From an uncultured Roseicyclus sp. (lineage in GTDB: Bacteria > Pseudomonadota > Alphaproteobacteria > Rhodobacterales > Rhodobacteraceae), in contig CANLLF010000001.1 in NCBI GenBank assembly GCA_947491935.1, forward strand, positions 434,001 to 498,000: a stretch of DNA of 64,000 nt, written 5' to 3'. Every line of letters starts with the position of its first letter. Within the stretch, counting starts at the first letter, position 1. The position numbers and the translations under genes are program-made. Shown here piece after piece: positions 1 through 64,000 of this stretch. Below the pieces are notes generated by a model, which was not told the origin of the DNA, did no database searches, and saw only the letters and a program-made list of their open reading frames with translations.

Positions 1-802
1 CATTGGTCAGGCGGTCCTGACCGGCCGAAATGCTTGACCCGTGGATGTGGTTTCCAAGTTCCTGTGTGCAGAAGTCGAAGACGCAAGCGAACGCCCCCTG
101 CCCTGCAAGGCTTTCAAACGCACGACCGCCCATGCCCGTGGCGTGGAACACCGCCACTTCGAACCCGCGGTCTTCCAGCGCCGGTTTCAGGGGGATCACG
201 TATTTCAGGGCCGAGGTGCCAAGGGATGTCATGCCGATGATCGGCTTGCCCGCGTCTGGTTTCTGCACCGCGCGCGCCGCTCCGAGCACCGCGCCTGCGG
301 CCTGGCTGAGCGAGGCCTTGCAAATCGAGTTCAACCCATAGAGGCCCCCGGCCCAGAGGATCATCTGGGTATCGGCCGCCAGCCGGTCGGCGGGGATCAG
401 CGGCGAAAACGATACGGTCGAAACCACGTATTTTGGCACGCCAAGCGGCAGAGCGGTGCAGACATCCAGCGCCAGATCGGTGCCCATCGTGCCGCCCAGA
501 ACAATCATCCCGTCGAAGCGGCCCTCGGTATGGAGGCGCGCCGCCAGGAGGGCCGCGCCCTTGGCCATGATCTGCATCGCAGTGTTTTCATCACCTGACG
601 CAATGGCGGCCGCGATGGAGCTACCGCCTTCTTCGGCGACATCGTATTTGGAATAGTCGGTCGGTGTGGAGGGATCCCCAAGCACCGAGACATCAAGCGT
701 CAGAACCCGCCCGCCCTGATCGCGGATGACCTGAGCCAGAAAGCCGAGTTCATCATCCTTGGTGTCATAGGTGCCGATCACCAGAATGGTTTTGTCTGAC
801 AT
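1..802 (-). CDS. Tm-1-like ATP-binding (UPF0261) protein, partial
   Basis: The frame opens at ATG 802 and stays open to the window edge (267 codons), so the C-terminal part lies outside. The protein begins with the family-typical ILVIGTYDTKDDELGF, followed by an alanine-rich helix and VLGGTMGTDLAL near residue 100, and PIIGMTSLGTSALKYV near residue 190. This matches UPF0261, the domain named after the N-terminal half of plant Tm-1; its biochemical role is not settled. It sits 11 nt after the aldehyde dehydrogenase stop and is probably the last or penultimate gene of the TTT-transporter operon. In related loci a TIM-barrel Tm-1-like partner often follows; here that would be outside the window. 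The family call is good, the function unknown. Confidence 0.85.
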   Translation of the reverse strand, partial: MSDKTILVIGTYDTKDDELGFLAQVIRDQGGRVLTLDVSVLGDPSTPTDYSKYDVAEEGGSSIAAAIASGDENTAMQIMAKGAALLAARLHTEGRFDGMIVLGGTMGTDLALDVCTALPLGVPKYVVSTVSFSPLIPADRLAADTQMILWAGGLYGLNSICKASLSQAAGAVLGAARAVQKPDAGKPIIGMTSLGTSALKYVIPLKPALEDRGFEVAVFHATGMGGRAFESLAGQGAFACVFDFCTQELGNHIHGSSISAGQDRLTN

Positions 803-813
803 CGGCGAACTCC

Positions 814-2298
814 CTAAAGTTTGATCCAAGCGGTCTTGAGATCGACGTATTTATCAAGCGCATGGAGCGATTTATCAGACCCGTTTCCGGATTGGCCGAC
901 ACCGCCCAACGGTACGGTCCCGTCAGCCCCGCCATAGGTGTTCACATGGATGACCCCGGCGCGGACGGCCCGCACCATGCGATGCGCACGCGACAGGTTC
1001 GACGTCCAGACCGCGCCGGCCAACCCGTGAACGGTGGAATTGGCGATGCGAATGGCATCGTCTTCGGTGGGGAACGGTGTCACGCTCAGGACGGGCCCGA
1101 ACACTTCCTTCTGCGCCAGCGTAGCCTCGGGGGTTACGCCCGTAACGATGGTGGGGGCCATGTAATAGCCGCCGGTCTCGTCCAAGATACGGGTGCCACC
1201 AGTGACGACCTCCCCCCCTTCGGACAGCGCTGTCTCGACGAAACCAAGGTTCTGGTGCAGCTGAGCTTCCGAATTCACGGCACCAATCTGGGTTGTGACA
1301 TCCAGCGGATCTCCGACCCGCATCGCTTCCGCCGCCTTGACAACAGCCGCAACGAAATCATCGTGGATCGCATCCTCAACCAACAGGCGCGAGCCCGCCA
1401 CACAGACCTGCCCCGCATTGCGGAAGATCCCCGCCGCAGCGACCTTCGCCGCCTCGTCCAGATCCGGCGCATCGGCAAAAACGATGTTGGGCGATTTGCC
1501 CCCCAGTTCCAGATAGACCCGCTTGAGGTTGGAGCGCCCGGCATATTCGAGCAAACGCCGCCCGGTGCCGCCCGACCCGGTGAACACCAGCACATCGACA
1601 TCCATCGACAACCCCATCGCCTCGCCCACAACGGCGCCCTCGCCGGTGACCACGTTCAGCACACCGGGTGGAAGGCCCGCCTCCAGCGCCAGATCGGCCA
1701 TCCGCAGGAGCGACAGGGACGCGGTTTCGGCCGGTTTCAGGACGACGGAATTGCCCATGGCCAGCGCGGGCCCAAGCTTCCACGCGCCAATCATCAGCGG
1801 GAAGTTCCACGGAATGATCGCCCCCACCACGCCCACCGGTTCCTTGTGGATCAGACCCAGAATGTCGCCGGGCGTGGGCGCGATCTCTCCATATACCTTG
1901 TCCAATGCCTCGGCGTAGTATCGGATTGTTCCGGCGGCGGAGCCCGGTTCCGCCTTCAGCGCCATGCTGATCTCCGTGCCATTGTCACGCACACCCAGAA
2001 CCGCGAGTTCTAGTGCGTTGGCGTCGATCAGTTCGGCCCATCGACGCAACACCGCCTTGCGAGCTGCTGGCGGTTGGCCCGCCCAACGCCTGTCCTCGAA
2101 CGCGGCGCGGGCCGAGGCGATTGCGGCTTCCATATCGCGGACTGTGCCCCTGGCTATGGTCGTCAGACCCTGCCCATCAATCGGAGACAAAACCTCCATG
2201 GTGGCACCGTCCGACGCGGGTATGTGTTTGCCGTCGATCAGGTGGTGCCGGGGTGCGATGGGTTGCGCCCGCTGCGCGTTGATCTGGGATTGGTCCAT
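814..2298 (-). CDS. NAD(P)-dependent aldehyde dehydrogenase
   Basis: A 494-residue class I/II-type aldehyde dehydrogenase of normal length. Seen in the sequence: the PWNFP motif near 163-167, the cofactor-loop motif FTGSGGTGR near 239, the general base Glu in LELGGKSPN (about E264) and the nucleophilic Cys in NAGQVCVAGSR (about C299). It should oxidise an aldehyde to the acid in the cytosol. The ATG lies 6 nt after the tctA stop, so it is cotranscribed with the tctCBA transporter. With a class III aminotransferase on the other side of the locus, a semialdehyde made by transamination is a plausible substrate, but this is inference; the sequence does not fix the substrate. Confidence 0.93.
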   Translation of the reverse strand: MDQSQINAQRAQPIAPRHHLIDGKHIPASDGATMEVLSPIDGQGLTTIARGTVRDMEAAIASARAAFEDRRWAGQPPAARKAVLRRWAELIDANALELAVLGVRDNGTEISMALKAEPGSAAGTIRYYAEALDKVYGEIAPTPGDILGLIHKEPVGVVGAIIPWNFPLMIGAWKLGPALAMGNSVVLKPAETASLSLLRMADLALEAGLPPGVLNVVTGEGAVVGEAMGLSMDVDVLVFTGSGGTGRRLLEYAGRSNLKRVYLELGGKSPNIVFADAPDLDEAAKVAAAGIFRNAGQVCVAGSRLLVEDAIHDDFVAAVVKAAEAMRVGDPLDVTTQIGAVNSEAQLHQNLGFVETALSEGGEVVTGGTRILDETGGYYMAPTIVTGVTPEATLAQKEVFGPVLSVTPFPTEDDAIRIANSTVHGLAGAVWTSNLSRAHRMVRAVRAGVIHVNTYGGADGTVPLGGVGQSGNGSDKSLHALDKYVDLKTAWIKL

Positions 2299-2304
2299 GC
2301 TGCC

Positions 2305-3822
2305 CTACCGCTGCTGCGTGTCGTGAAGGTTGTGATCCTCGTCCGGCGCGTGGGCGCGGTATTCGCGGATCAACGTGCGGATGTGCAGGCCGATCACGAT
2401 CAGGATCATGGCGAAGATGATCATGGCGATGGGCCGTTCGATCATGTCCAACGGCCCGTTGAGGCGCGGCAGGGCGGAGCGCAGCTTTACCTCCATGATC
2501 CCACCCAGGACCATACCCAGGATGATCGGCACAATAGGCAGGTTGAGGCGTTTCAGGATCAGCCCCAGAACCCCGAAGCCCGCCGCGATCATGCAATCGG
2601 TCAGCGAATTGCGCAGGGAATGGACGCCCACGAAAGACAGAAGCAGGATCATCACGCCCAGAAATCGCGTCGGCACCCGGATGATCTTGGTCAACAGATT
2701 TGTCGAGAATAGCAGGAAGACCAGCACCAGCACGTTGAGGATGATCAGCGCGAGGTAGAGCGCGTAGACAAGATCGATATTGTTCTGGAACAGCTGCGGC
2801 CCCGGGATCACGTTGTGCACGTAGAAGACCGAGAGCATCATCGCCGTCAGCGCCTCACCCGGAATTCCGAGCGCCAGAAGCGGGATCATCGCCGCCGCAG
2901 GCACGGCGTTGTTGGCGGCCTCCGATGCGATCAGTCCCTCCGGTGAGCCTTTGCCAAACTTGTCGGGATCCTTGGAGGTTTTCTGGGCGTAGGTGTAGCT
3001 CATGAACTGGGCGGTGAATTCGCCGGTGCCGGGGATCATGCCGAGCAACACACCGAAGCTGGACGACACCGTGGCGACGCGCTTGTGGCCCATCAATTCG
3101 CGCAACCCGGCGGTCAGCTTGCCCGCCACCGGCGCGGCATCGGGGCTTTCATCGGGTGCTGTCAGCAGGAAGAACGCCTGACTGAGTGCGAAAAGGCCGA
3201 GGACCACGACAATGAGGTTCACGCCGGAACTCAGGAAGCTGAGCCCGAACGTGTACCGCGACGTGTAGGTGACGGCGTCGAGCCCTACCGTTTGCAGAAA
3301 GATCCCGAACATCGCCAGAAGGCCAGCAGCGAAGATTTGCCCGCGATGGGCGAGGATCACGAGGATGATGCCCAGAAGGGCGGCCAGGAAGATTTCCCGA
3401 CTGCCGAATAACGGCGCGACGAGAGCCAGCACAGGTGACAGGAGGATCAAACAGAGGATCCCGAAGAGCCCGCCCCAGAATGATGCGCTATAGGCCAGCG
3501 ACAAGGCGCGATGCGCCTCTCCCGCCTTGGTCATCGGGTAGCCGTCATACGACGTCAGCGCGTTGACCGCAGTGCCGGGTGTGTTGATCAGGATGGCGGG
3601 GATGGCACCGCCATACATGCTTGATCCGTAGATGCCGAGCAGCACGGTCAGGCCCACGATGGGATCAAACGCGAAGGTGGCGGGCAGCAGAATCGCGATG
3701 GCGACGGCGGGCCCGACACCGGGGATTGCCCCGATGATCACGCCGCCGATGGACCCCACCAGGAGCGCCACAAGGACATCCCAGCGGGCCAGCATCGCGG
3801 CCCCGGACAGAAGATCTTGCAT
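2305..3822 (-). CDS. tctA: TTT transporter large permease, TctA family
   Basis: A 505-residue, strongly hydrophobic protein with about 11-12 membrane segments, the size expected for TctA. It has the family signature GAIPGVGPAVAIAILLP at about 31-47 and a second copy of this type, LLGMIPGTGEFTAQF, in the middle, reflecting the internal duplication of TctA proteins. It forms the inner-membrane channel of a tripartite tricarboxylate-type importer with TctB and the periplasmic TctC. The start ATG at 3822 has a GGAG box about 9 nt upstream and lies 13 nt after tctB. Substrates of this family range over carboxylates and aromatic acids; this one is not predictable. Confidence 0.95.
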   Translation of the reverse strand: MQDLLSGAAMLARWDVLVALLVGSIGGVIIGAIPGVGPAVAIAILLPATFAFDPIVGLTVLLGIYGSSMYGGAIPAILINTPGTAVNALTSYDGYPMTKAGEAHRALSLAYSASFWGGLFGILCLILLSPVLALVAPLFGSREIFLAALLGIILVILAHRGQIFAAGLLAMFGIFLQTVGLDAVTYTSRYTFGLSFLSSGVNLIVVVLGLFALSQAFFLLTAPDESPDAAPVAGKLTAGLRELMGHKRVATVSSSFGVLLGMIPGTGEFTAQFMSYTYAQKTSKDPDKFGKGSPEGLIASEAANNAVPAAAMIPLLALGIPGEALTAMMLSVFYVHNVIPGPQLFQNNIDLVYALYLALIILNVLVLVFLLFSTNLLTKIIRVPTRFLGVMILLLSFVGVHSLRNSLTDCMIAAGFGVLGLILKRLNLPIVPIILGMVLGGIMEVKLRSALPRLNGPLDMIERPIAMIIFAMILIVIGLHIRTLIREYRAHAPDEDHNLHDTQQR

Positions 3823-3835
3823 CCACGGGCTCCGA

Positions 3836-4375
3836 TCAGAAGTAGGTCAACATGAATTGGCGCAGGCCATCGGGGAGGTATTGGTAGATCTGCCCGGCAG
3901 GCAACCGGACCTGCAAAAGGGACTTGAACAAGACGACGATCACGAGGGCCGCCGCACCGGCGGACAGGAGCGTGAAACGGCTCCGGTAACCAACGCGGAT
4001 GGCCAAGCTGATCGCGAAAATCACTGTCGTTGGCAGGTATCCGAGGATCGGGACGACCATCGCATAAACGATGAACCACCCCGCGTATTCCAACGAGGAG
4101 AGCCACAGTATCACTTCGCGCCAACGTCCCTCCAACCGATCGGACAGGGCCGAGCCGAGCAAGTGAAAGGCGGCGAAGCCCGCCATGCCGAGCAGCGAGA
4201 CGGCAGGCCAGAACCGGGGCTGCGCGAACAGAGGTGTACCGGATCGATACGCAGTCTGCGCCCAGATCTGCGACAGGAGGGCAATCGCGATGATCAGGAT
4301 CACACATGCGAAGACGATATCGCCGGGCCGACGATAGCGCTTGAACAGGGCCTGAAGTGTTTTGACACGCGACAT
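3836..4375 (-). CDS. tctB: TTT transporter small permease, TctB family
   Basis: A 179-residue membrane protein with about four hydrophobic segments (residues about 15-35, 48-68, 88-115 and 125-160 by eye), matching the small TctB subunit. It lies between tctC and tctA, the order typical for TTT systems. The ATG at 4375 has GGGAG about 7 nt upstream. It is separated from tctC by 69 nt containing a GC-rich hairpin, which would allow more of the binding protein than of the permeases to be made. Confidence 0.92.
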   Translation of the reverse strand: MSRVKTLQALFKRYRRPGDIVFACVILIIAIALLSQIWAQTAYRSGTPLFAQPRFWPAVSLLGMAGFAAFHLLGSALSDRLEGRWREVILWLSSLEYAGWFIVYAMVVPILGYLPTTVIFAISLAIRVGYRSRFTLLSAGAAALVIVVLFKSLLQVRLPAGQIYQYLPDGLRQFMLTYF

Positions 4376-4403
4376 TGCGGGCTCCCACCGGTCGGGTTTG
4401 GGT

Positions 4404-4428
4404 GGCCGGGCGACGATGCCACCCGGCC
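4404..4428 (-). promoter_or_regulatory. intercistronic hairpin between tctC and tctB
   Basis: GGCCGGG (4404-4410) is perfectly complementary to CCCGGCC (4422-4428) around an 11-nt loop. No T-tract follows on the minus strand, so it is more likely an mRNA-stabilising or partial-attenuation hairpin downstream of the binding-protein gene than a full terminator. Confidence 0.5.
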
Positions 4429-4444
4429 CCTTGCAGCGTGCGGG

Positions 4445-5389
4445 TTACTGGGACAGCATTTCGCCGATCCGGTTCAGCGTCTCGATATCCGTCTGGATCT
4501 GCGCCTCGACCTCGTCTGCAGGCTGCCAGTAAACGGCGGCCCCTGTTTCGGCGGCAAGGGACTGTGCCCGGTCAGACATCACCGTTTCACGGGCCACTGC
4601 GATGATGGCGTCGCGCACCTCTTGCGGCGTGTCGCGATGGACGAAGAGGCCGTTCCAAAGCGCGACGTTCAGATCCGGCGCAATCTCGGCCACGGTGGGC
4701 GCATCGGGCGTCAGCGGAATACGTTCCGATCCGATGGAAGCCAGAACCGTCACGTCGTCGAGGCAGGGCAGGATAAGTTGCAGGGTCGTGTTGATGACAT
4801 CCACGTCGCCCGAGGCCAGCGTGTTGCAATCCAGCGCATCGAAGGCCGCGTCGGCGGCGAAAGAAAAGCCCATCTCCTGCGCGAGGCCCAGGGTTACCTG
4901 CGTCGGCACAAGCGGCGCGCCGAAATGGCCCAGGACGACGCCGTTGTCAGCGGCATGGGCGGCAAGCTCCTCCATCGTCTGATAGGGGGCGTCGCCACTG
5001 GTGGCGATCACGAAAGGATAGGTCAGGAAGTTGCCGAGGGGCACGAACGGGTCGGGGTCCAGCTCGGGAATGCCAAGCTGCGGGCCGACCACAGGGATGG
5101 CGATTATGAACGAGCCAATGACCGAGCCGTCGGGGGGCGCATTGGCCACCTCGATCGCGCCGGGAAACGGGCCACCGCCGCCACCCGGGCGGTTCACGAC
5201 CGCGGCGGGCACGCCGTAGGCCTCCTGGAAATCCTCCGCGATCATACGGGTCAGCACGTCTTCCAGATCACCCGGTGGCCACGGCACGACGAACTCGACC
5301 GGGCCTTCGGGATATTCCGCAAGCGCCGCCCCGGACATCGCGGCAAGGGCGAGCGCGGGTGCCGCGAACGTCTTTGTCAGTATGGACAT
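4445..5389 (-). CDS. tctC: TTT transporter periplasmic binding protein, TctC/Bug family
   Basis: A 314-residue Bug-type extracytoplasmic solute receptor. The N-terminus MSILTKTFAAPALALAAMSG ends in an AxA-type signal peptidase site (AALA). After it comes EGPVEFVVPWPPGDLEDVLTR, the usual Bug-family start with the PWPPG loop, and later VVNRPGGGG. The start at 5389 is chosen over an in-frame ATG 12 codons upstream because GGGAG lies at the right spacing and the signal peptide begins there. First gene of the leftward operon, 113 nt from the divergent iclR. It delivers its ligand to TctAB. An unusual point is two or more cysteines in the mature part (DALDC, LPCLDD), compatible with a disulfide. 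Confidence 0.93.
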   Translation of the reverse strand: MSILTKTFAAPALALAAMSGAALAEYPEGPVEFVVPWPPGDLEDVLTRMIAEDFQEAYGVPAAVVNRPGGGGGPFPGAIEVANAPPDGSVIGSFIIAIPVVGPQLGIPELDPDPFVPLGNFLTYPFVIATSGDAPYQTMEELAAHAADNGVVLGHFGAPLVPTQVTLGLAQEMGFSFAADAAFDALDCNTLASGDVDVINTTLQLILPCLDDVTVLASIGSERIPLTPDAPTVAEIAPDLNVALWNGLFVHRDTPQEVRDAIIAVARETVMSDRAQSLAAETGAAVYWQPADEVEAQIQTDIETLNRIGEMLSQ

Positions 5390-5418
5390 TTTGTTCTCCC
5401 TGTATCGGTTCATATATT

Positions 5419-5431
5419 GAACCATTGGTTC
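5419..5431. promoter_or_regulatory. palindrome GAACCA-T-TGGTTC, candidate IclR operator
   Basis: A perfect 6-1-6 inverted repeat lies in the 113-nt divergent region, 30 nt upstream of the tctC ATG and 72 nt upstream of the iclR ATG. IclR regulators usually bind short palindromes in the intergenic region beside their own gene. Position and symmetry are seen; the assignment to this regulator is inference. Confidence 0.55.
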
Positions 5432-5502
5432 GCAAAAAAGGTTGCCTTGTTAAATAAGACCTGTCAAACCTTTTCTATGACCGGGATGGAGAGAGGTTTC
5501 CC

Positions 5503-6312
5503 ATGTCCTCCGCCGCAAAGACGCTTGATTTGTTGTCTCATTTCTCAGACCTGCGACCCGAGATCGGCTTATCGCAGCTTTGCCGCCTCGCGGGGCGCGA
5601 CAAGGCGACGACCTATCGCCACGTCCAAGCGCTTGAAGAGGCTGGGTTTGTTGAGCAAAATCCGGTAACCAAGCGTTACCGCCTCGGCCCCGCCCTTCTG
5701 CAACTGGCCCAGATACGCGAGCGGACGGTGCCGCGGAAAGCCGGCGTGGAGGCCCCGCTACACATGCTTGCGGAGGCGACCGGTGAAACCGCCCATGTCG
5801 CGGTGCTGTCGGGAACAACGCTCTACGCCCTGCACCAACTCGAATCGGTGAAACACAGCACCCGCGTCCTGATCGACGTGAACACCTTCCCCCTCCATGC
5901 AACCGCATCAGGCCTGTGCGCACTGGCCTTCGGCCCGAATGAGCTGGTGGACCTTGCGACCAAGACCATGACGCGCTTCACGCCGGAAACCATCACAACG
6001 CCCGACGCGCTGAAAGGCGAGATCGCCATCACCCGGCAACGTGGGTTCGCGCAATCGTCGGGCGGGTATGAACACGACGTCCATTCGATGTCCGCGCCGA
6101 TTTTCGATCAGACGGACCTGTTCGCCGGAACCGTCTCGGTCGCCTGCGTGGCGACCCGGGTCACGCCGGAGCTGACGCGGATCATCTACGAACACCTCGT
6201 GCTGGCCAGCCGGGGCATCACCCATAATTGGGGCGGTTCTGTTCCCGATATCATTGAGGCCGCTTGGGCAGGCAGCCTGACCGGCACAGAGGCATTGGAG
6301 CCGATGACATGA
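5503..6312 (+). CDS. IclR-family transcriptional regulator
   Basis: A 269-residue protein with an N-terminal winged helix-turn-helix (about residues 5-65: LSQLCRLAGRDKATTYRHV, then KRYRLGP) and a C-terminal IclR effector domain (for example GETAHVAVLSGTTLYAL and HATASGLCALAF). Purine-rich GGAGAGAGG precedes the ATG. It is divergent from tctCBA and overlaps the next gene by ATGA, so it is translated together with the aminotransferase. It likely senses the imported compound or its metabolite and controls both directions through the palindrome at 5419-5431. Confidence 0.93.
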   Translation: MSSAAKTLDLLSHFSDLRPEIGLSQLCRLAGRDKATTYRHVQALEEAGFVEQNPVTKRYRLGPALLQLAQIRERTVPRKAGVEAPLHMLAEATGETAHVAVLSGTTLYALHQLESVKHSTRVLIDVNTFPLHATASGLCALAFGPNELVDLATKTMTRFTPETITTPDALKGEIAITRQRGFAQSSGGYEHDVHSMSAPIFDQTDLFAGTVSVACVATRVTPELTRIIYEHLVLASRGITHNWGGSVPDIIEAAWAGSLTGTEALEPMT

Positions 6313-7655
6313 AGGATTCGAACTTCCTGAAGGAAAACAACGCCCGCTTCATGTGGCATCCGATGACGTCACCGCAAGACAGCAAGGACAATCCGCCCAA
6401 GATCATCACCGGATCATGCGGAGTTCGGATTACGGATATCGACGGGCATTCGGTCGTCGACGCCGTGGGCGGGTTGTGGAACGTGAACCTCGGCTATTCC
6501 TGTCAGCCCGTCAAAGACGCCATCACAGCTCAGCTTGAAACACTGCCCTATTACTCGACCTTCCGCGGCGCCTCCAACGACGCGGCGATTGAGCTCTCCT
6601 ATGAGTTGGGTCAGTTCTTTGCCCCCGATGGCCTGAGTCGGGCGTTCTTCACGTCGGGCGGGTCGGATTCGGTGGAAACGGCGCTGCGTCTGGCGCGGCA
6701 GTTCCACAAGCTGCGGGGGGAAGCGGGCCGGGCGAAGTTCCTGAGCCTCAAGAAGGGGTATCACGGCACCCATATCGGCGGCGCGTCGGTCAACGGTAAC
6801 GCCAATTTCCGCAATGCCTACGAGCCGCTTCTGCCCGGCTGCTACCACATCCCCGCGCCCTACACCTACCGCAACCCGTTCAACGAATCCGACCCAGAGC
6901 GGCTCGCGCAGCTTTGTGCGGCCGCGCTGGAAGACGAAATCGCGTTTCAGGGCGCCAATACGATCGCCGCGATGATCATGGAGCCAATCCTGGGGGCAGG
7001 CGGTGTGATCCCGCCGCACAAAAGCTTCGCGCCCATGGTGCGTGAGATCTGTGACCGGAACGGCATCCTGTTGATCACCGACGAGGTCATCACGGCCTAC
7101 GGACGCACGGGCGCGTGGTCCGGTGCGCGCCTTTGGGGCATTCAGCCCGACATGATGTGCACAGCCAAGGCGATCACCAACGGCTTCTTTCCGTTCGGAG
7201 CGGTTATGCTCGGCGAGAAGATGGTGGCGGCGTTTGAGGACAACCCTTCGGCCAAGATCGGCCACGGTTACACCTATTCGGGCCACCCCGTGGGCGCGGC
7301 CGCCGCGCTGGCCAGCCTTGAGGAAATGCAACGGCTAAACGTAGTCGAGAACGCCGCGGCGCGCGGCACCCAGCTATACGACGGCTGTCTGGCGTTGAAG
7401 GAACGGTATGACGTGATCGGCGACGTGCGCGGCGGTCACGGGCTGATGACGGCCATCGAAATGGTCAGCGACCGCGCCACCAAGGCCCCGATTGACGCGG
7501 CCTCGGCCAGCAAGGTGCAGGAGATCGCCTACCAATCCGGCGCCATGGTGCGTGTGTCGGGCGCGAACCTGATCCTGTCCCCCCCGCTGGTGCTGACCGA
7601 GGAAGATGCAGCCACGATCCTCTCCGCCCTCGATGCGGGGCTGGCCGCGCTATGA
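6309..7655 (+). CDS. class III (omega) aminotransferase, PLP-dependent
   Basis: A 448-residue fold-type I class III aminotransferase. Visible: the N-terminal FMWHPMTSP, the substrate/phosphate motif FTSGGSDSVETALRLAR, the Asp that binds the pyridine nitrogen in LLITDEVITAYGRTG, and the Schiff-base Lys in MCTAKAITNGFFPFGA. Members use beta-alanine, taurine, GABA, putrescine or other terminal amines with pyruvate or 2-oxoglutarate. The start at 6309 (MKDSNFLKENN) overlaps the iclR stop as ATGA and is preferred over an upstream in-frame GTG/ATG inside iclR. The next gene also overlaps by ATGA. It probably supplies the aldehyde for the dehydrogenase at 814-2298. Confidence 0.93.
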   Translation: MKDSNFLKENNARFMWHPMTSPQDSKDNPPKIITGSCGVRITDIDGHSVVDAVGGLWNVNLGYSCQPVKDAITAQLETLPYYSTFRGASNDAAIELSYELGQFFAPDGLSRAFFTSGGSDSVETALRLARQFHKLRGEAGRAKFLSLKKGYHGTHIGGASVNGNANFRNAYEPLLPGCYHIPAPYTYRNPFNESDPERLAQLCAAALEDEIAFQGANTIAAMIMEPILGAGGVIPPHKSFAPMVREICDRNGILLITDEVITAYGRTGAWSGARLWGIQPDMMCTAKAITNGFFPFGAVMLGEKMVAAFEDNPSAKIGHGYTYSGHPVGAAAALASLEEMQRLNVVENAAARGTQLYDGCLALKERYDVIGDVRGGHGLMTAIEMVSDRATKAPIDAASASKVQEIAYQSGAMVRVSGANLILSPPLVLTEEDAATILSALDAGLAAL

Positions 7656-8524
7656 GCGGGGATTTCGTGGCCCTTCTGGGAACCAAGGGAGGCCCGGCGA
7701 TCCGCCCCGGCTCGTCCATGCCCACCTCCAACCTGATCTGTCTCGATGGCCGCCGGATCGTCGTCGATTGCGGACTTGGCGTGACCAAGGGCTTGGTGGA
7801 TCAGGACATGCAACTCAAAGATCTGTCGATGATCTTCATCACCCATCTGCATTCCGACCATTATCTTGAGCTTGGCCCGCTGATCCACACCGCGTGGACC
7901 GCTGGTCTGAAGACGCCAGTCGAGATCTGGGGACCCGACGGGTTGGACGCCTATTGGCGCGGATTTCTGGACTCCATGAAGGTCGATATCGACCTGCGCA
8001 TCGACGATGAAGGCCGGCCGGACATACGCGATCTGGTGCAGTTCCACGTGATCGATGCCGGCGACGTGCTGCACCGCGATGGCCTCACCGTGTCGGCCAT
8101 TCGCACCGAACATCCGCCGCTGGTGGATTGCTTTGCGCTGTCCTTCAAAACCGCGTCCACCCACGTGGTCTTTTCCGGCGACACCGCCCCGATAGCAGCG
8201 TTGGAGACATTCGCCGAGGGGGCGGATCTGCTGATCCATGAAGTGATGCTGAAAGACGCCTTACCCGCCCTGATGGAACGGGTTGGCAATGGCAGTGACA
8301 AGCTGATGGCACATTTTCTGCGCTCCCACACATTTGCCCATGATGCGGCCGGAACGGCGGCGCGCGCCGGCGTCAAATCGCTTGCCCTGTCTCACCTCAT
8401 CCCGTCCGATGATCCGGCGTTCACCGAAGCCCATTGGCGTGAGGCCGTGGATGGCATTTTCGATGGCCGCTTGATCATCGGTATGGATGGGCTCCGAATT
8501 CATTTGCCCATCAGCGCGTCCTGA
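7652..8524 (+). CDS. MBL-fold metallo-hydrolase
   Basis: A 290-residue metallo-beta-lactamase-fold protein with the dinuclear metal motif THLHSDHYLELG (HxHxDH) at about 67-78, FSGDTAP near 170, a further His in LLIHEVM, and LALSHLIPSDD near the C-terminus. Layout and length resemble RNase Z/arylsulfatase-like members used in catabolic loci rather than class B beta-lactamases. It overlaps the aminotransferase by ATGA, so a role in the same pathway (hydrolysis of an ester, lactone or thioester) is likely but the substrate is unknown. Confidence 0.88.
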   Translation: MSGDFVALLGTKGGPAIRPGSSMPTSNLICLDGRRIVVDCGLGVTKGLVDQDMQLKDLSMIFITHLHSDHYLELGPLIHTAWTAGLKTPVEIWGPDGLDAYWRGFLDSMKVDIDLRIDDEGRPDIRDLVQFHVIDAGDVLHRDGLTVSAIRTEHPPLVDCFALSFKTASTHVVFSGDTAPIAALETFAEGADLLIHEVMLKDALPALMERVGNGSDKLMAHFLRSHTFAHDAAGTAARAGVKSLALSHLIPSDDPAFTEAHWREAVDGIFDGRLIIGMDGLRIHLPISAS

Positions 8525-8563
8525 CGAAAGCACCCCACAGCTAAGATTGGTCAGGTGAGTGCT

Positions 8564-9577
8564 CTAAGCAGTGCTGCTTTGCGCTTCGGCGTCCTGCCCG
8601 TGGTAGGGGCAGGCGACGACGTGGTCCGGGCCGACATGCTCCACCGGCGGCACCCGCTCGGCGCAGGCGGGGCGCACAATCGGACAGCGGGTCCGAAACA
8701 CACAGCCCGAGGGCGGCGCGAGCGGTGAGGGCAATTCGCCCTCCAAAACCGGACGATGGCGCGCCCGTTCGGCCTTGGGCGACGGAATGGGCACCGAGGC
8801 GATCAGCGCCCTGGTGTAGGGATGGCGCGGATTGGCGATCAGGTCGGCCGCAGCAGCGGATTCGACGATACGCCCCAGATACATGACCGCGATCTTGTGG
8901 GAGATATGGCGCACAACGCTCAGGTCATGGGCGATGAACAGGAGCGACAGGCCGCGTTCCCGCTGCAAATCCTGCAACAAATTCACCACCTGCGCCTGCA
9001 CCGAGACGTCGAGCGCGCTCACCGGCTCATCGCAGACCACCAATTCGGGCTCGGTGATCAGGGCGCGGGCAATCCCGATGCGCTGGCACTGGCCGCCGGA
9101 AAACTCATGGGGATACCGGTTCACCAGCGCGGGCAGCAGACCCACGCGCTCCATCATCTTGCCCACCCGCTCCCGGACCTCCGATTTGGACAGGTCGGGA
9201 TAATGGGTGGTGAGCGGTTCGGCCACCACCTGCCCGACGGTCATACGCGGGTTCAGGGCCGCCAGAGGATCCTGAAAAATCATCTGCACGTGGCGACCAT
9301 GGGCGCGTTGGCGCGCAGGGGACATGGCGCGCAAATCCTCCCCCCGCCACAACACACGCCCGGCGCTTGCATGCACGGTGCCGACGATCGCGCGCGCAAG
9401 CGTCGACTTTCCTGAGCCGCTTTCGCCGACGAGCCCGAGGGTCTTGCCCGGCTCCAGCGCAATCGTGGCGTCCTTGACCGCCTGCAGCTTGCCTGGCGGC
9501 GTCCAGGGCCAGGCACCCTGCCGGGTGACGTTAAACGTGACGCTGACATTATCGACATCGAGAAGCGGGGCACTCAT
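8564..9577 (-). CDS. oppF: peptide ABC transporter ATP-binding protein (OppF/DppF type)
   Basis: A 337-residue ABC ATPase. Walker A GESGSGKSTLA, signature FSGGQCQRIGIARAL and Walker B LVVCDEPVSALD are intact. The C-terminal extension with VFRTRCPIVRPAC (spaced cysteines) is the oligopeptide-type tail. It overlaps oppD by ATGA. It energises the importer encoded by the four genes upstream. Last gene of the operon; it converges with the MBL-fold gene 39 nt away. Confidence 0.93.
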   Translation of the reverse strand: MSAPLLDVDNVSVTFNVTRQGAWPWTPPGKLQAVKDATIALEPGKTLGLVGESGSGKSTLARAIVGTVHASAGRVLWRGEDLRAMSPARQRAHGRHVQMIFQDPLAALNPRMTVGQVVAEPLTTHYPDLSKSEVRERVGKMMERVGLLPALVNRYPHEFSGGQCQRIGIARALITEPELVVCDEPVSALDVSVQAQVVNLLQDLQRERGLSLLFIAHDLSVVRHISHKIAVMYLGRIVESAAAADLIANPRHPYTRALIASVPIPSPKAERARHRPVLEGELPSPLAPPSGCVFRTRCPIVRPACAERVPPVEHVGPDHVVACPYHGQDAEAQSSTA

Positions 9578-10542
9578 GCGACATCCTCCCGCGGGGCATG
9601 ACAGGCGCGGAACCGCCCGGATCCAAACGCCTCCAACGGCGGCATCGTCCGTTTGCAGGGCTCGTGGCTGAGCGGGCAGCGCGGGCTGAACGGGCAGCCG
9701 GGCGGCAGCGCCGTCAGGTCCGGTGGATCGCCGGGAATGGTCTGCAGCGCGTCCTGCGGCACGTCGAGGCGCGGCACCGCCTTGAGCAGGCCAAGGGTGT
9801 AGGGATGCGACGGGGCTTCGAACACATCATCGGTGGTTCCGTGCTCCATGACCTGTCCGCCATACATCACCAACGTCTCGGCGCAGGTGCCGGCAACGAT
9901 GCCCAGATCATGGGTGATCAAGATCAGCGCCGTGCCGAAATCCCGCTGAATATCGGCCATCAGTTCCATGATCTGGTTCTGCACCGTCACGTCGAGCGCC
10001 GTTGTGGGCTCATCCGCGATCAGCAGTTTCGGGCGGCACAAAAGCGCCATTGCCGCCATGATCCGCTGCCGCATCCCGCCGGAAAACTCGTGCGGATACA
10101 TGCGCAGCCGGGAACGCGCATCGGGGATACGCACGGCGTCAAGCATCTTGGCGCTGTCCTCCAGCGCGTCGCGCTTTGACGTGCCCTGATGCAGCATCAG
10201 CACCTCGGCCATCTGCTCACCCACACGCATATAGGGGTTGAGCGAGGTCATCGGGTCCTGAAAGATCATAGCGATCTCATTGGCGCGGATCTTGTTGAGC
10301 TGTGCCTCCGGCAGGTTCAGGATCTCCTGCCCATTGAATTTCACGCTGCCCCGCGACGTCCCGTTCTTCGCCAGAAGGCCGAGGATGCCGAAGGCGAGCT
10401 GTGTTTTGCCGGATCCGCTTTCGCCCACGATCGCAAGGCTGTCGCCGGGATCCAGCGTGAGGCTCATGCCATTGACGGCATGGACCTGCCCATCGGGGGT
10501 ATCGAAGCTGACGCTGAGGTCGGTGACATCTAACAGGGCCAT
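9574..10542 (-). CDS. oppD: peptide ABC transporter ATP-binding protein (OppD/DppD type)
   Basis: A 322-residue ABC ATPase with Walker A GESGSGKTQLA, signature FSGGMRQRIMAAMAL and Walker B LLIADEPTTALD, plus the OppD-type C-terminal cysteines (GCPFSPRCPLSHEPC). It forms a heterodimer with OppF. Its ATG directly abuts the oppC stop and its stop overlaps oppF. Confidence 0.93.
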   Translation of the reverse strand: MALLDVTDLSVSFDTPDGQVHAVNGMSLTLDPGDSLAIVGESGSGKTQLAFGILGLLAKNGTSRGSVKFNGQEILNLPEAQLNKIRANEIAMIFQDPMTSLNPYMRVGEQMAEVLMLHQGTSKRDALEDSAKMLDAVRIPDARSRLRMYPHEFSGGMRQRIMAAMALLCRPKLLIADEPTTALDVTVQNQIMELMADIQRDFGTALILITHDLGIVAGTCAETLVMYGGQVMEHGTTDDVFEAPSHPYTLGLLKAVPRLDVPQDALQTIPGDPPDLTALPPGCPFSPRCPLSHEPCKRTMPPLEAFGSGRFRACHAPREDVA

Positions 10543-11460
10543 TCAGCGATCCTTCGGATCGAGCGCATCACGCAGCCCGTCGCCCACAAAGAAGAAGCCA
10601 AACAGCGTGATGACGAAGAAAAACAGCGGCACAAGCAGCATCCAGAGCGTCCCGTTGTTCATTTCCGCCGCACCGTCATTGATCAGCGCGCCCCAGGATG
10701 TCAGCGGCTCCTGAACGCCAAGGCCAAGGAAGCTGATGAAGCTCTCGTAGATGATCATCGAAGGCACCAGCAGCGTGGCATAGACGATCACGACGCCCAG
10801 AAGGTTGGGCACGATGTGACGCCGGATGATGGTGAAGGGCCCCACCCCGGTGGCGACGGCGGCCTCCACGAATTCCTTGTTGCGCAAGGTGAGTGTCTGG
10901 CCACGCGCGATCCGCGCCATATCGAGCCAGGAGACAAGGCCGATGCCGATGAACAGCATCAACATCGACCGGCCGAAGACGACCAGCAACAGGATCAGGA
11001 CGAACATGTAGGGGATCGACATCAGGACATCGACAACCCGCATCATCACGCCATCGATGCGGCCCCCGAAATATCCCGCTACGGCGCCGTAAAACGTACC
11101 CACGATGACGGAGATCAGGGCCCCCACGATCCCCACCATCAGCGACACTTGCGTGCCTTGTGCCGTGCGCGCGAAGAGGTCGCGACCCAACGCATCAGTG
11201 CCGAACCAATGGCCGTTTTCCAGCGATGGGCGGCCCGCCTCGGCCACATTTCCGAGGACGGTCCAGTCGATATCCTCATAATTCCACGTGGCAATCAGGG
11301 GGCCGAACAGGGCAAAGGCCGCGACACAGACAAGCACGAACAGCCCCGCAACCGCCGCCTTGTTGCGGAAAAACCGCGCCCGGGCATCCGCCCAGAGCGA
11401 GCGCCCCTTGATGGGTGCGGCCCCGGCCAGATCGTCGGCGATGGCTTTGGTGGCGAGCAT
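10543..11460 (-). CDS. oppC: peptide ABC transporter permease (OppC type)
   Basis: A 305-residue inner-membrane permease. A cytoplasmic N-terminus (ADARARFFRNKAAVAGLFVL) leads into the first membrane segment; GTDALGRDLFAR, typical of OppC/DppC, lies near 100, and the EAA loop (KEFVEAAVATGVGPFTIIRRHIVPN) lies near 210. About six membrane segments. It pairs with OppB 3 nt upstream. Confidence 0.93.
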   Translation of the reverse strand: MLATKAIADDLAGAAPIKGRSLWADARARFFRNKAAVAGLFVLVCVAAFALFGPLIATWNYEDIDWTVLGNVAEAGRPSLENGHWFGTDALGRDLFARTAQGTQVSLMVGIVGALISVIVGTFYGAVAGYFGGRIDGVMMRVVDVLMSIPYMFVLILLLVVFGRSMLMLFIGIGLVSWLDMARIARGQTLTLRNKEFVEAAVATGVGPFTIIRRHIVPNLLGVVIVYATLLVPSMIIYESFISFLGLGVQEPLTSWGALINDGAAEMNNGTLWMLLVPLFFFVITLFGFFFVGDGLRDALDPKDR

Positions 11461-11463
11461 TGT

Positions 11464-12387
11464 CTAATACCTGATTTTCGGGTCGATCCACGCGTAAAGG
11501 ATATCGACCACAAGGTTGAACAGGACGGTAAGCGCGCCGAGCAGAACGGTGATCCCCATCATCACGCCGTAATCCCGGTTGAGCGCCGAGGCGACGAAGA
11601 ACTGCCCGATGCCACCGGTGGAGAAGTAGATGTCGATCACAACCGAGCCGGTGATCATCCCCACAAACGCCGGCCCGAGATAGGAGATGACCGGCAGCAA
11701 CGCCGGTTTCAGCGCATGGCGGAAGATCACACGCCGCATCGGCAGGCCCTTGGCGCGCGCGGTGCGGATGAAATTCGACGTCAGCACTTCCAACATGGAG
11801 GCGCGGGAGATCCGGGCGATCGACGCCATGAAACTGGTCGACAGGGCGATCACGGGCAGGATCACATATTCCCATTGGCCCCCTTGCCAACCGCCGCCCG
11901 GCAGCCAGCCAAGCCAGAGCGTGAAGACCAGAACGAGGATCGGTGCCAGCACGAAGTTCGGCAGAACCTGCGCCCCGATGGAAATACCGACCGCAAGGTA
12001 ATCGAGCCAAGTGTTGTGCCGCACGGCCGCAAGGATGCCGAGCGTGCCGCCTACCAGAACGGCCACCAAAAAGCTCCAGACGCCATAGGTGAGCGTGACG
12101 GGAAAGCCCTGCCCGATCAGGTCATTCACATCCTGATCCCGGTAGATGAAGGACGGGCCAAAATCGAACTCGGTCACAATCCCGACGATATAGCGCCAGA
12201 TCTGCACGATAAACGGCTGGTCCAGCCCGTATTGCGCCTCCAGATTTGCAAGCACGGCAGGCGGAATGCCCCGTTCGGTTGCGAAGGGGCTGCCGGGAGC
12301 CGTGTACATCAACACGAAGGTGCCCACGATCAGGATCAGCAGAACCGGGATCGCAATCAGAAGGCGTTTGAGGATGAAGGTCAGCAT
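11464..12387 (-). CDS. oppB: peptide ABC transporter permease (OppB type)
   Basis: A 307-residue permease with the OppB/DppB N-terminus (FILKRLLIAIPVLLILIVGTFVLMY), the motif YGLDQPFIVQIWRY, and the EAA loop IRTARAKGLPMRRVIFRHALKPA. About six membrane segments. It follows oppA after a 50-nt gap holding a strong hairpin. Confidence 0.93.
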   Translation of the reverse strand: MLTFILKRLLIAIPVLLILIVGTFVLMYTAPGSPFATERGIPPAVLANLEAQYGLDQPFIVQIWRYIVGIVTEFDFGPSFIYRDQDVNDLIGQGFPVTLTYGVWSFLVAVLVGGTLGILAAVRHNTWLDYLAVGISIGAQVLPNFVLAPILVLVFTLWLGWLPGGGWQGGQWEYVILPVIALSTSFMASIARISRASMLEVLTSNFIRTARAKGLPMRRVIFRHALKPALLPVISYLGPAFVGMITGSVVIDIYFSTGGIGQFFVASALNRDYGVMMGITVLLGALTVLFNLVVDILYAWIDPKIRY

Positions 12388-12403
12388 GGCGGTGGCTCAG
12401 CTA

Positions 12404-12429
12404 GGGGGCGGGCAATGTCACCCGCCCCC
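12404..12429 (-). promoter_or_regulatory. strong hairpin between oppA and oppB
   Basis: GGGGGCGGG (12404-12412) and CCCGCCCCC (12421-12429) form a perfect 9-bp GC stem with an 8-nt loop. On the minus strand it lies just after the oppA stop and is not followed by a T-tract, so it should protect or attenuate the transcript and give excess binding protein over permease. Confidence 0.6.
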
Positions 12430-12437
12430 CAGCGTGA

Positions 12438-14063
12438 TCACTCAGCCGCGACGCGGTAGATGTCGCGGACGTACCAATTGTTCTCCACGTTCTCCATCGG
12501 CCAGTTCCGGATCGTCGGATCCAGCACGAAGTTCTGCGTGTAGTGATAAATCGGCAGGATTGCCATTTCCTCGGCCAGGATCTGTTCCACCTGCGTATAG
12601 ATCGGGCCGGGATCGGCCGCCGCGACACTTTCAGCCATCAGGCGGTCCACGTCTTCGTTGTGGAACTTGCCGTCATTGTTGGCGTTGTTTGAGGTCATCA
12701 GATCGAGGAAGGTCGAGGCTTCGTTATAGTCCCCGCACCACGCGCCACGGGCGATGTCGAAGTTCTGATTGCCGCGGATTTCCAGATAGGATTGCCATTC
12801 GTAGTTGTTCAGCGTCGTGGTCACACCCAGCGGGCGCCACATCTGGCTGATCACGGTGGCAATCTGGCGGTGGTTCTCGGACGTGTTGTAGATCAGGTTC
12901 ACCTCGATCGGATTGTCGGGGCCATATCCTGCCTCTGTTATCAACTCCATCGCGCGCTCCATGCGCTCGTCCTGGGTCCAAGAGGCATATTCGATCTCCG
13001 GCATCTCGAAATCGGCCGTGGCCCAATGGGTGAAGTTGTAGGCGGGCGCCTGTCCTGCCTGAAGGATTTGCTCGGTGATCACGTCGCGGTTGATCGCGTA
13101 ACTCAGTGCGGTGCGCACGCGCGGATCCTGAAGGGCCTCATGACCGCTCTCGGATTGGTTGACCGCGTAATAGTAGGAACACAGACGCGGCACCGAATGC
13201 GCAACGTCCGGTGCTTCTTCCTCAAGTCGCGGATACGAGCCAGCCGGAAGATCATCCATCATATCGAACTCACCGGCCTGAAACCGCGTCAGGGCCTGGT
13301 TCACGTCGTTGATCACATAGCCGGTGATCTCAGTGATGATCACATCGTCAGCGCCCCAGTATTCCGGGTTTGGCACCAGGCGGAAAAACTCGTTCACGGC
13401 AATCTGGTCCAGAACATAGGCGCCGTTGGAGACCATGTTTTCAGGATTGGTCCAGTTCGCCCCGTGGGCCTCGATCGTTGGTTGGTGGGTCGGCATGAAG
13501 GTGTAATGCACCGTCATCTGTGGGAAATACGGCAGCGGCTGCGTCAGCGTCACTTCCAGCGTGCGATCATCAATGGCACGCACGCCAAGCTCTTCCGGCC
13601 CCACCTCGCCCGCGATGATGGCGGGCGCATTGCGGATCTGGCTCAACTCCACGTACCAGGCATATTCCGATGCCGTGGCCGGATCGGCCGCCCGGCGCCA
13701 GGCAAACACGAAATCATTTGCGGTGACCGGATCACCGTTGGACCAGCGCGCATCTTCGCGCAGCGTGAATGTCCATGTCTGGTTGTCCTCAGACGACCAT
13801 TCCTCGGCCACACCGGGGCGCAGGGTTCCGTCAGAATTCTGCGTCAGCAGCCCTTCGAACAGCTGGCGGGCGACATGGCCACCGGCGGTTTCCTCTACCA
13901 GTTGGGGATCAATCGACGGGAATTGGTCGAGCAATCGGTACTGGAACGTCTGGTCTTCGGCCAGCGCTTCGCCGGTGACGGGATGCGTCTCCTGCGCGAA
14001 GGCCGGACCGCACAAAACGGCGGCAAGAATGGTGGACGAGGCAAGACGGCTGATGCGTGACAT
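12438..14063 (-). CDS. oppA: peptide ABC transporter substrate-binding protein (OppA type)
   Basis: A 541-residue SBP_bac_5 protein. The signal peptide MSRISRLASSTILAAVLCGPAFA is followed by the family motifs RYRLLDQFPSIDPQLVEE, VARQLFEGLLTQ, and AEEWSSEDNQTWTFTLREDARWSNGDPVTANDFVFAW. The start at 14063 is chosen over an ATG 8 codons upstream because AAGGAGA sits 6 nt before it. It captures peptides or a peptide-like ligand in the periplasm. The conserved Tyr/Trp-rich pocket suggests an OppA-like rather than NikA-like ligand, but this is not certain. Confidence 0.92.
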   Translation of the reverse strand: MSRISRLASSTILAAVLCGPAFAQETHPVTGEALAEDQTFQYRLLDQFPSIDPQLVEETAGGHVARQLFEGLLTQNSDGTLRPGVAEEWSSEDNQTWTFTLREDARWSNGDPVTANDFVFAWRRAADPATASEYAWYVELSQIRNAPAIIAGEVGPEELGVRAIDDRTLEVTLTQPLPYFPQMTVHYTFMPTHQPTIEAHGANWTNPENMVSNGAYVLDQIAVNEFFRLVPNPEYWGADDVIITEITGYVINDVNQALTRFQAGEFDMMDDLPAGSYPRLEEEAPDVAHSVPRLCSYYYAVNQSESGHEALQDPRVRTALSYAINRDVITEQILQAGQAPAYNFTHWATADFEMPEIEYASWTQDERMERAMELITEAGYGPDNPIEVNLIYNTSENHRQIATVISQMWRPLGVTTTLNNYEWQSYLEIRGNQNFDIARGAWCGDYNEASTFLDLMTSNNANNDGKFHNEDVDRLMAESVAAADPGPIYTQVEQILAEEMAILPIYHYTQNFVLDPTIRNWPMENVENNWYVRDIYRVAAE

Positions 14064-14493
14064 GGATGTCTCCTTCTTTTGGGGCAACTTGCGCGGTCTG
14101 GTCGAAGCAATCGGACAGCGCCAACTAAACGAGAGCTTGGGTCGATTCCGCGTTCTTCACACTCTTCTGCCGATATGGGAACGACGATCGGCGGAAAACC
14201 ACCGATCGGGCCGCCGCCAGTGACCCCGTTCCGTGAAAAACCGGGGCTCTATCGCGACTTGGCGATACGATGGCAGCCCCGACATCTTTGGGTGAGAAGG
14301 TGATGGCCTGTGGATACTTCGTCGCGAGAAGTGAGGCGGAGAATGCAGCGGGTTATCGTCTTCAGACGATCAAGGTCATAGCGCTCCCCGCCAAGTAGGC
14401 ATTTGGTGGGCAGCAGGCCGCCTGCCGGTTCTGGTCGGTATGAATCGATGGAGACCTTCGCCACAGTAGATGTAGGACAGTACCGCCACTGTA
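14064..14493. other. intergenic stretch, no convincing gene
   Basis: About 430 nt between oppA and the YciI gene. It must carry the oppA promoter on the minus strand. A 71-codon minus-strand frame (14249-14464) has no recognisable family, no good ribosome site and no support from neighbours. I see no RNA gene or mobile element. Confidence 0.5.
14477..14492 (-). terminator. weak hairpin after the YciI gene
   Basis: ACAGT and ACTGT (5 bp) around a 6-nt loop lie directly downstream of the YciI stop at the end of the leftward malonate operon. No T-run follows, so it is only a weak terminator candidate. Confidence 0.25.
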
Positions 14494-14889
14494 TCAGCTG
14501 TAGTCGAAGGTTCGGTTCGACAGCCGGATGCCGGGCAGCGGTGCGCCCTCGTTCAGGCGCCAGGCCTGGATCGTGAAATTGCGGATGCCGGCCTTGTGGA
14601 TTGGATCGTTCTCGGCCAGCGCGGCTGCCTCGGCAATGGAGCCCGCGGCAAAAACGATCATGCCCGCGCCGCTCATATGGGTGCCCTCAGCGTTCGATAA
14701 TGGCCCGGCGAGGAACACCTTGCCGCTGGTTTCAAGCGCCGCGATGTAAGCCTTGTGCTCGACCATCACATCCGGCGGCGGCGGCCCGGGTTGTACCGGC
14801 GTTGTGAAGCACACGAACACCTCCATCGCGAGATTGCCATTCTCCCTGCATTTGGCGCCGTATTCATCCCATTTCATCGGTCCGGCCAT
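14494..14889 (-). CDS. YciI-family protein
   Basis: A 131-residue small protein with the ferredoxin-like alpha/beta fold pattern of YciI proteins: MEVFVCFTTP, HKAYIAALETSGKVFLAGPLSN, SGAGMIVFAAGSIAEAAALAENDPIHKAGI and a final strand FTIQAWRLNEG. The His and the NDP motif typical of the family are present. Such proteins resemble muconolactone isomerase and are usually of unknown function. It lies 20 nt after the malonyl-CoA synthetase gene. An internal ATG at residue 22 (MEVFV) would give a 110-residue protein closer to the usual family length and may be the true start. Confidence 0.8.
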   Translation of the reverse strand: MAGPMKWDEYGAKCRENGNLAMEVFVCFTTPVQPGPPPPDVMVEHKAYIAALETSGKVFLAGPLSNAEGTHMSGAGMIVFAAGSIAEAAALAENDPIHKAGIRNFTIQAWRLNEGAPLPGIRLSNRTFDYS

Positions 14890-14909
14890 AGCCCACCCTC
14901 CCCCTTTTC

Positions 14910-16373
14910 CTAGGTCTGCGCCGCGAGAGCATCTTCGCGGAGCTTGTTTTTCTGCACCTTGCCCATCGTGTTGCGCGGGAGCTCCGGCAGAATGCGGATC
15001 GCGCGCGGGATCTTGAAGCGGGCGAGCTTTTCGGACAGCCCGGCCAGGATCGCCGCCTCATCCATTGCCCCCGGCGCGGTCAGCACCACGGCTGCCGCCA
15101 CGGCCTCGCCCAGATCGGGATGTGGCACCCCGTAGACGGCACTTTCGAGGACGCCCGGAAGATCGTCGATCTGCACCTCAACCTCCTTGGGATAGATGTT
15201 GAAGCCGCCCGAGATCACCAGATCCTTCTGGCGACCCACGATCGAGAGGTATCCGTCAGCGTCGAGCTGCCCCAGATCCCCGGTGATGAACCAGCCATCG
15301 GCGGTGAAGGTTTCTGCCGTCTTTTCGGGATTGCGCCAATAGCCCGCCGTCACATTCGGCCCCCGCACCTCGATCCCGCCAATGCCATCGGTGTCGGCGT
15401 CGGCGATGCGCATAGACACGCCCGGAAGAGGATGCCCCACCGTACCGGCGCGTCTGTCCCCGTCATAGGGGTTCGAGGTAATCATGTTGGTCTCGGTCAT
15501 GCCGTAGCGTTCCAGGATCGCATGGCCGGTTTTGGCCTCAAAATCGCGATGACTTTCCGCCAGAAGCGGCGCGGAGCCGGAGATGACCAGCCGCATATGC
15601 GCCAGCGCCTCCTTGGTGAACCGCGGATCCGTCAGCATACGCGTGTAAAAGGTCGGCACGCCCATCATCGTGGTGCAGCGCGGCAGATGTCGGGCCAGAT
15701 CGTCAATCTGGAATGCTGGCAAAAACACCATGCTGGCTCCCGCGCACAGGATCACATTTGTGGCCACGAAGAGCCCGTGGGTGTGGAAGATCGGAAGCGC
15801 GTGGAGCAGCACATCGCTATCGGTGAACCGCCATCCCTCCGTCAACGCTTGCGCATTCGACACCAGATTGCTGTGGGTCAGCATCGCGCCCTTGGAGCGG
15901 CCCGTGGTGCCGGAGGTGTAAAGGATCGCCGCCAGATCGTCGGGCGCGCGGGGCACGGGGGCGGCCTCTGGCCCGGCGGCACACAGCTCATCCGGCGTCC
16001 GCACGGGCACGTTGCGGGCATCGGCCACGCCGCGCGCAGCATCCGTGGACGCATCGAGGATCAGCAGCACCGGGTCCGCATCTTGCAGGAAGTAATCCAC
16101 CTCCGCACCGGTGTAGCCTGTATTGAGCGGCACGAAGACCGCGCCCGCCGCAACCGTCGCAAGATAGAGGATCAGCCCGTTCGGCGATTTTGCGATCTGA
16201 CACAACACCCGGTCGCCGGGCTCAACGCCTACCTCCTGCAAGTGCCCCGTCGTTCGCGCGACATGGAGCCGAAGATCGGCATAGGTCATGACGGCGTCGT
16301 CCGGCGTTTTCAGGAAGGCGGCGCCATCGGGCTGATGGCTTAACAATGCGGCATGGAGGGCGTTTTCAGTCAT
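14910..16373 (-). CDS. matB: malonyl-CoA synthetase (MatB-type acyl-CoA synthetase)
   Basis: A 487-residue ANL-family adenylating enzyme. Visible: the P-loop-like ILYTSGTTGRSKGAMLTH, ERYGMTETNMITSNPYDGDR, the hinge motif GWFITGDLGQLD, GRQKDLVISGGFNIYPKEVE, and the C-terminal acceptor-lysine region PRNTMGKVQKNKLRE. Residue pattern and length fit MatB (malonate + CoA + ATP to malonyl-CoA). The malonyl-CoA decarboxylase gene directly upstream supports this: the two convert malonate to acetyl-CoA. Activity on methylmalonate or other dicarboxylates is possible. Confidence 0.9.
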   Translation of the reverse strand: MTENALHAALLSHQPDGAAFLKTPDDAVMTYADLRLHVARTTGHLQEVGVEPGDRVLCQIAKSPNGLILYLATVAAGAVFVPLNTGYTGAEVDYFLQDADPVLLILDASTDAARGVADARNVPVRTPDELCAAGPEAAPVPRAPDDLAAILYTSGTTGRSKGAMLTHSNLVSNAQALTEGWRFTDSDVLLHALPIFHTHGLFVATNVILCAGASMVFLPAFQIDDLARHLPRCTTMMGVPTFYTRMLTDPRFTKEALAHMRLVISGSAPLLAESHRDFEAKTGHAILERYGMTETNMITSNPYDGDRRAGTVGHPLPGVSMRIADADTDGIGGIEVRGPNVTAGYWRNPEKTAETFTADGWFITGDLGQLDADGYLSIVGRQKDLVISGGFNIYPKEVEVQIDDLPGVLESAVYGVPHPDLGEAVAAAVVLTAPGAMDEAAILAGLSEKLARFKIPRAIRILPELPRNTMGKVQKNKLREDALAAQT

Positions 16374-16385
16374 CTGGATGCAATC

Positions 16386-17663
16386 TCAACTGGCAGTGGG
16401 GCGGCGGAGACGGGGTTTGGTCAATAGAGACCGAATTGGGCGGGCAACGGCAAGATCGCCTTTGGCGGCAAAGGCTTCGTGCCGCGCCTCCACTGCATCA
16501 AGCTCATAGAGGTAGTTCACCATCACACCGTGGCTTTGGGTCTGTCCCTTGCCCGACAGGTCGGCCGCGAGGTTGATCCGATGCAACTCTGCCCCGTTGC
16601 CTAGGTGAAACCGGGCCACCGGATCCAACGGCAAACCGGCGGTTGTTTTCGCATCAACCAGATATTCGGCTGCAAGGCGTAGGATACGGTCGGGCGGATC
16701 TCCCAGATCATCCGGTGCAATCCCTTGGTCCGCGATCCATTCCGCAAGGCCGGGAACAGGGGAGAGCGTTCCAAATTGCCTCAGGTTCGGGAGTTCGGAT
16801 TGGAGATCACTTGCCACCTGCTTGATCAGGAACGCCCCGAACGAAATTCCCGCCAGACCGGCCTGACAATTTGAGATCGAGTAGAAAACGGCGGTGTCGG
16901 AGGCCTCCGCCTCCAGCGTTTCGCGGGAGGGGGCGAGCACCTCCTGGATCGAGGCGGCAAGACCCTGGGTCAAAGCGACTTCTACGAAAATCAGAGGCTC
17001 GTCAGGCATGGCTGGGTGAAAAAACGCGAAGCAGCGCCTGTCAGGTGGAGCGAGGCGCTGGCGCAGGGCATCCCAATCGTCAATGGCGTGCACGGCCTCA
17101 TAGGCGATGATCTTTTCAAGGATCGTCGCCGACGTGTTCCAGTCGATCCGCACAGACACCAGAAATCCGCGATTGAACCAGCTACGCAACAGGTGGCGCA
17201 GATCACTGTCGATGGGTGCGAGAGACGGATCGGCTCGCAAGGCCACGAGCAATTTGCGGCGTATCTCCACCAGCCGGGCCGTGCCGCGCGGTGCGGCATT
17301 CAACCGACGAAAAAGCTCCTGTCGGGGCGGTTCGGCGGCCAGTTGAAGCGCCTTCCATTGCGCCGCATCCCCAGCCTTCGCCGCCATTGCGGCCTGCAGG
17401 ATCTCATCCAGATCAACGTCAAACTGGTCGCGCAGGGCGGTGAAATAGGCGTTCAGCCCGTCGGTATCCAGTGCTTCGACAAGGCTGAGGACTTCATCGG
17501 CAATGGCAGCCCCGGAGGCTTGCCCGCGTGCCCCAAGCAAGGTGTCGCTGAGTTCAACGGGATCGTTCTGCGCCGCTTGCAGCGTGTCACCCCACAGGCG
17601 GGGCATCACGTTCGGCCCGACGAGTTTGCGTAAGCGGCCGACAAGAGACGTGTCGTTTTGCAT
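16386..17663 (-). CDS. matA: malonyl-CoA decarboxylase
   Basis: A 425-residue MCD protein. The helical N-terminal domain is followed by the GNAT-like catalytic domain with FFHPAMPDEPLIFVEVALT, DTAVFYSISNCQAGLAGISF and the histidine-containing LPNLRQFGTLSPVPGLAEW region; further on VARFHLGNGAELHRINLAAD is typical for bacterial MatA. It converts malonyl-CoA to acetyl-CoA and CO2. No N-terminal targeting segment. First gene of the leftward matA-matB-yciI operon, divergent from the FAH-family gene 105 nt away. Confidence 0.93.
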   Translation of the reverse strand: MQNDTSLVGRLRKLVGPNVMPRLWGDTLQAAQNDPVELSDTLLGARGQASGAAIADEVLSLVEALDTDGLNAYFTALRDQFDVDLDEILQAAMAAKAGDAAQWKALQLAAEPPRQELFRRLNAAPRGTARLVEIRRKLLVALRADPSLAPIDSDLRHLLRSWFNRGFLVSVRIDWNTSATILEKIIAYEAVHAIDDWDALRQRLAPPDRRCFAFFHPAMPDEPLIFVEVALTQGLAASIQEVLAPSRETLEAEASDTAVFYSISNCQAGLAGISFGAFLIKQVASDLQSELPNLRQFGTLSPVPGLAEWIADQGIAPDDLGDPPDRILRLAAEYLVDAKTTAGLPLDPVARFHLGNGAELHRINLAADLSGKGQTQSHGVMVNYLYELDAVEARHEAFAAKGDLAVARPIRSLLTKPRLRRPTAS

Positions 17664-17694
17664 CGGCGTTCCAATCCGTCCTGAGCTTCACTAT

Positions 17695-17720
17695 AAAAAA
17701 TCGACTTTTAGTTGACAACT
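17695..17720. promoter_or_regulatory. candidate GntR operator in the matA/FAH divergent region
   Basis: Two elements lie side by side: AAAATCGACTTTT (17697-17709) and AGTTGACAACT (17710-17720, a perfect 5-1-5 inverted repeat). Both recur just upstream of the GntR gene, as AAAATCGATTTT at 23995-24006 and TTGTCAACT (the reverse complement of AGTTGACAA) at 24028-24036. The repetition at both ends of the locus suggests one regulator binds both. Confidence 0.5.
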
Positions 17721-17768
17721 CGTTTTTTGGCGCGAAAACTAAGGTAACGCACCAGGGAGGACGACTCG

Positions 17769-18644
17769 ATGAAACTGCTGATCGGCACCGTGCAGGGGGC
17801 GACAACGCCAAGCGTGTTTGCAGTTTCCGGCGATCGGGCCACCGTTCTGGCGCAGGATGCGGGCGACCTGATGGGCCTTATTGCGGACCATGCAAACGGC
17901 AAAGCCATGCCCCCGCCCGCCGCGGATGCGGAAAGCTACGCGGTGGCGGATGTGACGCCAGCGCTGCCCATCACCCGGCCCGGCAAGATCGTCTGCCTCG
18001 GCCTGAATTACGCCGAACATGCACGCGAAGGCGGCTATAACGTGCCGGATTACCCCGCAATGTTCATGCGCGCCGCGACGTCGATGATCCCTGCAGAGGC
18101 GCCAATGGTTCTGCCCAACGCGTCGCACACGTTCGATTATGAAACGGAGCTAATGGTGATTGTCGGCAAGGGCGGGCGACACATCGCGGAGACCGACGCC
18201 TTGAGCCATGTCTTTGGCTATACCACGTTCAACGACGGTTCGATCCGCGAGTATCAGCGCAAGACCCACCAGTGGACGGCAGGTAAGAATTTTGACGGGA
18301 CGGGTGCTGTTGGCCCTATCGTGGTAACGCCCGACGAGGTGCCGGAAGGGGCCAGCGGGCTGAGCATCCTGACGCGTCTGAACGGGCGCGTGCTACAGAA
18401 GTCCAACACGTCGGACATGATTTTCACCGTAGCACGAACCATCGCCATTGTGTCCGAGATCATGACGCTGGAGCCGGGCGATATGATCGCCTTCGGCACG
18501 CCGCCCGGTGTGGGCCATGCCCGCAAGCCGCAGGTCTGGATGAAGGCAGGGGACAGCGTCGAAGTGGAGATCGAGGGGATCGGCATTTGCCGCAATCCGA
18601 TCGTAGCCGAGGCGGATATGGCGGGAAGCGAGGCGGCGGAATGA
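17769..18644 (+). CDS. fumarylacetoacetate hydrolase-family protein
   Basis: A 291-residue FAH-domain protein. The catalytic domain begins at KIVCLGLNYAEHAREGG (about residue 76); the metal-binding acidic residues are in FDYETELMVIVG, and later come YTTFNDGSIREYQ, KNFDGTGAVGPIVV and GDMIAFGTPPGVGHA. Family members hydrolyse or decarboxylate 1,3-diketo acids and ring-fission products using Mg2+ or Mn2+. GGGAGG lies upstream of the ATG. First gene of the rightward operon; it overlaps the next gene by ATGA. A ring-cleavage product from the dioxygenase in the same operon is the likely source of substrate. Confidence 0.9.
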   Translation: MKLLIGTVQGATTPSVFAVSGDRATVLAQDAGDLMGLIADHANGKAMPPPAADAESYAVADVTPALPITRPGKIVCLGLNYAEHAREGGYNVPDYPAMFMRAATSMIPAEAPMVLPNASHTFDYETELMVIVGKGGRHIAETDALSHVFGYTTFNDGSIREYQRKTHQWTAGKNFDGTGAVGPIVVTPDEVPEGASGLSILTRLNGRVLQKSNTSDMIFTVARTIAIVSEIMTLEPGDMIAFGTPPGVGHARKPQVWMKAGDSVEVEIEGIGICRNPIVAEADMAGSEAAE

Positions 18645-19291
18645 ACGACCAATCCGACGCCCGCTACTACGCCCAGGACGAAATCCGCGCCGTCCGCGCC
18701 AGGATCGCGGAGCTCGACGAGGCCAGCCTTGAACTGATGTTGACCAAGGCGCGCTCGCACTACGCATGGACCGACAGGCCGGTGACCGAGGATCAACTCC
18801 GCCGCATCTACGACATCACCAAGATGGGCGCGACGAGTATGAATTCCTCGCCCGCGCGGTTCATCTTCGTCACGTCACCCGAAGGCAAGAAACAGATCGA
18901 ACCGGCCTTGAAGCCCAAGAATGTGCCCAAGGTGCTGAGCGCACCGGTCACGGTCATCATCGCCAATGACCTGAATTTCTGGGAGCGGCTGGACTACCTG
19001 TTTCCCCACGAAGATCGCAAGCCGATGTTCCGCGGCAAGGAAGCCTATACGTTCGATACCGCCTATCGCAACGCGACGTTGCAGGGCGCCTACATGATGA
19101 TGGCGGCGCGCGCGATCGGCCTTGATTGTGGGCCGATCTCGGGCTTCGACAACAAGGTCGTCGACGATACGATCCTGAAGGGCAGCAGCCTGAAATCCAA
19201 CTTTCTGCTGAACCTCGGATACGCCGATGAGACGGCGATATTCCCCAAGCTCCCCCGGCTGCCGTTTGAGGAGGCGTGCAGCTTTTTGTGA
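18641..19291 (+). CDS. nitroreductase-family malonic semialdehyde reductase (RutE/HadB-like)
   Basis: A 216-residue FMN-dependent nitroreductase-fold protein. Motifs of the RutE/HadB subgroup are present: RSHYAWTDRPVTEDQLRRIYD, GATSMNSSPARFIFVTS, NATLQGAYMMMAARAIGLDCGPISGFDN and SNFLLNLGYAD. RutE reduces malonic semialdehyde to 3-hydroxypropanoate in uracil catabolism. No other rut gene is seen in the window; the malonyl-CoA genes next door make a C3 semialdehyde plausible. The start at 18641 overlaps the previous stop (ATGA) and is preferred to an alternative start 18 codons upstream inside the FAH gene. Confidence 0.85.
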   Translation: MNDQSDARYYAQDEIRAVRARIAELDEASLELMLTKARSHYAWTDRPVTEDQLRRIYDITKMGATSMNSSPARFIFVTSPEGKKQIEPALKPKNVPKVLSAPVTVIIANDLNFWERLDYLFPHEDRKPMFRGKEAYTFDTAYRNATLQGAYMMMAARAIGLDCGPISGFDNKVVDDTILKGSSLKSNFLLNLGYADETAIFPKLPRLPFEEACSFL

Positions 19292-19381
19292 GGAGCGTCC
19301 ATGCGTGCGCCCGATGGCCCGCGCGTCACCAAGAAGGGTCGCAAAGATCCGCGAAAGACATCTGATCGGGAGGACAAGATC

Positions 19382-20470
19382 ATGACGATGAAACTCAACC
19401 GCCGCACGCTTCTGGCCAGCTCTGCCGCCGCCGCGACCGCCGCGAATTTTGGCCTGCCCGCACTGGCGCAGGGCCGAACGGTAACGGTGATTGACGGCTA
19501 TCCGGAGCGGGCGATGTGGGTGCAGGAGCTGTCGAATTTCTACCTGCCAGAAGTGAACCGCCGCCTGACCGAGATGGGTCTGGACGCGATGGATTTCCAG
19601 GAAAGCTATGGCGGCTCCATCGTGCGCCCGCGTGGTGTGTTGGAAGGGATGCGCCTGGGCCTCGGCGATATCGGCGTGGTGACGACGATCTTCCATTCGT
19701 CCACCTTGCCGTCGCAGGGTCTGGCCGCCGTGACTCCCTTCATCTCGGCCGATGCCGGCCTCGTGGCCCGCTCGGTTGATGAGATCGCGATTGAGTTCGA
19801 CGCGATGCGGCAGGAATTCGAGGCGCAGGATCAGGTCTACCTGGCAACCGGCGTCGTGCTCGACAGCTACCAGATGTTCTCCAGCCAGCCGTTGAACGGC
19901 CTGGCCGACCTCGCCAATCTGCGCGTCGCCGGGGCGGGGTACAACCTGCGCTATCTCGAAGGCCTCGACGGGGCCGTCGGGGTCCGGGGTGGCCTGACCG
20001 ACTTCTACAACATGATGCAGACCGGCGTGACAGATGCCGCCATGCTGTGGCCCGAGGCCGCGAACACCTTCGCGATTGCCGAAGTAGCGCCCTATATGAT
20101 GCGCGCGGATCTGGGTGCCGTGAACTCCAAGACGCTGACCGTGAACAAGATCTTCTGGGATAGCCTGGACCCCGAGGTGCAGGGCGTCCTGCGCGAGGTG
20201 GGCGTGCTCTACCGGGATCGTCTCGCCGAGGTCGCCATGGGCCGCGCGGCGGAAAGTGAAGCGGCCTATGTTGAGGCCGGCGGCACCATCGTCGATATCG
20301 ATCCCGAGGAACGCGCCGCCTGGGCCAATGCGATGCCCAACATCGCCGCCGAATGGGCCGAGGGGCTGAATGCCGATGGCAAGGACGGCACCGGCATGTT
20401 GTCCGCCTATATCGACAAGCTGATCGCCGGAGGCGAGACACCCGCGCGCAATTGGGCCGCCGAGGTCTGA
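19382..20470 (+). CDS. dctP: TRAP transporter substrate-binding protein (DctP type)
   Basis: A 362-residue TRAP receptor. The N-terminus MTMKLNRRTLLASSAAAATAA with NRRTLL looks like a Tat signal, cleaved after LPALAQ. The mature part has GGSIVRPRGVLEGMRLGLGDIGVV and FSSQPLNGLADLANLRV, typical of DctP proteins. GGGAGG lies 8 nt before the ATG at 19382, which decides this start against one 27 codons upstream. It feeds the DctQ/DctM pair that follows. The ligand is probably a carboxylic or aromatic acid (inference from family and neighbours). Confidence 0.93.
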   Translation: MTMKLNRRTLLASSAAAATAANFGLPALAQGRTVTVIDGYPERAMWVQELSNFYLPEVNRRLTEMGLDAMDFQESYGGSIVRPRGVLEGMRLGLGDIGVVTTIFHSSTLPSQGLAAVTPFISADAGLVARSVDEIAIEFDAMRQEFEAQDQVYLATGVVLDSYQMFSSQPLNGLADLANLRVAGAGYNLRYLEGLDGAVGVRGGLTDFYNMMQTGVTDAAMLWPEAANTFAIAEVAPYMMRADLGAVNSKTLTVNKIFWDSLDPEVQGVLREVGVLYRDRLAEVAMGRAAESEAAYVEAGGTIVDIDPEERAAWANAMPNIAAEWAEGLNADGKDGTGMLSAYIDKLIAGGETPARNWAAEV

Positions 20471-20474
20471 GCCT

Positions 20475-21059
20475 TTGAGCGATCCCAACCCATCCGCAGA
20501 GCCCGCGACGGGCTCTGCGCTTGTGCGTGGCGCGAATGCGCTGGCCCGCCTGATGACGGGGGTGGCGCAGGTCGCAAATGCGGCGGGCACGCTTGTGGTG
20601 CTGGGCCTGGTGCTCCTGATCAATACCGATGTGGTGGCCCGCAACGCCTTCAACGCGCCTTTTCGCGGCACGTATGAGGCCGTGCAATTCCTGATGGTCA
20701 TGATCGTATTCCTGCAATTGCCCGACGTTGTGCGGATCAACCGGCTGACGCGATCCGATGGGTTTCTCGGCATCCTTGCGGGCAGGCGCCCCGCGATGGC
20801 TCGGTTCTTCGCGCGACTGATCGATACGGTATCGGCCGTCTTCATGGGCCTGATCGCCTATGCGATGTGGCCCGAATTCCTCCGCGCCTGGACCGAGAAC
20901 ACGTATTTTGGCACGCCGGGCATCTTCACCGCGCCCTATTGGCCGATCCGCCTGGTGATCTGCTTCGCCGCCGCCCTCTGCGCGCTGATCTTCGCGACCA
21001 AGGCAATATCGGGCAGACGCCGGCCCGAACTTCTCCACCTTGAGGACTCCGGCGCATGA
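20475..21059 (+). CDS. dctQ: TRAP transporter small permease (DctQ type)
   Basis: A 194-residue membrane protein with four predicted segments and the DctQ pattern VLGLVLLINTDVVARNAFNAPFRG near 40-62 and VQFLMVMIVFLQLPDVVR near 68-85. It appears to start with TTG (20475), 4 nt after the dctP stop; no better ATG is in frame nearby. The stop overlaps dctM by ATGA. Confidence 0.9.
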   Translation: MSDPNPSAEPATGSALVRGANALARLMTGVAQVANAAGTLVVLGLVLLINTDVVARNAFNAPFRGTYEAVQFLMVMIVFLQLPDVVRINRLTRSDGFLGILAGRRPAMARFFARLIDTVSAVFMGLIAYAMWPEFLRAWTENTYFGTPGIFTAPYWPIRLVICFAAALCALIFATKAISGRRRPELLHLEDSGA

Positions 21060-22372
21060 GCCCGTTCGAGATCGGGATGCTCTCGGTCGTGGCCATGGTC
21101 ACGCTGATCTACATGGGCGTTTACATCCCCATCGCGCTTGGTGTCGTGTCGTTCGTCACCATTTGGATCCTGCGCGACAGTTTCGAGCTACCGCTGGCGC
21201 TTCTGAAGATCGCCGTAGGCGACAGTGTGACGGAATACTCCTTCGCCACGATCCCGCTGTTTACCTTTATGGGATTGATCGTGTCGAAGGCCGGGATGGG
21301 CGAGGACGTCTACCGGGTGATGAACACGCTCTTTCACAAGATCATGGGCGGTGTGGGCATGGCAACGGTTGGGGCCAACGCGCTGTTTGCCGCCGTCACC
21401 GGCTCCTCCATCGCCAGTGCGTCGGTCTTCACCAAGGTCGCTGTACCGGAGATGATGAAACTCAACTATAACAAGCGCTTCGCGGTCGGCGTTGTGGCCG
21501 GGTCAAGCGTGTTGGGCATGATCATCCCGCCCTCAGCCATGCTGATCATCTACGCCATCGTGGCCGAGGTGTCGGTGGGCCACATGTTTCTCGCCGGTGT
21601 GATCCCCGGCATCATGCTCTCCATCGCCTATATCGTGGCGATCTGGGGCATGTCGAAGTTTCGGCCCCAAGCGGTCGTCAATGACGGCGCGGGCCAGATT
21701 GACGAAACCGAGCTTCTGGGCGCGGGCCAGATTTTCCTTCTGTGCCTGCCGCTGGTGATCCTGGTCGGCATGGTTCTGGGCGGCATCTATACCGGCTGGC
21801 TCACGCCGGTGGAGGCCGGCGCCGCAGGGGCCGCGCTCGGCCTGATCTACGCGATTATCCGGCGCAAGATGGACCTCAAGGGCTTTTGGAACGCGCTTCT
21901 GGAAACCGGCCATATCACCGCCGCGATCCTGTTCCTGATCACCGCCGCCTCGATCTATTCGCGGATGCTGGGGATTGCGGGCATCCCCAATGCGCTGGGG
22001 GATTTTCTGGACACATACCAGCTTGGCTTCACCGCGGTGATGATCATGTTGGTGGTGCTGATGCTGTTCCTCGGCACGCTACTCGATACCGCATCGATCA
22101 TTCTTATCGTGGTGCCGCTGTTTCTTCCCATCGTGGAGCCGCTTGGCGTCAGCCTCGTCTGGTTCGGCATCATCGTGGTGATCGGGGCCGAGATCGGGTT
22201 GCTGACACCGCCCTTGGGCATCTCGTGCTTCGTCATCAAAAGCACCATCAACGATCCGCGTGTCTCCCTGAAGGACGTATTCATGGGCGCCCTGCCCTTC
22301 GCCTTCGTGATGCTGATCGTCCTGTTCATCCTGATCGAATTCCCAATCCTGTCCACGGCGCTGTTGCCGTAA
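21056..22372 (+). CDS. dctM: TRAP transporter large permease (DctM type)
   Basis: A 438-residue multi-spanning permease with DctM hallmarks: PLFTFMGLIVSKAGMGEDVYRV, GSSIASASVFTKVAVPEM, GMIIPPSAMLIIYAIV, and GIIVVIGAEIGLLTPPLGISCFVI near the C-terminus. Normal length. With DctQ it forms a sodium-driven importer for the ligand bound by DctP. Confidence 0.95.
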   Translation: MSPFEIGMLSVVAMVTLIYMGVYIPIALGVVSFVTIWILRDSFELPLALLKIAVGDSVTEYSFATIPLFTFMGLIVSKAGMGEDVYRVMNTLFHKIMGGVGMATVGANALFAAVTGSSIASASVFTKVAVPEMMKLNYNKRFAVGVVAGSSVLGMIIPPSAMLIIYAIVAEVSVGHMFLAGVIPGIMLSIAYIVAIWGMSKFRPQAVVNDGAGQIDETELLGAGQIFLLCLPLVILVGMVLGGIYTGWLTPVEAGAAGAALGLIYAIIRRKMDLKGFWNALLETGHITAAILFLITAASIYSRMLGIAGIPNALGDFLDTYQLGFTAVMIMLVVLMLFLGTLLDTASIILIVVPLFLPIVEPLGVSLVWFGIIVVIGAEIGLLTPPLGISCFVIKSTINDPRVSLKDVFMGALPFAFVMLIVLFILIEFPILSTALLP

Positions 22373-22396
22373 CCTTGCCCGAAGCGGAGGCGTCCG

Positions 22397-23263
22397 ATGC
22401 GCAACGTCAATTCCGAAACCCTGACCGACCTTCTGCTGGCCCTCTCCGGGCCCGACACCGACCCCCGTCTGCAAGAGGTGTTGACCAGCCTTGTGAAACA
22501 CCTGCACGCCTTCACCAAGGAGGTCGGGCTGACCCATGCCGAATGGCGCAAGGGGCTTGAGTTGCTGACCCGCGCTGGCGAGATGACCGATGATGAGCGA
22601 AATGAATTTGTCCTGTTTTCCGACGTGCTTGGCCTCTCTTCACTGGTCGACATGATCAATTCACCATCCGATTGCACCTCGTCCTCGGTCCTGGGCCCGT
22701 TCCACATCCTCGGTGCGCCGGACTTGCCCGTGGGCGGGGATATGATCGGCGACAATGCGGGGCCGCAAGTGGTGGTGGAGGGCCGTGTGACGGATCAATC
22801 GGGTGACCCGATCAAAGGCGCGGTGATAGAACTGTGGCAGACCGCCGATAACGGCCTTTACTCCAACCAGGACGACGCGCAGAGCGACTACAATTTGCGC
22901 ATTTCCATGACGACCGGGGCGGACGGGCGCTATGCGTTGTCAACGATCCGGCCCGCCCCCTATCTGGTGCCAACGGATGGGCCGGTCGGTGATCTGCTGA
23001 ACGCGACGGGGCGGCATGCGTGGCGGCCCTCCCACTTGCATTTCATCGTGCAAGCTGCAGGTTACCGCTCTCTCGTCACTGAAGTGTTCCCCAGCGATGA
23101 CCCTTATCTGGATGCAGATGCCGTCTTTGGCGTGCGGTCGGATCTGGTGATGGAATATCGCCCCGGTGACCGGGCGGCCTTGGCCGATGACATTGCCGCC
23201 AAGGATCGATTGGCGGAAGGCTTCAGCAAGGTTGATTTCGACTTCGTTCTGCCCCCGGCCTAA
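22397..23263 (+). CDS. intradiol ring-cleavage dioxygenase (hydroxyquinol/catechol 1,2-dioxygenase type)
   Basis: A 288-residue non-haem Fe(III) dioxygenase with the N-terminal dimerisation domain (about 1-100, including TSSSVLGPFHILGAP) and the catalytic domain. The four iron ligands can be placed: Tyr in LWQTADNGLY (about Y155), Tyr in APYLVPTDGPVG (about Y189), and two His in WRPSHLHF (about H213 and H215). It cleaves a catechol or hydroxyquinol between the hydroxyls to a muconate or maleylacetate. It lies 24 nt after dctM and ends 9 nt from the convergent GntR gene. Its presence ties the operon to aromatic-ring degradation; the exact phenol is not determined. Confidence 0.92.
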   Translation: MRNVNSETLTDLLLALSGPDTDPRLQEVLTSLVKHLHAFTKEVGLTHAEWRKGLELLTRAGEMTDDERNEFVLFSDVLGLSSLVDMINSPSDCTSSSVLGPFHILGAPDLPVGGDMIGDNAGPQVVVEGRVTDQSGDPIKGAVIELWQTADNGLYSNQDDAQSDYNLRISMTTGADGRYALSTIRPAPYLVPTDGPVGDLLNATGRHAWRPSHLHFIVQAAGYRSLVTEVFPSDDPYLDADAVFGVRSDLVMEYRPGDRAALADDIAAKDRLAEGFSKVDFDFVLPPA

Positions 23264-23272
23264 AGCTGAGGT

Positions 23273-23944
23273 TCAGCCTGCCTTCAAGGCCGCGCCCTCG
23301 CGCTCGGCCAGCTGCTGATAAAGGAATTCACCGGTCTTGCGATAATGATCGACCAACAGATGCTCCGCCCGCGCCGCATCGCGGGCCAGGGCGGCTTCCG
23401 CAATCTGGCTGTGTTCGTCTTCCACCTGCCGCTCGGGGTAGGCCGCAAGGCTGGCAACATTCCGGTAGCGAACCGCAAGATCATAAAGCTGCGCGCAAAA
23501 GTTCAGGAGGTAGGTCGACGGGCAGGCCGAAATCAACGCGCGGTGAAAATCGCGGTGGGCGATCTCCCAGGCGTCGGCCTTCTCCGTCCGGTTCAGGGAG
23601 TTCAGGCGGTATTGCAACAGCACGATCTGTTCTTCCCACTCCGCGCCGCCATGGCGGATCGCATCTCCGAACGCCAGCGCCTCCACCCGACATCGCGTGT
23701 CGAGCAGGATGCCGAAATCCTCGGCGCTGATCTCCGGCGCCCAGAAGCCACGCTGCTCGTTGCGGACCACCAGTTGCTCGGACGACAGAATACTCAGAGC
23801 TTCACGCACCGGGCTGGCCCCGATTTCAAGCCGTTTGCGCAGCGCATCGATCTGGATGCGAGACCCCGGCGGCAACTCGCCGGACAGGACCATGTCCCGG
23901 ATACGGGCATGAGCGAGCGAGGTCAGCGATCTGTGGGATTCCAT
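23273..23944 (-). CDS. GntR-family (FCD domain) transcriptional regulator
   Basis: A 223-residue protein with an N-terminal winged HTH (about 8-70: LAHARIRDMVLSGELPPGSRI, LEIGASPVREALSIL, EQLVVRNEQRGFW) and an all-helical FCD domain with metal-type residues in HRDFHRAL and DEHSQIAEAAL. The start at 23944 (MESHRSL) has AAGGAGA about 6 nt upstream and is preferred to an ATG 11 codons earlier. Likely local regulator of the malonate/ring-cleavage locus; motifs upstream of it recur in the matA/FAH divergent region. Confidence 0.92.
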   Translation of the reverse strand: MESHRSLTSLAHARIRDMVLSGELPPGSRIQIDALRKRLEIGASPVREALSILSSEQLVVRNEQRGFWAPEISAEDFGILLDTRCRVEALAFGDAIRHGGAEWEEQIVLLQYRLNSLNRTEKADAWEIAHRDFHRALISACPSTYLLNFCAQLYDLAVRYRNVASLAAYPERQVEDEHSQIAEAALARDAARAEHLLVDHYRKTGEFLYQQLAEREGAALKAG

Positions 23945-23994
23945 GGCGTTCTCCTTACCCAAGGTTAGGTCGCACATGATAGAAACTCAATCAG

Positions 23995-24036
23995 AAAATC
24001 GATTTTTTTGGGCCGTTTGTAGTGCTTTTGTCAACT
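23995..24036. promoter_or_regulatory. candidate operator upstream of the GntR gene
   Basis: It contains the perfect 12-bp palindrome AAAATCGATTTT (23995-24006) and, 21 nt further, TTGTCAACT (24028-24036). Similar elements occur together at 17697-17720. The position 50-90 nt upstream of the GntR start fits autoregulation. Confidence 0.45.
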
Positions 24037-24160
24037 CTGCGCTGGCATCTGGAGCCACCTTCTGATCAACCCAAAAAGGGCCGAAATAGCTTGAAATGAC
24101 CCGATATACCAGTTCGCCGCCTATCTTCCATTCGTCCCCCGGCACCGGCGGCTCGGCCCT

Positions 24161-25174
24161 CTAGCCGGAAATGGAAAACGCCGCGGCTTCGGGCAAATCG
24201 AAGAACACCCTGTCTCCGATCTGGTGGGCGGGATCGGACGCGTCGGTTGCGGCCTTGATCTGGCCGAGGTCGGTATCGAGCACGTATTCGCGCTTTTCAC
24301 CAGCAAACGCGACGCCGGTCACCACGCCCTCCCATGGGCCCGATCCGACCGAAACCGCGCCGGGCCGCCACGCCATATGTCCAGCCGTCACGCCGAATGC
24401 GACCGGCATCTTGCCTTTGGCCCCGATCAAATCTTGGCCTGACACCTCGAAGATATTCTCGAAGCCGAAGAAATCGGCACCAAAGACGGTGCGAGGCGCA
24501 TTATAGAGCTCATCGGGCGTGCCGAGTTGCTCAATTATGCCGTCTTTCATCAGCACGATCCGGTCGGCAAGGGCCAGCGCCTCGGCCTGATCGTGGGTCA
24601 CGAACACCATGGTGATCCCGGTGTCACGCTGCACCCGCTGCAACTCGGTCCGCATCTCAAGGCGGAGCCGGGCGTCGAGATTGGACAGGGGTTCGTCCAA
24701 CAACAAAACCTTGGGCTCCATCACCAACGATCGCGCCAGCGACAGGCGTTGCTGCTGCCCACCTGACATTTCGGCAGGTTTGCGGTCGGCCAGATGCACC
24801 AGATCGACGGTTGCCAGCCAATGGGTTACCCGCTCCTCGATCTCCGCCGCGGGTCGTTTTTGCAACCGCAATCCGAAGGCGGCATTCTCAAAGGCCGTCA
24901 GATGCGGGAAGAGTGCGTAAGATTGAAAGACCAGACCGATGCCGCGCTTGTTGGCGGGCATCCGCGTCACGTCCACATTGTCGATGATGATCTTGCCGGA
25001 ATGCGGCGCCATCAGCCCGGCAATCGCTCGCATCGTGGTGGTCTTGCCGCAGCCCGACGGGCCGAGAAGCGCGATCAGCTCCCCTTCGCGGATGTCGATA
25101 TTCAGATCCGGCACAACAATCGAATTACCATAGGCGAGTGACAGGTTTTGCAGGGACACATAGGCGTCAGACAT
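24161..25174 (-). CDS. ABC transporter ATP-binding protein (PotA type)
   Basis: A 337-residue ATPase with Walker A GPSGCGKTTTMRAI, Q-loop LVFQSYALFPHLTAFENAAFG, signature MSGGQQQRLSLARSL, Walker B LLLDEPLSNLDARLR and a C-terminal TOBE domain (about 235-337). This is the spermidine/putrescine/iron-type (CUT/POPT) importer ATPase. It overlaps the preceding permease by 8 nt. Last gene of the LacI-headed operon. Confidence 0.93.
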   Translation of the reverse strand: MSDAYVSLQNLSLAYGNSIVVPDLNIDIREGELIALLGPSGCGKTTTMRAIAGLMAPHSGKIIIDNVDVTRMPANKRGIGLVFQSYALFPHLTAFENAAFGLRLQKRPAAEIEERVTHWLATVDLVHLADRKPAEMSGGQQQRLSLARSLVMEPKVLLLDEPLSNLDARLRLEMRTELQRVQRDTGITMVFVTHDQAEALALADRIVLMKDGIIEQLGTPDELYNAPRTVFGADFFGFENIFEVSGQDLIGAKGKMPVAFGVTAGHMAWRPGAVSVGSGPWEGVVTGVAFAGEKREYVLDTDLGQIKAATDASDPAHQIGDRVFFDLPEAAAFSISG

Positions 25175-25946
25175 AGCGGGAGAACCCCAGGAATTTCTCG
25201 GCGATAAAGACGATGATCACGGAGAGGAAGGCCAGAAGTGCCGACAGCGCGGCCACCGATGGATCATAGGTGATTTCCATATAGGACAGCATGTCGATGG
25301 GCAGCGTGCGTACGCCGGGACCCGACAGGAAAAGCGAGACAGGCACTTGGTTGAAGCTGGTCACGAAGCCCAGGATGAAGGCGGCCAGCACGCCGCCCTG
25401 GATATTGGGCAGAACCACCTTCATGAAGGCGCCAAGCCGGGTACAACCCAGAAGAACGGCGGCCTCCTCCATATCGCTGCGCAGATTGTTCAGGCTCGCC
25501 GACACCACCCGCACCGCATAGGGCAGCACAAGCGCGGTATGGGCGAGGAAGAGCGCCAGCGTTACGGTGAAGTTCAGGGGCACCACAAGGTAACGCAAAA
25601 GGGCCAGGCCCACGATGATGCCCGGCACGATGATCGGGGCGGCGACGATGGTTTTGATCGTCTCACCAAACGGAATGTCATAGCGGCTGATTGCATAGGC
25701 GGCGGGCACACCGAGGATCAGCGCCGCGATGGTGCCGAAGACAGCCAGGAACATCGACAGGGTGAAGCTGGCGCGGAAGCTGTCGACGGTGAAGACCTTA
25801 AGATACCATTTGAGCGAGAGGCCCTCGGGCGGGAAGGTCATGAAATCGCCCGCCGAGAGGCCCGCCAGAACGATGATCAGGAACGGGCCGATCAGGAAGG
25901 TCAGCGTCAGGCCGATCACCAGGCGCGAGGTCCACTTATACTGCAT
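25167..25946 (-). CDS. ABC transporter permease (PotC type)
   Basis: A 259-residue permease with about six membrane segments. The EAA loop is DMEEAAVLLGCTRLGAFMKVVLPNIQGG. The start at 25946 (MQYKWTSRLV) lies 1 nt after the stop of the first permease; an upstream in-frame start inside that gene is less likely. Works with the other permease as the channel. Confidence 0.92.
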   Translation of the reverse strand: MQYKWTSRLVIGLTLTFLIGPFLIIVLAGLSAGDFMTFPPEGLSLKWYLKVFTVDSFRASFTLSMFLAVFGTIAALILGVPAAYAISRYDIPFGETIKTIVAAPIIVPGIIVGLALLRYLVVPLNFTVTLALFLAHTALVLPYAVRVVSASLNNLRSDMEEAAVLLGCTRLGAFMKVVLPNIQGGVLAAFILGFVTSFNQVPVSLFLSGPGVRTLPIDMLSYMEITYDPSVAALSALLAFLSVIIVFIAEKFLGFSRYV

Positions 25947-25947
25947 G

Positions 25948-26769
25948 TCAGGACCTCGCCTTCGCGATGCGTTTGAGCAGCAGGTTCGCGGCAAAACACA
26001 TCACGATCAGGATCGTCGCGATTACCCCGGCAGACACGAAATCATTGGCGACGTTGACCCGCTGGTAGAGCAGCGTTTCGAGCATCAGCACGCGGGAGCC
26101 GCCGAGGATCGCGGGCGTGATGTAGGCGGTGAGCGACCCGGTGAAGACCAGCGTGCCGCCCATGACAAGGCCATCCTTCGTGAGCGGCAGGATCACCTTG
26201 GTGAAAACCTGAAACCAGTTCGCTCCCAACACCCGCGCGGCGGAGATCACATCCCGGGGCAGGTTTTCCATCGAGCTGACCAGCGAGATGATCATCAGGG
26301 GCAGGAACAGCTGCAACAATCCGATGAAAACGGCGGTTTCGGTGAAGAGGATGCGGATCGGCGTATCGCTCAGGCCGAGGCTCACGATCGTGTCGTTGAC
26401 GATCCCGGTGCGGCCCAGGATCACGATCCATGCATAGGTCCGCGCCACGGGTGAAATCATCAAAGGCAGCACAACAAGTCCGAAGATCCGTCCCCGGCTC
26501 TTGCCCTCAAGGTTCACGATACAGAAGGCGCAGGCATATCCGATGATGGCGCTGGTGAAAGCCACCAAGGCCCCAAGTTTCAGGGTGCGCAGGAACACGG
26601 TCTGATTAAGCGGGGTGGTGGCGAAATCCACATAACCTTGCAGCGACCATTCGCCGTTGATCGTGAAAGCCTCCGACAGCAGGATCGTCACCGGCAACAG
26701 GAACAGCAGCGCCGTGAAGACGGCCGCCGGCAATGCCAATGCCAAACCTTCGTTCCTGTTCTGAAACAC
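25948..26769 (-). CDS. ABC transporter permease (PotB type)
   Basis: A 273-residue permease: first segment LALALPAAVFTALLFLLPVTILLSEAF, EAA loop DVISAARVLGANWFQVFTKVILPLTKDG, about six membrane segments. It follows the binding-protein gene after 60 nt with a hairpin. Confidence 0.92.
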   Translation of the reverse strand: MFQNRNEGLALALPAAVFTALLFLLPVTILLSEAFTINGEWSLQGYVDFATTPLNQTVFLRTLKLGALVAFTSAIIGYACAFCIVNLEGKSRGRIFGLVVLPLMISPVARTYAWIVILGRTGIVNDTIVSLGLSDTPIRILFTETAVFIGLLQLFLPLMIISLVSSMENLPRDVISAARVLGANWFQVFTKVILPLTKDGLVMGGTLVFTGSLTAYITPAILGGSRVLMLETLLYQRVNVANDFVSAGVIATILIVMCFAANLLLKRIAKARS

Positions 26770-26796
26770 GCCCCAAGCGCCCCCGTGCCGGAAAGA

Positions 26797-26821
26797 TCCC
26801 GGAGCCGGTTTGGCCCCGGGA
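26797..26821 (-). promoter_or_regulatory. intercistronic hairpin after the binding-protein gene
   Basis: TCCCGGAGCC (26797-26806) pairs with GGCCCCGGGA (26812-26821) with one mismatch and a 5-nt loop. It lies between the binding protein and first permease genes on the minus strand, the usual place for a stabilising or attenuating hairpin in ABC importer operons. Confidence 0.5.
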
Positions 26822-26829
26822 CGTGGTGT

Positions 26830-27849
26830 TTAGTTGAGGACGTTTTCGTTCCAGCGCTCCAGCCACGCATCGCGATTTGCGATGATGTCCGCGGGCGCAA
26901 TCATGTTGAGCGAGTTGATGAGATCGGCGCCGTAGGTCAGCGGCTCGGCCACCTCGGGGGCCAGATCCACCCGCATGTTCGCGGGGCTGTCGAGCCCGGC
27001 TTCGGCCACGCGCGTCTGCACCTCGGTCGACAGCCAGTAATCGATGAACTGATAGGCCAGATCCTCGTTGCCATTGCCCGCCGTCATTGTGATGACGTTC
27101 ATGCCACCGGCCTGGCCTTCCTCCGGCTCGGCCCAGGCAAAGGGCAGTTCGGCGCCGACGAACCGGCTCCAGGCGAACCGCCCGGCAGGCGCGGCGATCA
27201 CCTCTTCCTGCATCATCAGCTGCGCCAGCTCCGAGGACCGGCTGTAGAAGGTCACGAAATCATCGCCATGTGCGCCGATGGCGTCGATCGTTGCCTCAAA
27301 GCCAAGATCGTCCCCACCCCGTGCGCGCTCCAACATGTAGAGTGTCAGGGGGCCCTGGGTGCCGGTGATGTTGGGCAGCGCCACGCGCCCACGCAGTTCG
27401 TCGGAGAAGAGGTCGTTCCAGCTGTCAATCTCCACAAGGTCTGAGCGGTAGACGATGGAGGTGGCGTAAAAGCCGTAGCCAAGGGCGTGGTGATTGCCGA
27501 TCGGATCCTGGGCGGAGGGGTAGAGATCGTCGTAGCTGCTGATGCGGCTCACATCGAGCGGCTGCAAGAGGCCCTGTTCGGCCAGTTGCAGGGCGTCTTG
27601 CGTCGACATCACGGCCACGTCGATCAACGGATCGGCGGCGTTCACCTCGATCTTGGCCATCCGCTCGACGCTGTTGCCGGTCTCGATCACAACCTCGCAG
27701 CCGCAGACCTCCTCGAACGGGGTGAAAATCGCCTCCGACATCGCATCAACGCCGAACGCATAAACGGAGATGGTGAGTGTCTCGTCCTGCGCGCTTGCAA
27801 CGCCCGCGATCAGGCTGCAGGCCGCAGCCACGGCAAGTGTGTTCTTCAT
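26830..27849 (-). CDS. ABC transporter periplasmic binding protein (PotD/PotF-like)
   Basis: A 339-residue SBP_bac_8-like protein. The signal peptide MKNTLAVAAACSLIAGVASAQ is followed by ETLTISVYAFGVDAMSEAIFTPFEE, CEVVIETGNSVERMAKIE and later GLDSPANMRVDLAPEVAEPL. A cysteine pair (VCGCEV) is unusual and could make a disulfide or labile site. Its ATG overlaps the lacI stop (ATGA). The ligand is unknown; the divergent deaminase-like amidohydrolase suggests an amine- or N-heterocycle-containing compound. Confidence 0.9.
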   Translation of the reverse strand: MKNTLAVAAACSLIAGVASAQDETLTISVYAFGVDAMSEAIFTPFEEVCGCEVVIETGNSVERMAKIEVNAADPLIDVAVMSTQDALQLAEQGLLQPLDVSRISSYDDLYPSAQDPIGNHHALGYGFYATSIVYRSDLVEIDSWNDLFSDELRGRVALPNITGTQGPLTLYMLERARGGDDLGFEATIDAIGAHGDDFVTFYSRSSELAQLMMQEEVIAAPAGRFAWSRFVGAELPFAWAEPEEGQAGGMNVITMTAGNGNEDLAYQFIDYWLSTEVQTRVAEAGLDSPANMRVDLAPEVAEPLTYGADLINSLNMIAPADIIANRDAWLERWNENVLN

Positions 27850-28829
27850 GGGGAAGTCCTCCGATGTTGGGTGGCAGTCTGTGGCGCGGGGCCGGTCGAG
27901 TCCCGCAGCCGAAGTGTCATATCCACCACGCTGGGTGCGGGTGGGTCTTGGTCATCCCGTATCGCGGCATCGAGATAGGCGATGGCGCGTTTGGCAAGCT
28001 CAGCGGTGTCCGGAACAATTGTCGAAAGCGTCGGCCGGACGGCCGTGGACAGCGGCAGGTTGTCGAACCCGATCACGCTCAGATCGTCGGGGCATCGCAG
28101 GCCGCTTTGGCTGGCCTCGGTCACAACGCGCAGCGCCAGAAGGTCGGAGACGGTCAGCACGGCGGTGACGCCTGTGGCATGCAGATCGGCCAGATCGGGG
28201 AAGTGATCCCCGGTCCATTGCACCTGAAACTCGGCCTGGCCCTCAAGGGCCTCGGCCATGCCTTCGATCCGGTCGATCTGCACCGGTGAGTGGCTGTCAT
28301 CCCCCAGAAGCAGGATCGAGCGATGGCCCAATTGCAGGATCGCCTGCGCCGCAAGCTTCCCGCCCTGCCGATGATTGGCGGCAACCGCAAAGCGCGGATC
28401 GCTGGCAATGCTGATGGTCGCCATGGGAACCGGCGGCACCTGGGGCCGTGTGCCGCGCCGGGGGATCATGATGATGCCATCCACACCGCGTTTGATCAGT
28501 TGTCTGATGGCATTGTCCTGCCCGGCTTCCGTGCCGCGGCCATTGGCGATCAGGATGCCATACCCCCGCGCATCGGCCTCGATCTCCAGCCCCTGGGCGA
28601 AATCGGGAAAGACCGGATGCGTGATATCCGGCATCACCAGCCCCAGAATCCCGCTGCGTCCGGTTTTCAGGGCCCGCCCCGCCGCGCTCGGCGTGTAACC
28701 CAACTGCGCGGCGCGCTCCGTGACCAGATCCACAACATCCTGCGACACACGCCCCTTGCCGGTCAGCGCGTTGGAGACCGTTGCAACCGACACTCCAAGC
28801 TCGCGTGCGATTTGCTTTTGACTGGGCAA
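27846..28829 (-). CDS. LacI-family transcriptional regulator
   Basis: A 327-residue LacI/GalR protein. The N-terminal HTH is complete (KQIARELGVSVATVSNALTGKGRVSQ, then the hinge helix SAAGRALKTGRSG), followed by a periplasmic-binding-like effector domain (ILGLVMPDITHPVFPDFAQGLE). First gene of the operon, translationally coupled to the binding protein, so the regulator is made with the importer it controls. The operator is probably 28847-28862. Confidence 0.93.
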   Translation of the reverse strand: MPSQKQIARELGVSVATVSNALTGKGRVSQDVVDLVTERAAQLGYTPSAAGRALKTGRSGILGLVMPDITHPVFPDFAQGLEIEADARGYGILIANGRGTEAGQDNAIRQLIKRGVDGIIMIPRRGTRPQVPPVPMATISIASDPRFAVAANHRQGGKLAAQAILQLGHRSILLLGDDSHSPVQIDRIEGMAEALEGQAEFQVQWTGDHFPDLADLHATGVTAVLTVSDLLALRVVTEASQSGLRCPDDLSVIGFDNLPLSTAVRPTLSTIVPDTAELAKRAIAYLDAAIRDDQDPPAPSVVDMTLRLRDSTGPAPQTATQHRRTSP

Positions 28830-28846
28830 CAGGGTTTCCTTGTGAT

Positions 28847-28862
28847 GATTAAACGATTAATC
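28847..28862. promoter_or_regulatory. candidate LacI-type operator GATTAA-ACGA-TTAATC
   Basis: A perfect 6-bp inverted repeat with a 4-nt AT/CG centre lies 18 nt upstream of lacI and 88 nt upstream of the divergent amidohydrolase. The central CG flanked by symmetric AT-rich arms is typical of LacI-family operators. Binding is inference. Confidence 0.65.
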
Positions 28863-28949
28863 AAGGATTGCGATCCGTTGTCAAGGGCGTTGCCGTGTGG
28901 TCGGAATTGGCGTCCGACCGATTGGGCCGGCGCGACATGGAAGAGGGAG

Positions 28950-30302
28950 ATGACCTTGCGCACACTCATTCAGAATGCCCGCATCCTCACGATGAATGCG
29001 ACCTTTGATGAGCATCTGTCGGGCTGGCTCCTGATCGAGGGTGACAGCATCGCGGCCCTTGGTGAGGGCCCCGCGCCGGCCGATCTTGGCGAGATTGACG
29101 ACGCCATCGACGCGAATGGTGATCTGATCATGCCCGGCATGGTCAACACCCATTGCCATATGTCGATGACGGTGTTTCGCGGCCTTGGCGAGGATGTGGA
29201 TGACCGGCTCTTCCGCTACATCCTGCCGCTTGAGCGTGAAGCGGTGACGCCCGAGATCGTGCGCAAGGGCGCCCGGCTGGCCGCGGTTGAGATGCTTCTG
29301 GGCGGCGTCTCCGCCGTGGCGGATATGTATTATCATGAGCAGGAGGTCGGCCGCGTCATCGACGCGTCGGGCATGCGGGGGATTGTCGGCCAATCGCTCG
29401 GCGATTTTGACGCGCCCGATCACAAGCATTTCGATGAGGGTTTCGCCTTGGTTGATGCCCTGCGCGAGGAATTTCACGGCAACCCGCGCGTGACCGCCTC
29501 CATCGCGCCGCACGCGCCCTATTCCACCGGCCCCAAGATCATGGAACGGGTGGCGGAGTATCGGGCCGATCACCCCGACGTGGTTGTTCAGATGCATCTG
29601 GCCGAGATGAAATCCGAAATGGACTGGTGCGCCCGGCATCACGGTTTCAGGCCGGTGGAGCTGGCCGACCGCTCCGGCCTGCTCGCCCCCGGTGCGATCA
29701 TGGCCCATTGCCTGGAAATCATCCCCGATGAGGTCGCCATCCTCGCCGAGCGCGGCATTGGCGTCGCCCATAACGCGCGCTCCAACGCAAAGGCCGGGCG
29801 CGGCATTGCGCCCGTGGAGGCGATGCGCGCGGCGGGCATTCCGGTGGGCCTTGCCACGGACGGCCCGATGAGTGGCAACACGCTCGATATCCTGTCCCAG
29901 GCCGCCCCCGCCTCGATGTTTGCCAAGCTTCTTGGCGGCAGTCGGGGCTGCCTGCCCGCCCGCGACGTGGTGCAGATGGCCACGATTGACGGCGCGCAGG
30001 TGTTGGGACTGGATCGCAAAATCGGCTCTATCGAAGCGGGCAAGAAAGCCGACCTTATCCGGCTTTGTCTGGATGATCCGCGCCTGACACCGATCTACGA
30101 CATCTATTCCGCGCTCGTATTCTCCGCCATGCCGAGCGATGTGCGCGACGTCATAGTGAACGGCACATGGGTCGTGAAGGAGCGCAATGTGCTGACGCTG
30201 GATCAAGCCAAGGCCATCCGCGATGTGAATCAGATCGCCAAAAGGTTTGGCAAACTGACAAAACAGATCGACGGCGCGCTGACGCGAGCATCTACCAATT
30301 GA
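28950..30302 (+). CDS. amidohydrolase, MtaD/TRZ-ATZ deaminase family
   Basis: A 450-residue TIM-barrel metal hydrolase. Metal ligands are visible: HxH in MVNTHCHMSMT (about H68 and H70), His in VQMHLAEMKSEMDW, His in IMAHCLEI, and Asp in GLATDGPMSGNTLD. The C-terminal GSIEAGKKADLIRL is standard. Relatives deaminate S-adenosylhomocysteine, methylthioadenosine, guanine or s-triazines. The start at 28950 is supported by homology-like onset (LIQNARILTMN) and a GAGGGAG stretch; spacing is tight, and TTG at 28956 is an alternative. A longer upstream frame runs antisense through lacI and is not real coding. Divergent from the LacI-ABC operon. Confidence 0.9.
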   Translation: MTLRTLIQNARILTMNATFDEHLSGWLLIEGDSIAALGEGPAPADLGEIDDAIDANGDLIMPGMVNTHCHMSMTVFRGLGEDVDDRLFRYILPLEREAVTPEIVRKGARLAAVEMLLGGVSAVADMYYHEQEVGRVIDASGMRGIVGQSLGDFDAPDHKHFDEGFALVDALREEFHGNPRVTASIAPHAPYSTGPKIMERVAEYRADHPDVVVQMHLAEMKSEMDWCARHHGFRPVELADRSGLLAPGAIMAHCLEIIPDEVAILAERGIGVAHNARSNAKAGRGIAPVEAMRAAGIPVGLATDGPMSGNTLDILSQAAPASMFAKLLGGSRGCLPARDVVQMATIDGAQVLGLDRKIGSIEAGKKADLIRLCLDDPRLTPIYDIYSALVFSAMPSDVRDVIVNGTWVVKERNVLTLDQAKAIRDVNQIAKRFGKLTKQIDGALTRASTN

Positions 30303-30704
30303 CCCGAATTCAGGGCGCACGCCGCTCTGAACGCTCACAGCATACGCGCCCTTCCACGCGCACTCGACCTTTTTGGCAAACGCATCAGCTAGTTCGATCA
30401 GCCCGTCTATCGAGCAGTATACGCCGACCTTGTGCCTGCCGCCGCCACATCCAACTACACGTCGGGATCTGGTGCTTGATGATTTGCCGGCCGCAGGTGA
30501 ATTCTTCGGGCGGGTCGGCGCAGTATCGTGCCGCCAGACCGACGTCGATCAGGGAGGCCCATGGCACGACCTCGCACCCACCCACAGGCTTCGTTTCGCG
30601 GATACGTGCCACGATCTTGCGCGGTGGGAGCGGGCATCGGCGATGGCGGCGATCTATTCCTCCAGAGTGCAGGAGATGGAGACGGCGCCAATGCCGAACT
30701 TCAT
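30303..30704 (-). pseudogene. probable decayed gene downstream of the aldolase
   Basis: An ATG at 30704 overlaps the aldolase stop (TGATG), the arrangement of a coupled gene, but the frame (MKFGIGAVSISCTLEE) meets a stop after 16 codons. Protein-like text continues in other minus-strand frames: VARIRETKPVGGCEVVPWAS around 30600-30540 and KVGVYCSIDGLIELADAFAK around 30420-30370. This looks like one gene broken by a nonsense change and at least two frameshifts. I do not recognise the family. Sequencing errors or coincidence remain possible. Confidence 0.4.
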
Positions 30705-31477
30705 CAATCGTCCTCGTGGAACGTGTCGCGCAGGGCGGCGACGCTGTCGGCCAACAGCACCAGATCCACGCCGACCGCCGTCACGATCGAGCCCATGGCG
30801 ATGTAGCGCTTTGCATCGTCAGGGTTCAGCGCCATGATCCCGGCGGGCACGTGCAGCCGGTTTAGCGTCTCGAATGCCGCTTCGATGGCCGCGACGACAT
30901 CGGGATGGTTCATCTGCCCCCGTAAACCCATGCTAGCGCTGAGGTCAGCGGGGCCGATGAATACACCGTCAACGCCGTCGGTTGTCGCGATCGCCTCCAA
31001 CTGCTCAAGCGCGTCAACGGTTTCAACCTGCACGATCAGGCACAACTCCTCCTCCGCGCGGTTGAAGTAATCCACAACCTGCCCATAGCGCGTGGCACGC
31101 GTCATTCCTGCCATGCCCCGGATGCCGTTAGGGCCATAACGCATGGCGCACACGGCAGCTTCGGCCTCGGCCGCGGACCGGATGTAGGGCACCAGCAGCG
31201 TCTGCGCGCCCATATCCAGAAGACGTTTGAACAAGATAGGATCATTCCCGGCGGGCCGCACGATGGCCGAGACGTCGGGCATCTGGCCGATCGCCTGGAG
31301 CGCGGGCAGCACTTCAACGGTCTCGACGGCCGCATGTTCGCAATCGATCAGGACCCAATCGAACCGGGCCCCTCCAAGCAGTTCAGGCACGGTGTTGCCG
31401 CCGATCGTATTCCATAAGCCGATCTGGCTGCGCCCCCGAAGAAGGGCGGCTTTGAACCGGTTCTTTGGCATGTCCAT
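30704..31477 (-). CDS. HpcH/HpaI-type aldolase
   Basis: A 257-residue class II pyruvate aldolase of the HpcH/HpaI (2,4-dihydroxyhept-2-ene-1,7-dioate aldolase) family. Seen: GLWNTIGGNTVPELLGG, FDWVLIDCEHAAVE with the active-site acidic and His residues, VQVETVDALEQLEAI (metal-binding Glu) and VDGVFIGPADLSASMG (metal-binding Asp). It splits a 4-hydroxy-2-oxo acid to pyruvate (or an analogue) and an aldehyde. The start at 31477 has GGAGG 8 nt upstream. It lies 23 nt after dctM of the TRAP importer, so the imported compound is probably a sugar acid or related hydroxy acid. Confidence 0.92.
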   Translation of the reverse strand: MDMPKNRFKAALLRGRSQIGLWNTIGGNTVPELLGGARFDWVLIDCEHAAVETVEVLPALQAIGQMPDVSAIVRPAGNDPILFKRLLDMGAQTLLVPYIRSAAEAEAAVCAMRYGPNGIRGMAGMTRATRYGQVVDYFNRAEEELCLIVQVETVDALEQLEAIATTDGVDGVFIGPADLSASMGLRGQMNHPDVVAAIEAAFETLNRLHVPAGIMALNPDDAKRYIAMGSIVTAVGVDLVLLADSVAALRDTFHEDD

Positions 31478-31500
31478 GGGGGGAGCCTCCATTGAAAGTG

Positions 31501-32796
31501 TCAGCCGCCGTAGCCGAAACGACCGGGCAGCCAGAGGACAAGGTCAGGCAGGAAGACAAGCAGCAAAAGCGCGCAAATCAGGACGGCGAGGAAGGCCCAG
31601 ACCTCGGATATGATCTCGCGCAGCGGGATGCCGGTGACGGCATTGATGACGAACAGAAGGATACCATAGGGCGGCGTGATCAGGCCGATCATGGAGTTGA
31701 CCACGACCAATACGCCGAAATGTACGAGGTCGATGCCAAGCTCACGACAGGCGGGGATGAAGAGCGGCACGATGACGAGGATGATCGTGGTGGCGTCCAG
31801 CACGCAGCCCAAAAGCAGGACCAACAGCATCACCAGCAGCAGAAACAGCGTCGGGCTCATGTCGATGCCGACCAGCGCGTCGGCCACCATGCCGGGGATG
31901 TTTTCGGACACGACGATGAAGTTCAGGATCAGCGCGCCACCGATCACGACACCCACAGCCGCCGATGCGCGGGCGCTTTCGACGAAGATCTCGTAGAGGC
32001 CCCGCAGGCTGAGCGCGCGGTAGAAGAGGCCCGCGAGCAACAGCGCGTAGAGGGCCGCAATGGCCGCGGCCTCGGTCGGCGTCGTGACGCCGCCATAGAT
32101 GCCGTAGAGCAGGATCACCGGCATCAGCAGCGCCGGGAAAGCATTGGCGGTTTTCTTCGGTAGCTCGCGCAACGGCACGGGTTCTTCCAGCGCGAAGCCA
32201 CGTTTGTTGGCGATGTAGCTGTTCATCGCCATCAGAACAGCGCCCATGATGAGGCCGGGAATGATGCCCGCCAGAAACAACGCACCGATGGACGATTGCG
32301 AGACCAGCGCATAGAGAACCATGGGGATGGATGGCGGAATGATCGGGCCAATCGTGGCAGAGGCCGCCGTAATCGCGGCCGCATATCCGCGCCCGTAACG
32401 GCCATCCTTGGTCATCATTTCGATGATGATTTTGCCGATGCCCGCCGCATCCGCGACCGCCGAGCCAGACATGCCCGAGAAGATCAGCGAGGCAACCACA
32501 TTCACATGCCCGAGCCCGCCCCTGAAACGGCCTACCGCCGCAACGCAGAACCCCAACAATCGGTCCGAGATCGTGCCAGCGTTCATGATATTGGCGGCCA
32601 CGATGAAGAGTGGGACGGCCAGCAAAACGAAACTGCGATAAAGCCCCTGGATGATCTTTTCCCCGGCCAGCGCGAGGTCCATCCCACCGAGCCCGAGGTA
32701 GACCAATGCCGCCAGGATGATCGAATAACCGATGGGTGTGCCGATGCCCGCGAGAAAGAACAGGGTGGCGATGCAGGCCAGAACCTCGAAACTCAT
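31501..32796 (-). CDS. dctM: TRAP transporter large permease (DctM type)
   Basis: A 431-residue permease with DctM motifs VPLFIVAANIMNAGTISDRLL, GMSGSAVADAAGIGKI, IGPIIPPSIPMVLYAL and MIGLITPPYGILLFVI. It overlaps dctQ by ATGA. Second, independent TRAP system of the window. Confidence 0.95.
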   Translation of the reverse strand: MSFEVLACIATLFFLAGIGTPIGYSIILAALVYLGLGGMDLALAGEKIIQGLYRSFVLLAVPLFIVAANIMNAGTISDRLLGFCVAAVGRFRGGLGHVNVVASLIFSGMSGSAVADAAGIGKIIIEMMTKDGRYGRGYAAAITAASATIGPIIPPSIPMVLYALVSQSSIGALFLAGIIPGLIMGAVLMAMNSYIANKRGFALEEPVPLRELPKKTANAFPALLMPVILLYGIYGGVTTPTEAAAIAALYALLLAGLFYRALSLRGLYEIFVESARASAAVGVVIGGALILNFIVVSENIPGMVADALVGIDMSPTLFLLLVMLLVLLLGCVLDATTIILVIVPLFIPACRELGIDLVHFGVLVVVNSMIGLITPPYGILLFVINAVTGIPLREIISEVWAFLAVLICALLLLVFLPDLVLWLPGRFGYGG

Positions 32797-33404
32797 GTCG
32801 CGTCTTGGCCGTGGCGGATAGCGGGCGGGTCCGGGTCATGGTCGATCAGGTGGTGATCGTCGGGCGGGCCGTTTCGGATCGTGGCGATGAACCGCCAGCC
32901 GTAGCGCACGACAAGCGCGCCGAGGAACACCATGTAAATGATGAAGATCCATTTCAGTCGGATCCGGTCGCCGGTAAATGGGTTTTCCACGGTCGATGTG
33001 CGGCGCATCCGCATGAAATCAACGTAGTCCCACGTGGGCAGAAACGAGATCGCCATTCCGACGACAATGGCGCCTGCGGCGAGCAGCGCCATGATGCGGC
33101 GCGGGCCGGGCGGTGCGGCGAGGTAAAAGATGTCGAAGGTCACATGGTCCTTCTCGCGCACGTTGAAGGCACAACCGAAGAACACGATCCAGACCCACAG
33201 GATCAGGCACAGCTCCAGCGTCCAGCCGAGCGGTTCGATGCTGTCGAGCCATTCGTACCGCCCGCTCAGGCCAAGATTGTCCACGATCTGCGGCGTGTAG
33301 CGAGAGCCGACCTGCAGCAGGAACGTAAAGAACATCGCCGCAAGCATGGCCGCGGCGATGGAGTTGGTCAGGATGGAGAAGCCCGCTTTCAACGCATTGA
33401 ACAT
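32793..33404 (-). CDS. dctQ: TRAP transporter small permease (DctQ type)
   Basis: A 203-residue protein with four hydrophobic segments and the DctQ-type FFTFLLQVGSRYTPQIV and ELCLILWVWIVFFGCAFNVREKDHV. The start at 33404 is chosen for the GGAGG 6 nt upstream; an open frame extends 48 codons further but that part is basic and intergenic-like. The C-terminal tail (about 25 residues, DDHHLIDHDPDPP) is His/Asp-rich and cytoplasmic. Confidence 0.9.
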   Translation of the reverse strand: MFNALKAGFSILTNSIAAAMLAAMFFTFLLQVGSRYTPQIVDNLGLSGRYEWLDSIEPLGWTLELCLILWVWIVFFGCAFNVREKDHVTFDIFYLAAPPGPRRIMALLAAGAIVVGMAISFLPTWDYVDFMRMRRTSTVENPFTGDRIRLKWIFIIYMVFLGALVVRYGWRFIATIRNGPPDDHHLIDHDPDPPAIRHGQDAT

Positions 33405-33432
33405 CGCGGACCTCCCCCCCGTTCGTCCTTGA

Positions 33433-34443
33433 TCAGTTGCCGAGGGCGTTGATCTGTTCGAGCACGCCGTCCGGCCAGGTTTCGGCAAACTCGCTTTCAA
33501 GATAGGCCGCCTGGACCGTTTCACGGAAGGCCGCAAGGTCCGGCTCATAGAGCGTCAGGCCATTCTCTTCCAGGAACGCGCCAAGTTCAGCTTCCAACTG
33601 CAATTGCCGCTGGCGGCCAAGTTCGGCGGCATCATCGGCGGCTTGCTGGACAATCGCCTGCTGCTCCTCCGTCATGGATTGCCAAACCTCTTCCGAGATC
33701 GTGACGTAGTTGAGGTCCACGAGATGCGAGGTCAGCGCGATCTGGCATGTGACTTCATAAAAACGCGCATCCACCACGGTCGGCAACGGGTTGTCCTGCC
33801 CGTCCACCGCACCGGTCGACAGCGCGGTGTAGACCTCGCCGAATGCCATCGGTGTGGGCGATGCTCCAAGCGCCGCGCCTAGGAATTGCCACGCATCGGT
33901 GCCGGGCATTCGCAGGTTCACGCCATCCAGATCAGCGGGCGTGGTGACGGTCAGCTCGTCGGGGCACTGGCGCAGATTCACATGGCGGCGGCCCAGATAC
34001 ATGACTGACAGCAGACGCACGCCAAGCTCGTCGATTGCGATCTGCTTGAACGGATCCATCAGCGGATCGTTGAATACGGCCACCTGATGGGCCGCGTCCT
34101 GATGGACGTACCCGGCCGTGAAGATCGAAAATTCAGGGAAGAACTGCGCCAGCTCCTGCGCCGAGGAGATCGTCATCTCAAGGTTGCCGCGGCTGATCGC
34201 CTCCAGCTCGGTGCCCTGCGCGAACAGCGTCGCATTATAGGCGGGTTCGTAGCTGGCGAAATCCGATACGGCCGGGCCGAAAACTTCGGCCATCGCCACG
34301 GAACGTTGGTCCGTTTCCGAGCCGGACATCGACAAACGCAGCTGGATCGCGTGCCCATCAGCAAAGGCACCGGTGGTGCTGGCCAAGATGCCGATGGCAG
34401 CCACGGTCGACAGCGCCGCGCGGCGGGTGAGGTTGGTGATCAT
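33433..34443 (-). CDS. dctP: TRAP transporter substrate-binding protein (DctP type)
   Basis: A 336-residue receptor with a signal peptide ending at TGAFADG. Family motifs include MSGSETDQRSVAMAEVFGP, FAQGTELEAISRGNLEMTI, LDGVNLRMPGTDAWQFLG and ALSTGAVDGQDNPLPTV, where the Arg of NLRMP normally contacts the ligand carboxylate. The start at 34443 follows GGGAGG at 8 nt. Belongs to the Gfo/Idh-TRAP-aldolase locus. Confidence 0.93.
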   Translation of the reverse strand: MITNLTRRAALSTVAAIGILASTTGAFADGHAIQLRLSMSGSETDQRSVAMAEVFGPAVSDFASYEPAYNATLFAQGTELEAISRGNLEMTISSAQELAQFFPEFSIFTAGYVHQDAAHQVAVFNDPLMDPFKQIAIDELGVRLLSVMYLGRRHVNLRQCPDELTVTTPADLDGVNLRMPGTDAWQFLGAALGASPTPMAFGEVYTALSTGAVDGQDNPLPTVVDARFYEVTCQIALTSHLVDLNYVTISEEVWQSMTEEQQAIVQQAADDAAELGRQRQLQLEAELGAFLEENGLTLYEPDLAAFRETVQAAYLESEFAETWPDGVLEQINALGN

Positions 34444-34482
34444 TGTTGGTCCTCCCATAGTGAAAGATCACTTCCGTTTTTC

Positions 34483-34497
34483 CCGGCATGATGCCGG
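34483..34497 (-). promoter_or_regulatory. inverted repeat CCGGCAT-G-ATGCCGG
   Basis: A perfect 7-1-7 inverted repeat lies between the Gfo/Idh stop and dctP, 40 nt before the dctP start. The 1-nt centre is too short for an RNA hairpin loop without losing base pairs, so a protein-binding site is as likely as a terminator. Confidence 0.4.
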
Positions 34498-34527
34498 TTT
34501 CGCTTCATTTCACAATTTTTTTCTCAA

Positions 34528-34540
34528 AATATCTGATGTT
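34528..34540. promoter_or_regulatory. candidate GntR site AATATC-T-GATGTT
   Basis: It matches the AATATC-N-GATATT palindrome at 35696-35708 with one mismatch. It lies 85 nt upstream of dctP, immediately after the Gfo/Idh stop, where it could control the TRAP genes. Confidence 0.45.
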
Positions 34541-35665
34541 TCATCCCACGCGCTCCGGAACACCGAACCGCGCGATCGTGCTGATTTGAACCGGTCGCCC
34601 GGTGGCGGCGGAGGTCTGGATCGCTTCAATCACTTGCAGGGTCCGAAGGCCTTCCATCGCCGAGACCAACGGCGTTGCATCTTTCCGGATCACATCGCGG
34701 AAGTGTTTGATTTGGTTGACCAAGGGGTCAGATGCTTCAGTCTCGAGGGAAGAGAAAGACATCGGCGTCCACCAATCCCGCTGGCCCTCGGTATGCGTCC
34801 AGATCCGCAGATCCGGGATCGAGAGCGCTCCGTGCGACCCACCTATCATGAAGCAGCTTTGCGATGTCTGCGGATAAACCGGGTATTCCCGCGACGTCAT
34901 CTCCCAACTCCACGGCGCGACGATGCTATCGGACACGCTGATCGTGGCAATTGCGCCGTTTTCGAGGGTCAGAACTGCCGCGGCCACGTCTTCATTGGCA
35001 TATCCACGGGCAGATGGGCTGGCCTGCGCAAAAACCGAAGCGACCTCACCACAGAGGTGGCGGATCAGATCAATATCGTGGACGAGATTCACCGAGACCG
35101 GGCCCGCGCCCGGCTGTTTCCGCCACGGCGCGATGTCGAAATACTGGTCGGGTTTGTAAAACCAACAGGTCGCCTGGACCGCGCGGATATCGCCGATCAC
35201 ACCTGACGTGATCGCGTCATGGCTTCGCTGGATCAGCGGGTTGTGGCGGCGGTGGTGGCCGACCAGAACGGGCACATCCTTGGCGGCCGCGGCCATGACC
35301 AGATCATCTGCATCCCGAACGCTGGTCGAGATCGGCTTCTCCACCAGAACGGGGCAGCCACGGCCTATGGAAACCATGGCCTGTTCCACATGCATGTGCG
35401 TGGGTGTGGCAACGATCAGCCCGTCAATAGAATGATTGGCGAACAGGTCGTCCAATGTTGCGTGGCAGGCAATCCCCATTGCGTTAGCCTTCGCGCGACC
35501 CACGTCTGACGGCTCCACCGCGGCCACGACCTCCACGTCGGGCACCTGCAACACCGCCTCCGCGTGGCGTTGGCCGACAAGCCCGAACCCGCAAACTGCC
35601 AAGGATAGTGCCGGTGTCACGCCTTCCCTCCCAGCGTCGATCAGCGGCCCGCCGATCCCTGTCAT
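34541..35665 (-). CDS. Gfo/Idh/MocA-family oxidoreductase
   Basis: A 374-residue NAD(P)-dependent dehydrogenase. The Rossmann motif LAVCGFGLVGQRHAEAV lies at about 22-38 and the catalytic-region motif PVLVEKPISTS near 112 contains the invariant EKP. It oxidises or isomerises a sugar, inositol or related polyol. First gene of the leftward locus, 131 nt from the divergent GntR gene. The first 18 or so residues (MTGIGGPLIDAGREGVTP) precede the conserved fold, so a later start is possible. Confidence 0.9.
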   Translation of the reverse strand: MTGIGGPLIDAGREGVTPALSLAVCGFGLVGQRHAEAVLQVPDVEVVAAVEPSDVGRAKANAMGIACHATLDDLFANHSIDGLIVATPTHMHVEQAMVSIGRGCPVLVEKPISTSVRDADDLVMAAAAKDVPVLVGHHRRHNPLIQRSHDAITSGVIGDIRAVQATCWFYKPDQYFDIAPWRKQPGAGPVSVNLVHDIDLIRHLCGEVASVFAQASPSARGYANEDVAAAVLTLENGAIATISVSDSIVAPWSWEMTSREYPVYPQTSQSCFMIGGSHGALSIPDLRIWTHTEGQRDWWTPMSFSSLETEASDPLVNQIKHFRDVIRKDATPLVSAMEGLRTLQVIEAIQTSAATGRPVQISTIARFGVPERVG

Positions 35666-35695
35666 GACGCTAGCAGTCTTTTTGCGATTCGCAAT

Positions 35696-35708
35696 AATAT
35701 CAGATATT
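35696..35708. promoter_or_regulatory. candidate GntR operator AATATC-A-GATATT
   Basis: A perfect 6-1-6 palindrome in the divergent region, 30 nt upstream of the Gfo/Idh start and about 90 nt upstream of the GntR start. A related half (GGATATCAG, 35721-35729) follows, and a one-mismatch copy lies at 34528-34540. Confidence 0.6.
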
Positions 35709-35796
35709 TTTGCTATTTTCGGATATCAGCGGCAAGCTTTGCCGACATGCGCAGGTACGGTATGACGGAGCATCGACAAAATATCGGACGAAGCAC

Positions 35797-36453
35797 ATGT
35801 CTCAGACCACCGCGACGGTCGGCACCAGCACTTACCAAAAGATCAAGCGCGACATCATTTTCGGCGCGCTCGAGCCGGGTGCGAAGCTGAAGCTCGACGC
35901 CCTGAAGGAGCGCTACAGCGCCAGTCTGTCTACTCTGCGCGAGACACTGAACCGGCTGGCCAGCGAGGGGTTCGTAGATGCCCCGGCGCAGCGCGGGTTT
36001 TTGGTAAAACCAGTGTCGGCCGAGGATCTTCGGGAAATCGCGCAGTTGCGGGTTCTGCTGGAATGCCATGCGTTACGGCTGTCGATTTCAAACGGTGATA
36101 CCGAATGGGAAGGCAACCTTGTTGCTGCCCACCACAAATTGCACCTGATGGAACAGCGGCTTCTGGAGGGTGATGAATCCGAGAAAGAGGCTTGGAAACG
36201 TTACGATCTCGAATTCCACCAGGCCCTGATCTCGGCCTGCAATTCTTCAAACCTTCTCTCCCTGCATGCGACGCTCTATGACAAGTATCTGCGCTATCAG
36301 ATGCTGGTTCTGACCCATCGGGGTCAGGAAGCGGTTGAAGAGCATCGCAAGATGTTCGCGGCCGCCCTCGCCCGCGACGCCGACAGTGCCTGTACCGCCT
36401 TGGAGACACATATCGTCAAGGGATTGGATCACACGGTGGGCGCGATGCGTTGA
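35797..36453 (+). CDS. GntR-family (FCD domain) transcriptional regulator
   Basis: A 218-residue protein: winged HTH at about 8-75 (YQKIKRDIIFGALEPGAKLK, RYSASLSTLRETLNRLA, EGFVDAPAQRGFLV) and an FCD effector domain with DLEFHQALISACNSS and VEEHRKMFAAAL carrying the metal-type His and Asp residues. The start at 35797 (MSQTTATV) is preferred; the upstream extension overlaps the operator region. Likely local repressor of the Gfo/Idh-TRAP-aldolase genes. Confidence 0.92.
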   Translation: MSQTTATVGTSTYQKIKRDIIFGALEPGAKLKLDALKERYSASLSTLRETLNRLASEGFVDAPAQRGFLVKPVSAEDLREIAQLRVLLECHALRLSISNGDTEWEGNLVAAHHKLHLMEQRLLEGDESEKEAWKRYDLEFHQALISACNSSNLLSLHATLYDKYLRYQMLVLTHRGQEAVEEHRKMFAAALARDADSACTALETHIVKGLDHTVGAMR

Positions 36454-37204
36454 AGGCAAAAAATGGAGCTACAACACCGAAAACAACCGAATGATTGATC
36501 CGGTGTCTCGCTCTGCAACAAGAGTGCGGTTCCCGCCAAGCTTTACATATTACCCGCCCTCATTCACCGCTCCGCCGCGGGGTTTCGCGCCACCTGGCAG
36601 CACGCCGACCCGTTATTGATCACCTCGAACCGTCGGCCGGTAAGGTGGTTGCCGTCGACGATTACGTTGCCGATGCAAAAGCCGGACTTGGTTGCTGATC
36701 ACCCTCGTCCAAGTTCCGCTGCCCTAGGGGCACCCAAAGCGCTGCTTGGCAAACGAAGCTGATATTCAATCAAACGTGGCGCCCATACGGGCCAATGATC
36801 ACTTTTTGAAGCGTTACGCAGCGACCCCTCTGAAGCGGATATTAATCCTTAGCCATGTTTGAGAGAGCGGCGCCGACGGATTATCGAGCTATCTCTCGGT
36901 TCCGAAACCGACGGGCAATTTGGGTTGTCGGTGGCACAGAGCAACACCCCGGAAGCGCAGCGTTTCGATTGCAGAGATCCTTGACATAGATCAAGGGACT
37001 CCTCCCGGAAAGCGCCCATAGGTGTCGAGCGAGACGTCCCGGTTTTGGGCCGCCTTCTGGCAAGGAGCCCATGGTGCGACCCTTCCCGACCCTTTGTGCA
37101 TGTAGCAAACGCGGTCCAGCCGAATTGGGCCGTGAAGAACGGCAATCAACCGCGCGTTTTCAGACGCAATGGGCGCCACGCGATCACAAAGGGCCACGCG
37201 CGGC
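36454..37204. other. intergenic region before the nos cluster
   Basis: About 750 nt without a convincing gene. Short frames on both strands have no family resemblance, and the first part (36454-36850) has lower GC than the surrounding genes. The only clear signal is the FNR/NnrR-type box at 36981-36994. A long leader of about 200 nt would lie between that box and the first nos-linked gene. Confidence 0.6.
36981..36994. promoter_or_regulatory. FNR/NnrR-type box upstream of the nos cluster
   Basis: TTGAC-ATAG-ATCAA matches the Crp/Fnr consensus TTGAT-N4-ATCAA with one difference; a C in the first half is frequent in NO-responsive NnrR/DNR sites. It lies 224 nt before the ATG of the DUF2946-like gene and about 630 nt before nosR. 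It is expected to turn the cluster on at low oxygen and/or with nitric oxide. Confidence 0.75.
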
Positions 37205-37591
37205 ATGACCCGTTGGATCCCGACATATTCCAGTTTCGCCTCAGGCGTTCTCATCTTCGCGCTGATCGCAGGTATGTTTGCCCATGGCTATGCTCAGATC
37301 CGCCCCACCGATCCTGACGCATCCATCACACTTGTTGTCATTTGTGGCGGCGATGGCGCACAGACGGTTTTGCTGGATCAGGATGGTGACCCCGTCGACC
37401 CCGAACAGTGCCTGCGCGAATTGTGCAGCGCTTGCCTGACAACTCCCTTCACGGTGACGGATGGCTCGCCCCCTTTGCCGTCACGCTCCCCGGCATGGCA
37501 GCCGGTCGCCTTCTTCACACCTGTCGCCATTCCACCGACGTACCGCCACTCGTCCGACCCGCGACCGCGCGGCCCCCCTTTCATCGCGTGA
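37205..37591 (+). CDS. DUF2946-like small exported/membrane protein upstream of nosR
   Basis: A 128-residue protein. A hydrophobic N-terminal segment (FASGVLIFALIAGMFAHG) acts as a signal or anchor, followed by ITLVVICGGDGAQTVLLDQDGDPV and CLRELCSACL, then a proline-rich tail with His. This resembles DUF2946 proteins, which are often linked to copper handling; similarity judged by eye, so moderate. The start at 37205 (MTRWIPTY) is chosen because it leads directly into the hydrophobic segment. It lies 16 nt before nosR and is probably cotranscribed; a role in copper supply to NosZ is an inference. Confidence 0.6.
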   Translation: MTRWIPTYSSFASGVLIFALIAGMFAHGYAQIRPTDPDASITLVVICGGDGAQTVLLDQDGDPVDPEQCLRELCSACLTTPFTVTDGSPPLPSRSPAWQPVAFFTPVAIPPTYRHSSDPRPRGPPFIA

Positions 37592-37607
37592 GATTCCGTA
37601 GATCGTC

Positions 37608-39851
37608 ATGACGTCCCCCATCCATTCCATCCACTCGCGCCTTACCGGCCTGCTACGCGCCGTCGTGGCTGCCCTCGTCGCTCTTTTGTGTGCGGCGATT
37701 GCGTCCCCGGTCGATGCCCAGACCACCCCCCATCTCACGCGCTTCATGGCCGAACTGCCCGCCGAGGACCTTATGGATGGGGCGACGGGATATGGTGAGA
37801 TCCGCGATGACCTGCCGGTGGCACCTGTCCTGCGGGACGGGGAGCAGATTGGATGGGCTTTCATCACATCGGACTTCGTTGGAACCACGGGCTATTCCGG
37901 TAAGCCCATCCACACCATGATCGCCGTCGATAACGACGCCCGCATTATCGGCATTTCGCTTGTCGATCATTCCGAGCCCATCGTTCTGATCGGCATTCCC
38001 GTGGCCCGTATCACCGACCTGATGGCGCAGCATATCGGGCTCGACCTTGCCCAGGTGGTCGCGGATGGCGGGACGGTCGATGATCTCAACATCATTTCCG
38101 GTGCCACGGTCACGATCATGGTGATCGACGATTCAATCATCCGGTCCGGTATCCGGGTGGCACGCAGCCTTGGGCTCGGCGGGCTTGCGGCCATCGAAGA
38201 TACCGGTCCCCGGTTCGAGTTGAACCTAGAAGCCGAAGCCGCGACGGATTGGTTCAACCTTGTCGGTGACGGGACCGTGCGCCGCATGACCCTGGATGTG
38301 GGGCAGGTGAACGCCGCCTTCGCCGAAATGGAAGATGAGCGCGCCGCACGCCGCGCCCTAACCGAACCTGACGACGAGACCTTCATCGACCTCTATGCCG
38401 CCCTGGTCAGCCATCCGGCGATTGGCGGCGCGCTGCTGGGCGACGCCGAATACGCCAATCTCGAAAATTGGCTGGAAGAGGGTGAACAAGCGCTCCTGAT
38501 CATGGGGCGTGGCATGTATTCGTTCAAAGGCTCTGGCTATGTACGCGGCGGCCTGTTTGACCGGATCGCCCTGATCCAGGGCGATACATCGGCCCGGTTC
38601 CGCGACCGCGATCATCACCGGATCGGCGACGTGCTTGCCGACGGTGCCCCGAATTTCGAGGAAATCGGCATCTTCCGTATCCCGGCCGATGTGGATTTTG
38701 ATCCCAGCGAGCCATGGCGGCTGCAACTTCTTGTGCAGCGGGATGTCGCGGCGCTGGAACGCGTCTTCACGACGTTTGATCTGGGCTACCAGATCCCCCG
38801 CCACTTCGTAACCGAACTGTCGCGCCCGGCCCTCGTTTCACCGGACGATGCGAGAGACTCCGAAGCGGAACTGGCTGCCCAGATGGCCCTGATCGAGCGC
38901 ATCTGGTGGGACAAGCGCTATGAGATTGCCGGCCTGCTGACGATGCTGGCCGCGCTGACGGGGGCCTTCTTCTTTCAGGGATATCTCACCCGATCCGAGC
39001 GCGTCACCTACTGGTTCCGCATGAGCTTCCTGACGGTCACACTGGTGTTCTTGGGCTGGTATGCCAGCGCACAATTATCGGTCGTAAATCTGATGGCACT
39101 CGCCAATTCCCTGCGGGGAGGATTCACCTGGCAGGCCTTCATGCTGGAGCCACTGACCTTCATTTTGTGGTGGTCGGTTGCGGCCTCGCTGATCTTCTGG
39201 GGTCGTGGGGCGTTTTGCGGCTGGCTCTGTCCTTTTGGTGCCCTGCAAGAACTCTCGAACCAGATCGCCCGCTTTTTCAAGGTGCCGCAGATCACCCTGC
39301 CCTGGGGCCTGCACGAACGGCTTTGGGCCCTGAAATACATCATCTTTCTGGCGCTGTTTGCCGCCGCCCTCACATCGCTCGATCGCGGCGAACAGCTGGC
39401 CGAAATCGAGCCGTTCAAGACCGCTATTGTCCTGCGCTTCATGCGCGAATGGCCCTTCGTAACCTTCGCCATCGCGCTGCTGATCGCGGGGCTGTTCATC
39501 GAACGGTTCTATTGCCGCTACCTTTGCCCGCTCGGTGCGGCGCTGGCGATCCCGGCGCGGATGCGCATGTTCGACTGGCTCAAGCGCTACAAGGAATGTG
39601 GCAGCCCCTGCCAGACTTGTGCGAATGAATGCTTTGTTGGCGCGATCCACCCCACCGGGGAGATCAATCCCAACGAGTGCCTGAACTGCATGCATTGCCA
39701 GGTGCTCTACCAATCCGAGGCCAAGTGCCCGGTTGTCATCAAGAAAATGAAACGCCGCGCCGCTGTGGCTGGGGTGGAGCCGCTGGCCGTCTTGGCCGCC
39801 CGCCCCGCGAACACATTAGCCAATCATCCAAATACCAGGAAGGAGACCTAA
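37608..39851 (+). CDS. nosR: NosR, membrane flavoprotein/iron-sulfur regulator of N2O reduction
   Basis: A 747-residue polytopic membrane protein. A signal/anchor (about 15-37) precedes a periplasmic FMN-binding domain with the flavinylation motif IISGATVT (Thr about 169, target of ApbE-type transferases). Several membrane segments from about residue 445 follow, with CGWLCPFGALQEL and CRYLCPLGAALAIP (the paired CxxxCP motifs), then a cytoplasmic ferredoxin-like domain CGSPCQTCANEC and CLNCMHCQVLY. NosR donates electrons to or activates NosZ and is needed for nosZ expression. All expected motifs are intact. Confidence 0.96.
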   Translation: MTSPIHSIHSRLTGLLRAVVAALVALLCAAIASPVDAQTTPHLTRFMAELPAEDLMDGATGYGEIRDDLPVAPVLRDGEQIGWAFITSDFVGTTGYSGKPIHTMIAVDNDARIIGISLVDHSEPIVLIGIPVARITDLMAQHIGLDLAQVVADGGTVDDLNIISGATVTIMVIDDSIIRSGIRVARSLGLGGLAAIEDTGPRFELNLEAEAATDWFNLVGDGTVRRMTLDVGQVNAAFAEMEDERAARRALTEPDDETFIDLYAALVSHPAIGGALLGDAEYANLENWLEEGEQALLIMGRGMYSFKGSGYVRGGLFDRIALIQGDTSARFRDRDHHRIGDVLADGAPNFEEIGIFRIPADVDFDPSEPWRLQLLVQRDVAALERVFTTFDLGYQIPRHFVTELSRPALVSPDDARDSEAELAAQMALIERIWWDKRYEIAGLLTMLAALTGAFFFQGYLTRSERVTYWFRMSFLTVTLVFLGWYASAQLSVVNLMALANSLRGGFTWQAFMLEPLTFILWWSVAASLIFWGRGAFCGWLCPFGALQELSNQIARFFKVPQITLPWGLHERLWALKYIIFLALFAAALTSLDRGEQLAEIEPFKTAIVLRFMREWPFVTFAIALLIAGLFIERFYCRYLCPLGAALAIPARMRMFDWLKRYKECGSPCQTCANECFVGAIHPTGEINPNECLNCMHCQVLYQSEAKCPVVIKKMKRRAAVAGVEPLAVLAARPANTLANHPNTRKET

Positions 39852-39854
39852 ACC

Positions 39855-41810
39855 ATGTCTGACGAAACGGGAAAAACCGAAAAAGGTGGCATCAGCCGAC
39901 GCGCCCTATTGGGCACCTCCGCAGCAGGAGGGGCCGCTTTGGCCGGGCTCGGCGGCGCGCGTCTTGCCACGATCGGCGGCGCAACGGGCGCTGCAACCGT
40001 TGCGGCGGGCACAACCGCCGTCCAGGCGCAGGAGGCCGCCCATGTTGGCCCCGGTGATCTTGATGAGTATTACGGCTTCTGGTCCTCGGGCCAGACCGGC
40101 GAAGTGCGCATCCTTGGCGTGCCGTCGATGCGGGAATTCATGCGGATCCCTGTGTTCAACCGGTGCTCCGCCACGGGTTGGGGCCAGACCAACGAGTCGA
40201 TCCGCATTCACCAGGAAAACATGCTGCCGGCAACGCGTGAGTATCTGGCGGCCAATGGCAAGCAGATCCATGACAATGGCGACCTGCACCACGTGCATAT
40301 GTCCTTCACCGAGGGGCGCTATGATGGCCGATTCTTGTACATGAATGACAAGGCCAATACCCGCGTGGCGCGGGTCCGGTGCGACATCATGAAATGCGAC
40401 AAGATCCTCGAGATCCCGAACGCCAAGGCGATCCACGGCCTGCGTCCGCAAAAGTGGCCGCGCACCAACTACATCTTTGCCAACGGCGAAGACGAGACGC
40501 CGATGGTCAACGACGGCTCGATCCTCGACGATCCGGAGCAATACGTGAACTTCTTCACCGCCGTCGATGCCGACGAGATGCAGGTGGCGTGGCAGGTGAT
40601 GGTGACGGGCAACCTCGACAACACCGATGCCGATTACGACGGCAAATATGCCTTCTCCACAAGCTACAACTCCGAAATGGGCATGAACATGTTCGACATG
40701 ACGGCCAACGACATGGACCATGTCGTTGTGTTCAACATCGCCGAGATCGAGGCGGGGATTGAACGGGGCGATTATGTCGAGTTGAACGGTGTGAAGGTGC
40801 TTGACGGACGCCGCGACGCGGGCAGCCAATACACCCGCTACGTGCCGATCCCGAACAACCCGCACGGCTGCAACATGGCACCGGACCGCATCCACCTGTG
40901 CATCGCAGGCAAGCTGTCGCCCACCGTTTCAGTGATCGATGTGCGGCTTCTCGATGCCCTGTTCGAGGACGACAGCATCGATCCCCGCTCGGTTGTCGTG
41001 GCAGAGCCGGAACTGGGCCTCGGGCCGCTTCACACCTGTTTCGATGGGCAGGGCAACGCGTTCACCACCCTGTTCCTGGACAGTCAGGTGGTGAAGTGGA
41101 ACATCGCCCGTGCGATTGAGGCGTACAATGGGTCGGATGTTGATCCGATCATTGCCAAGAACGATGTGCATTATCAGCCCGGCCACAACTCCACTACGAT
41201 GGGCGAAACGCTGGACGCCGATGGGCGCTACTACCTGACGATGAACAAGTTCTCCAAGGACAGGTTCCTGAACGTCGGCCCGCTGAAGCCCGAGAACGAG
41301 CAATTGTTCTCGATCAACGGTGACAGCCTAGAACTGCTCCATGACGGTCCGACCTTCGCCGAGCCGCATGACTCGATCCTTGTGCACCGCTCGATCGTCA
41401 ACCCGCTCAACGTCTACGAACGGGATGACCCGACATGGGCCGAAACCCGGGCGCAGGCCGAGGCCGATGGCGTCGACATCGACGGTTTCATGGACACAAT
41501 CATCCGGGATGGAAACCGGGTGCGTGTCTATATGTCATCCCAGGCACCGAGCTTCTCGCTTGAAAGCTTCGAGGTGAATCAAGGCGACGAGGTGACGGTG
41601 ATCATCACCAACCTTGATGACATCGACGATCTGACCCACGGCTTCTGCATGGGCGACCACGGCGTCGCGATGGAGATCGGGCCGCAGGCGACCTCGTCGA
41701 TCACCTTCACCGCCGCCAAGGCTGGCGTTTACTGGTACTACTGCCAGTGGTTCTGCCACGCACTCCATATGGAGATGCGCGGCCGGATGCTCGTCAACCC
41801 GACCGCCTGA
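39855..41810 (+). CDS. nosZ: nitrous oxide reductase NosZ (clade I, Tat-exported)
   Basis: A 651-residue periplasmic copper enzyme reducing N2O to N2. The Tat signal has ISRRALLG at 13-20 followed by a long hydrophobic stretch, marking clade I. The seven-bladed propeller carries the CuZ histidines ([47 protein letters not shown]). The cupredoxin domain has the CuA ligands: His of LTHGFCMG (about 595) and [12 protein letters not shown] (Cys 630 and 634, His 638, Met 641). AAGGAG lies 8 nt before the ATG, 3 nt after nosR. Complete and apparently functional. Confidence 0.97.
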
Positions 41811-41818
41811 GAGAACAA

Positions 41819-43171
41819 ATGAATCGTTTGCGCTCCCACCTGATTGCTTTGCTGACAGCGCTTCTCGCGTCAGTCGCCGCGCCCGCGACGGCCGAGCGGG
41901 TCGATGTGCCGGCAGAGCCGGGGGCGCTGACCACAGCCATCGGCGGGGCATCCCCCGGCGATGCGCTGATCCTTGCACCGGGCCGCCATGATGGCCCGGT
42001 GACCATCGACCGCCCCCTGACGCTGGAGGGTGGCGGGGCCGCGACGATTGCGGGCAACGAGATCGGATCCGTCGTCACCGTTGCTGCAACCGATGTCACA
42101 ATACGCGGCATTGAGATCGTAGGGTCCGGCTCAAACGGCACCGATGCGGATGCGGGCATCGAGCTGGATCGCGGTGCGGACCGCGCGCTGATCGAGGACA
42201 ATCGCCTGATCGGCAACCTTGTCGGCATCCACCTCTTCGGCAGCAGCGACAGCCTCGTGCGCGACAATGAGATCATCGGCCGCCGCGATCCGCGCGTGAA
42301 CGATCGCGGCAACGGCATCTATGTCTGGAACTCCCCCGGCTCCGTGATCGAAGACAATGATATCCGATATGGCCGCGACGGCATCTTCGTGAACACCTCG
42401 CGCCAGAACATCTTCCGCGGCAACATGATGCGTGATCTGCGCTTTGCCGTGCATTTCATGTATGCCCCCGACAGCGAGGTCATCGGGAACATCTCCATTG
42501 GGAACACGCTTGGCTTTGCCATCATGTTCTCGGACCGGATCGACGTGATCGACAACATGTCACTCGCCGACCGGACCCATGGGGTGATGCTCAACTTCGC
42601 CAATGGCGGCGAGGTGCGCGGCAATCTGGTGCGCGGCGGCACCCATGAGAAATGCACCTTCATCTACAATTCGCACCGCAACATCATCCACGGAAACCGC
42701 TTTGAAGGGTGCGAGATCGGGATCCATTTCACCGCTGGATCCGAGCGCAACGCGATCTTCGACAACGCCTTCGTTGGTAATCAGACCCAAGTCAAATATG
42801 TCGGCTCGCGCGATGTGGAATGGAGCTATGAGGGCCGTGGCAATTACTGGTCGGATCATGTGGCCTTCGACCTGAACCGCGACGGCGTGGCCGACAGCGT
42901 GTTCCGACCCAACGATCTGATGGATCACATCTTGTGGTCACAACCCTCCGCGCGGCTTCTGATGGGCTCCCCCGCGGTGCAGCTGATCCGCCATGCCCAG
43001 GCCGATTTCCCGGCAACACTGCCGGGCGGTGTGCTCGACAGCACGCCCCGCATATACCCCGTGGACATCACGGTGCCCCCCGCCCTCGCCCGGCTTGAGG
43101 CCGATGCCCTAGCCCACTTTCACAACGGATCCGGTATCAATGACGACCCTGACCCTCTCGAACGTCACTAA
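41819..43171 (+). CDS. nosD: NosD, periplasmic copper-site maturation protein
   Basis: A 450-residue protein with a signal peptide (ALLASVAAPATA) and a right-handed beta-helix made of NosD/CASH repeats, seen as the recurring DNEIIGR, NDIRYGRDGI, GNMMRDLRF, NRFEGCEIGI units. It works with NosFY in building the CuZ cluster. The start at 41819 (MNRLRSH) lies 8 nt after nosZ. Its last 32 nt overlap nosF in another frame, so the two are translationally coupled. Confidence 0.95.
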   Translation: MNRLRSHLIALLTALLASVAAPATAERVDVPAEPGALTTAIGGASPGDALILAPGRHDGPVTIDRPLTLEGGGAATIAGNEIGSVVTVAATDVTIRGIEIVGSGSNGTDADAGIELDRGADRALIEDNRLIGNLVGIHLFGSSDSLVRDNEIIGRRDPRVNDRGNGIYVWNSPGSVIEDNDIRYGRDGIFVNTSRQNIFRGNMMRDLRFAVHFMYAPDSEVIGNISIGNTLGFAIMFSDRIDVIDNMSLADRTHGVMLNFANGGEVRGNLVRGGTHEKCTFIYNSHRNIIHGNRFEGCEIGIHFTAGSERNAIFDNAFVGNQTQVKYVGSRDVEWSYEGRGNYWSDHVAFDLNRDGVADSVFRPNDLMDHILWSQPSARLLMGSPAVQLIRHAQADFPATLPGGVLDSTPRIYPVDITVPPALARLEADALAHFHNGSGINDDPDPLERH

Positions 43172-44045
43172 GACCTTCGGTGATATGCGCGCCCTGGACG
43201 CCGTGGGGTTCACGGTGGCTGCCGGTGAGCGTGTGGCGCTGATCGGGCACAATGGCGCGGGGAAATCGACGCTGATGAAGATCCTACTGGGTCTGATCCC
43301 GGCCACGGCGGGCGATATCGAGGTGTGTGGCGCCGCACCGGGATCTGACGCGGCGCGGCAGCACGTGGCCTATCTTCCGGAAAACGCGGCGTTTCACTCG
43401 GCCCTGACCGGGTTGGAAACGCTGCGGATGTATCTGCGCCTGCGCGGGGAGCGCCCGGATCAGGCGATGTCACTTCTGGACCGTGTTGGCCTTGCGGATG
43501 CTGCAAAGCGGCGCATTAGCACCTATTCCAAGGGCATGCGCCAACGGGTGGGTCTCGCGCAGGCGTTGATCGGTCATCCGCGTCTTCTGGTGCTGGACGA
43601 GCCAACCTCTGGCCTTGATCCGGTGTCGCGGCGGGACTTCTACACCATGCTGGATAAGTTGGCCGCGGAGGGCGCAGCGATATTGTTGTCCAGCCATGCC
43701 CTGACCGAAGTCGAGGCGCGCACCGACCGCATCGTCATCCTGTCCCGCGGGAAACTGGTGGCAGACGATACGCTGGCTGGCCTGCGCCGCCGCGCCGCGT
43801 TGCCCATCCGACTGCAGATCCGGGCCCGGCCCGGTGAGGCCGATGCGGTCGCTGCGGAACTGGCGGGGGGGCGGCAGAACGGAGTCATGGTTGATCTGAC
43901 ATGCACGCCCGAGGACAAACTCCTGCGCCTTGGCCAGATCGCCGGGCTCGGCCCGCTGGTCGAAGACGTCGATGTGGTCCCGCCAAGCCTTGAGGACATC
44001 TACAGCCATTTCAGCCAGGTGGGTGCGGAAGGAGATCGGCCATGA
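43140..44045 (+). CDS. nosF: NosF, ABC ATPase for NosZ maturation
   Basis: A 301-residue ABC ATPase: Walker A GHNGAGKSTLM, signature TYSKGMRQRVGLAQALIG, Walker B LLVLDEPTSGLDPVS, then a C-terminal extension. The signature Ser-Lys-Gly-Met variant is common in this exporter type. It starts inside the nosD 3' end and overlaps nosY by ATGA. Confidence 0.95.
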   Translation: MTTLTLSNVTKTFGDMRALDAVGFTVAAGERVALIGHNGAGKSTLMKILLGLIPATAGDIEVCGAAPGSDAARQHVAYLPENAAFHSALTGLETLRMYLRLRGERPDQAMSLLDRVGLADAAKRRISTYSKGMRQRVGLAQALIGHPRLLVLDEPTSGLDPVSRRDFYTMLDKLAAEGAAILLSSHALTEVEARTDRIVILSRGKLVADDTLAGLRRRAALPIRLQIRARPGEADAVAAELAGGRQNGVMVDLTCTPEDKLLRLGQIAGLGPLVEDVDVVPPSLEDIYSHFSQVGAEGDRP

Positions 44046-44863
44046 CACGCATTCTCGCCACCGCAAGCGCCGAAGCCCGGATCGTGCTTCGCAATCGCTG
44101 GGTCGCAATCGCCATCGCGATGATGGCGGTGTTTTCATTGGTCCTGTCTGCCACCGGATCGGCCCCAACCGGTGCGCTTGGAGCAGACCCTTTGTCAGTC
44201 ATCATCGCAAGCCTGACCAGTCTCGCCGTCTACCTCGTGCCGCTGATTGCGCTACTGATGAGCTTCGATGCCATCGCAGGCGAGGTAGAGCGCGGAACGC
44301 TGCCGCTTGTTCTGACCTATCCGATCCGGCGATCCGAAATCCTGCTTGGCAAGTTCGCGGCGCATCTGGCGGCCCTCGCGCTGGCCGTTGCGGTGGGCTA
44401 CGGGCTGGCGGCAGGCGCGGCTTTCCTGTCGGATACCGGATCCGCTGCTGGCCTTCCCGCCCTCCTGCGGCTGTTCTGGACGTCACTCCTGTTGGGCGGG
44501 GCGTTTCTTGCCATCGGCTACGCCCTGTCGGCGCTGGCCCGAAGGCCGGGTGCGGCGGCAGGCCTCATCATCGGGCTGTGGTTGGTGATGATCGTCCTTT
44601 ACGACCTCAGCCTTCTGGCCGCGATTGTTGCCGATGATGGCGGGTGGTTCACCACCGACATCTTCCCCTGGCTCCTGATCGCCAATCCGGCAGACGCTTT
44701 CCGCCTCTACAATCTGGCCGCGTCCGAGGCGACGGCCGCCGCCGCAGGCCTAGGCGGGGCCGCCGCCACCATCGCACCGCTTCACGCGCTGGCCTCACTT
44801 CTACTGTGGCCTTTGGGCGCCCTCGCCCTCGCTGTTTTCGCCTTTCGAAAGGTAACGCCATGA
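44042..44863 (+). CDS. nosY: NosY, membrane permease for NosZ maturation
   Basis: A 273-residue ABC-2-type permease with six membrane segments and the motif GEVERGTLPLVLTYPIRRSEILLGKF after the second segment. It forms the membrane part of NosDFY. Overlaps nosF and nosL by ATGA on both sides. Confidence 0.94.
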   Translation: MTRILATASAEARIVLRNRWVAIAIAMMAVFSLVLSATGSAPTGALGADPLSVIIASLTSLAVYLVPLIALLMSFDAIAGEVERGTLPLVLTYPIRRSEILLGKFAAHLAALALAVAVGYGLAAGAAFLSDTGSAAGLPALLRLFWTSLLLGGAFLAIGYALSALARRPGAAAGLIIGLWLVMIVLYDLSLLAAIVADDGGWFTTDIFPWLLIANPADAFRLYNLAASEATAAAAGLGGAAATIAPLHALASLLLWPLGALALAVFAFRKVTP

Positions 44864-45429
44864 CACTCCGTCTGTCTTTGCTGGCGCTCTCAATGCTCGC
44901 TCTCGCGGCGTGTCGCGACGAGGTGGCCGACCTGCCCGACCCGGCAGCCATGACATCCGAGGCTGTGGGGCATTATTGCCAAATGGGCATCCTAGAGCAC
45001 AGCGGCCCCAAGGCGCAGGCCTATCTTGAGGGTCTGCCTGCACCCCTGTTCTTCAGTCAAGTGCGCGACGTTGTGGCTTACATGCGGATGCCCGAACAAT
45101 CCCACATCGTCACCGTGGCCTATGTCTCGGATATGGGGCAACCCGGCGCGACATGGGACGCGCCCGGGACCGAGAACTGGATCAACGCGGCTGCGGCCCA
45201 TTTCGTCGTCGGCGCCGAGGTGACGGGCGGTATGGGCACCCCGGAACTCGTCCCATTCTCAAGCCGCGAGGCGGCGGAGGCCTTTGCCAATCTGAATGGA
45301 GGTGACGTCATGGGCTTGGATGACATTCCCGACAGTGCCGTTCTTGCACCGATAGATGGCGACGACATCTCCGCGGACGAAGATTTCCTGCGCCGACTTG
45401 AGGCACTGACACCCGATGAGGAGAGTTGA
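44860..45429 (+). CDS. nosL: NosL, copper-binding lipoprotein
   Basis: A 189-residue lipoprotein with lipobox LALAAC (Cys 18). The Cu(I) chaperone motif YCQMGILEHSGPKAQAYL and the Met/His-rich VVAYMRMPEQSHIV are typical of NosL. It passes copper to the NosDFY-NosZ assembly line in the periplasm. Starts within the nosY stop (ATGA). Confidence 0.95.
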   Translation: MTLRLSLLALSMLALAACRDEVADLPDPAAMTSEAVGHYCQMGILEHSGPKAQAYLEGLPAPLFFSQVRDVVAYMRMPEQSHIVTVAYVSDMGQPGATWDAPGTENWINAAAAHFVVGAEVTGGMGTPELVPFSSREAAEAFANLNGGDVMGLDDIPDSAVLAPIDGDDISADEDFLRRLEALTPDEES

Positions 45430-45432
45430 TCC

Positions 45433-46368
45433 ATGCATCGCCGCCGCTTCCTGACCATCACGGCAGGCGCCGCCTGCGCCGGTTTGATCCCCGCGGGCCC
45501 TGCATCCTCGTTGACCCGCTGGCAGGGTGTGGCGCTGGGGGCCGAGGCGTCAATCACGCTTGATCATCCCGAAGCGGACCGCCTGATCGCCGCGGCGCGG
45601 GCCGAAATCGACCGGCTGGAGAACATCTTCAGCCTCTATCGCGCATCATCTGCGCTGTCGCGGCTCAATACGGCTGGCTCCCTATCGGCACCGCCCTTTG
45701 AGCTTTTGGAGTGTCTGTCGCTGGCGGCCCGCGTCCATGCGACGACGAGCGGGGCCTTTGACCCCACGATCCAGCCGCTCTGGGCGCTTTATGCCGAACA
45801 CGCCGCGGGTGGGGGCACGGATTTGCCACCGATTGCCGCGCGGGCCCAAGTGCTTGAGCGGGTCGGTTGGCCCGCTGTCCATCTCGATGCGGCCGAAATT
45901 CGCCTTGGTCCTGGGGCGGCGCTCAGCCTTAATGGCATCGCCCAGGGCTATATCGCCGACCGAATTGTCGCCCTTTTTCGCGCAGAAAGCCTGTCCGATG
46001 TGCTGGTGGATGCGGGAGAACTGCGCGCCATCGGGGGCGACCCGCGAGGCGGACCCTGGCGGGTTCAGCTACGCGGCGATGCCGACCCGGCTGGCAGACC
46101 CGTCGATCTCGCCGACGCCGCCCTTGCCACCTCAGCACCGCTTGGAACCGTCTTCGATGCCGCAGGCAGCATCGGCCACATTCTGGACCCACGGAACGGC
46201 CTGCCCGCGCCGAACCGGTGGCGCCTGGTTTCGGTGAGCGCTCCCCAGGCCGCTTTGGCAGACGCGCTTAGCACCGCTTTCACTTTGCTCACCCAGCCAG
46301 ATATCGAGTTGGCCTTGACCCATTGGCCATCCGTTCAGATCGCCCGCCTCATTCCGAACGACGGATAA
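45433..46368 (+). CDS. nosX: NosX, ApbE-type FAD:protein FMN transferase
   Basis: A 311-residue ApbE-family protein with an exported N-terminus (MHRRRFLTITAGAACAGLIPAG, Tat-like with RRRF). Motifs: IFSLYRASSALSRLN, TSGAFDPTIQPLW, ALSLNGIAQGYIADRIV, and DVLVDAGELRAIGG with the Mg2+/FAD-binding Asp. It attaches FMN to the SGATVT threonine of NosR. Three nt after nosL; end of the nos cluster. Confidence 0.94.
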   Translation: MHRRRFLTITAGAACAGLIPAGPASSLTRWQGVALGAEASITLDHPEADRLIAAARAEIDRLENIFSLYRASSALSRLNTAGSLSAPPFELLECLSLAARVHATTSGAFDPTIQPLWALYAEHAAGGGTDLPPIAARAQVLERVGWPAVHLDAAEIRLGPGAALSLNGIAQGYIADRIVALFRAESLSDVLVDAGELRAIGGDPRGGPWRVQLRGDADPAGRPVDLADAALATSAPLGTVFDAAGSIGHILDPRNGLPAPNRWRLVSVSAPQAALADALSTAFTLLTQPDIELALTHWPSVQIARLIPNDG

Positions 46369-47159
46369 GATCTACCCGCACGCCCATCGGGGATACCAGC
46401 ATCCCTCGATCATGGGGGCCGGTCCGTCCGGATGAACTCGCCTATAAAGCTGAACGCGCCGGCAGCGGATCCATTCGACCCGAGAGGTCTGCTACGTGCG
46501 ACAATCTCGTACCCGGATTGCGAGCTGATCGAGACCGTCTCGCGCGGCTCGACATCACGATACCGACGCGGGACGCGGCGGCGGAGATGGTAGAGACGGC
46601 CCCGTTTCGCGATGCTTATGTCGAACAAGTCAAGCGGACCAAAAAACCGCCGGAGGCGCGAAGGCGTCAGATTATGCTCTACTATCAGCGCGCTATGAGC
46701 CATAAGCCTTAAAGAAGTGGCGGCGCAGTTGTCCGAACACACGTCGAAATGCCCGGCGTAAGGAATTGAACTTAGAGGCCTTTCTTTCTCGGCTGCTACC
46801 AATTTGTGCAGCAAAACATTTAGCAAACTATGGCAAGAAAGTTGCTTCTGGTCTGGGGATGCGCAGCCCACGGTCCCGCGAAGCCGCTTCCGCTCTCAAA
46901 CCTGTAACCATTTACGATGTCTGAAATAGATGGCAGACACCGGCTTTGCTTCTATTCGCCGCCACGCAGTAACTGAGCCGAGGTCCCACAGCTGCTACTC
47001 TCTGAGTTGGTCTAGCTGCGCCGCTGTTTCTCCAGCTCGAACATCCGTTTGGCTCGTTGCAATTTGAGACCGCCAAGAACCGCTTGGCGGGACAAGAAGG
47101 ACTTTCGTCGATCCCGTTCCAATCTCCGCGATGCGATGCACACCGGCCCATTGTGCTTC
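46369..47159. other. gene-poor, likely degraded region after nosX
   Basis: About 790 nt with no gene I can support. A plus-strand frame ending at 46712 has protein-like text in its last 90 codons (RLARLDITIPTRDAAAEM, PPEARRRQIMLYYQRAMSHK) but no credible start; it could be the tail of a decayed gene. From 46730 to 47100 GC falls below the neighbours and stops are frequent in all frames. No transposase or tRNA seen. Confidence 0.45.
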
Positions 47160-47633
47160 CTAGTCAACGGCAAGATTGTCGCTTTGAATATCCAACAGAA
47201 CCCTGGCTTCCTCGATCATCCTGCGCGCCACCTGAAAACTGTGATCCAGCGCCCCGTCATTTGCGGGGATTGGCGGGCAGACCACCCGTGCGATGCCGCT
47301 TTGGATGACGGCACGGGCACAATCGGCGCAGGGGAAGCGGTTGACATAGAGCGTGCATCCCTGAAGCGACACACCGGTGCGTGCAGCGTTGTAGATCGCG
47401 TTGCGCTCGGCATGTTCGCCCCAGAAAAACTTCTCTCCGCTGGCCCGATCAAATCGTGCCTCATCCGCGTCCGAAACCCCGCGCGGCAAGCCATTGTATC
47501 CGGTCGCCCGGACCTCTTGCCCCTCGGGCCCCACAATTACGCAGCCGACATGCCGGTCGCGATCCTCCGACCAGGAAGCGACGTGATCGCAGAGCCCCAG
47601 AAACCGTTTCGTCCAGATCGCGGAATCAGCCAT
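47160..47633 (-). CDS. dCMP deaminase-family zinc deaminase
   Basis: A 157-residue cytidine/deoxycytidylate deaminase fold. Zinc site: His and catalytic Glu in WGEHAERNAIYNAA (about H74, E76) and Cys pair in PCADCARAVI (about C102, C105). The central insertion SDADEARFDRASGEKFF is like ComEB/dCMP deaminases. The ATG is only 3 nt after the upstream dehydrogenase stop, so it belongs to the catabolic operon. It may deaminate an aminopyrimidine-like intermediate rather than dCMP; this is inference from context. Confidence 0.88.
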   Translation of the reverse strand: MADSAIWTKRFLGLCDHVASWSEDRDRHVGCVIVGPEGQEVRATGYNGLPRGVSDADEARFDRASGEKFFWGEHAERNAIYNAARTGVSLQGCTLYVNRFPCADCARAVIQSGIARVVCPPIPANDGALDHSFQVARRMIEEARVLLDIQSDNLAVD

Positions 47634-47636
47634 GGG

Positions 47637-49085
47637 TCACCCGGAAAAGACGTAGGATGTCTTGACGCTGGTGTAGAATTCCGCTGCGAAACTGCCCTGT
47701 TCGCGGGGACCGAAGCTTGATCCTTTGCGGCCGCCGAAGGGCACGTGATAATCCACGCCGGCCGTTGGAAGGTTAACCATGATCATCCCCGCATCGGCGC
47801 GACGGCGGTAGTCACGCGCGTATTTGAGGCTGCTGGTGCAGATGCCTGATGAGAGCCCGTAATCCGTGTCGTTGGCGACGGCCACGGCCTCCTCAAAATC
47901 GTCGACCTTGATGATGGACGCGGTGGGGCCGAAAATTTCCTCGCGGTTGATCCGCATGTCGTTGGTTGTGCCAAGGAACAGCGCCGGTGCCTGATAGAAC
48001 CCTGGCGTGGCAAGCTCCAGCCGCTCGCCGCCGATCACCTCGGCCACCTCGGTCTTGGCCAACGCCACGTAGTCGAGATTCGACAGCAATTGCTTTTCAT
48101 CGACAACCGGGCCGATTTGTGTGGCCGGATCAAGGGGGTCGCCGACCGTCAGCGCCGTCATTTGCGCCGACAATTTCTCGACAAAGGCATCATGGATACC
48201 GGATTGTACGATCAGCCGTGACGAGGCGGTGCAGCGTTGCCCGGTTGAGAAGAACGCCCCATTGAGACACGCGCCAACGGCGGTGTCGAGGTCGGCGTCA
48301 TCCATCACAACCATCGGGTTCTTGCCGCCCATCTCGATCTGGACCTTCTTGCGCAGGCGCCCGCAGGTCTCCGCCAGACGGTTGCCGACCGCAGATGAGC
48401 CGGTGAAAGAAATCGCCGCCACATCGGGATGATTCACAAGCGCCTCACCCACGACAGACCCGCGTCCGTAGATCAGGTTGAAGACGCCGGGCGGGCAGCC
48501 GCCCTCTTGCAGGGCTTCGGCGATGATCATGGCGCAGGCGGGCGTCAGGTCAGCGGGCTTCAGGACCACGGCGTTGCCAAAGGCCAAGGCTGGCGCGGTT
48601 TTCCACGCGGGGATGGCAATAGGGAAGTTCCAGGGCGTGATCAGGCCGATGACCCCCAGAGGCTCACGAACGACCTCGATATCGATGTCGGGCCGCACGG
48701 ATGGGTGCAATTCCCCCCCAAGGCGCAACGCTTCGCCTGAGAAGAATTTGAACACCTGGGAGGCACGGCCAACTTCGCCCATAGCTTCGGGCAGGGTCTT
48801 GCCCTCTTCGCGGGCGAGGATGCGGCCGTATTCCTCGGCATTGGCGCCCAGTTTGTTGCCGACAAAGGCCAGCACATCGTGGCGCGCCTGCGGTGTGGCG
48901 GCGGCCCAACCGGGTTGAGCGCGTTTCGCGGTTGCCACGGCTTCGTTGACCGCTTCGGCATCACCATAGGAGAATTCGCCCACCACATCGTTGGTATCGG
49001 CAGGGTTGATATCGGGTTGGAAATTGCCAAAATCGGCCCATTTCCCGTCAATCAGCGACATATGTTTTGTCATCGGAAGTCCCAT
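47637..49085 (-). CDS. aldehyde dehydrogenase, 2-oxoglutarate semialdehyde dehydrogenase-like
   Basis: A 482-residue aldehyde dehydrogenase with PWNFPIAIPAWK near 151, FTGSSAVGNRLAE near 227, the Glu base in IEMGGKNP (about E251) and the nucleophile in FFSTGQRCTASSR (about C285). The neighbouring DapA-family gene makes 2-oxoglutarate semialdehyde a likely substrate, as in sugar-acid and hydroxyproline pathways. The ATG at 49085 overlaps the DapA stop as TAATG; MTKHMSLIDGKW, 4 codons later (49073), is an alternative start. Confidence 0.93.
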   Translation of the reverse strand: MGLPMTKHMSLIDGKWADFGNFQPDINPADTNDVVGEFSYGDAEAVNEAVATAKRAQPGWAAATPQARHDVLAFVGNKLGANAEEYGRILAREEGKTLPEAMGEVGRASQVFKFFSGEALRLGGELHPSVRPDIDIEVVREPLGVIGLITPWNFPIAIPAWKTAPALAFGNAVVLKPADLTPACAMIIAEALQEGGCPPGVFNLIYGRGSVVGEALVNHPDVAAISFTGSSAVGNRLAETCGRLRKKVQIEMGGKNPMVVMDDADLDTAVGACLNGAFFSTGQRCTASSRLIVQSGIHDAFVEKLSAQMTALTVGDPLDPATQIGPVVDEKQLLSNLDYVALAKTEVAEVIGGERLELATPGFYQAPALFLGTTNDMRINREEIFGPTASIIKVDDFEEAVAVANDTDYGLSSGICTSSLKYARDYRRRADAGMIMVNLPTAGVDYHVPFGGRKGSSFGPREQGSFAAEFYTSVKTSYVFSG

Positions 49086-49945
49086 TATTGGTGGCCATTC
49101 AGGGCCTGTTCAAGATCGGCTGCGGCCTCGGGGCTCAAGGGTTGAAAGGGCGGCAGGGTCTGGCGCCAGGCGGCATCACCCGTGCGGGCGGAGACGAGAT
49201 GTTTGACACCGGGGATCAGGGTCGGCCCAGCGATTGCCGTGCGTTGTCGCGCAATTTCGGTCTCGGGGGCGGTGTCCCCGGCCCAGACCTGCGCACAGAG
49301 CGGTGCGGTGACATTCACGGTGGCCGAGATACAGCCCGCGAACCCGTCGGCCCTGGCATGGGCAAGTGCGGTCTCGGAGCTGGGAAAGACGCGCAAGCGA
49401 CGGTCCAGCGCGACGATCTCGCGGCAATAGTCGAGATCGCCGGAACTGTCCTTGATGCCCGTGAACCGCGCGGGGGCCTGCATGGCCAGGTTCTCGATCA
49501 CGGAGACCGGGATCACCAGCCCCGTCATCTGCGGGAAATTATAGAAATAAATCTGAATCGCACAGTCGCTCAGCGCCGCGTGAAGCGCCATGTACCAGGA
49601 GACCAAACCGGCCTCCGATACGGGCTTGTAGTAGTAAGGCGGCAGCACCAGTGCCACGCGATATCCCAAAGCGTCCGCAGCGCGGGTCAGGGCGATGGTT
49701 TCGGCCAACGACGGCGTACCGGTCCCGACCATGAGCTGCTCTTTCGGGCAGACCTCCGCCGCCCATCCCATGACCTCGATCCGGCTGGCCGTGTCGAACG
49801 AATTGGCCTCGCCGGTCGATCCCAGGATGTTGAGCCCGTCACAGCCATGGGCCAACGCCCAGGCGCAATGTTCCTGAAACAGGGCCCTCATCGGCGCGCC
49901 ATGCGCCGTCACGGGTGTGGGCACCGCCGCAATTACACCTTGCAT
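49085..49945 (-). CDS. DapA-family (dihydrodipicolinate synthase-like) lyase
   Basis: A 286-residue class I aldolase-fold protein. Motifs: GLNILGSTGEANSF near 38-50 (the GTGE/GSTGE pyruvate-binding loop), catalytic Tyr in YFYNFPQ (about Y135) and Schiff-base Lys in FTGIKDSSGD (about K165). Family members include N-acetylneuraminate lyase, KDG aldolase, 2-keto-3-deoxyarabonate dehydratase and pyrroline-4-hydroxy-2-carboxylate deaminase. Pairing with a semialdehyde dehydrogenase favours the last two reaction types. Its 5' end overlaps fdxA by 13 nt. Confidence 0.9.
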   Translation of the reverse strand: MQGVIAAVPTPVTAHGAPMRALFQEHCAWALAHGCDGLNILGSTGEANSFDTASRIEVMGWAAEVCPKEQLMVGTGTPSLAETIALTRAADALGYRVALVLPPYYYKPVSEAGLVSWYMALHAALSDCAIQIYFYNFPQMTGLVIPVSVIENLAMQAPARFTGIKDSSGDLDYCREIVALDRRLRVFPSSETALAHARADGFAGCISATVNVTAPLCAQVWAGDTAPETEIARQRTAIAGPTLIPGVKHLVSARTGDAAWRQTLPPFQPLSPEAAADLEQALNGHQ

Positions 49946-50292
49946 TCACTTGCTTCCTTTTCCTGCGCTTCGGGCCGCAATGTGGCGAGGTTCGGTGCAT
50001 CTTTCACCGGCTCCATGCCTTTGACCCAACCGCCCGGCTCTTCGATCTCATCCGCGGCGTTGCGAAAAACCGTTGTGTTCATCTCCGCGAAGGGTTCTTC
50101 GCCCTCGGGCACCTCATCATCGTAGCGGATCGCATCCACGGGACAGATCGATTCACACATCCCGCATTCGATGCATTCGGTCGGATGGATGTAGTACATC
50201 CGCTCGCCTTCATAGATGCAGTCGACTGGGCAAGACGTTGTGCAAACCCCGTCCTTCACGTCGACGCATGCGCTGAGGATGACAAGCGGCAT
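49933..50292 (-). CDS. fdxA: 7Fe ferredoxin, FdxA type
   Basis: A 119-residue ferredoxin with one [3Fe-4S] and one [4Fe-4S] site: CVDVKDGVCTTSCPVDC and CIECGMCESICPVDAI, then the acidic C-terminal extension (EVPEGEEPFAEMNTTVFRN) usual for alphaproteobacterial FdxA. Electron carrier in the cytosol. Being inside this operon, 3 nt after the enoyl-CoA hydratase gene, suggests it serves a redox enzyme of the pathway, possibly the FAD oxidoreductase. The tail past residue 95 is slightly longer than usual. Confidence 0.93.
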   Translation of the reverse strand: MPLVILSACVDVKDGVCTTSCPVDCIYEGERMYYIHPTECIECGMCESICPVDAIRYDDEVPEGEEPFAEMNTTVFRNAADEIEEPGGWVKGMEPVKDAPNLATLRPEAQEKEASECKV

Positions 50293-50295
50293 GGG

Positions 50296-51069
50296 TTATT
50301 TCCCTTGCCAGACCGGCGCGCGCTTTTCGCGAAAGGCCTGCACGCCTTCATCTGCATCGACGGACCCAAGCGCCGCAACTAGGTCGTTGGTGCCCGCAGC
50401 GTAGGCGGCATGGGGATCGAGATGCGCGGTTTGACGCGCCACGGATTTGATCGCACGGAGTGACAACGGGGCACTGGCCAGAATATCGCCGACCCAACGC
50501 GCCACCTCGGCATCCAGATCGGCCACCGGCACCACGGCATTCACAATGCCATAGCGCGCCATGTCAGCGGCCGGGATCATGCGCCCGGTCATCATCATCC
50601 CCATGGCGATGTTGCGCGGGATCAGGCGAGGTAGCATCACCATGCCGCCGTCAAGCGGCACACGCCCCACCTTGGCCTCTGGCAACGCAAAACGCGCGGT
50701 GTCCACCGCGATAACAATGTCGCATCCCATGACCATCTCGAACCCACCGCCAAGCGCCAGGCCATTGACCCGCGCAATGACTGGTTTGGACATGGATTTC
50801 AGAGAGATGCCCCGAAAGCCGCTTTCGCTGAGCTGCCGCCAGTATTCAACACCCGTCAAGCCGCTGTCGTCCTTCAGGTCCGCCCCGGCCGAAAAAGCCT
50901 TGTCGCCCGTCCCGGTCAGGACGGCGCAGCGGATTTGCGGATCGGCCTCAACCGTGTCCCAGATTTCCGCCAGCTGTGCGTGGCTGGCCGCGTCAATCGC
51001 ATTCATGCGGTCGGGACGGTCGATGGTGATATAGGCCACGTGGTCCGTGACCTCGAAAATCACGCTCAT
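50296..51069 (-). CDS. enoyl-CoA hydratase/isomerase (crotonase family)
   Basis: A 257-residue crotonase-fold protein. Visible: the CoA-binding AFSAGADLKDDSGLTG near 58-72 and the oxyanion-hole region VNGLALGGGFEMVMGCDIVIA near 104-124, PEAKVGRVPLDGGMVMLPRL. Acts on a CoA thioester made by the CoA-transferase next door. Overlaps that gene by ATGA. Confidence 0.92.
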   Translation of the reverse strand: MSVIFEVTDHVAYITIDRPDRMNAIDAASHAQLAEIWDTVEADPQIRCAVLTGTGDKAFSAGADLKDDSGLTGVEYWRQLSESGFRGISLKSMSKPVIARVNGLALGGGFEMVMGCDIVIAVDTARFALPEAKVGRVPLDGGMVMLPRLIPRNIAMGMMMTGRMIPAADMARYGIVNAVVPVADLDAEVARWVGDILASAPLSLRAIKSVARQTAHLDPHAAYAAGTNDLVAALGSVDADEGVQAFREKRAPVWQGK

Positions 51070-52232
51070 TCAGCGGCCTCTGTCTTCAGCATCTGGGCGA
51101 GTTCCTGCAACACGTCTTCGGTATGCTCGCCCAAACGCGGCGGCAGATGGCGCACCGTCAGGGGGGCCTCGGACAGATGGACAGGGCTGCCGACCACAGT
51201 GATCTTGCCCAGAACCGGATGGTCGATGGGGCAAAGCATGCCGTTCACGTCGGTTTGCGGGTCATCCAATGCCTCGCCCAACGCGCGCACCGGGGCGCAG
51301 AGCAGGTCGACCGCCTCAAGCCGTTGCAGCCAATAGGCGCTGGTGTTACCCGCGATCACGTCCCGGAAAGTCTTTTGCAGGACGGGTTTGTTCGCCCGCT
51401 GCTCAGCCAGTGTCGGATAGGTCGGCGAAAGATCATCGATCTCAAGCGCCGTGCAGATATCCTGCAAGGGGTTCGCCTTGAACGCGCCGACGATCACAAT
51501 GGCGCCGTCGGTTGTGTCAAACACGCCGGTCAACGGCATCGCGGCCCAATTCAGCACCTCCCGGTGCTTGGACCATTGCGCGGCTTCCTGCATCTGCATC
51601 GCGATCATGCTGTCGTAGAGCGACACGGCAACCTTTTGGCCCCTGCCCGTCTTTTCCCGCATCAGGAGGGCCGCCATGATCCCCTGCACCAGGTGCATGC
51701 CCGCAGAATAGTCACAAAGCGTGGTGGGGTAGATCGATTTGGGGATCGAGGGATCCTGGGTCTTTTCCATCACCCCGGTCATGGCCTGCGCCAGAACGTC
51801 CTGCCCGCCTTTGTGGGCGTAGGGACCGGTGGGGCCGAAGCCCGTGCCACTGGCGCTGATGATGCGCGGGTTCAGTTTGGACAAGGTGTCATAGCCAAGG
51901 CCCAGACGATCCATCACACCGGCGCGAAAATTGTCGACCACGACATCAGCAGTGCGGACGAGGTCCAGAACGGCCTGCCGCCCCTCATCCGATTTCGTAT
52001 CCAATGTGACCGAGCGCTTGTTGCGGTTGAGCGAAACGAAAACAGCATTGTTCATCGCCTCTTCGCTGCGCTCGCCATAGAAGGACCGGCTCAGATCGCC
52101 CGCGCCCGGGCGTTCGATCTTCATCACATCTGCGCCGAAATCGCCCAACATCTGCGTGCAACACGGCCCCAGCATGACTTGGGTAAAGTCGATCACACGG
52201 ACACCGCTGAGCGGCATAATAGTTTCTGACAT
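51066..52232 (-). CDS. CoA-transferase family III (CaiB/BaiF type)
   Basis: A 388-residue family III CoA-transferase. N-terminal VRVIDFTQVMLGPCCTQMLGDFGADVMKIE and DVVVDNFRAGVMDRLGLGYDTL are diagnostic; the catalytic Asp is in TLCDYSAGMHLVQG. It moves CoA from a donor thioester to an organic acid, activating the pathway substrate. 15 nt downstream of the FAD oxidoreductase gene. Confidence 0.94.
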   Translation of the reverse strand: MSETIMPLSGVRVIDFTQVMLGPCCTQMLGDFGADVMKIERPGAGDLSRSFYGERSEEAMNNAVFVSLNRNKRSVTLDTKSDEGRQAVLDLVRTADVVVDNFRAGVMDRLGLGYDTLSKLNPRIISASGTGFGPTGPYAHKGGQDVLAQAMTGVMEKTQDPSIPKSIYPTTLCDYSAGMHLVQGIMAALLMREKTGRGQKVAVSLYDSMIAMQMQEAAQWSKHREVLNWAAMPLTGVFDTTDGAIVIVGAFKANPLQDICTALEIDDLSPTYPTLAEQRANKPVLQKTFRDVIAGNTSAYWLQRLEAVDLLCAPVRALGEALDDPQTDVNGMLCPIDHPVLGKITVVGSPVHLSEAPLTVRHLPPRLGEHTEDVLQELAQMLKTEAAE

Positions 52233-52247
52233 AAGACCTGCCTCTTT

Positions 52248-53600
52248 CTATTCTGCGGCCACCGGCTCGATCAGGGCGTTGGGCGACGGCTGATCCCCCG
52301 GATCGGCGCCTTGGGCGCGCATTTGCTTTTGAATGGCCGTGAAGTCGACATCCCGCAGGGCCACATTGCCCTCCAGCGCGAGTTTTGCAGCGACACCCGC
52401 CGCCTCGCCCTGCGCCATGCAGGGGGGGATTTCGCGGCTGAGCTTTTGAGCATCGCTTTCGACCGAATAGTGCCGCCCGGCGACGATCAGATTGTCGATG
52501 CCCTTGGGCAGGAGCGCGCGGTACGGCGTGTAGTAATCGCGCCCCCGGCAGACCGTATCCTGGAAATGGCGGCGCGACTTCACGTCGTCTTTGGTGACAA
52601 CATATTCGCCCTGGAGCAGCCGTGTCTGACGGATGCCCATCTGCTCGGCCGCCCCGAGCATCTGCGCGTCTTCGAAGCCGGGCATATTCTCTTTCACGAA
52701 GTGATAGAGCTTCATCATCCGCTCGCGCCCCTCGACCTCCGAGGTGACCATGCCTTCGACCGAAATCCCGTCATAGCCCGGCATGTGGGGGCAATTGCAC
52801 CAGACCACACCGTCGATCGGAGTCTTCAACCACCACATGCCCCAGGCCCCGCCAATCCGGCGGCGCGCCTCACGATCCAGCTTTTTGTACTCCTCGGGAT
52901 GGGCAAATTCGTAGTCGATGGCTTTCTGCGTATCGACATTGGCCAGGCGAAAGACCGTTGTAACGATGAATTGGCCGTCGATGTATTCGGCCCCCGCCGC
53001 CGCGCCGACATCGAGATCACCCGTGGCATCCACAACGTATTTCGCGCGGATCACCTGCCGGCCCTGTTTGGTCTGTGCGATCACGCCTGTGATCCGGCCG
53101 CCTTCGCGTATGACGTCCGAGAACCAGCTATGAGTGCGCAGGTTCACCTTGCTTTCGACCACCATATCCAGCGCCACACGTTTCCAGGCGTCGGGATCAA
53201 AGGCCACGGCGTGGATGATGGGTTGCGGCATGCCGGTCTGGTGAAAATCGATGCAGCCCCAGCGCGACCATTTCTTCCACATCTCCCAATTGGTCAGACA
53301 ATCCTCGGACGGCGGAAACACCGCCGCGTCCTGCTTGGAGAGCCGGTCGACAAATTCATCAACGATACCGGTTGTGACAACTTCGTTGCCCTCGTTGACC
53401 ATGTCGTCGAGCACGAGAACCATACCGCCGGACGCCATGCCGCCGAGATGATGATACCGCTCTAACAAAGTCACTGAGGCCCCGTTGCGCGCCGCCGAAA
53501 CGGCCGCGGCCTGCCCCGCGGGCCCGGCGCCGACCACGACGATGTCGCAATCGGAAATCACGGGCAGCTGCGCTCCTTCCACGTCTACAAAGGTCGTCAT
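52248..53600 (-). CDS. FAD-dependent oxidoreductase
   Basis: A 450-residue flavoprotein with the dinucleotide-binding motif CDIVVVGAGPAGQAAAVSAA at about 19-38, followed by LLERYHHLGGMASGG, a second FAD motif AKYVVDATGDLDVGAAAGAE near 200, and a C-terminal DNLIVAGRHYSVESDA. It resembles the FAD_oxidored (PF12831-like) group, which acts on diverse organic substrates. The start at 53600 (MTTFVDVE) has GGGAGG 7 nt upstream. Substrate unknown. Located between the ABC importer and the CoA-transferase. Confidence 0.9.
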   Translation of the reverse strand: MTTFVDVEGAQLPVISDCDIVVVGAGPAGQAAAVSAARNGASVTLLERYHHLGGMASGGMVLVLDDMVNEGNEVVTTGIVDEFVDRLSKQDAAVFPPSEDCLTNWEMWKKWSRWGCIDFHQTGMPQPIIHAVAFDPDAWKRVALDMVVESKVNLRTHSWFSDVIREGGRITGVIAQTKQGRQVIRAKYVVDATGDLDVGAAAGAEYIDGQFIVTTVFRLANVDTQKAIDYEFAHPEEYKKLDREARRRIGGAWGMWWLKTPIDGVVWCNCPHMPGYDGISVEGMVTSEVEGRERMMKLYHFVKENMPGFEDAQMLGAAEQMGIRQTRLLQGEYVVTKDDVKSRRHFQDTVCRGRDYYTPYRALLPKGIDNLIVAGRHYSVESDAQKLSREIPPCMAQGEAAGVAAKLALEGNVALRDVDFTAIQKQMRAQGADPGDQPSPNALIEPVAAE

Positions 53601-53624
53601 GTACAATCCTCCCAAAGGGCGCGC

Positions 53625-54422
53625 CTACCAGCGCACCACGAGTTTTTCAGTGATCGTCACCAACGAAAACAGCAGCACCGATAGCCCGGAGGACATGAAG
53701 ACGGTGGCGTAGAGCATGGGTGAACGGAAGTTGAACGTGCTATCGATGATCAATGCGCCAAGGCCCACGTTTGCCCCGATCCATTCCGAGACAATTGCGC
53801 CGATCACGCAGGTGGTCGCGGCGATCTTGAGGGCCGAGAACAGGAACGGCATGGAGCTTGGGAGGCGCATCTTCCAGAAGATTTCGGATTTGGAGGCCGA
53901 CAGGATGCGCGCCAGTTCCAGGGTTTGCGGACTGACCGATTGCAAACCGCGCACCATGTTGACCAGGGTCGGGAAAAAGCAGATCAGCCCCGCGATTACC
54001 ACCTTCGACGTCATGCCCGGCCCGAAGATCAAGACCAGGATCGGCGCGATGGCGAGGATCGGAATAGTGTTGATAAAGACCGCAATGGGGAAGAACGCGC
54101 GCTCTGCCGCCCGCGAATGGACGAATGTCACGGCAATCAGGATGGCTGCAAGGTTGCCCGCGAAAAAGCCTGCGACGCTGATTGTGAAGGTTGGCCAGAA
54201 ATTCGTGGCCAAGATATCGAACCGGTCACGAAACACCGCCAGAACGTCGGTCGGCGCGGGAGCGATGTATGTCGGCACTTCAAAGAAACGTACCCCGAAT
54301 TGCCAGATCAACAGGAGCGTGATCGCGGTCCCGATTGGCACCGCCGCATTGGTGAGGCGCTGGCCAAGCTGCGATGGGGGCTTTTCCTCGGCGGCTTCGG
54401 GCAAGAGTTCGGTCACAGCCAT
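53625..54422 (-). CDS. ABC transporter permease (SsuC/TauC type)
   Basis: A 265-residue permease with six membrane segments and the EAA loop ELARILSASKSEIFWKMRLPSSMPFLFSALKIA. The start at 54422 ([10 protein letters not shown]) overlaps the ATPase stop as TGATG, with GGAGG 7 nt before it. Partner of the ATPase and NMT1-like receptor upstream. Confidence 0.92.
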   Translation of the reverse strand: MAVTELLPEAAEEKPPSQLGQRLTNAAVPIGTAITLLLIWQFGVRFFEVPTYIAPAPTDVLAVFRDRFDILATNFWPTFTISVAGFFAGNLAAILIAVTFVHSRAAERAFFPIAVFINTIPILAIAPILVLIFGPGMTSKVVIAGLICFFPTLVNMVRGLQSVSPQTLELARILSASKSEIFWKMRLPSSMPFLFSALKIAATTCVIGAIVSEWIGANVGLGALIIDSTFNFRSPMLYATVFMSSGLSVLLFSLVTITEKLVVRW

Positions 54423-55210
54423 CAGCAATCCTCCAGGGATTTGCGCAGGTAAGACGAATATTCGTTGAACTCCGCCGTCTCGCGCAGGTCGACCGCACGC
54501 GGTTCAGGCAGGTTAATATCGACGACCTCTTTCACCCGGCCGGGATGGGCGCGCAGCATCAGGACCTTTTGGCCCAAAAGCACAGCCTCAGGGATCGAGT
54601 GCGTCACGAACAGGCAGGTCACGCCGGTTTCGCGCCAGATTTCGAGCAATTGCATGTTGAGCCGGTCGCGCGTCATTTCATCCAGCGCACCGAAAGGCTC
54701 ATCCATCAACAGGAGCTTTGGCTGACAAACCAGGGCACGCGCGATGGCCACACGCTGTCGCATGCCGCCCGAAAGCTCATGCGGCAAGGCATTTTCGCGC
54801 CCTTTCAGACCCACCAATTCCAGCAATTCCATCGGGGTGCGGTCGCCCTGCGGGATCGGGATGCCGCGTTTGCGCCCCATCTCCAGCGGCAATTCCACGT
54901 TCTTCAGGGCCGTGCGCCACGGCAACAGCGTTGCATCCTGAAAAACAAAGGCGAATTCGCGGGCAAGACGGGCGGCCTCGGTGGATTTTCCCAAAATCTC
55001 AACCGTACCGTCAGCGGGCGGCAACAGGTCCGAGACCAACCGCAGCATGGTGGATTTACCACAGCCCGAGGGGCCAAGGATGGTCCAGAACTGTCCCTCC
55101 CCGATTTCCAACGAGATGTTGGACAAAGCGGTGAAGCTGCCGAACTTGACCGAGGCTCCGGTCAGAGTGGCCGCGATGCTGCGGCCACCCGTATTTGTTG
55201 TCCCGTCCAT
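54422..55210 (-). CDS. ABC transporter ATP-binding protein (SsuB/TauB type)
   Basis: A 262-residue ATPase: Walker [15 protein letters not shown], signature [16 protein letters not shown], Walker [17 protein letters not shown]. The ATG at 55210 lies 3 nt after the receptor stop; GTG at 55213 is an alternative. Nitrate/sulfonate/pyrimidine-type importer family. Confidence 0.92.
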
Positions 55211-55213
55211 CAC

Positions 55214-56248
55214 TCAGCCGAACGTCGGGCGGACATCCGCCGTTGCATTGAGGATATCGAGGGTCATAACATCGTTAGTCGTCGGAACATCGCCCTCGAA
55301 CTGATTGAGGTTTGCGTAGGCGTCGATCTGAGCCTGCCAGTTTTCTTCGGTCATCACACCCCAGCCACCGGCAGCGGTGCGCTCGTTAAACGAGAAGCCC
55401 AACACCAGGGGGGAAGCCGCCATTTCGGCGTCACGTTCGAGGTTTGGATAGCGCGCAACCAGCGCGTCCACTGCGCCTTCAGGATTTTCATAGGCCGCAC
55501 CCCACCCGCGTGAGATCGCGCGAATGGCCGCTGTGACCTTGTCGCCATGTTCCTGCAACACGTCATCCGTGGTGTAATATGGGTTGGCGTAGAGCTGAAT
55601 TCCGGCATCCCACAGGGACATATCGACCCTTTGGTCGCCCAAGACGGCCAAGGCCCCGGTGTTGGTTGACCAACCCGTCACCACGTCGACCTGGCCATTC
55701 ATCAATGCGGCCATGTCGGCGCCCATCACGGCCACTTCGACATCTTCTTCGGCGATGCCGTTGTGGGCCAGCATGGCCTGCAGCAGGATCCGCGCCGTGC
55801 CTTGCGTGGCGACGGTTTTTCCGATCAGGTCCTGCGGTTCGCGCACCGGATTGCCGGTCAGCGAGAAGTAGGTGAATGGATGGCGCTGATACCCCGCTGC
55901 GATGCAGCGGATCGGCAGGCCCGCCGAGCGTGCGAGCATCAAAGACGGCGACGACGAGATCGAGCCGAAGTTATTTGCGCCCGAGGCCACTGAGGCCACG
56001 CCGTCCACGTTCGGACCGCCCGGAACTATTTCCAGCGCCAAACCTTCTTCGGCGAAGTAGCCCAGGCTGTCGGCCATGACTTCGCCGGTGATGCCGTTCG
56101 AGGCCAACCAACCAAGTTGCATGCGGATTGTGTACTCGTGCCCATCGGCGTGCGACGGCACGACTGACACAAATGTCCCCGAAGCAGCAACGCCGGCGAC
56201 GGCGGCACTGCTTTGTAAAAACGACCTGCGATTTAGATCTTTCGTCAT
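55214..56248 (-). CDS. ABC transporter substrate-binding protein (NMT1/THI5-like)
   Basis: A 344-residue periplasmic receptor. The N-terminus MTKDLNRRSFLQSSAAVAGVA has a Tat-like NRRSF motif. The mature part starts YTIRMQLGWLASNGITGEVM, followed by SLGYFAEEGLALEIVPGGPN and GANNFGSISSSPSLMLAR, the NMT1/THI5 layout of the taurine/pyrimidine-precursor receptors. The start at 56248 is preferred over one 56 codons upstream that would overlap the divergent lysR. Relatives bind aminomethylpyrimidines, sulfonates or aromatic acids; the deaminase at the operon end makes a pyrimidine worth testing. Confidence 0.9.
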   Translation of the reverse strand: MTKDLNRRSFLQSSAAVAGVAASGTFVSVVPSHADGHEYTIRMQLGWLASNGITGEVMADSLGYFAEEGLALEIVPGGPNVDGVASVASGANNFGSISSSPSLMLARSAGLPIRCIAAGYQRHPFTYFSLTGNPVREPQDLIGKTVATQGTARILLQAMLAHNGIAEEDVEVAVMGADMAALMNGQVDVVTGWSTNTGALAVLGDQRVDMSLWDAGIQLYANPYYTTDDVLQEHGDKVTAAIRAISRGWGAAYENPEGAVDALVARYPNLERDAEMAASPLVLGFSFNERTAAGGWGVMTEENWQAQIDAYANLNQFEGDVPTTNDVMTLDILNATADVRPTFG

Positions 56249-56356
56249 GTCTTCTGGCTCCCTGAAAAATGCGGTTATTGGCCTTTTGGAAAACGGTAGA
56301 CGTTCAGTGGGCGCTGCACGTAGAGTTATTTGGCGCCTCCTGTGCTGCAAATACTG

Positions 56357-56370
56357 CATCGCTATCGATG
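56357..56370. promoter_or_regulatory. candidate LysR site CATCG-CTAT-CGATG
   Basis: A perfect 5-4-5 inverted repeat 25 nt upstream of lysR and about 110 nt upstream of the divergent receptor gene. LysR regulators bind dyads in the shared divergent region. Tentative. Confidence 0.35.
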
Positions 56371-56394
56371 TGCTACTAAAGGACCGCTCCCGCC

Positions 56395-57300
56395 ATGCAC
56401 GATAAGTTCCTGACATATTTCGACGAAACCGCCCGACAGGGTTCGATCCGCAAGGCGGCGGCGGTGTTGAACATGTCGTCCTCCTCGCTCAACCGAAAAA
56501 TCATCAGCACAGAAAATCGGCTGGGTGTTCGCTTTTTTGATCGGCATGCGGATGGAGTGGAGCTGACCGCTGCCGGGGCGGTGGTGCTGGAACACTGCCG
56601 GAACACCCTGATGGATTACCAGCGAATCCTCGGGGCGGTCAGTGACATCCGGGATATGCGCACAGGCCATGTCGACATCGCGACGCTGGATTCCGTGGCT
56701 CTGACGATCCTGCCGGACGCTCTGAAGCAGTTCAACGCCGACTACCCGGAGATCACTTATACCATACAGACGGCGCAGCCCGATGAGGTCATGCAGATGG
56801 TCGCCGATGGCGACGCCGATATCGGATTGTCGTTCAGCAACGATCTACACCCGAGCGTGCGCAGCCAGGCCGAGAAATCGACACCCATCGGCGCAATCAT
56901 GGAGCCCGGCCATCCACTGGCGGAACGCGATGTTATCGAGCCCCACGATCTGGGCAACTACCAGATGATCCGATCCTATGATGCCTTCGCGCACCGCTCG
57001 ATCGTCAATGACGTGATGACCGAGCTTGGCCTGAGCCTGCCGACCCAGATCTTCACGAATTCGCTTCCCCTCGCCAAATCCATGATCACTGGCAGCAATT
57101 CGGTGGGCCTTTATTCGAAGATTGGCTTTTTGAGAGAGATCGAAACTAATTCCCTTCGCTACCTGCCCGTCAATTCTCCTATCCTCAAGGAACTGCGGAT
57201 CGGAGTTCTGATATCATCGCGCAGCTCCTTGCCCCCCGTCCAACACGGGCTGAGCCGCCGATTGGCAAAGGCTCTTCGCGGGCTGCGGCTCGATTCCTGA
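56395..57300 (+). CDS. LysR-family transcriptional regulator
   Basis: A 301-residue LysR protein. The HTH is at about 5-60 (FLTYFDETARQGSIRKAAAVLNMSS, NRLGVRFFDRHADGVELTAAG), then the effector-binding domain (VDIATLDSVALTILPDALKQFN). Divergent by 146 nt from the ten-gene catabolic operon and probably its activator. Confidence 0.92.
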   Translation: MHDKFLTYFDETARQGSIRKAAAVLNMSSSSLNRKIISTENRLGVRFFDRHADGVELTAAGAVVLEHCRNTLMDYQRILGAVSDIRDMRTGHVDIATLDSVALTILPDALKQFNADYPEITYTIQTAQPDEVMQMVADGDADIGLSFSNDLHPSVRSQAEKSTPIGAIMEPGHPLAERDVIEPHDLGNYQMIRSYDAFAHRSIVNDVMTELGLSLPTQIFTNSLPLAKSMITGSNSVGLYSKIGFLREIETNSLRYLPVNSPILKELRIGVLISSRSSLPPVQHGLSRRLAKALRGLRLDS

Positions 57301-57757
57301 GCGCAGCTACAGCCAGTATAATACTACCTGAAAGGACTTCATATTGGGTCGGATTTGTTGGGTATGCTGGCATTGAGACGCCGCGCTGTATTGGTAAATG
57401 GGCCTAAACCGAACCTTGGAGGCCGCCCAGCATCAGTACCTTGCGAGATCCAGTCCGCTTTCTCTCGCGGCCCAAAGCCGCCGTCCGCCGCTTGATCGGG
57501 TGCTGCGATGCAGCTTCCCAAAGCAAACGTCGGTGGAGCACGCAGCATTCCGGGAGCTCAGCGGACTGCAATGCGAGACAAAGCCGACCTTTGGGTGACG
57601 TTCGCCAATGACCGCTCGCGGGCGGTGGCGCTTTCTTATCGTTGGACGGCCGAAACCTCGGGAATTGCGAAATTGTCGAGACCCAATTGATTGCGTCAGA
57701 TCAAGGCTCCTCTTCCCGTGACTGGTAATCAAAGGCGTTTTCCGGAGGACGCAGGAC
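57301..57757. other. intergenic stretch before the serine hydrolase
   Basis: About 460 nt. Frames on both strands (for example 57508-57690) lack family resemblance and usual start signals. GGAGG near 57744 belongs to the next gene. Nothing else recognised. Confidence 0.5.
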
Positions 57758-58948
57758 ATGAGCAACCCATCAGAAGCCACCGTGAATGGCTATGTGAGTT
57801 CAAGATTTGCGGGCGTGAAAACAGCATTCGAGGAGAATTTCACCAAGCGCGATGAGCTGGGCGGCGCTTGCTGCGTCCATTTAGACGGCGAACAGGTGGT
57901 TGACCTCTGGGGCGGTGTTCGCGATCCAGCGACCGGTGCGCCTTGGGAAGAAGACACCATGGTTCTTGTCTTCTCGCTGACCAAAGGGATGTCGGCATTG
58001 GCGCTCGCGCTGGCGCATTCGCGGGGTTGGCTGGACTACGAGGCGCGCGTCGCGGAGTACTGGCCAGAGTTTGCGCAGAATGGCAAAGAGACCATCACCG
58101 TCCGACACTTGCTGGCGCATCAGGCGGGTCTGCATGCGTTCCATGAAAAGATTGACCGCAATATCATTGCCGATCCGGACCGGTTGGCCGCGATCATGGC
58201 GCGGGAGGCCCCCGGATGGCCGCCCGGCACCCGCAACGCCTATCACTTTTTGTCGCTTGGCTTTTATGAAGGTGAACTGCTGCGTCGGATTGATCCGGCG
58301 CATCGCACTCTAGGCCAGTTCTTTCAGGACGAAATCGCGACACTGCTTGGCCTTGATTTCCATATTGGCCTTCCGGATGAGGTCCCAAACAAACGGCTTG
58401 CGCCGCTCACCCAAGCTGGCCTGATCACGTCGGTTTTCGGATATCCGTTTGCGATGATACGGGCGTTGCTGAACCCTTGGTCCGACGCGTTCCGGGCCTG
58501 TATCGTGAACCCGGGCGCAGGCGTGGTCATGGATAAGGACCACATATATGCGCGTGATCTTGAAGTTCCCTCCGGTGGCGGTGTCGGCACCGCGCGGGCC
58601 ATTTCGAAGGTCTATGGTGCCTTTGCCACGGGTGGCGTTGAACTCGGTATCAAGCCGGAAACGCTGGCAGCGCTGAAAGCGCCGGCCATACCGCCATCAC
58701 GCGGGTTCTTTGATGAGGTGCTTCGGGACGATGCGCAATACGCACTGGGCTTCATGAAGCCGTTTGCGGGCTTCTCCTTCGGTCACCCTGGCGCCTTTGG
58801 GGCTCCCGGTGCGGGCGGTTCGCTTGGCTACGCCGACCCGGAAATTGGACTGGGCTACGGATATGTGACCAACCGCATTGGACCTGGTGTAGAGCCTGAC
58901 CCGAGGGACGTCGCATTGCGCGACGCCATAGCGGCAGCACTGGCCTGA
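57758..58948 (+). CDS. serine hydrolase (beta-lactamase/EstB-type esterase family)
   Basis: A 396-residue class C beta-lactamase-fold protein. The nucleophile motif SLTK (about S73 and K76) follows VLVFS; ITVRHLLAHQAGLHAF and NAYHFLSLGFYEGELLRRI are typical of the EstB/carboxylesterase branch, and the C-terminal FGHPGAFGAPGAGGSLGYADPEIGLGYGYV carries the third-motif region (usually HxG/KTG). No signal peptide, so a cytosolic esterase rather than a secreted beta-lactamase is expected. Stand-alone gene with its own ribosome site (GGAGGA). Confidence 0.9.
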   Translation: MSNPSEATVNGYVSSRFAGVKTAFEENFTKRDELGGACCVHLDGEQVVDLWGGVRDPATGAPWEEDTMVLVFSLTKGMSALALALAHSRGWLDYEARVAEYWPEFAQNGKETITVRHLLAHQAGLHAFHEKIDRNIIADPDRLAAIMAREAPGWPPGTRNAYHFLSLGFYEGELLRRIDPAHRTLGQFFQDEIATLLGLDFHIGLPDEVPNKRLAPLTQAGLITSVFGYPFAMIRALLNPWSDAFRACIVNPGAGVVMDKDHIYARDLEVPSGGGVGTARAISKVYGAFATGGVELGIKPETLAALKAPAIPPSRGFFDEVLRDDAQYALGFMKPFAGFSFGHPGAFGAPGAGGSLGYADPEIGLGYGYVTNRIGPGVEPDPRDVALRDAIAAALA

Positions 58949-59273
58949 CGCCGTCAAACGCTCTGCATTGGTACGGCGAAGAAGACCTCCCACCATCTCC
59001 ATTGCCTGTTCGGCGGGAGCGTGTCCGTCCTAGCTCAGGAACCTGCAATCCGCTCTTGCAACAGCGGCCTCTGCGCTCCGAAGGATCGCAACGGCACCGC
59101 AGGGCAGCTCGTCCGGATGAGGGCGCCGGTGACATGACGCGTTCCATCTTACCGCCCGGTGGCGCTGGATTCCTGCAATCCAAACACCCCAAGCGCTGAT
59201 GGCAGATGGCAGATGGCGCTTATTGCGTCCCCGCCATACGAACGAAACTGCCGAAACGCCGTCCGTGATGGGC
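58949..59273. other. intergenic stretch with a short tandem repeat
   Basis: About 325 nt between convergent genes without a recognisable gene. It holds three imperfect tandem copies of GATGGCA at 59199-59217. Open frames here are shadows with no support. Confidence 0.45.
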
Positions 59274-59708
59274 TTAGTTCTGAAAATCAATCACCACCGA
59301 TGGCGCGCTGCGCTGCGCCTCGCCATGATAGACGGCCTCGATATTATTGCCGTCGGGGTCGAGCACGAACGCCGCGTAGTAGCCCGGGTGATAGGCGCGC
59401 TCGCCGGGCGCACCGTTATCGCGCCCGCCATGGGCCAGCGCCGCACGGTAGAAGGTATCCACCGTCGCGCGGTCCTTTGCCTGGAACGCCAGGTGGTGAC
59501 GCCCCGTTAGCTCAACCAGTGCTGCAGAGCTGTCGACCGAGGATACGACAAGTTCGTCAGCCCAGAAAAAATCCTCTGCCGTGCCGACGATGGGGATGTT
59601 CAACACCGCCAGAACAGCGGTGTAAAAGGTCTGACTGGCCTTGAGGTCGTTCACCACGAGCTGGAGATGGTCGATAAGTCGACCACGATGTAGTTGATTG
59701 GTCTCCAT
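59274..59708 (-). CDS. VOC-family (glyoxalase/dioxygenase-like) protein
   Basis: A 144-residue single VOC-fold protein: LIDHLQLVVNDLKASQTFY with the first metal His, LTGRHHLAFQAKDRATVDTFY with the second, and GYYAAFVLDPDGNNIEAVYH with the Glu. The start at 59708 (METNQLHRG) fits GGAG at 7 nt better than ATG 59714. Function unknown; such proteins act as small metal-dependent lyases, epimerases, dioxygenases or resistance binders. Confidence 0.88.
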   Translation of the reverse strand: METNQLHRGRLIDHLQLVVNDLKASQTFYTAVLAVLNIPIVGTAEDFFWADELVVSSVDSSAALVELTGRHHLAFQAKDRATVDTFYRAALAHGGRDNGAPGERAYHPGYYAAFVLDPDGNNIEAVYHGEAQRSAPSVVIDFQN

Positions 59709-60035
59709 GGTCATTCTCCATACGAATGCGGGCTACAGAAGTTTTTCGCCCGGAGCATTGGTTTGAGCGATGACGACTCATTCGGATTTTCTGCCGCCAT
59801 GACACGATGTCTTGTTTCGAGAGGGTCATACGCATCCTGCCACGCGCCAGGCTTGCGCTGGATCAATCACTCTCGACGGCGCATCGCAGAGGCTGCGATG
59901 CTCGGCATTTTGGAAACGCCCACATTTCTGACGGGGTTTGCCATCCCCTTCGTATGGCCTGGCCGTTGAACGCCTGATTGATCGTGATATACGAATCGTA
60001 TACGTCTCGTATATCAACGTTCTGGAGTGACGGGC
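59709..60035. other. intergenic region before the ParD-like gene
   Basis: About 325 nt with no convincing gene. It contains the promoter of the VOC gene on the minus strand and the inverted-repeat operator at 59985-60016. An extra TCGTAT half-site lies at 59950-59955. Confidence 0.55.
59985..60016. promoter_or_regulatory. multi-half-site inverted repeat operator of the ParD-like/map pair
   Basis: The outer arms TGATATACGA (59985-59994) and TCGTATATCA (60007-60016) are perfect reverse complements. Between them lie TCGTAT and TATACG, so ATACGA/TCGTAT half-sites repeat in alternating orientation at least four times in 32 bp: ATACGA-A-TCGTAT and TATACG-TCT-CGTATA. The element ends 19 nt before the ATG, overlapping where the promoter must be. 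Such arrays are typical of cooperative ribbon-helix-helix antitoxin autoregulation. Confidence 0.7.
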
Positions 60036-60242
60036 ATGGGCATTGTCAAAATCGGCGACGAGCTGCACGAAGATATCCGTCGGGCCAGCACGGTCATGTG
60101 CCGGTCCATCAACGCCCAAGCCGAGTTCTGGATGAAAATCGGCAAGCTTGCTGAAGCCAATCCAACCCTGTCCTTTAACGACATCGTCAAAATGCAGTTG
60201 GAGGCTGCACAGGCCGCTTCTGTGGATGTAGTGGCGGCCTGA
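60036..60242 (+). CDS. ParD-like (PF11903-type) ribbon-helix-helix protein
   Basis: A 68-residue protein. The N-terminal strand GIVKIGDELHEDIRRASTVM and the helix pair CRSINAQAEFWMKIGKLAEAN fit the ParD_like family (small RHH antitoxin-like proteins). The start at 60036 has GGAG 8 nt upstream; a GTG at 60027 is less likely. It ends 1 nt before the methionine aminopeptidase ATG, with a strong operator just upstream. Expected to bind that operator and perhaps the aminopeptidase; both are inference. Confidence 0.8.
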   Translation: MGIVKIGDELHEDIRRASTVMCRSINAQAEFWMKIGKLAEANPTLSFNDIVKMQLEAAQAASVDVVAA

Positions 60243-60243
60243 C

Positions 60244-61017
60244 ATGGTAAAGACCCCCGACGAGCTGGAGCTTCTGCGGATATCGGGCCGATTGCTTGCG
60301 TCGGTCTTCGAGATGTTGGACGCGCAAAACCTGATCGGCATGTCGACGCTGCACATCAACGATCTGGTCGATACATTCATCACCGTGAACCTCGCCGCCC
60401 GTCCGGCAAGCAAGGGCCAGTATGGTTTCGAATATGTCCTGAACTGTTCGATTAATGATGTGGTCTGCCACGGTGTGCCCGATCCGGGCGAGATCATTCG
60501 GGACGGCGATATCGTCAACTTTGACATTACGCTGGAAAAGAACGGCTACATTGCGGATTCGAGCAAAACCTATGTCGTCGGCAATGCGCCCGCCGCCGCC
60601 AGGCGACTGGTGGGAATTGCCCAAGGCGCCTTGTGGCAAGGGATAAAACAAGTCCGGCCCGGTGCGCATCTGGGTGACATCGGGTTCGCAATCGAACGGC
60701 ACGCCAAGAAAAACGGCTGTTCGGTTGTGCGGGAATATTGTGGGCATGGCATTGGACGTGCCATGCACGAAGACCCTCAGGTGCTGAACTTCGGACGCCC
60801 CGGGGCGGGCATGAAATTGCGCGAGGGTATGGTTTTCACGATCGAGCCGATGATCAATCAGGGGTCGCGCAAAGTCGCAACCAAAAGTGACGGGTGGACT
60901 GTGGTCACACAAGATCGCAAGCTGTCAGCCCAGTTCGAGCATACCGTCGCCGTCACAGAGACCGGCGTTGAAGTCCTGACACTGCGGCAAGATGAAGGGG
61001 CGCGGCGGAGAGCCTAG
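60244..61017 (+). CDS. map: type I methionine aminopeptidase
   Basis: A 257-residue pita-bread-fold metalloprotease. All catalytic residues of type Ia MAP are in place: His in VVCHGVPD (about H76), Asp in VNFDIT (D94), Asp in IADSSKTY (D105), His in CGHGIGRAMHED (H168, H175), Glu in FTIEPMIN (E201) and Glu in SAQFEHTVAV (E232). It removes initiator methionine. Its pairing with a ParD-like gene is unlike the usual housekeeping map near rpsB or secY, so this is probably a second, locally regulated copy. It seems enzymatically competent rather than a decayed paralogue. Confidence 0.93.
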   Translation: MVKTPDELELLRISGRLLASVFEMLDAQNLIGMSTLHINDLVDTFITVNLAARPASKGQYGFEYVLNCSINDVVCHGVPDPGEIIRDGDIVNFDITLEKNGYIADSSKTYVVGNAPAAARRLVGIAQGALWQGIKQVRPGAHLGDIGFAIERHAKKNGCSVVREYCGHGIGRAMHEDPQVLNFGRPGAGMKLREGMVFTIEPMINQGSRKVATKSDGWTVVTQDRKLSAQFEHTVAVTETGVEVLTLRQDEGARRRA

Positions 61018-61047
61018 GCCCTCGCGGTTTGCGGCCCCGCCACGGCG

Positions 61048-61938
61048 TTAGGTCTGAAACGCCTCTGCCAGATGATCAATCACGGCACGCACTTTGGGCA
61101 CATGGCGCAGGTCTTCATGGGTGACGATCCAGGTTTCCAGCAGATCGATCTGTAAGTCGGGCCACACGCGCACAAGGTCCGCGTTCTGTTTTGCCACCGG
61201 GACCTGCACAACGCCGATACCCAAACCGGCTCGCACAGCGGCGAATTGCGCGGCGTGACTGTCGGTTCGCAAAACGAAATGCGCGGGCGGCAAATCCGGC
61301 ATGACCTGGGCCGCGAGGCTTAGGTCCGCCTGCGCTTGGTCCGGGCCGATAACGTCATGGCCCGAAAGGTCGGCCGCCGTTTCGGGCGTGCCACGTCGCG
61401 CAAGGTAATCCCCGTGGGCGAACAGGCCCAACGGGATCTTGGCCACCTTCCGTGCAACCAGCGCCTGCTGCTTGGGGTCGGTCATGCGCAGCGCCACGTC
61501 CACCTCCTGCTCCAGCAGGTTCGCGCTGATATTGGATAGGACAAGTTCAATGCGCAACGCCGGGTAACGCTGACACAGGGATGCCAACATGGGCGGCAGC
61601 ACTTCGATGCCCACAAACTCGGACACACTCAGGCGCACGACGCCTGCGATCTGGTCCGGTTGCGAGGAGGCCGCGCGCACCATGGCGTCCGACGCCCGCC
61701 GCATCGCGCGGACATGATCGGCAAGCATCAATGCCTGATGTGTCGGAACCATGCCATTGACCGATCGCACGAACAGGGCATCGCCCAGAACATGTTCAAG
61801 GGCCGCGATCCGCGCCCTGACCGTGGGTTGCGACAGGGACAGTCTGCGCGCCGCCGCTGATAGGCTGCCTTCTTCTATGACGGCCAGAAAGGCGCGTTGA
61901 TCGTCCCATTCGGCTTCGTTTTGCGATGGCGTGCTCAC
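61048..61938 (-). CDS. LysR-family transcriptional regulator
   Basis: A 296-residue LysR protein that starts at GTG 61938. HTH at about 10-70 (RAFLAVIEEGSLSAAARRLSLSQPTVRARIAALEHVLGD). The effector domain begins near VVRLSVSEFVGIEVLPPML. Divergent from the SDR-like gene, which it probably controls. Confidence 0.92.
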   Translation of the reverse strand: MSTPSQNEAEWDDQRAFLAVIEEGSLSAAARRLSLSQPTVRARIAALEHVLGDALFVRSVNGMVPTHQALMLADHVRAMRRASDAMVRAASSQPDQIAGVVRLSVSEFVGIEVLPPMLASLCQRYPALRIELVLSNISANLLEQEVDVALRMTDPKQQALVARKVAKIPLGLFAHGDYLARRGTPETAADLSGHDVIGPDQAQADLSLAAQVMPDLPPAHFVLRTDSHAAQFAAVRAGLGIGVVQVPVAKQNADLVRVWPDLQIDLLETWIVTHEDLRHVPKVRAVIDHLAEAFQT

Positions 61939-61987
61939 AAAAAACTTATGAGCCAGTTACAACATTATGGCAATTCCTTTCCAGCTC

Positions 61988-62001
61988 ATGTGGCGCCACA
62001 T
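61988..62001. promoter_or_regulatory. palindrome ATGTGGC-GCCACAT, candidate LysR site
   Basis: A perfect 14-bp palindrome 33 nt upstream of the SDR-like start, in the 95-nt divergent region. A second dyad, ATGAGC (61948-61953) with GCTCAT (61984-61989), overlaps it. Likely binding sites of the adjacent LysR protein. Confidence 0.5.
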
Positions 62002-62033
62002 TTACCCCTAACGCGCACATCAAGGAGACAGAT

Positions 62034-63107
62034 ATGCCAGAGGTATCAAACCGATCCCGCACAGCCCTTGTCCTGGGCGCAACCGGCGGCATTGGCGGCG
62101 CAATCGCGCGCGCCCTTGGCCAACACGGATGGGCCGTTCGCGCGATGGTGCGAAATCCGGATCGCGCGAAAGCGGGTTGGCGATCGGCAGATCCCGCACC
62201 TCACTTTGTCGCCGGCGATGCGATGGTCCAGAAAGATGTGATCCATGCCGCGGCCAAGGGCGGCACAGTCGATGTGATTGTCCATGCGGTAAACCCGCCC
62301 GGGTATCGCAACTGGGACAAGGTCGTTCTGCCGATGATGGACAGCACGATCGCCGCCGCCCGCGCCGCTAACGGCGCGCGCGTCGTCCTGCCCGGCACGG
62401 TCTACAACTACAACCCTGCGACAACATCGATTATCACCGAAACAACACCGCAGAACGCCAGCACCCGCAAAGGGCGCATCCGCATGGCGCTGGAGCAGCG
62501 CTTGGCCGAGGCCGCGCCGGATGTTCCCAGCCTGATTCTGCGGGCGGGGGATTTCTTTGGGCCCGGTGCGCGGGCAAGCTGGTTTGGTCAGGCAATGATC
62601 ACCCCGGGCAAGCCCGTGCGCAAGGTTACCAGCATGGCACCCGGTGTGCCGCATGCTTACGCCTATTTGCCGGACCTGGCCGAAACCTTTGCGCAGCTAC
62701 TCGACATTTCCGACGGCCTGCGTCCGTTTGAGCGTGTCCAGTTTGAGGGAACATGGGACGCCGACGGACAGACGGTGCTGAATGCAATCCGCAACACCGT
62801 TGGTCACGATGTGCCACAGAAAGCGTTCCCGTGGTGGTTCATGCACCTTCTTGCCCCGTTTGGCGGTTTCCCTAGGGAGGCTGTTGAGATTGAACCTGTC
62901 TGGCGACACCCTATGCGGCTCGATAATAATCGGTTGATCCAGCTGCTGGGCGAAGAGCCCGAGACCCCGATTGACACAGCAATCGAGCGAACCCTGATTG
63001 ATATGGGGTGCCTGCCAAGACCCCCAGAAAATCCGTACCGGTTGTCGCCTGACGCTATCCGCCAGCGCCAGACCCGCATTCACTCAGATAGAAAGAACCG
63101 GGCATGA
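62034..63107 (+). CDS. NAD(P)-dependent SDR/epimerase-like oxidoreductase
   Basis: A 357-residue extended SDR-type protein with the dinucleotide motif VLGATGGIGGAIARALGQHGW at about 11-31, VRNPDRAKAGW, DVIVHAVNPPGYRNW, VLPGTVYNY (a Tyr in the catalytic region) and LRAGDFFGPGARASWFGQA. The start at 62034 follows AAGGAG; an upstream in-frame start would read through the operator. It resembles NmrA/epimerase-like reductases; substrate unknown. Overlaps the next gene by ATGA. Confidence 0.88.
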   Translation: MPEVSNRSRTALVLGATGGIGGAIARALGQHGWAVRAMVRNPDRAKAGWRSADPAPHFVAGDAMVQKDVIHAAAKGGTVDVIVHAVNPPGYRNWDKVVLPMMDSTIAAARAANGARVVLPGTVYNYNPATTSIITETTPQNASTRKGRIRMALEQRLAEAAPDVPSLILRAGDFFGPGARASWFGQAMITPGKPVRKVTSMAPGVPHAYAYLPDLAETFAQLLDISDGLRPFERVQFEGTWDADGQTVLNAIRNTVGHDVPQKAFPWWFMHLLAPFGGFPREAVEIEPVWRHPMRLDNNRLIQLLGEEPETPIDTAIERTLIDMGCLPRPPENPYRLSPDAIRQRQTRIHSDRKNRA

Positions 63108-63598
63108 CTTTCCGCAGCTATCTTATCGCGAACGCCTTTGGGGTCGCGTCGCTAAACACCTCAATCAATGGGGATTACGCATGGTTTCTCTGGATCGACA
63201 AGACGCAGCTGCCACTCAGCGAAATTAGGGCCGATATTGCCATGACCCCGATCTGGATCGGCCTGCTGTCTGTATTGCCTGGGACGTCCTTCATCCGCAA
63301 AGCGTTCGCGGATGGAACCATGTTGCGCCAAGCCGAGATCAAGCTGGCCGCAATCTTTCGGAAACTGCCCCGCCCAATCATCAAGCGGTCCGTTATCGTT
63401 GCGATCCTATGCGCGATGGCATTTGCTGTGCCATTGTCACAAATCTTGCCTTTGCTCGGGGATGGCATACGCACCCCAACGGCTGCGATTGGCACCAAGG
63501 TGATTGTGACGATTGCGTTCAGCCTTCTGATTGTTCCGCTGATCGTTTATGCAACCACGGCGGATTGCGAGCGTGTCCAGGCCAACGGTGCGATTTAG
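63104..63598 (+). CDS. small membrane protein of unknown function
   Basis: A 164-residue protein. It has a short amphipathic start (MTFRSYLIANAFGVASLNTS), a central basic stretch (RKLPRPIIKRS), and two or three hydrophobic segments (about 47-62, 95-117, 128-150). I do not recognise a family. It overlaps the SDR-like gene by ATGA and is therefore coexpressed; a membrane partner or transporter-like role is possible. Confidence 0.7.
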   Translation: MTFRSYLIANAFGVASLNTSINGDYAWFLWIDKTQLPLSEIRADIAMTPIWIGLLSVLPGTSFIRKAFADGTMLRQAEIKLAAIFRKLPRPIIKRSVIVAILCAMAFAVPLSQILPLLGDGIRTPTAAIGTKVIVTIAFSLLIVPLIVYATTADCERVQANGAI

Positions 63599-64000
63599 CA
63601 CCTGAACACTTCCGCAATACCGCTATCTGGACAAAGGCAGTTTAGCCCCTGCAAAGCAATGATGACAGCCAGTGTTATTGGCCGTTGGTATTTGCTTTGA
63701 CCCGGGTGTAGTTCTTAGGTGCGGACATTCGCCACTTCTCTGCACTCATACGGTGTTTGTGAATATCTCGGCGGCGGGCGCAGTAAGGTCAGTCAGGGCC
63801 AGGTTTCCGAGGCCGCACCGATGGATATTTCCATCTTCGATACGCGCGAGCCTTATTCGATCCACCAGGTGGTCCCGTTCGAACTCGTCTTGATCGCGGT
63901 TCCCTCCGGCTGGGTCGGGCCGCGTGCCTGCGCCTGCCACCCATTGAGCCGGACCGCGTCCCGGCGCGAACTATCAAGTCTTTTTTGAAGCTTTATCAAG
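63599..64000 (+). pseudogene. region with a probable AraC-type regulator remnant
   Basis: About 400 nt with no intact gene. On the plus strand around 63770-63920 one frame reads SKVSQGQVSEAAPMDISIFD followed by TREPYSIHQVVPFELVLIAV, which resembles the N-terminal AraC_binding_2-type domain of AraC-family regulators (the D/Y-D-TRPY..pFE pattern). The frame stops at 63988 without an HTH domain and lacks a clear start, so it is a fragment. It could be a gene broken by a frameshift near its 5' end; the C-terminal part would be beyond the window. Confidence 0.4.

Follow-up and report, generated by a model that had tools for sequence, protein, structure and literature searches.

What does the ten-gene operon in this stretch of Roseicyclus DNA do? 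Within the window, by which we mean the whole stretch of 64,000 nucleotides analysed, ten co-directional genes run along the minus strand from 56248 to 47160, all in reading frames free of internal stops. With the starts used, the successive intergenic gaps are 0, −7, +24, +15, −4, +3, −13, −1 and +3 nt, in agreement with a preliminary description of co-directional genes joined by small gaps or overlaps (measured, −13 to +24 nt). The family names proposed there also hold, each being backed by a Pfam match above the curated cut-off. An ABC importer is encoded by the first three genes: an NMT1/THI5-like receptor (55214..56248; NMT1, PF09084), an ATPase (54422..55213; ABC_tran, PF00005) and a permease (53625..54428; BPD_transp_1, PF00528). 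Then follow an FAD-dependent oxidoreductase (52248..53600), assigned from FAD_oxidored (PF12831), an alignment, a structure model and fold matches, a family III CoA-transferase (51066..52232; CoA_transf_3, PF02515), a crotonase of the enoyl-CoA hydratase family (50296..51069; ECH_1, PF00378) and an FdxA-like ferredoxin (49933..50292; Fer4, PF00037). The series ends with a DapA-family lyase or dehydratase (49085..49945; DHDPS, PF00701), an aldehyde dehydrogenase (47637..49085; Aldedh, PF00171) and a zinc deaminase of the dCMP-deaminase type (47160..47633; dCMP_cyt_deam_1, PF00383). Among the matches listed, none of the ten proteins reached an NCBIfam cut-off (proteins 2, 4, 6, 7 and 9 were judged on their best 25 matches): the ferredoxin scored 116.8 against 125 for FdxA_Actino, the DapA-family protein 107.3 against 206.15 for the DapA model TIGR00674, and the dehydrogenase, on its best 25 matches, 498.6 against 770 and 493.3 against 750 for the 2-oxoglutarate-semialdehyde models NF042993 and NF052305. 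Exact functional names are therefore not secured.

The preliminary description had suggested searching for the same gene set in other genomes, and homologues in matching order were found across dozens of them, indicating that the arrangement is beyond chance. The operon is present in 5 of 41 near relatives and in 16 of 385 genomes of the class (own genome included), and is thus conserved but sporadic. Its composition was read from 89 well-flanked loci picked by similarity to the flavoprotein or the CoA-transferase. CoA-transferase and crotonase accompany the flavoprotein in all 89, while ferredoxin and receptor are each found in 86. A deaminase of either of two families occurs in 65; 57 have a DapA-type gene (first subfamily in 52, second in 5) and 46 an aldehyde dehydrogenase (38 of the window type, 8 of a second type); all three were missing, at the thresholds used, from 9/89 loci. 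The operon is therefore a core of flavoprotein, CoA-transferase, crotonase and ferredoxin genes with optional deaminase, DapA-type and dehydrogenase modules, and the earlier view of ten genes forming one set is not supported in that form. By GC content the operon does not stand out, and counts of promoter-like sites (6 versus 3.3, sd 1.7, in shuffles) and terminator-like sites (9 versus 9.9) were not informative.

Divergent to the operon, across a 146-nt gap from the receptor gene, lies a gene for a LysR-type regulator (56395..57300, plus strand; LysR_substrate, PF03466; HTH_1, PF00126) that was absent from the preliminary description. In 71 related loci whose intergenic region was usable, it adjoins the receptor gene. 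Alignment of 19 such regions yielded a candidate operator palindrome of the T-N11-A form, GATGCA-N5-TGCAGC, which has an exact match in the window between the two genes (56344..56360, minus strand). With at most two mismatches the pattern was found in 64/71 related intergenic regions, as against 1.6% in shuffles; a version with a 4-base rather than a 5-base spacer performed no better than chance and was rejected. In the own genome the pattern matched 5 times, the operon's site among them, compared with 4 times for a control pattern, and in six relatives it gave 28 matches versus 4 for the control, an excess that comes partly from palindromic sites counted twice. Inspection by eye of the reading frames around the other four sites in the own genome gave no lead to a wider regulon, nor did the five loci inspected among 20 fetched from relatives, one of which was the operon itself. 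The conserved palindrome and adjoining regulator predict that the operon is under LysR control.

The receptor gives the first indication of the substrate. In a profile search against solved proteins its nearest relatives were 4nmy and 3ix1, followed by THI5 and, after it, taurine receptors. A fold search likewise returned the formylaminopyrimidine receptor 3ix1, the thiamin-bound 4nmy and the HMP synthase THI5, TauA appearing from rank 7 on, so that in both searches the top solved relatives assign the receptor to the ThiY/THI5 branch within NMT1. With TauA in the first ten fold matches, the ligand is not fixed by the predicted fold. Two tryptophans are invariant in the receptor family, Trp47, aligned to the DW motif of ThiY, and Trp193, aligned to a tryptophan in 4nmy; ThiY Glu190, which we take to be a pyrimidine contact, was mapped on the alignment and is not kept. 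A Tat-like signal fell below the Pfam cut-off (PF10518, 21.7 versus 22.7). The importer thus resembles the ThiXYZ type (ThiY, 3ix1) and thiamin-binding 4nmy in receptor fold, in closest sequence among solved proteins and in general ABC type. It differs from these in sitting among CoA-dependent catabolic genes, in the unkept pocket residue and in the lack of a riboswitch: an Rfam scan of the window returned no RNA family at gathering score, hence no TPP riboswitch.

Such a receptor could also serve salvage or biosynthesis of thiamin or nucleotide precursors, as could the deaminase, whose relatives at 47–52% identity in other genomes stood alone in all four cases examined. We consider this reading highly improbable. 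It leaves CoA-transferase, crotonase, ferredoxin and dehydrogenase without an evident place, the window has no TPP riboswitch at gathering score, and LysR control and sporadic distribution fit catabolism. The operon very probably serves uptake and catabolism.

The deaminases give the second indication. The zinc motif of the dCMP-type enzyme is intact, with the HAE and PCxxC residues (H74-A75-E76, P101-C102 and C105) more than 95% conserved in 56 sequences. This type occurs in 52/89 loci and an unrelated aminohydrolase in 13/89, and no locus has both. For two rhizobial aminohydrolases that were scanned, the best-scoring models were those of 8-oxoguanine deaminase and of the ammeline type; five of the 13 are only 27–33% identical to the rhizobial enzyme and may, judging by this divergence, differ in function. 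Among solved proteins the rhizobial enzyme finds no close relative (best E 7e-21), so that catabolism of pterins or folate, considered by way of aminohydrolase pterin deaminases, is neither favoured nor disfavoured. Given the alternation of two deaminase families and the relatives of the receptor, an aminated N-heterocycle is therefore favoured as substrate.

Deamination itself is at most a side entry to the route. Among the 385 class genomes the operon-type deaminase (E < 1e-70) is found in two, both with the operon (next match, 6e-53), which speaks for the heterocycle reading; against it, only 2 of the 16 operon-bearing genomes in this draw, own genome included, possess it. Seventeen well-flanked loci of the marine branch lack a deaminase, and for 14 of them the genome was searched whole: none (0/14) carries the dCMP type elsewhere, which is why we assign deamination this minor place, and none carries a close aminohydrolase (0/14; this search had no positive control). 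The preliminary description had hinted at an aminopyrimidine-like ligand. The hint gains plausibility from the receptor's nearest solved relatives, which bind thiamin or its pyrimidine, and from the alternating deaminases, and such a compound is a candidate substrate.

The core enzymes point to chemistry on a CoA thioester. The best solved relatives of the CoA-transferase are succinate-hydroxymethylglutarate and formyl-CoA transferase-like proteins. For the flavoprotein, a fold search gave 1354 matches at E ≤ 0.001, those listed reaching TM-scores of about 0.5 at most; the best was 3oz2, geranylgeranyl reductase-like (TM-score 0.44, 16% identity), and the seventh was FixC of Fix/EtfABCX. The modelled fold does not decide between a reductase, a dehydrogenase and a monooxygenase. 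Archaeal geranylgeranyl reductase offers a parallel through this best match, and 18 papers name it together with ferredoxin and Methanosarcina acetivorans; the low TM-score and identity set the two apart, as does the different substrate class expected.

Carnitine reduction (cai/fix) likewise combines a family III CoA-transferase, a crotonase and a flavoprotein with ferredoxin. Unlike that system, the operon's ten genes include neither electron-transfer flavoprotein subunits nor an acyl-CoA dehydrogenase, and the operon has another importer together with deaminase and DapA-type modules. The shared logic supports an alternative in which a non-aromatic, carnitine-like or sugar-acid-like compound would be activated with CoA, hydrated or dehydrated and subjected to flavin redox chemistry, giving a 2-keto-3-deoxy acid and then, through 2-oxoglutarate semialdehyde, 2-oxoglutarate; the deaminase would be an accessory for an aminated analogue. 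Solved relatives of the second DapA subfamily fit this alternative, the first being titled only dihydrodipicolinate synthase and the next being L-2-keto-3-deoxyarabonate dehydratases. So do the dehydrogenases of the window, Ensifer and Rhodococcus, whose nearest models are 2-oxoglutarate-semialdehyde enzymes, and the nine loci lacking every optional module. Against it stand the aminopyrimidine-binding relatives of the receptor and the two unrelated heterocycle-type deaminase families in 65/89 loci, and we regard it as unlikely.

An end product of 2-oxoglutarate, as first suggested from the DapA-type enzyme and the dehydrogenase, remains plausible. The two genes occur together in 41/89 loci, and at some loci the window-type dehydrogenase is swapped for the second type, presumably typical of 2-oxoglutarate-semialdehyde enzymes. 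The pair resembles the last two steps by which hydroxyproline, glucarate and L-arabinose are broken down to 2-oxoglutarate. Those routes are not known to involve CoA chemistry, a ferredoxin or a deaminase, and in the operon both genes of the pair are optional.

Taken together, these observations lead us to propose, tentatively, that the operon breaks down a small N-heterocycle by way of CoA thioesters. The importer would bring in an N-heterocycle with an amino group, most likely one of the aminopyrimidine type, with the thiamin pyrimidine part as lead candidate. The zinc deaminase, whether of the dCMP-deaminase or the aminohydrolase type, may convert a ring amino group to an oxo group; this would be a side entry, as there are operon-bearing genomes without the enzyme. 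The CoA-transferase would activate the substrate's carboxylate, the flavoprotein with its dedicated ferredoxin would reduce or oxidise the carbon–carbon bond beside the thioester, and the crotonase would add water in preparation for ring opening. The DapA-type enzyme and the dehydrogenase could then turn an oxo acid into an aldehyde, perhaps 2-oxoglutarate semialdehyde, for entry into central metabolism.

The most specific form of this N-heterocycle explanation is degradation of the thiamin pyrimidine itself: HMP would be deaminated, its hydroxymethyl group oxidised by the dehydrogenase (together with an SDR in some genomes) and a C5 CoA ester formed, with hydration at C6 by the crotonase leading to opening. 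The receptor's closest solved relatives agree with this, as does the kinship of the deaminase with dCMP deaminases, whose substrate is a 4-aminopyrimidine. In a C5 thioester the C5=C6 bond would occupy the alpha,beta position, where a crotonase normally acts, and SDR genes occur in 5/89 loci. Such a route, however, gives the DapA-type enzyme no role and leaves the flavoprotein step unexplained. The deaminase is often missing, no thiamin gene was noticed at the loci read by eye and the window has no TPP riboswitch at gathering score, so we judge it rather improbable. A bolder version of the general route, quite a long shot, would be an aerobic counterpart of reductive N-heterocycle dearomatisation, in which the ferredoxin-fed PF12831 flavoprotein reduces a CoA-activated pyrimidine-type ring and the crotonase then hydrates and opens it, with neither an oxygenase nor a benzoyl-CoA-reductase-type enzyme.

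Full-text literature searches found no described pathway of the same gene make-up, as the preliminary description had supposed. Homarine catabolism was considered and dropped when a listing of papers gave no lead, and six guessed locus tags retrieved no paper on the operon of R. johnstonii 3841. The known routes for degrading this class of N-heterocycles depend mainly on oxygenases or reductases. If our reading is true, many marine and soil bacteria would possess a CoA-based one, and the flavoprotein–ferredoxin pair would give enzymologists a well-defined new subject. Since two deaminase families alternate, the identity of the substrate can be tested directly. Marine microbes exchange the pyrimidines of vitamin B1, so an operon that consumes this pool would, if it does so, matter ecologically.

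The rut system of pyrimidine utilisation possibly shares the substrate class and adjoins the operon at one locus, in Rhizobium ACO-34A; the operon's ten genes differ from it and from the reductive pyrimidine pathway in having neither a RutA oxygenase nor a dihydropyrimidine dehydrogenase. Such pyrimidine or purine neighbours fit the heterocycle reading, but they are rare and chance could account for them: a dihydropyrimidinase adjoins the operon at one locus, and a guanine deaminase is a neighbour at some.

The ten-gene operon runs from position 56248 to 47160 on the minus strand of the window, in a source genome of 4.65 Mb in 14 contigs. The family names of all ten proteins exceeded the curated Pfam cut-offs and the intergenic gaps ranged from -13 to +24 nt, confirming the ten families and the tight co-directional spacing proposed in the preliminary description; among the NCBIfam matches listed (the best 25 for proteins 2, 4, 6, 7 and 9), 0/10 proteins passed the cut-offs. 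A LysR regulator gene (56395-57300) is divergent from the operon, and the 146 nt separating it from the receptor gene contain GATGCA-N5-TGCAGC (56344-56360), which fits the T-N11-A form typical of LysR regulators. Among related loci whose intergenic region had a usable length (n=71), 64 contain GATGCA-N5-TGCANC with up to two mismatches, mostly at a similar position, against 1.6% of shuffled regions. Because of this shared regulation and the tight gene packing, the ten genes are very likely co-transcribed. A pattern close to this candidate operator occurred 5 times in the whole source genome (control, 4) and 28 times in six relatives (control, 4; palindromes counted twice; loci L153-L172); the operator may serve a regulon wider than the operon. 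Some relatives were richer in the operator-like pattern than in its control.

The flavoprotein was used to scan genomes of 84,980 species, which yielded 76 loci. With the source genome counted each time, operon carriers numbered 5/41 among near relatives, 16/385 in the class draw and 2/398 in the phylum draw. Loci were compared (L004-L077, L085-L097, L115-L129 and L130-L133; n=106, leaving out the distant L078 and L079); the flavoprotein reached threshold in 103/106, and the 89 in which it is flanked by 5 kb or more in each direction formed the well-flanked set. Selection had been by flavoprotein or CoA-transferase similarity and many loci are related, so they are not independent samples. The CoA-transferase and the crotonase were each present in 89/89, ferredoxin and receptor each in 86/89. 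The three receptor-less loci (L086, L097, L132) are actinobacterial and carry an MFS transporter. Searching other genomes for the gene set and comparing neighbours thus recovered a conserved core of flavoprotein, CoA-transferase, crotonase and ferredoxin, together with an importer. All ten genes first described are present and the core is kept, but the deaminase (65/89), DapA-type (57/89) and aldehyde dehydrogenase (46/89) genes are found in only part of the loci. The operon is real, conserved, modular and of catabolic type, and is composed of known enzyme families. Copies at L008 and L051, in MAGs labelled Kiritimatiellae and Solirubrobacteraceae, encode flavoproteins 75-83% identical to the marine alphaproteobacterial one and are possibly binning errors.

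The DapA-type genes fall into two subfamilies (52 + 5) and the dehydrogenases into two types (38 + 8) sharing 27-32% identity; one second-type dehydrogenase is close to 3v4c and 1eyy, a group that includes hydroxyproline-linked 2-oxoglutarate-semialdehyde dehydrogenases. The two genes occurred jointly in 41/89 loci where ~29 would be expected under independence, which favours consecutive steps for their products. In Ensifer adhaerens (L089, 2569-5009), the core is adjoined by a cluster of three genes, for an SDR, an RraA-like protein (PRK08245 family) and a DapA-type enzyme of the second subfamily.

The deaminase was of the dCMP type in 52 loci and an aminohydrolase of the COG0402 kind in 13, with no locus containing both; L122 has a further aminohydrolase that at 26% identity fell below threshold and is not among the 13. 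When loci were split by whether the window (marine) or Rhizobium (rhizobial-soil) flavoprotein scored better as reference, the dCMP type was found in 50/67 marine-branch versus 2/22 rhizobial-soil loci (L085, L129), and the aminohydrolase in 13/22 rhizobial-soil versus 0/67 marine-branch loci. Five of the 13 aminohydrolases share only 27-33% identity with the rhizobial one, and the two rhizobial enzymes scanned gave 8-oxoguanine deaminase and ammeline-type models as top matches, with scores far under the cut-offs of these models. Whole genomes were searched for 14 of the 17 deaminase-free, well-flanked marine-branch loci: a dCMP-type deaminase was found in 0/14, with two positive-control genomes recovered, and a rhizobial-type aminohydrolase in 0/16 of the same genomes, in a search run without a positive control. 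Only 2/16 operon-bearing genomes of the class draw have an operon-type deaminase; dCMP-type relatives occur in 34/385 genomes at E up to 1e-20, and four inspected were 47-52% identical and distant from operon genes. Because operon-bearing genomes exist with no dCMP-type gene anywhere, deamination can be no more than a side entry, unless an unrelated enzyme carries it out.

An aminopyrimidine-like N-heterocycle had been suggested as substrate; the receptor agrees with this suggestion, whereas the missing dCMP-type deaminase in all 14 genomes speaks against its simple form. A profile of eleven receptors matched solved chains 4nmy (E 3e-27) and 3ix1 (4e-25) ahead of THI5 (5e-12) and taurine receptors (8e-11), and the receptor model (mean pLDDT 82.6) gave the same leaders, with 3ix1 and 4nmy ahead of all, THI5 chains next and TauA intermixed from rank 7. 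As 3ix1 is a formylaminopyrimidine receptor and 4nmy is titled thiamin-bound, sequence and model place the receptor in a branch whose solved members bind thiamin pyrimidine. This placement does not prove the ligand, since Glu190, a contact residue of ThiY, is not conserved when the receptor profile is aligned with solved relatives. An aminated N-heterocycle is the best supported substrate, but unproven.

The flavoprotein model (mean pLDDT 78.7) gave >1000 significant matches, reflecting a common FAD fold; the top match was the geranylgeranyl-reductase-like 3oz2 (TM-score 0.44) and FixC of Fix/EtfABCX ranked 7th. Members of both families are able to work with ferredoxin. A distant relative (43% in alignment) lies in a Dehalococcoidales contig (L078, 682-7316), where two tandem flavoprotein relatives accompany, by eye, ferredoxin-like and aldehyde:ferredoxin oxidoreductase-like ORFs in a possible redox cluster. 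The near-constant ferredoxin gene, these fold-match families and the Dehalococcoidales neighbours make coupling of the flavoprotein to ferredoxin likely.

Beyond the gene set, motifs and operator, which are observed, we infer a putative order of steps, substrate and product. The substrate would be imported, deaminated where a deaminase gene is present, and receive CoA on a carboxylate; a C-C bond would then change its redox state in a step coupled to ferredoxin, followed by hydration by the crotonase and ring opening, and the DapA-type step with aldehyde oxidation would deliver a product to central metabolism. Full-text literature searching, with most subscription journals outside its coverage, returned no description matching the gene combination, and no such pathway was evident from titles and abstract openings on thiamin degradation under the same coverage; a description may already exist.

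Nucleobase genes lie near some copies. In Rhizobium ACO-34A, rut pyrimidine genes adjoin the operon; with an NADP aldehyde dehydrogenase they are divergent from it (L090, 938-6712). A dihydropyrimidinase adjoins the L122 aminohydrolase, and a guanine deaminase lies downstream at L054, past ORFs that by eye resemble xanthine dehydrogenase and are similar to the first ORFs of L059, L060, L062 and L063. Such neighbours are few and may reflect chance. Beyond the end of the operon opposite the LysR gene, the plus-strand nos cluster for nitrous oxide reduction (37608-46368; NosR-like, NosZ, NosD, ABC genes, ApbE) lies outside the operon. Just downstream of the operon, a short minus-strand ORF (46410-46871) had no family by Pfam; by eye it is like the beginning of a pair of integrase-like ORFs that lies ~21 kb past the operon in the source genome (L149, 202-1466), so the operon may be flanked by a remnant of an integrase gene.
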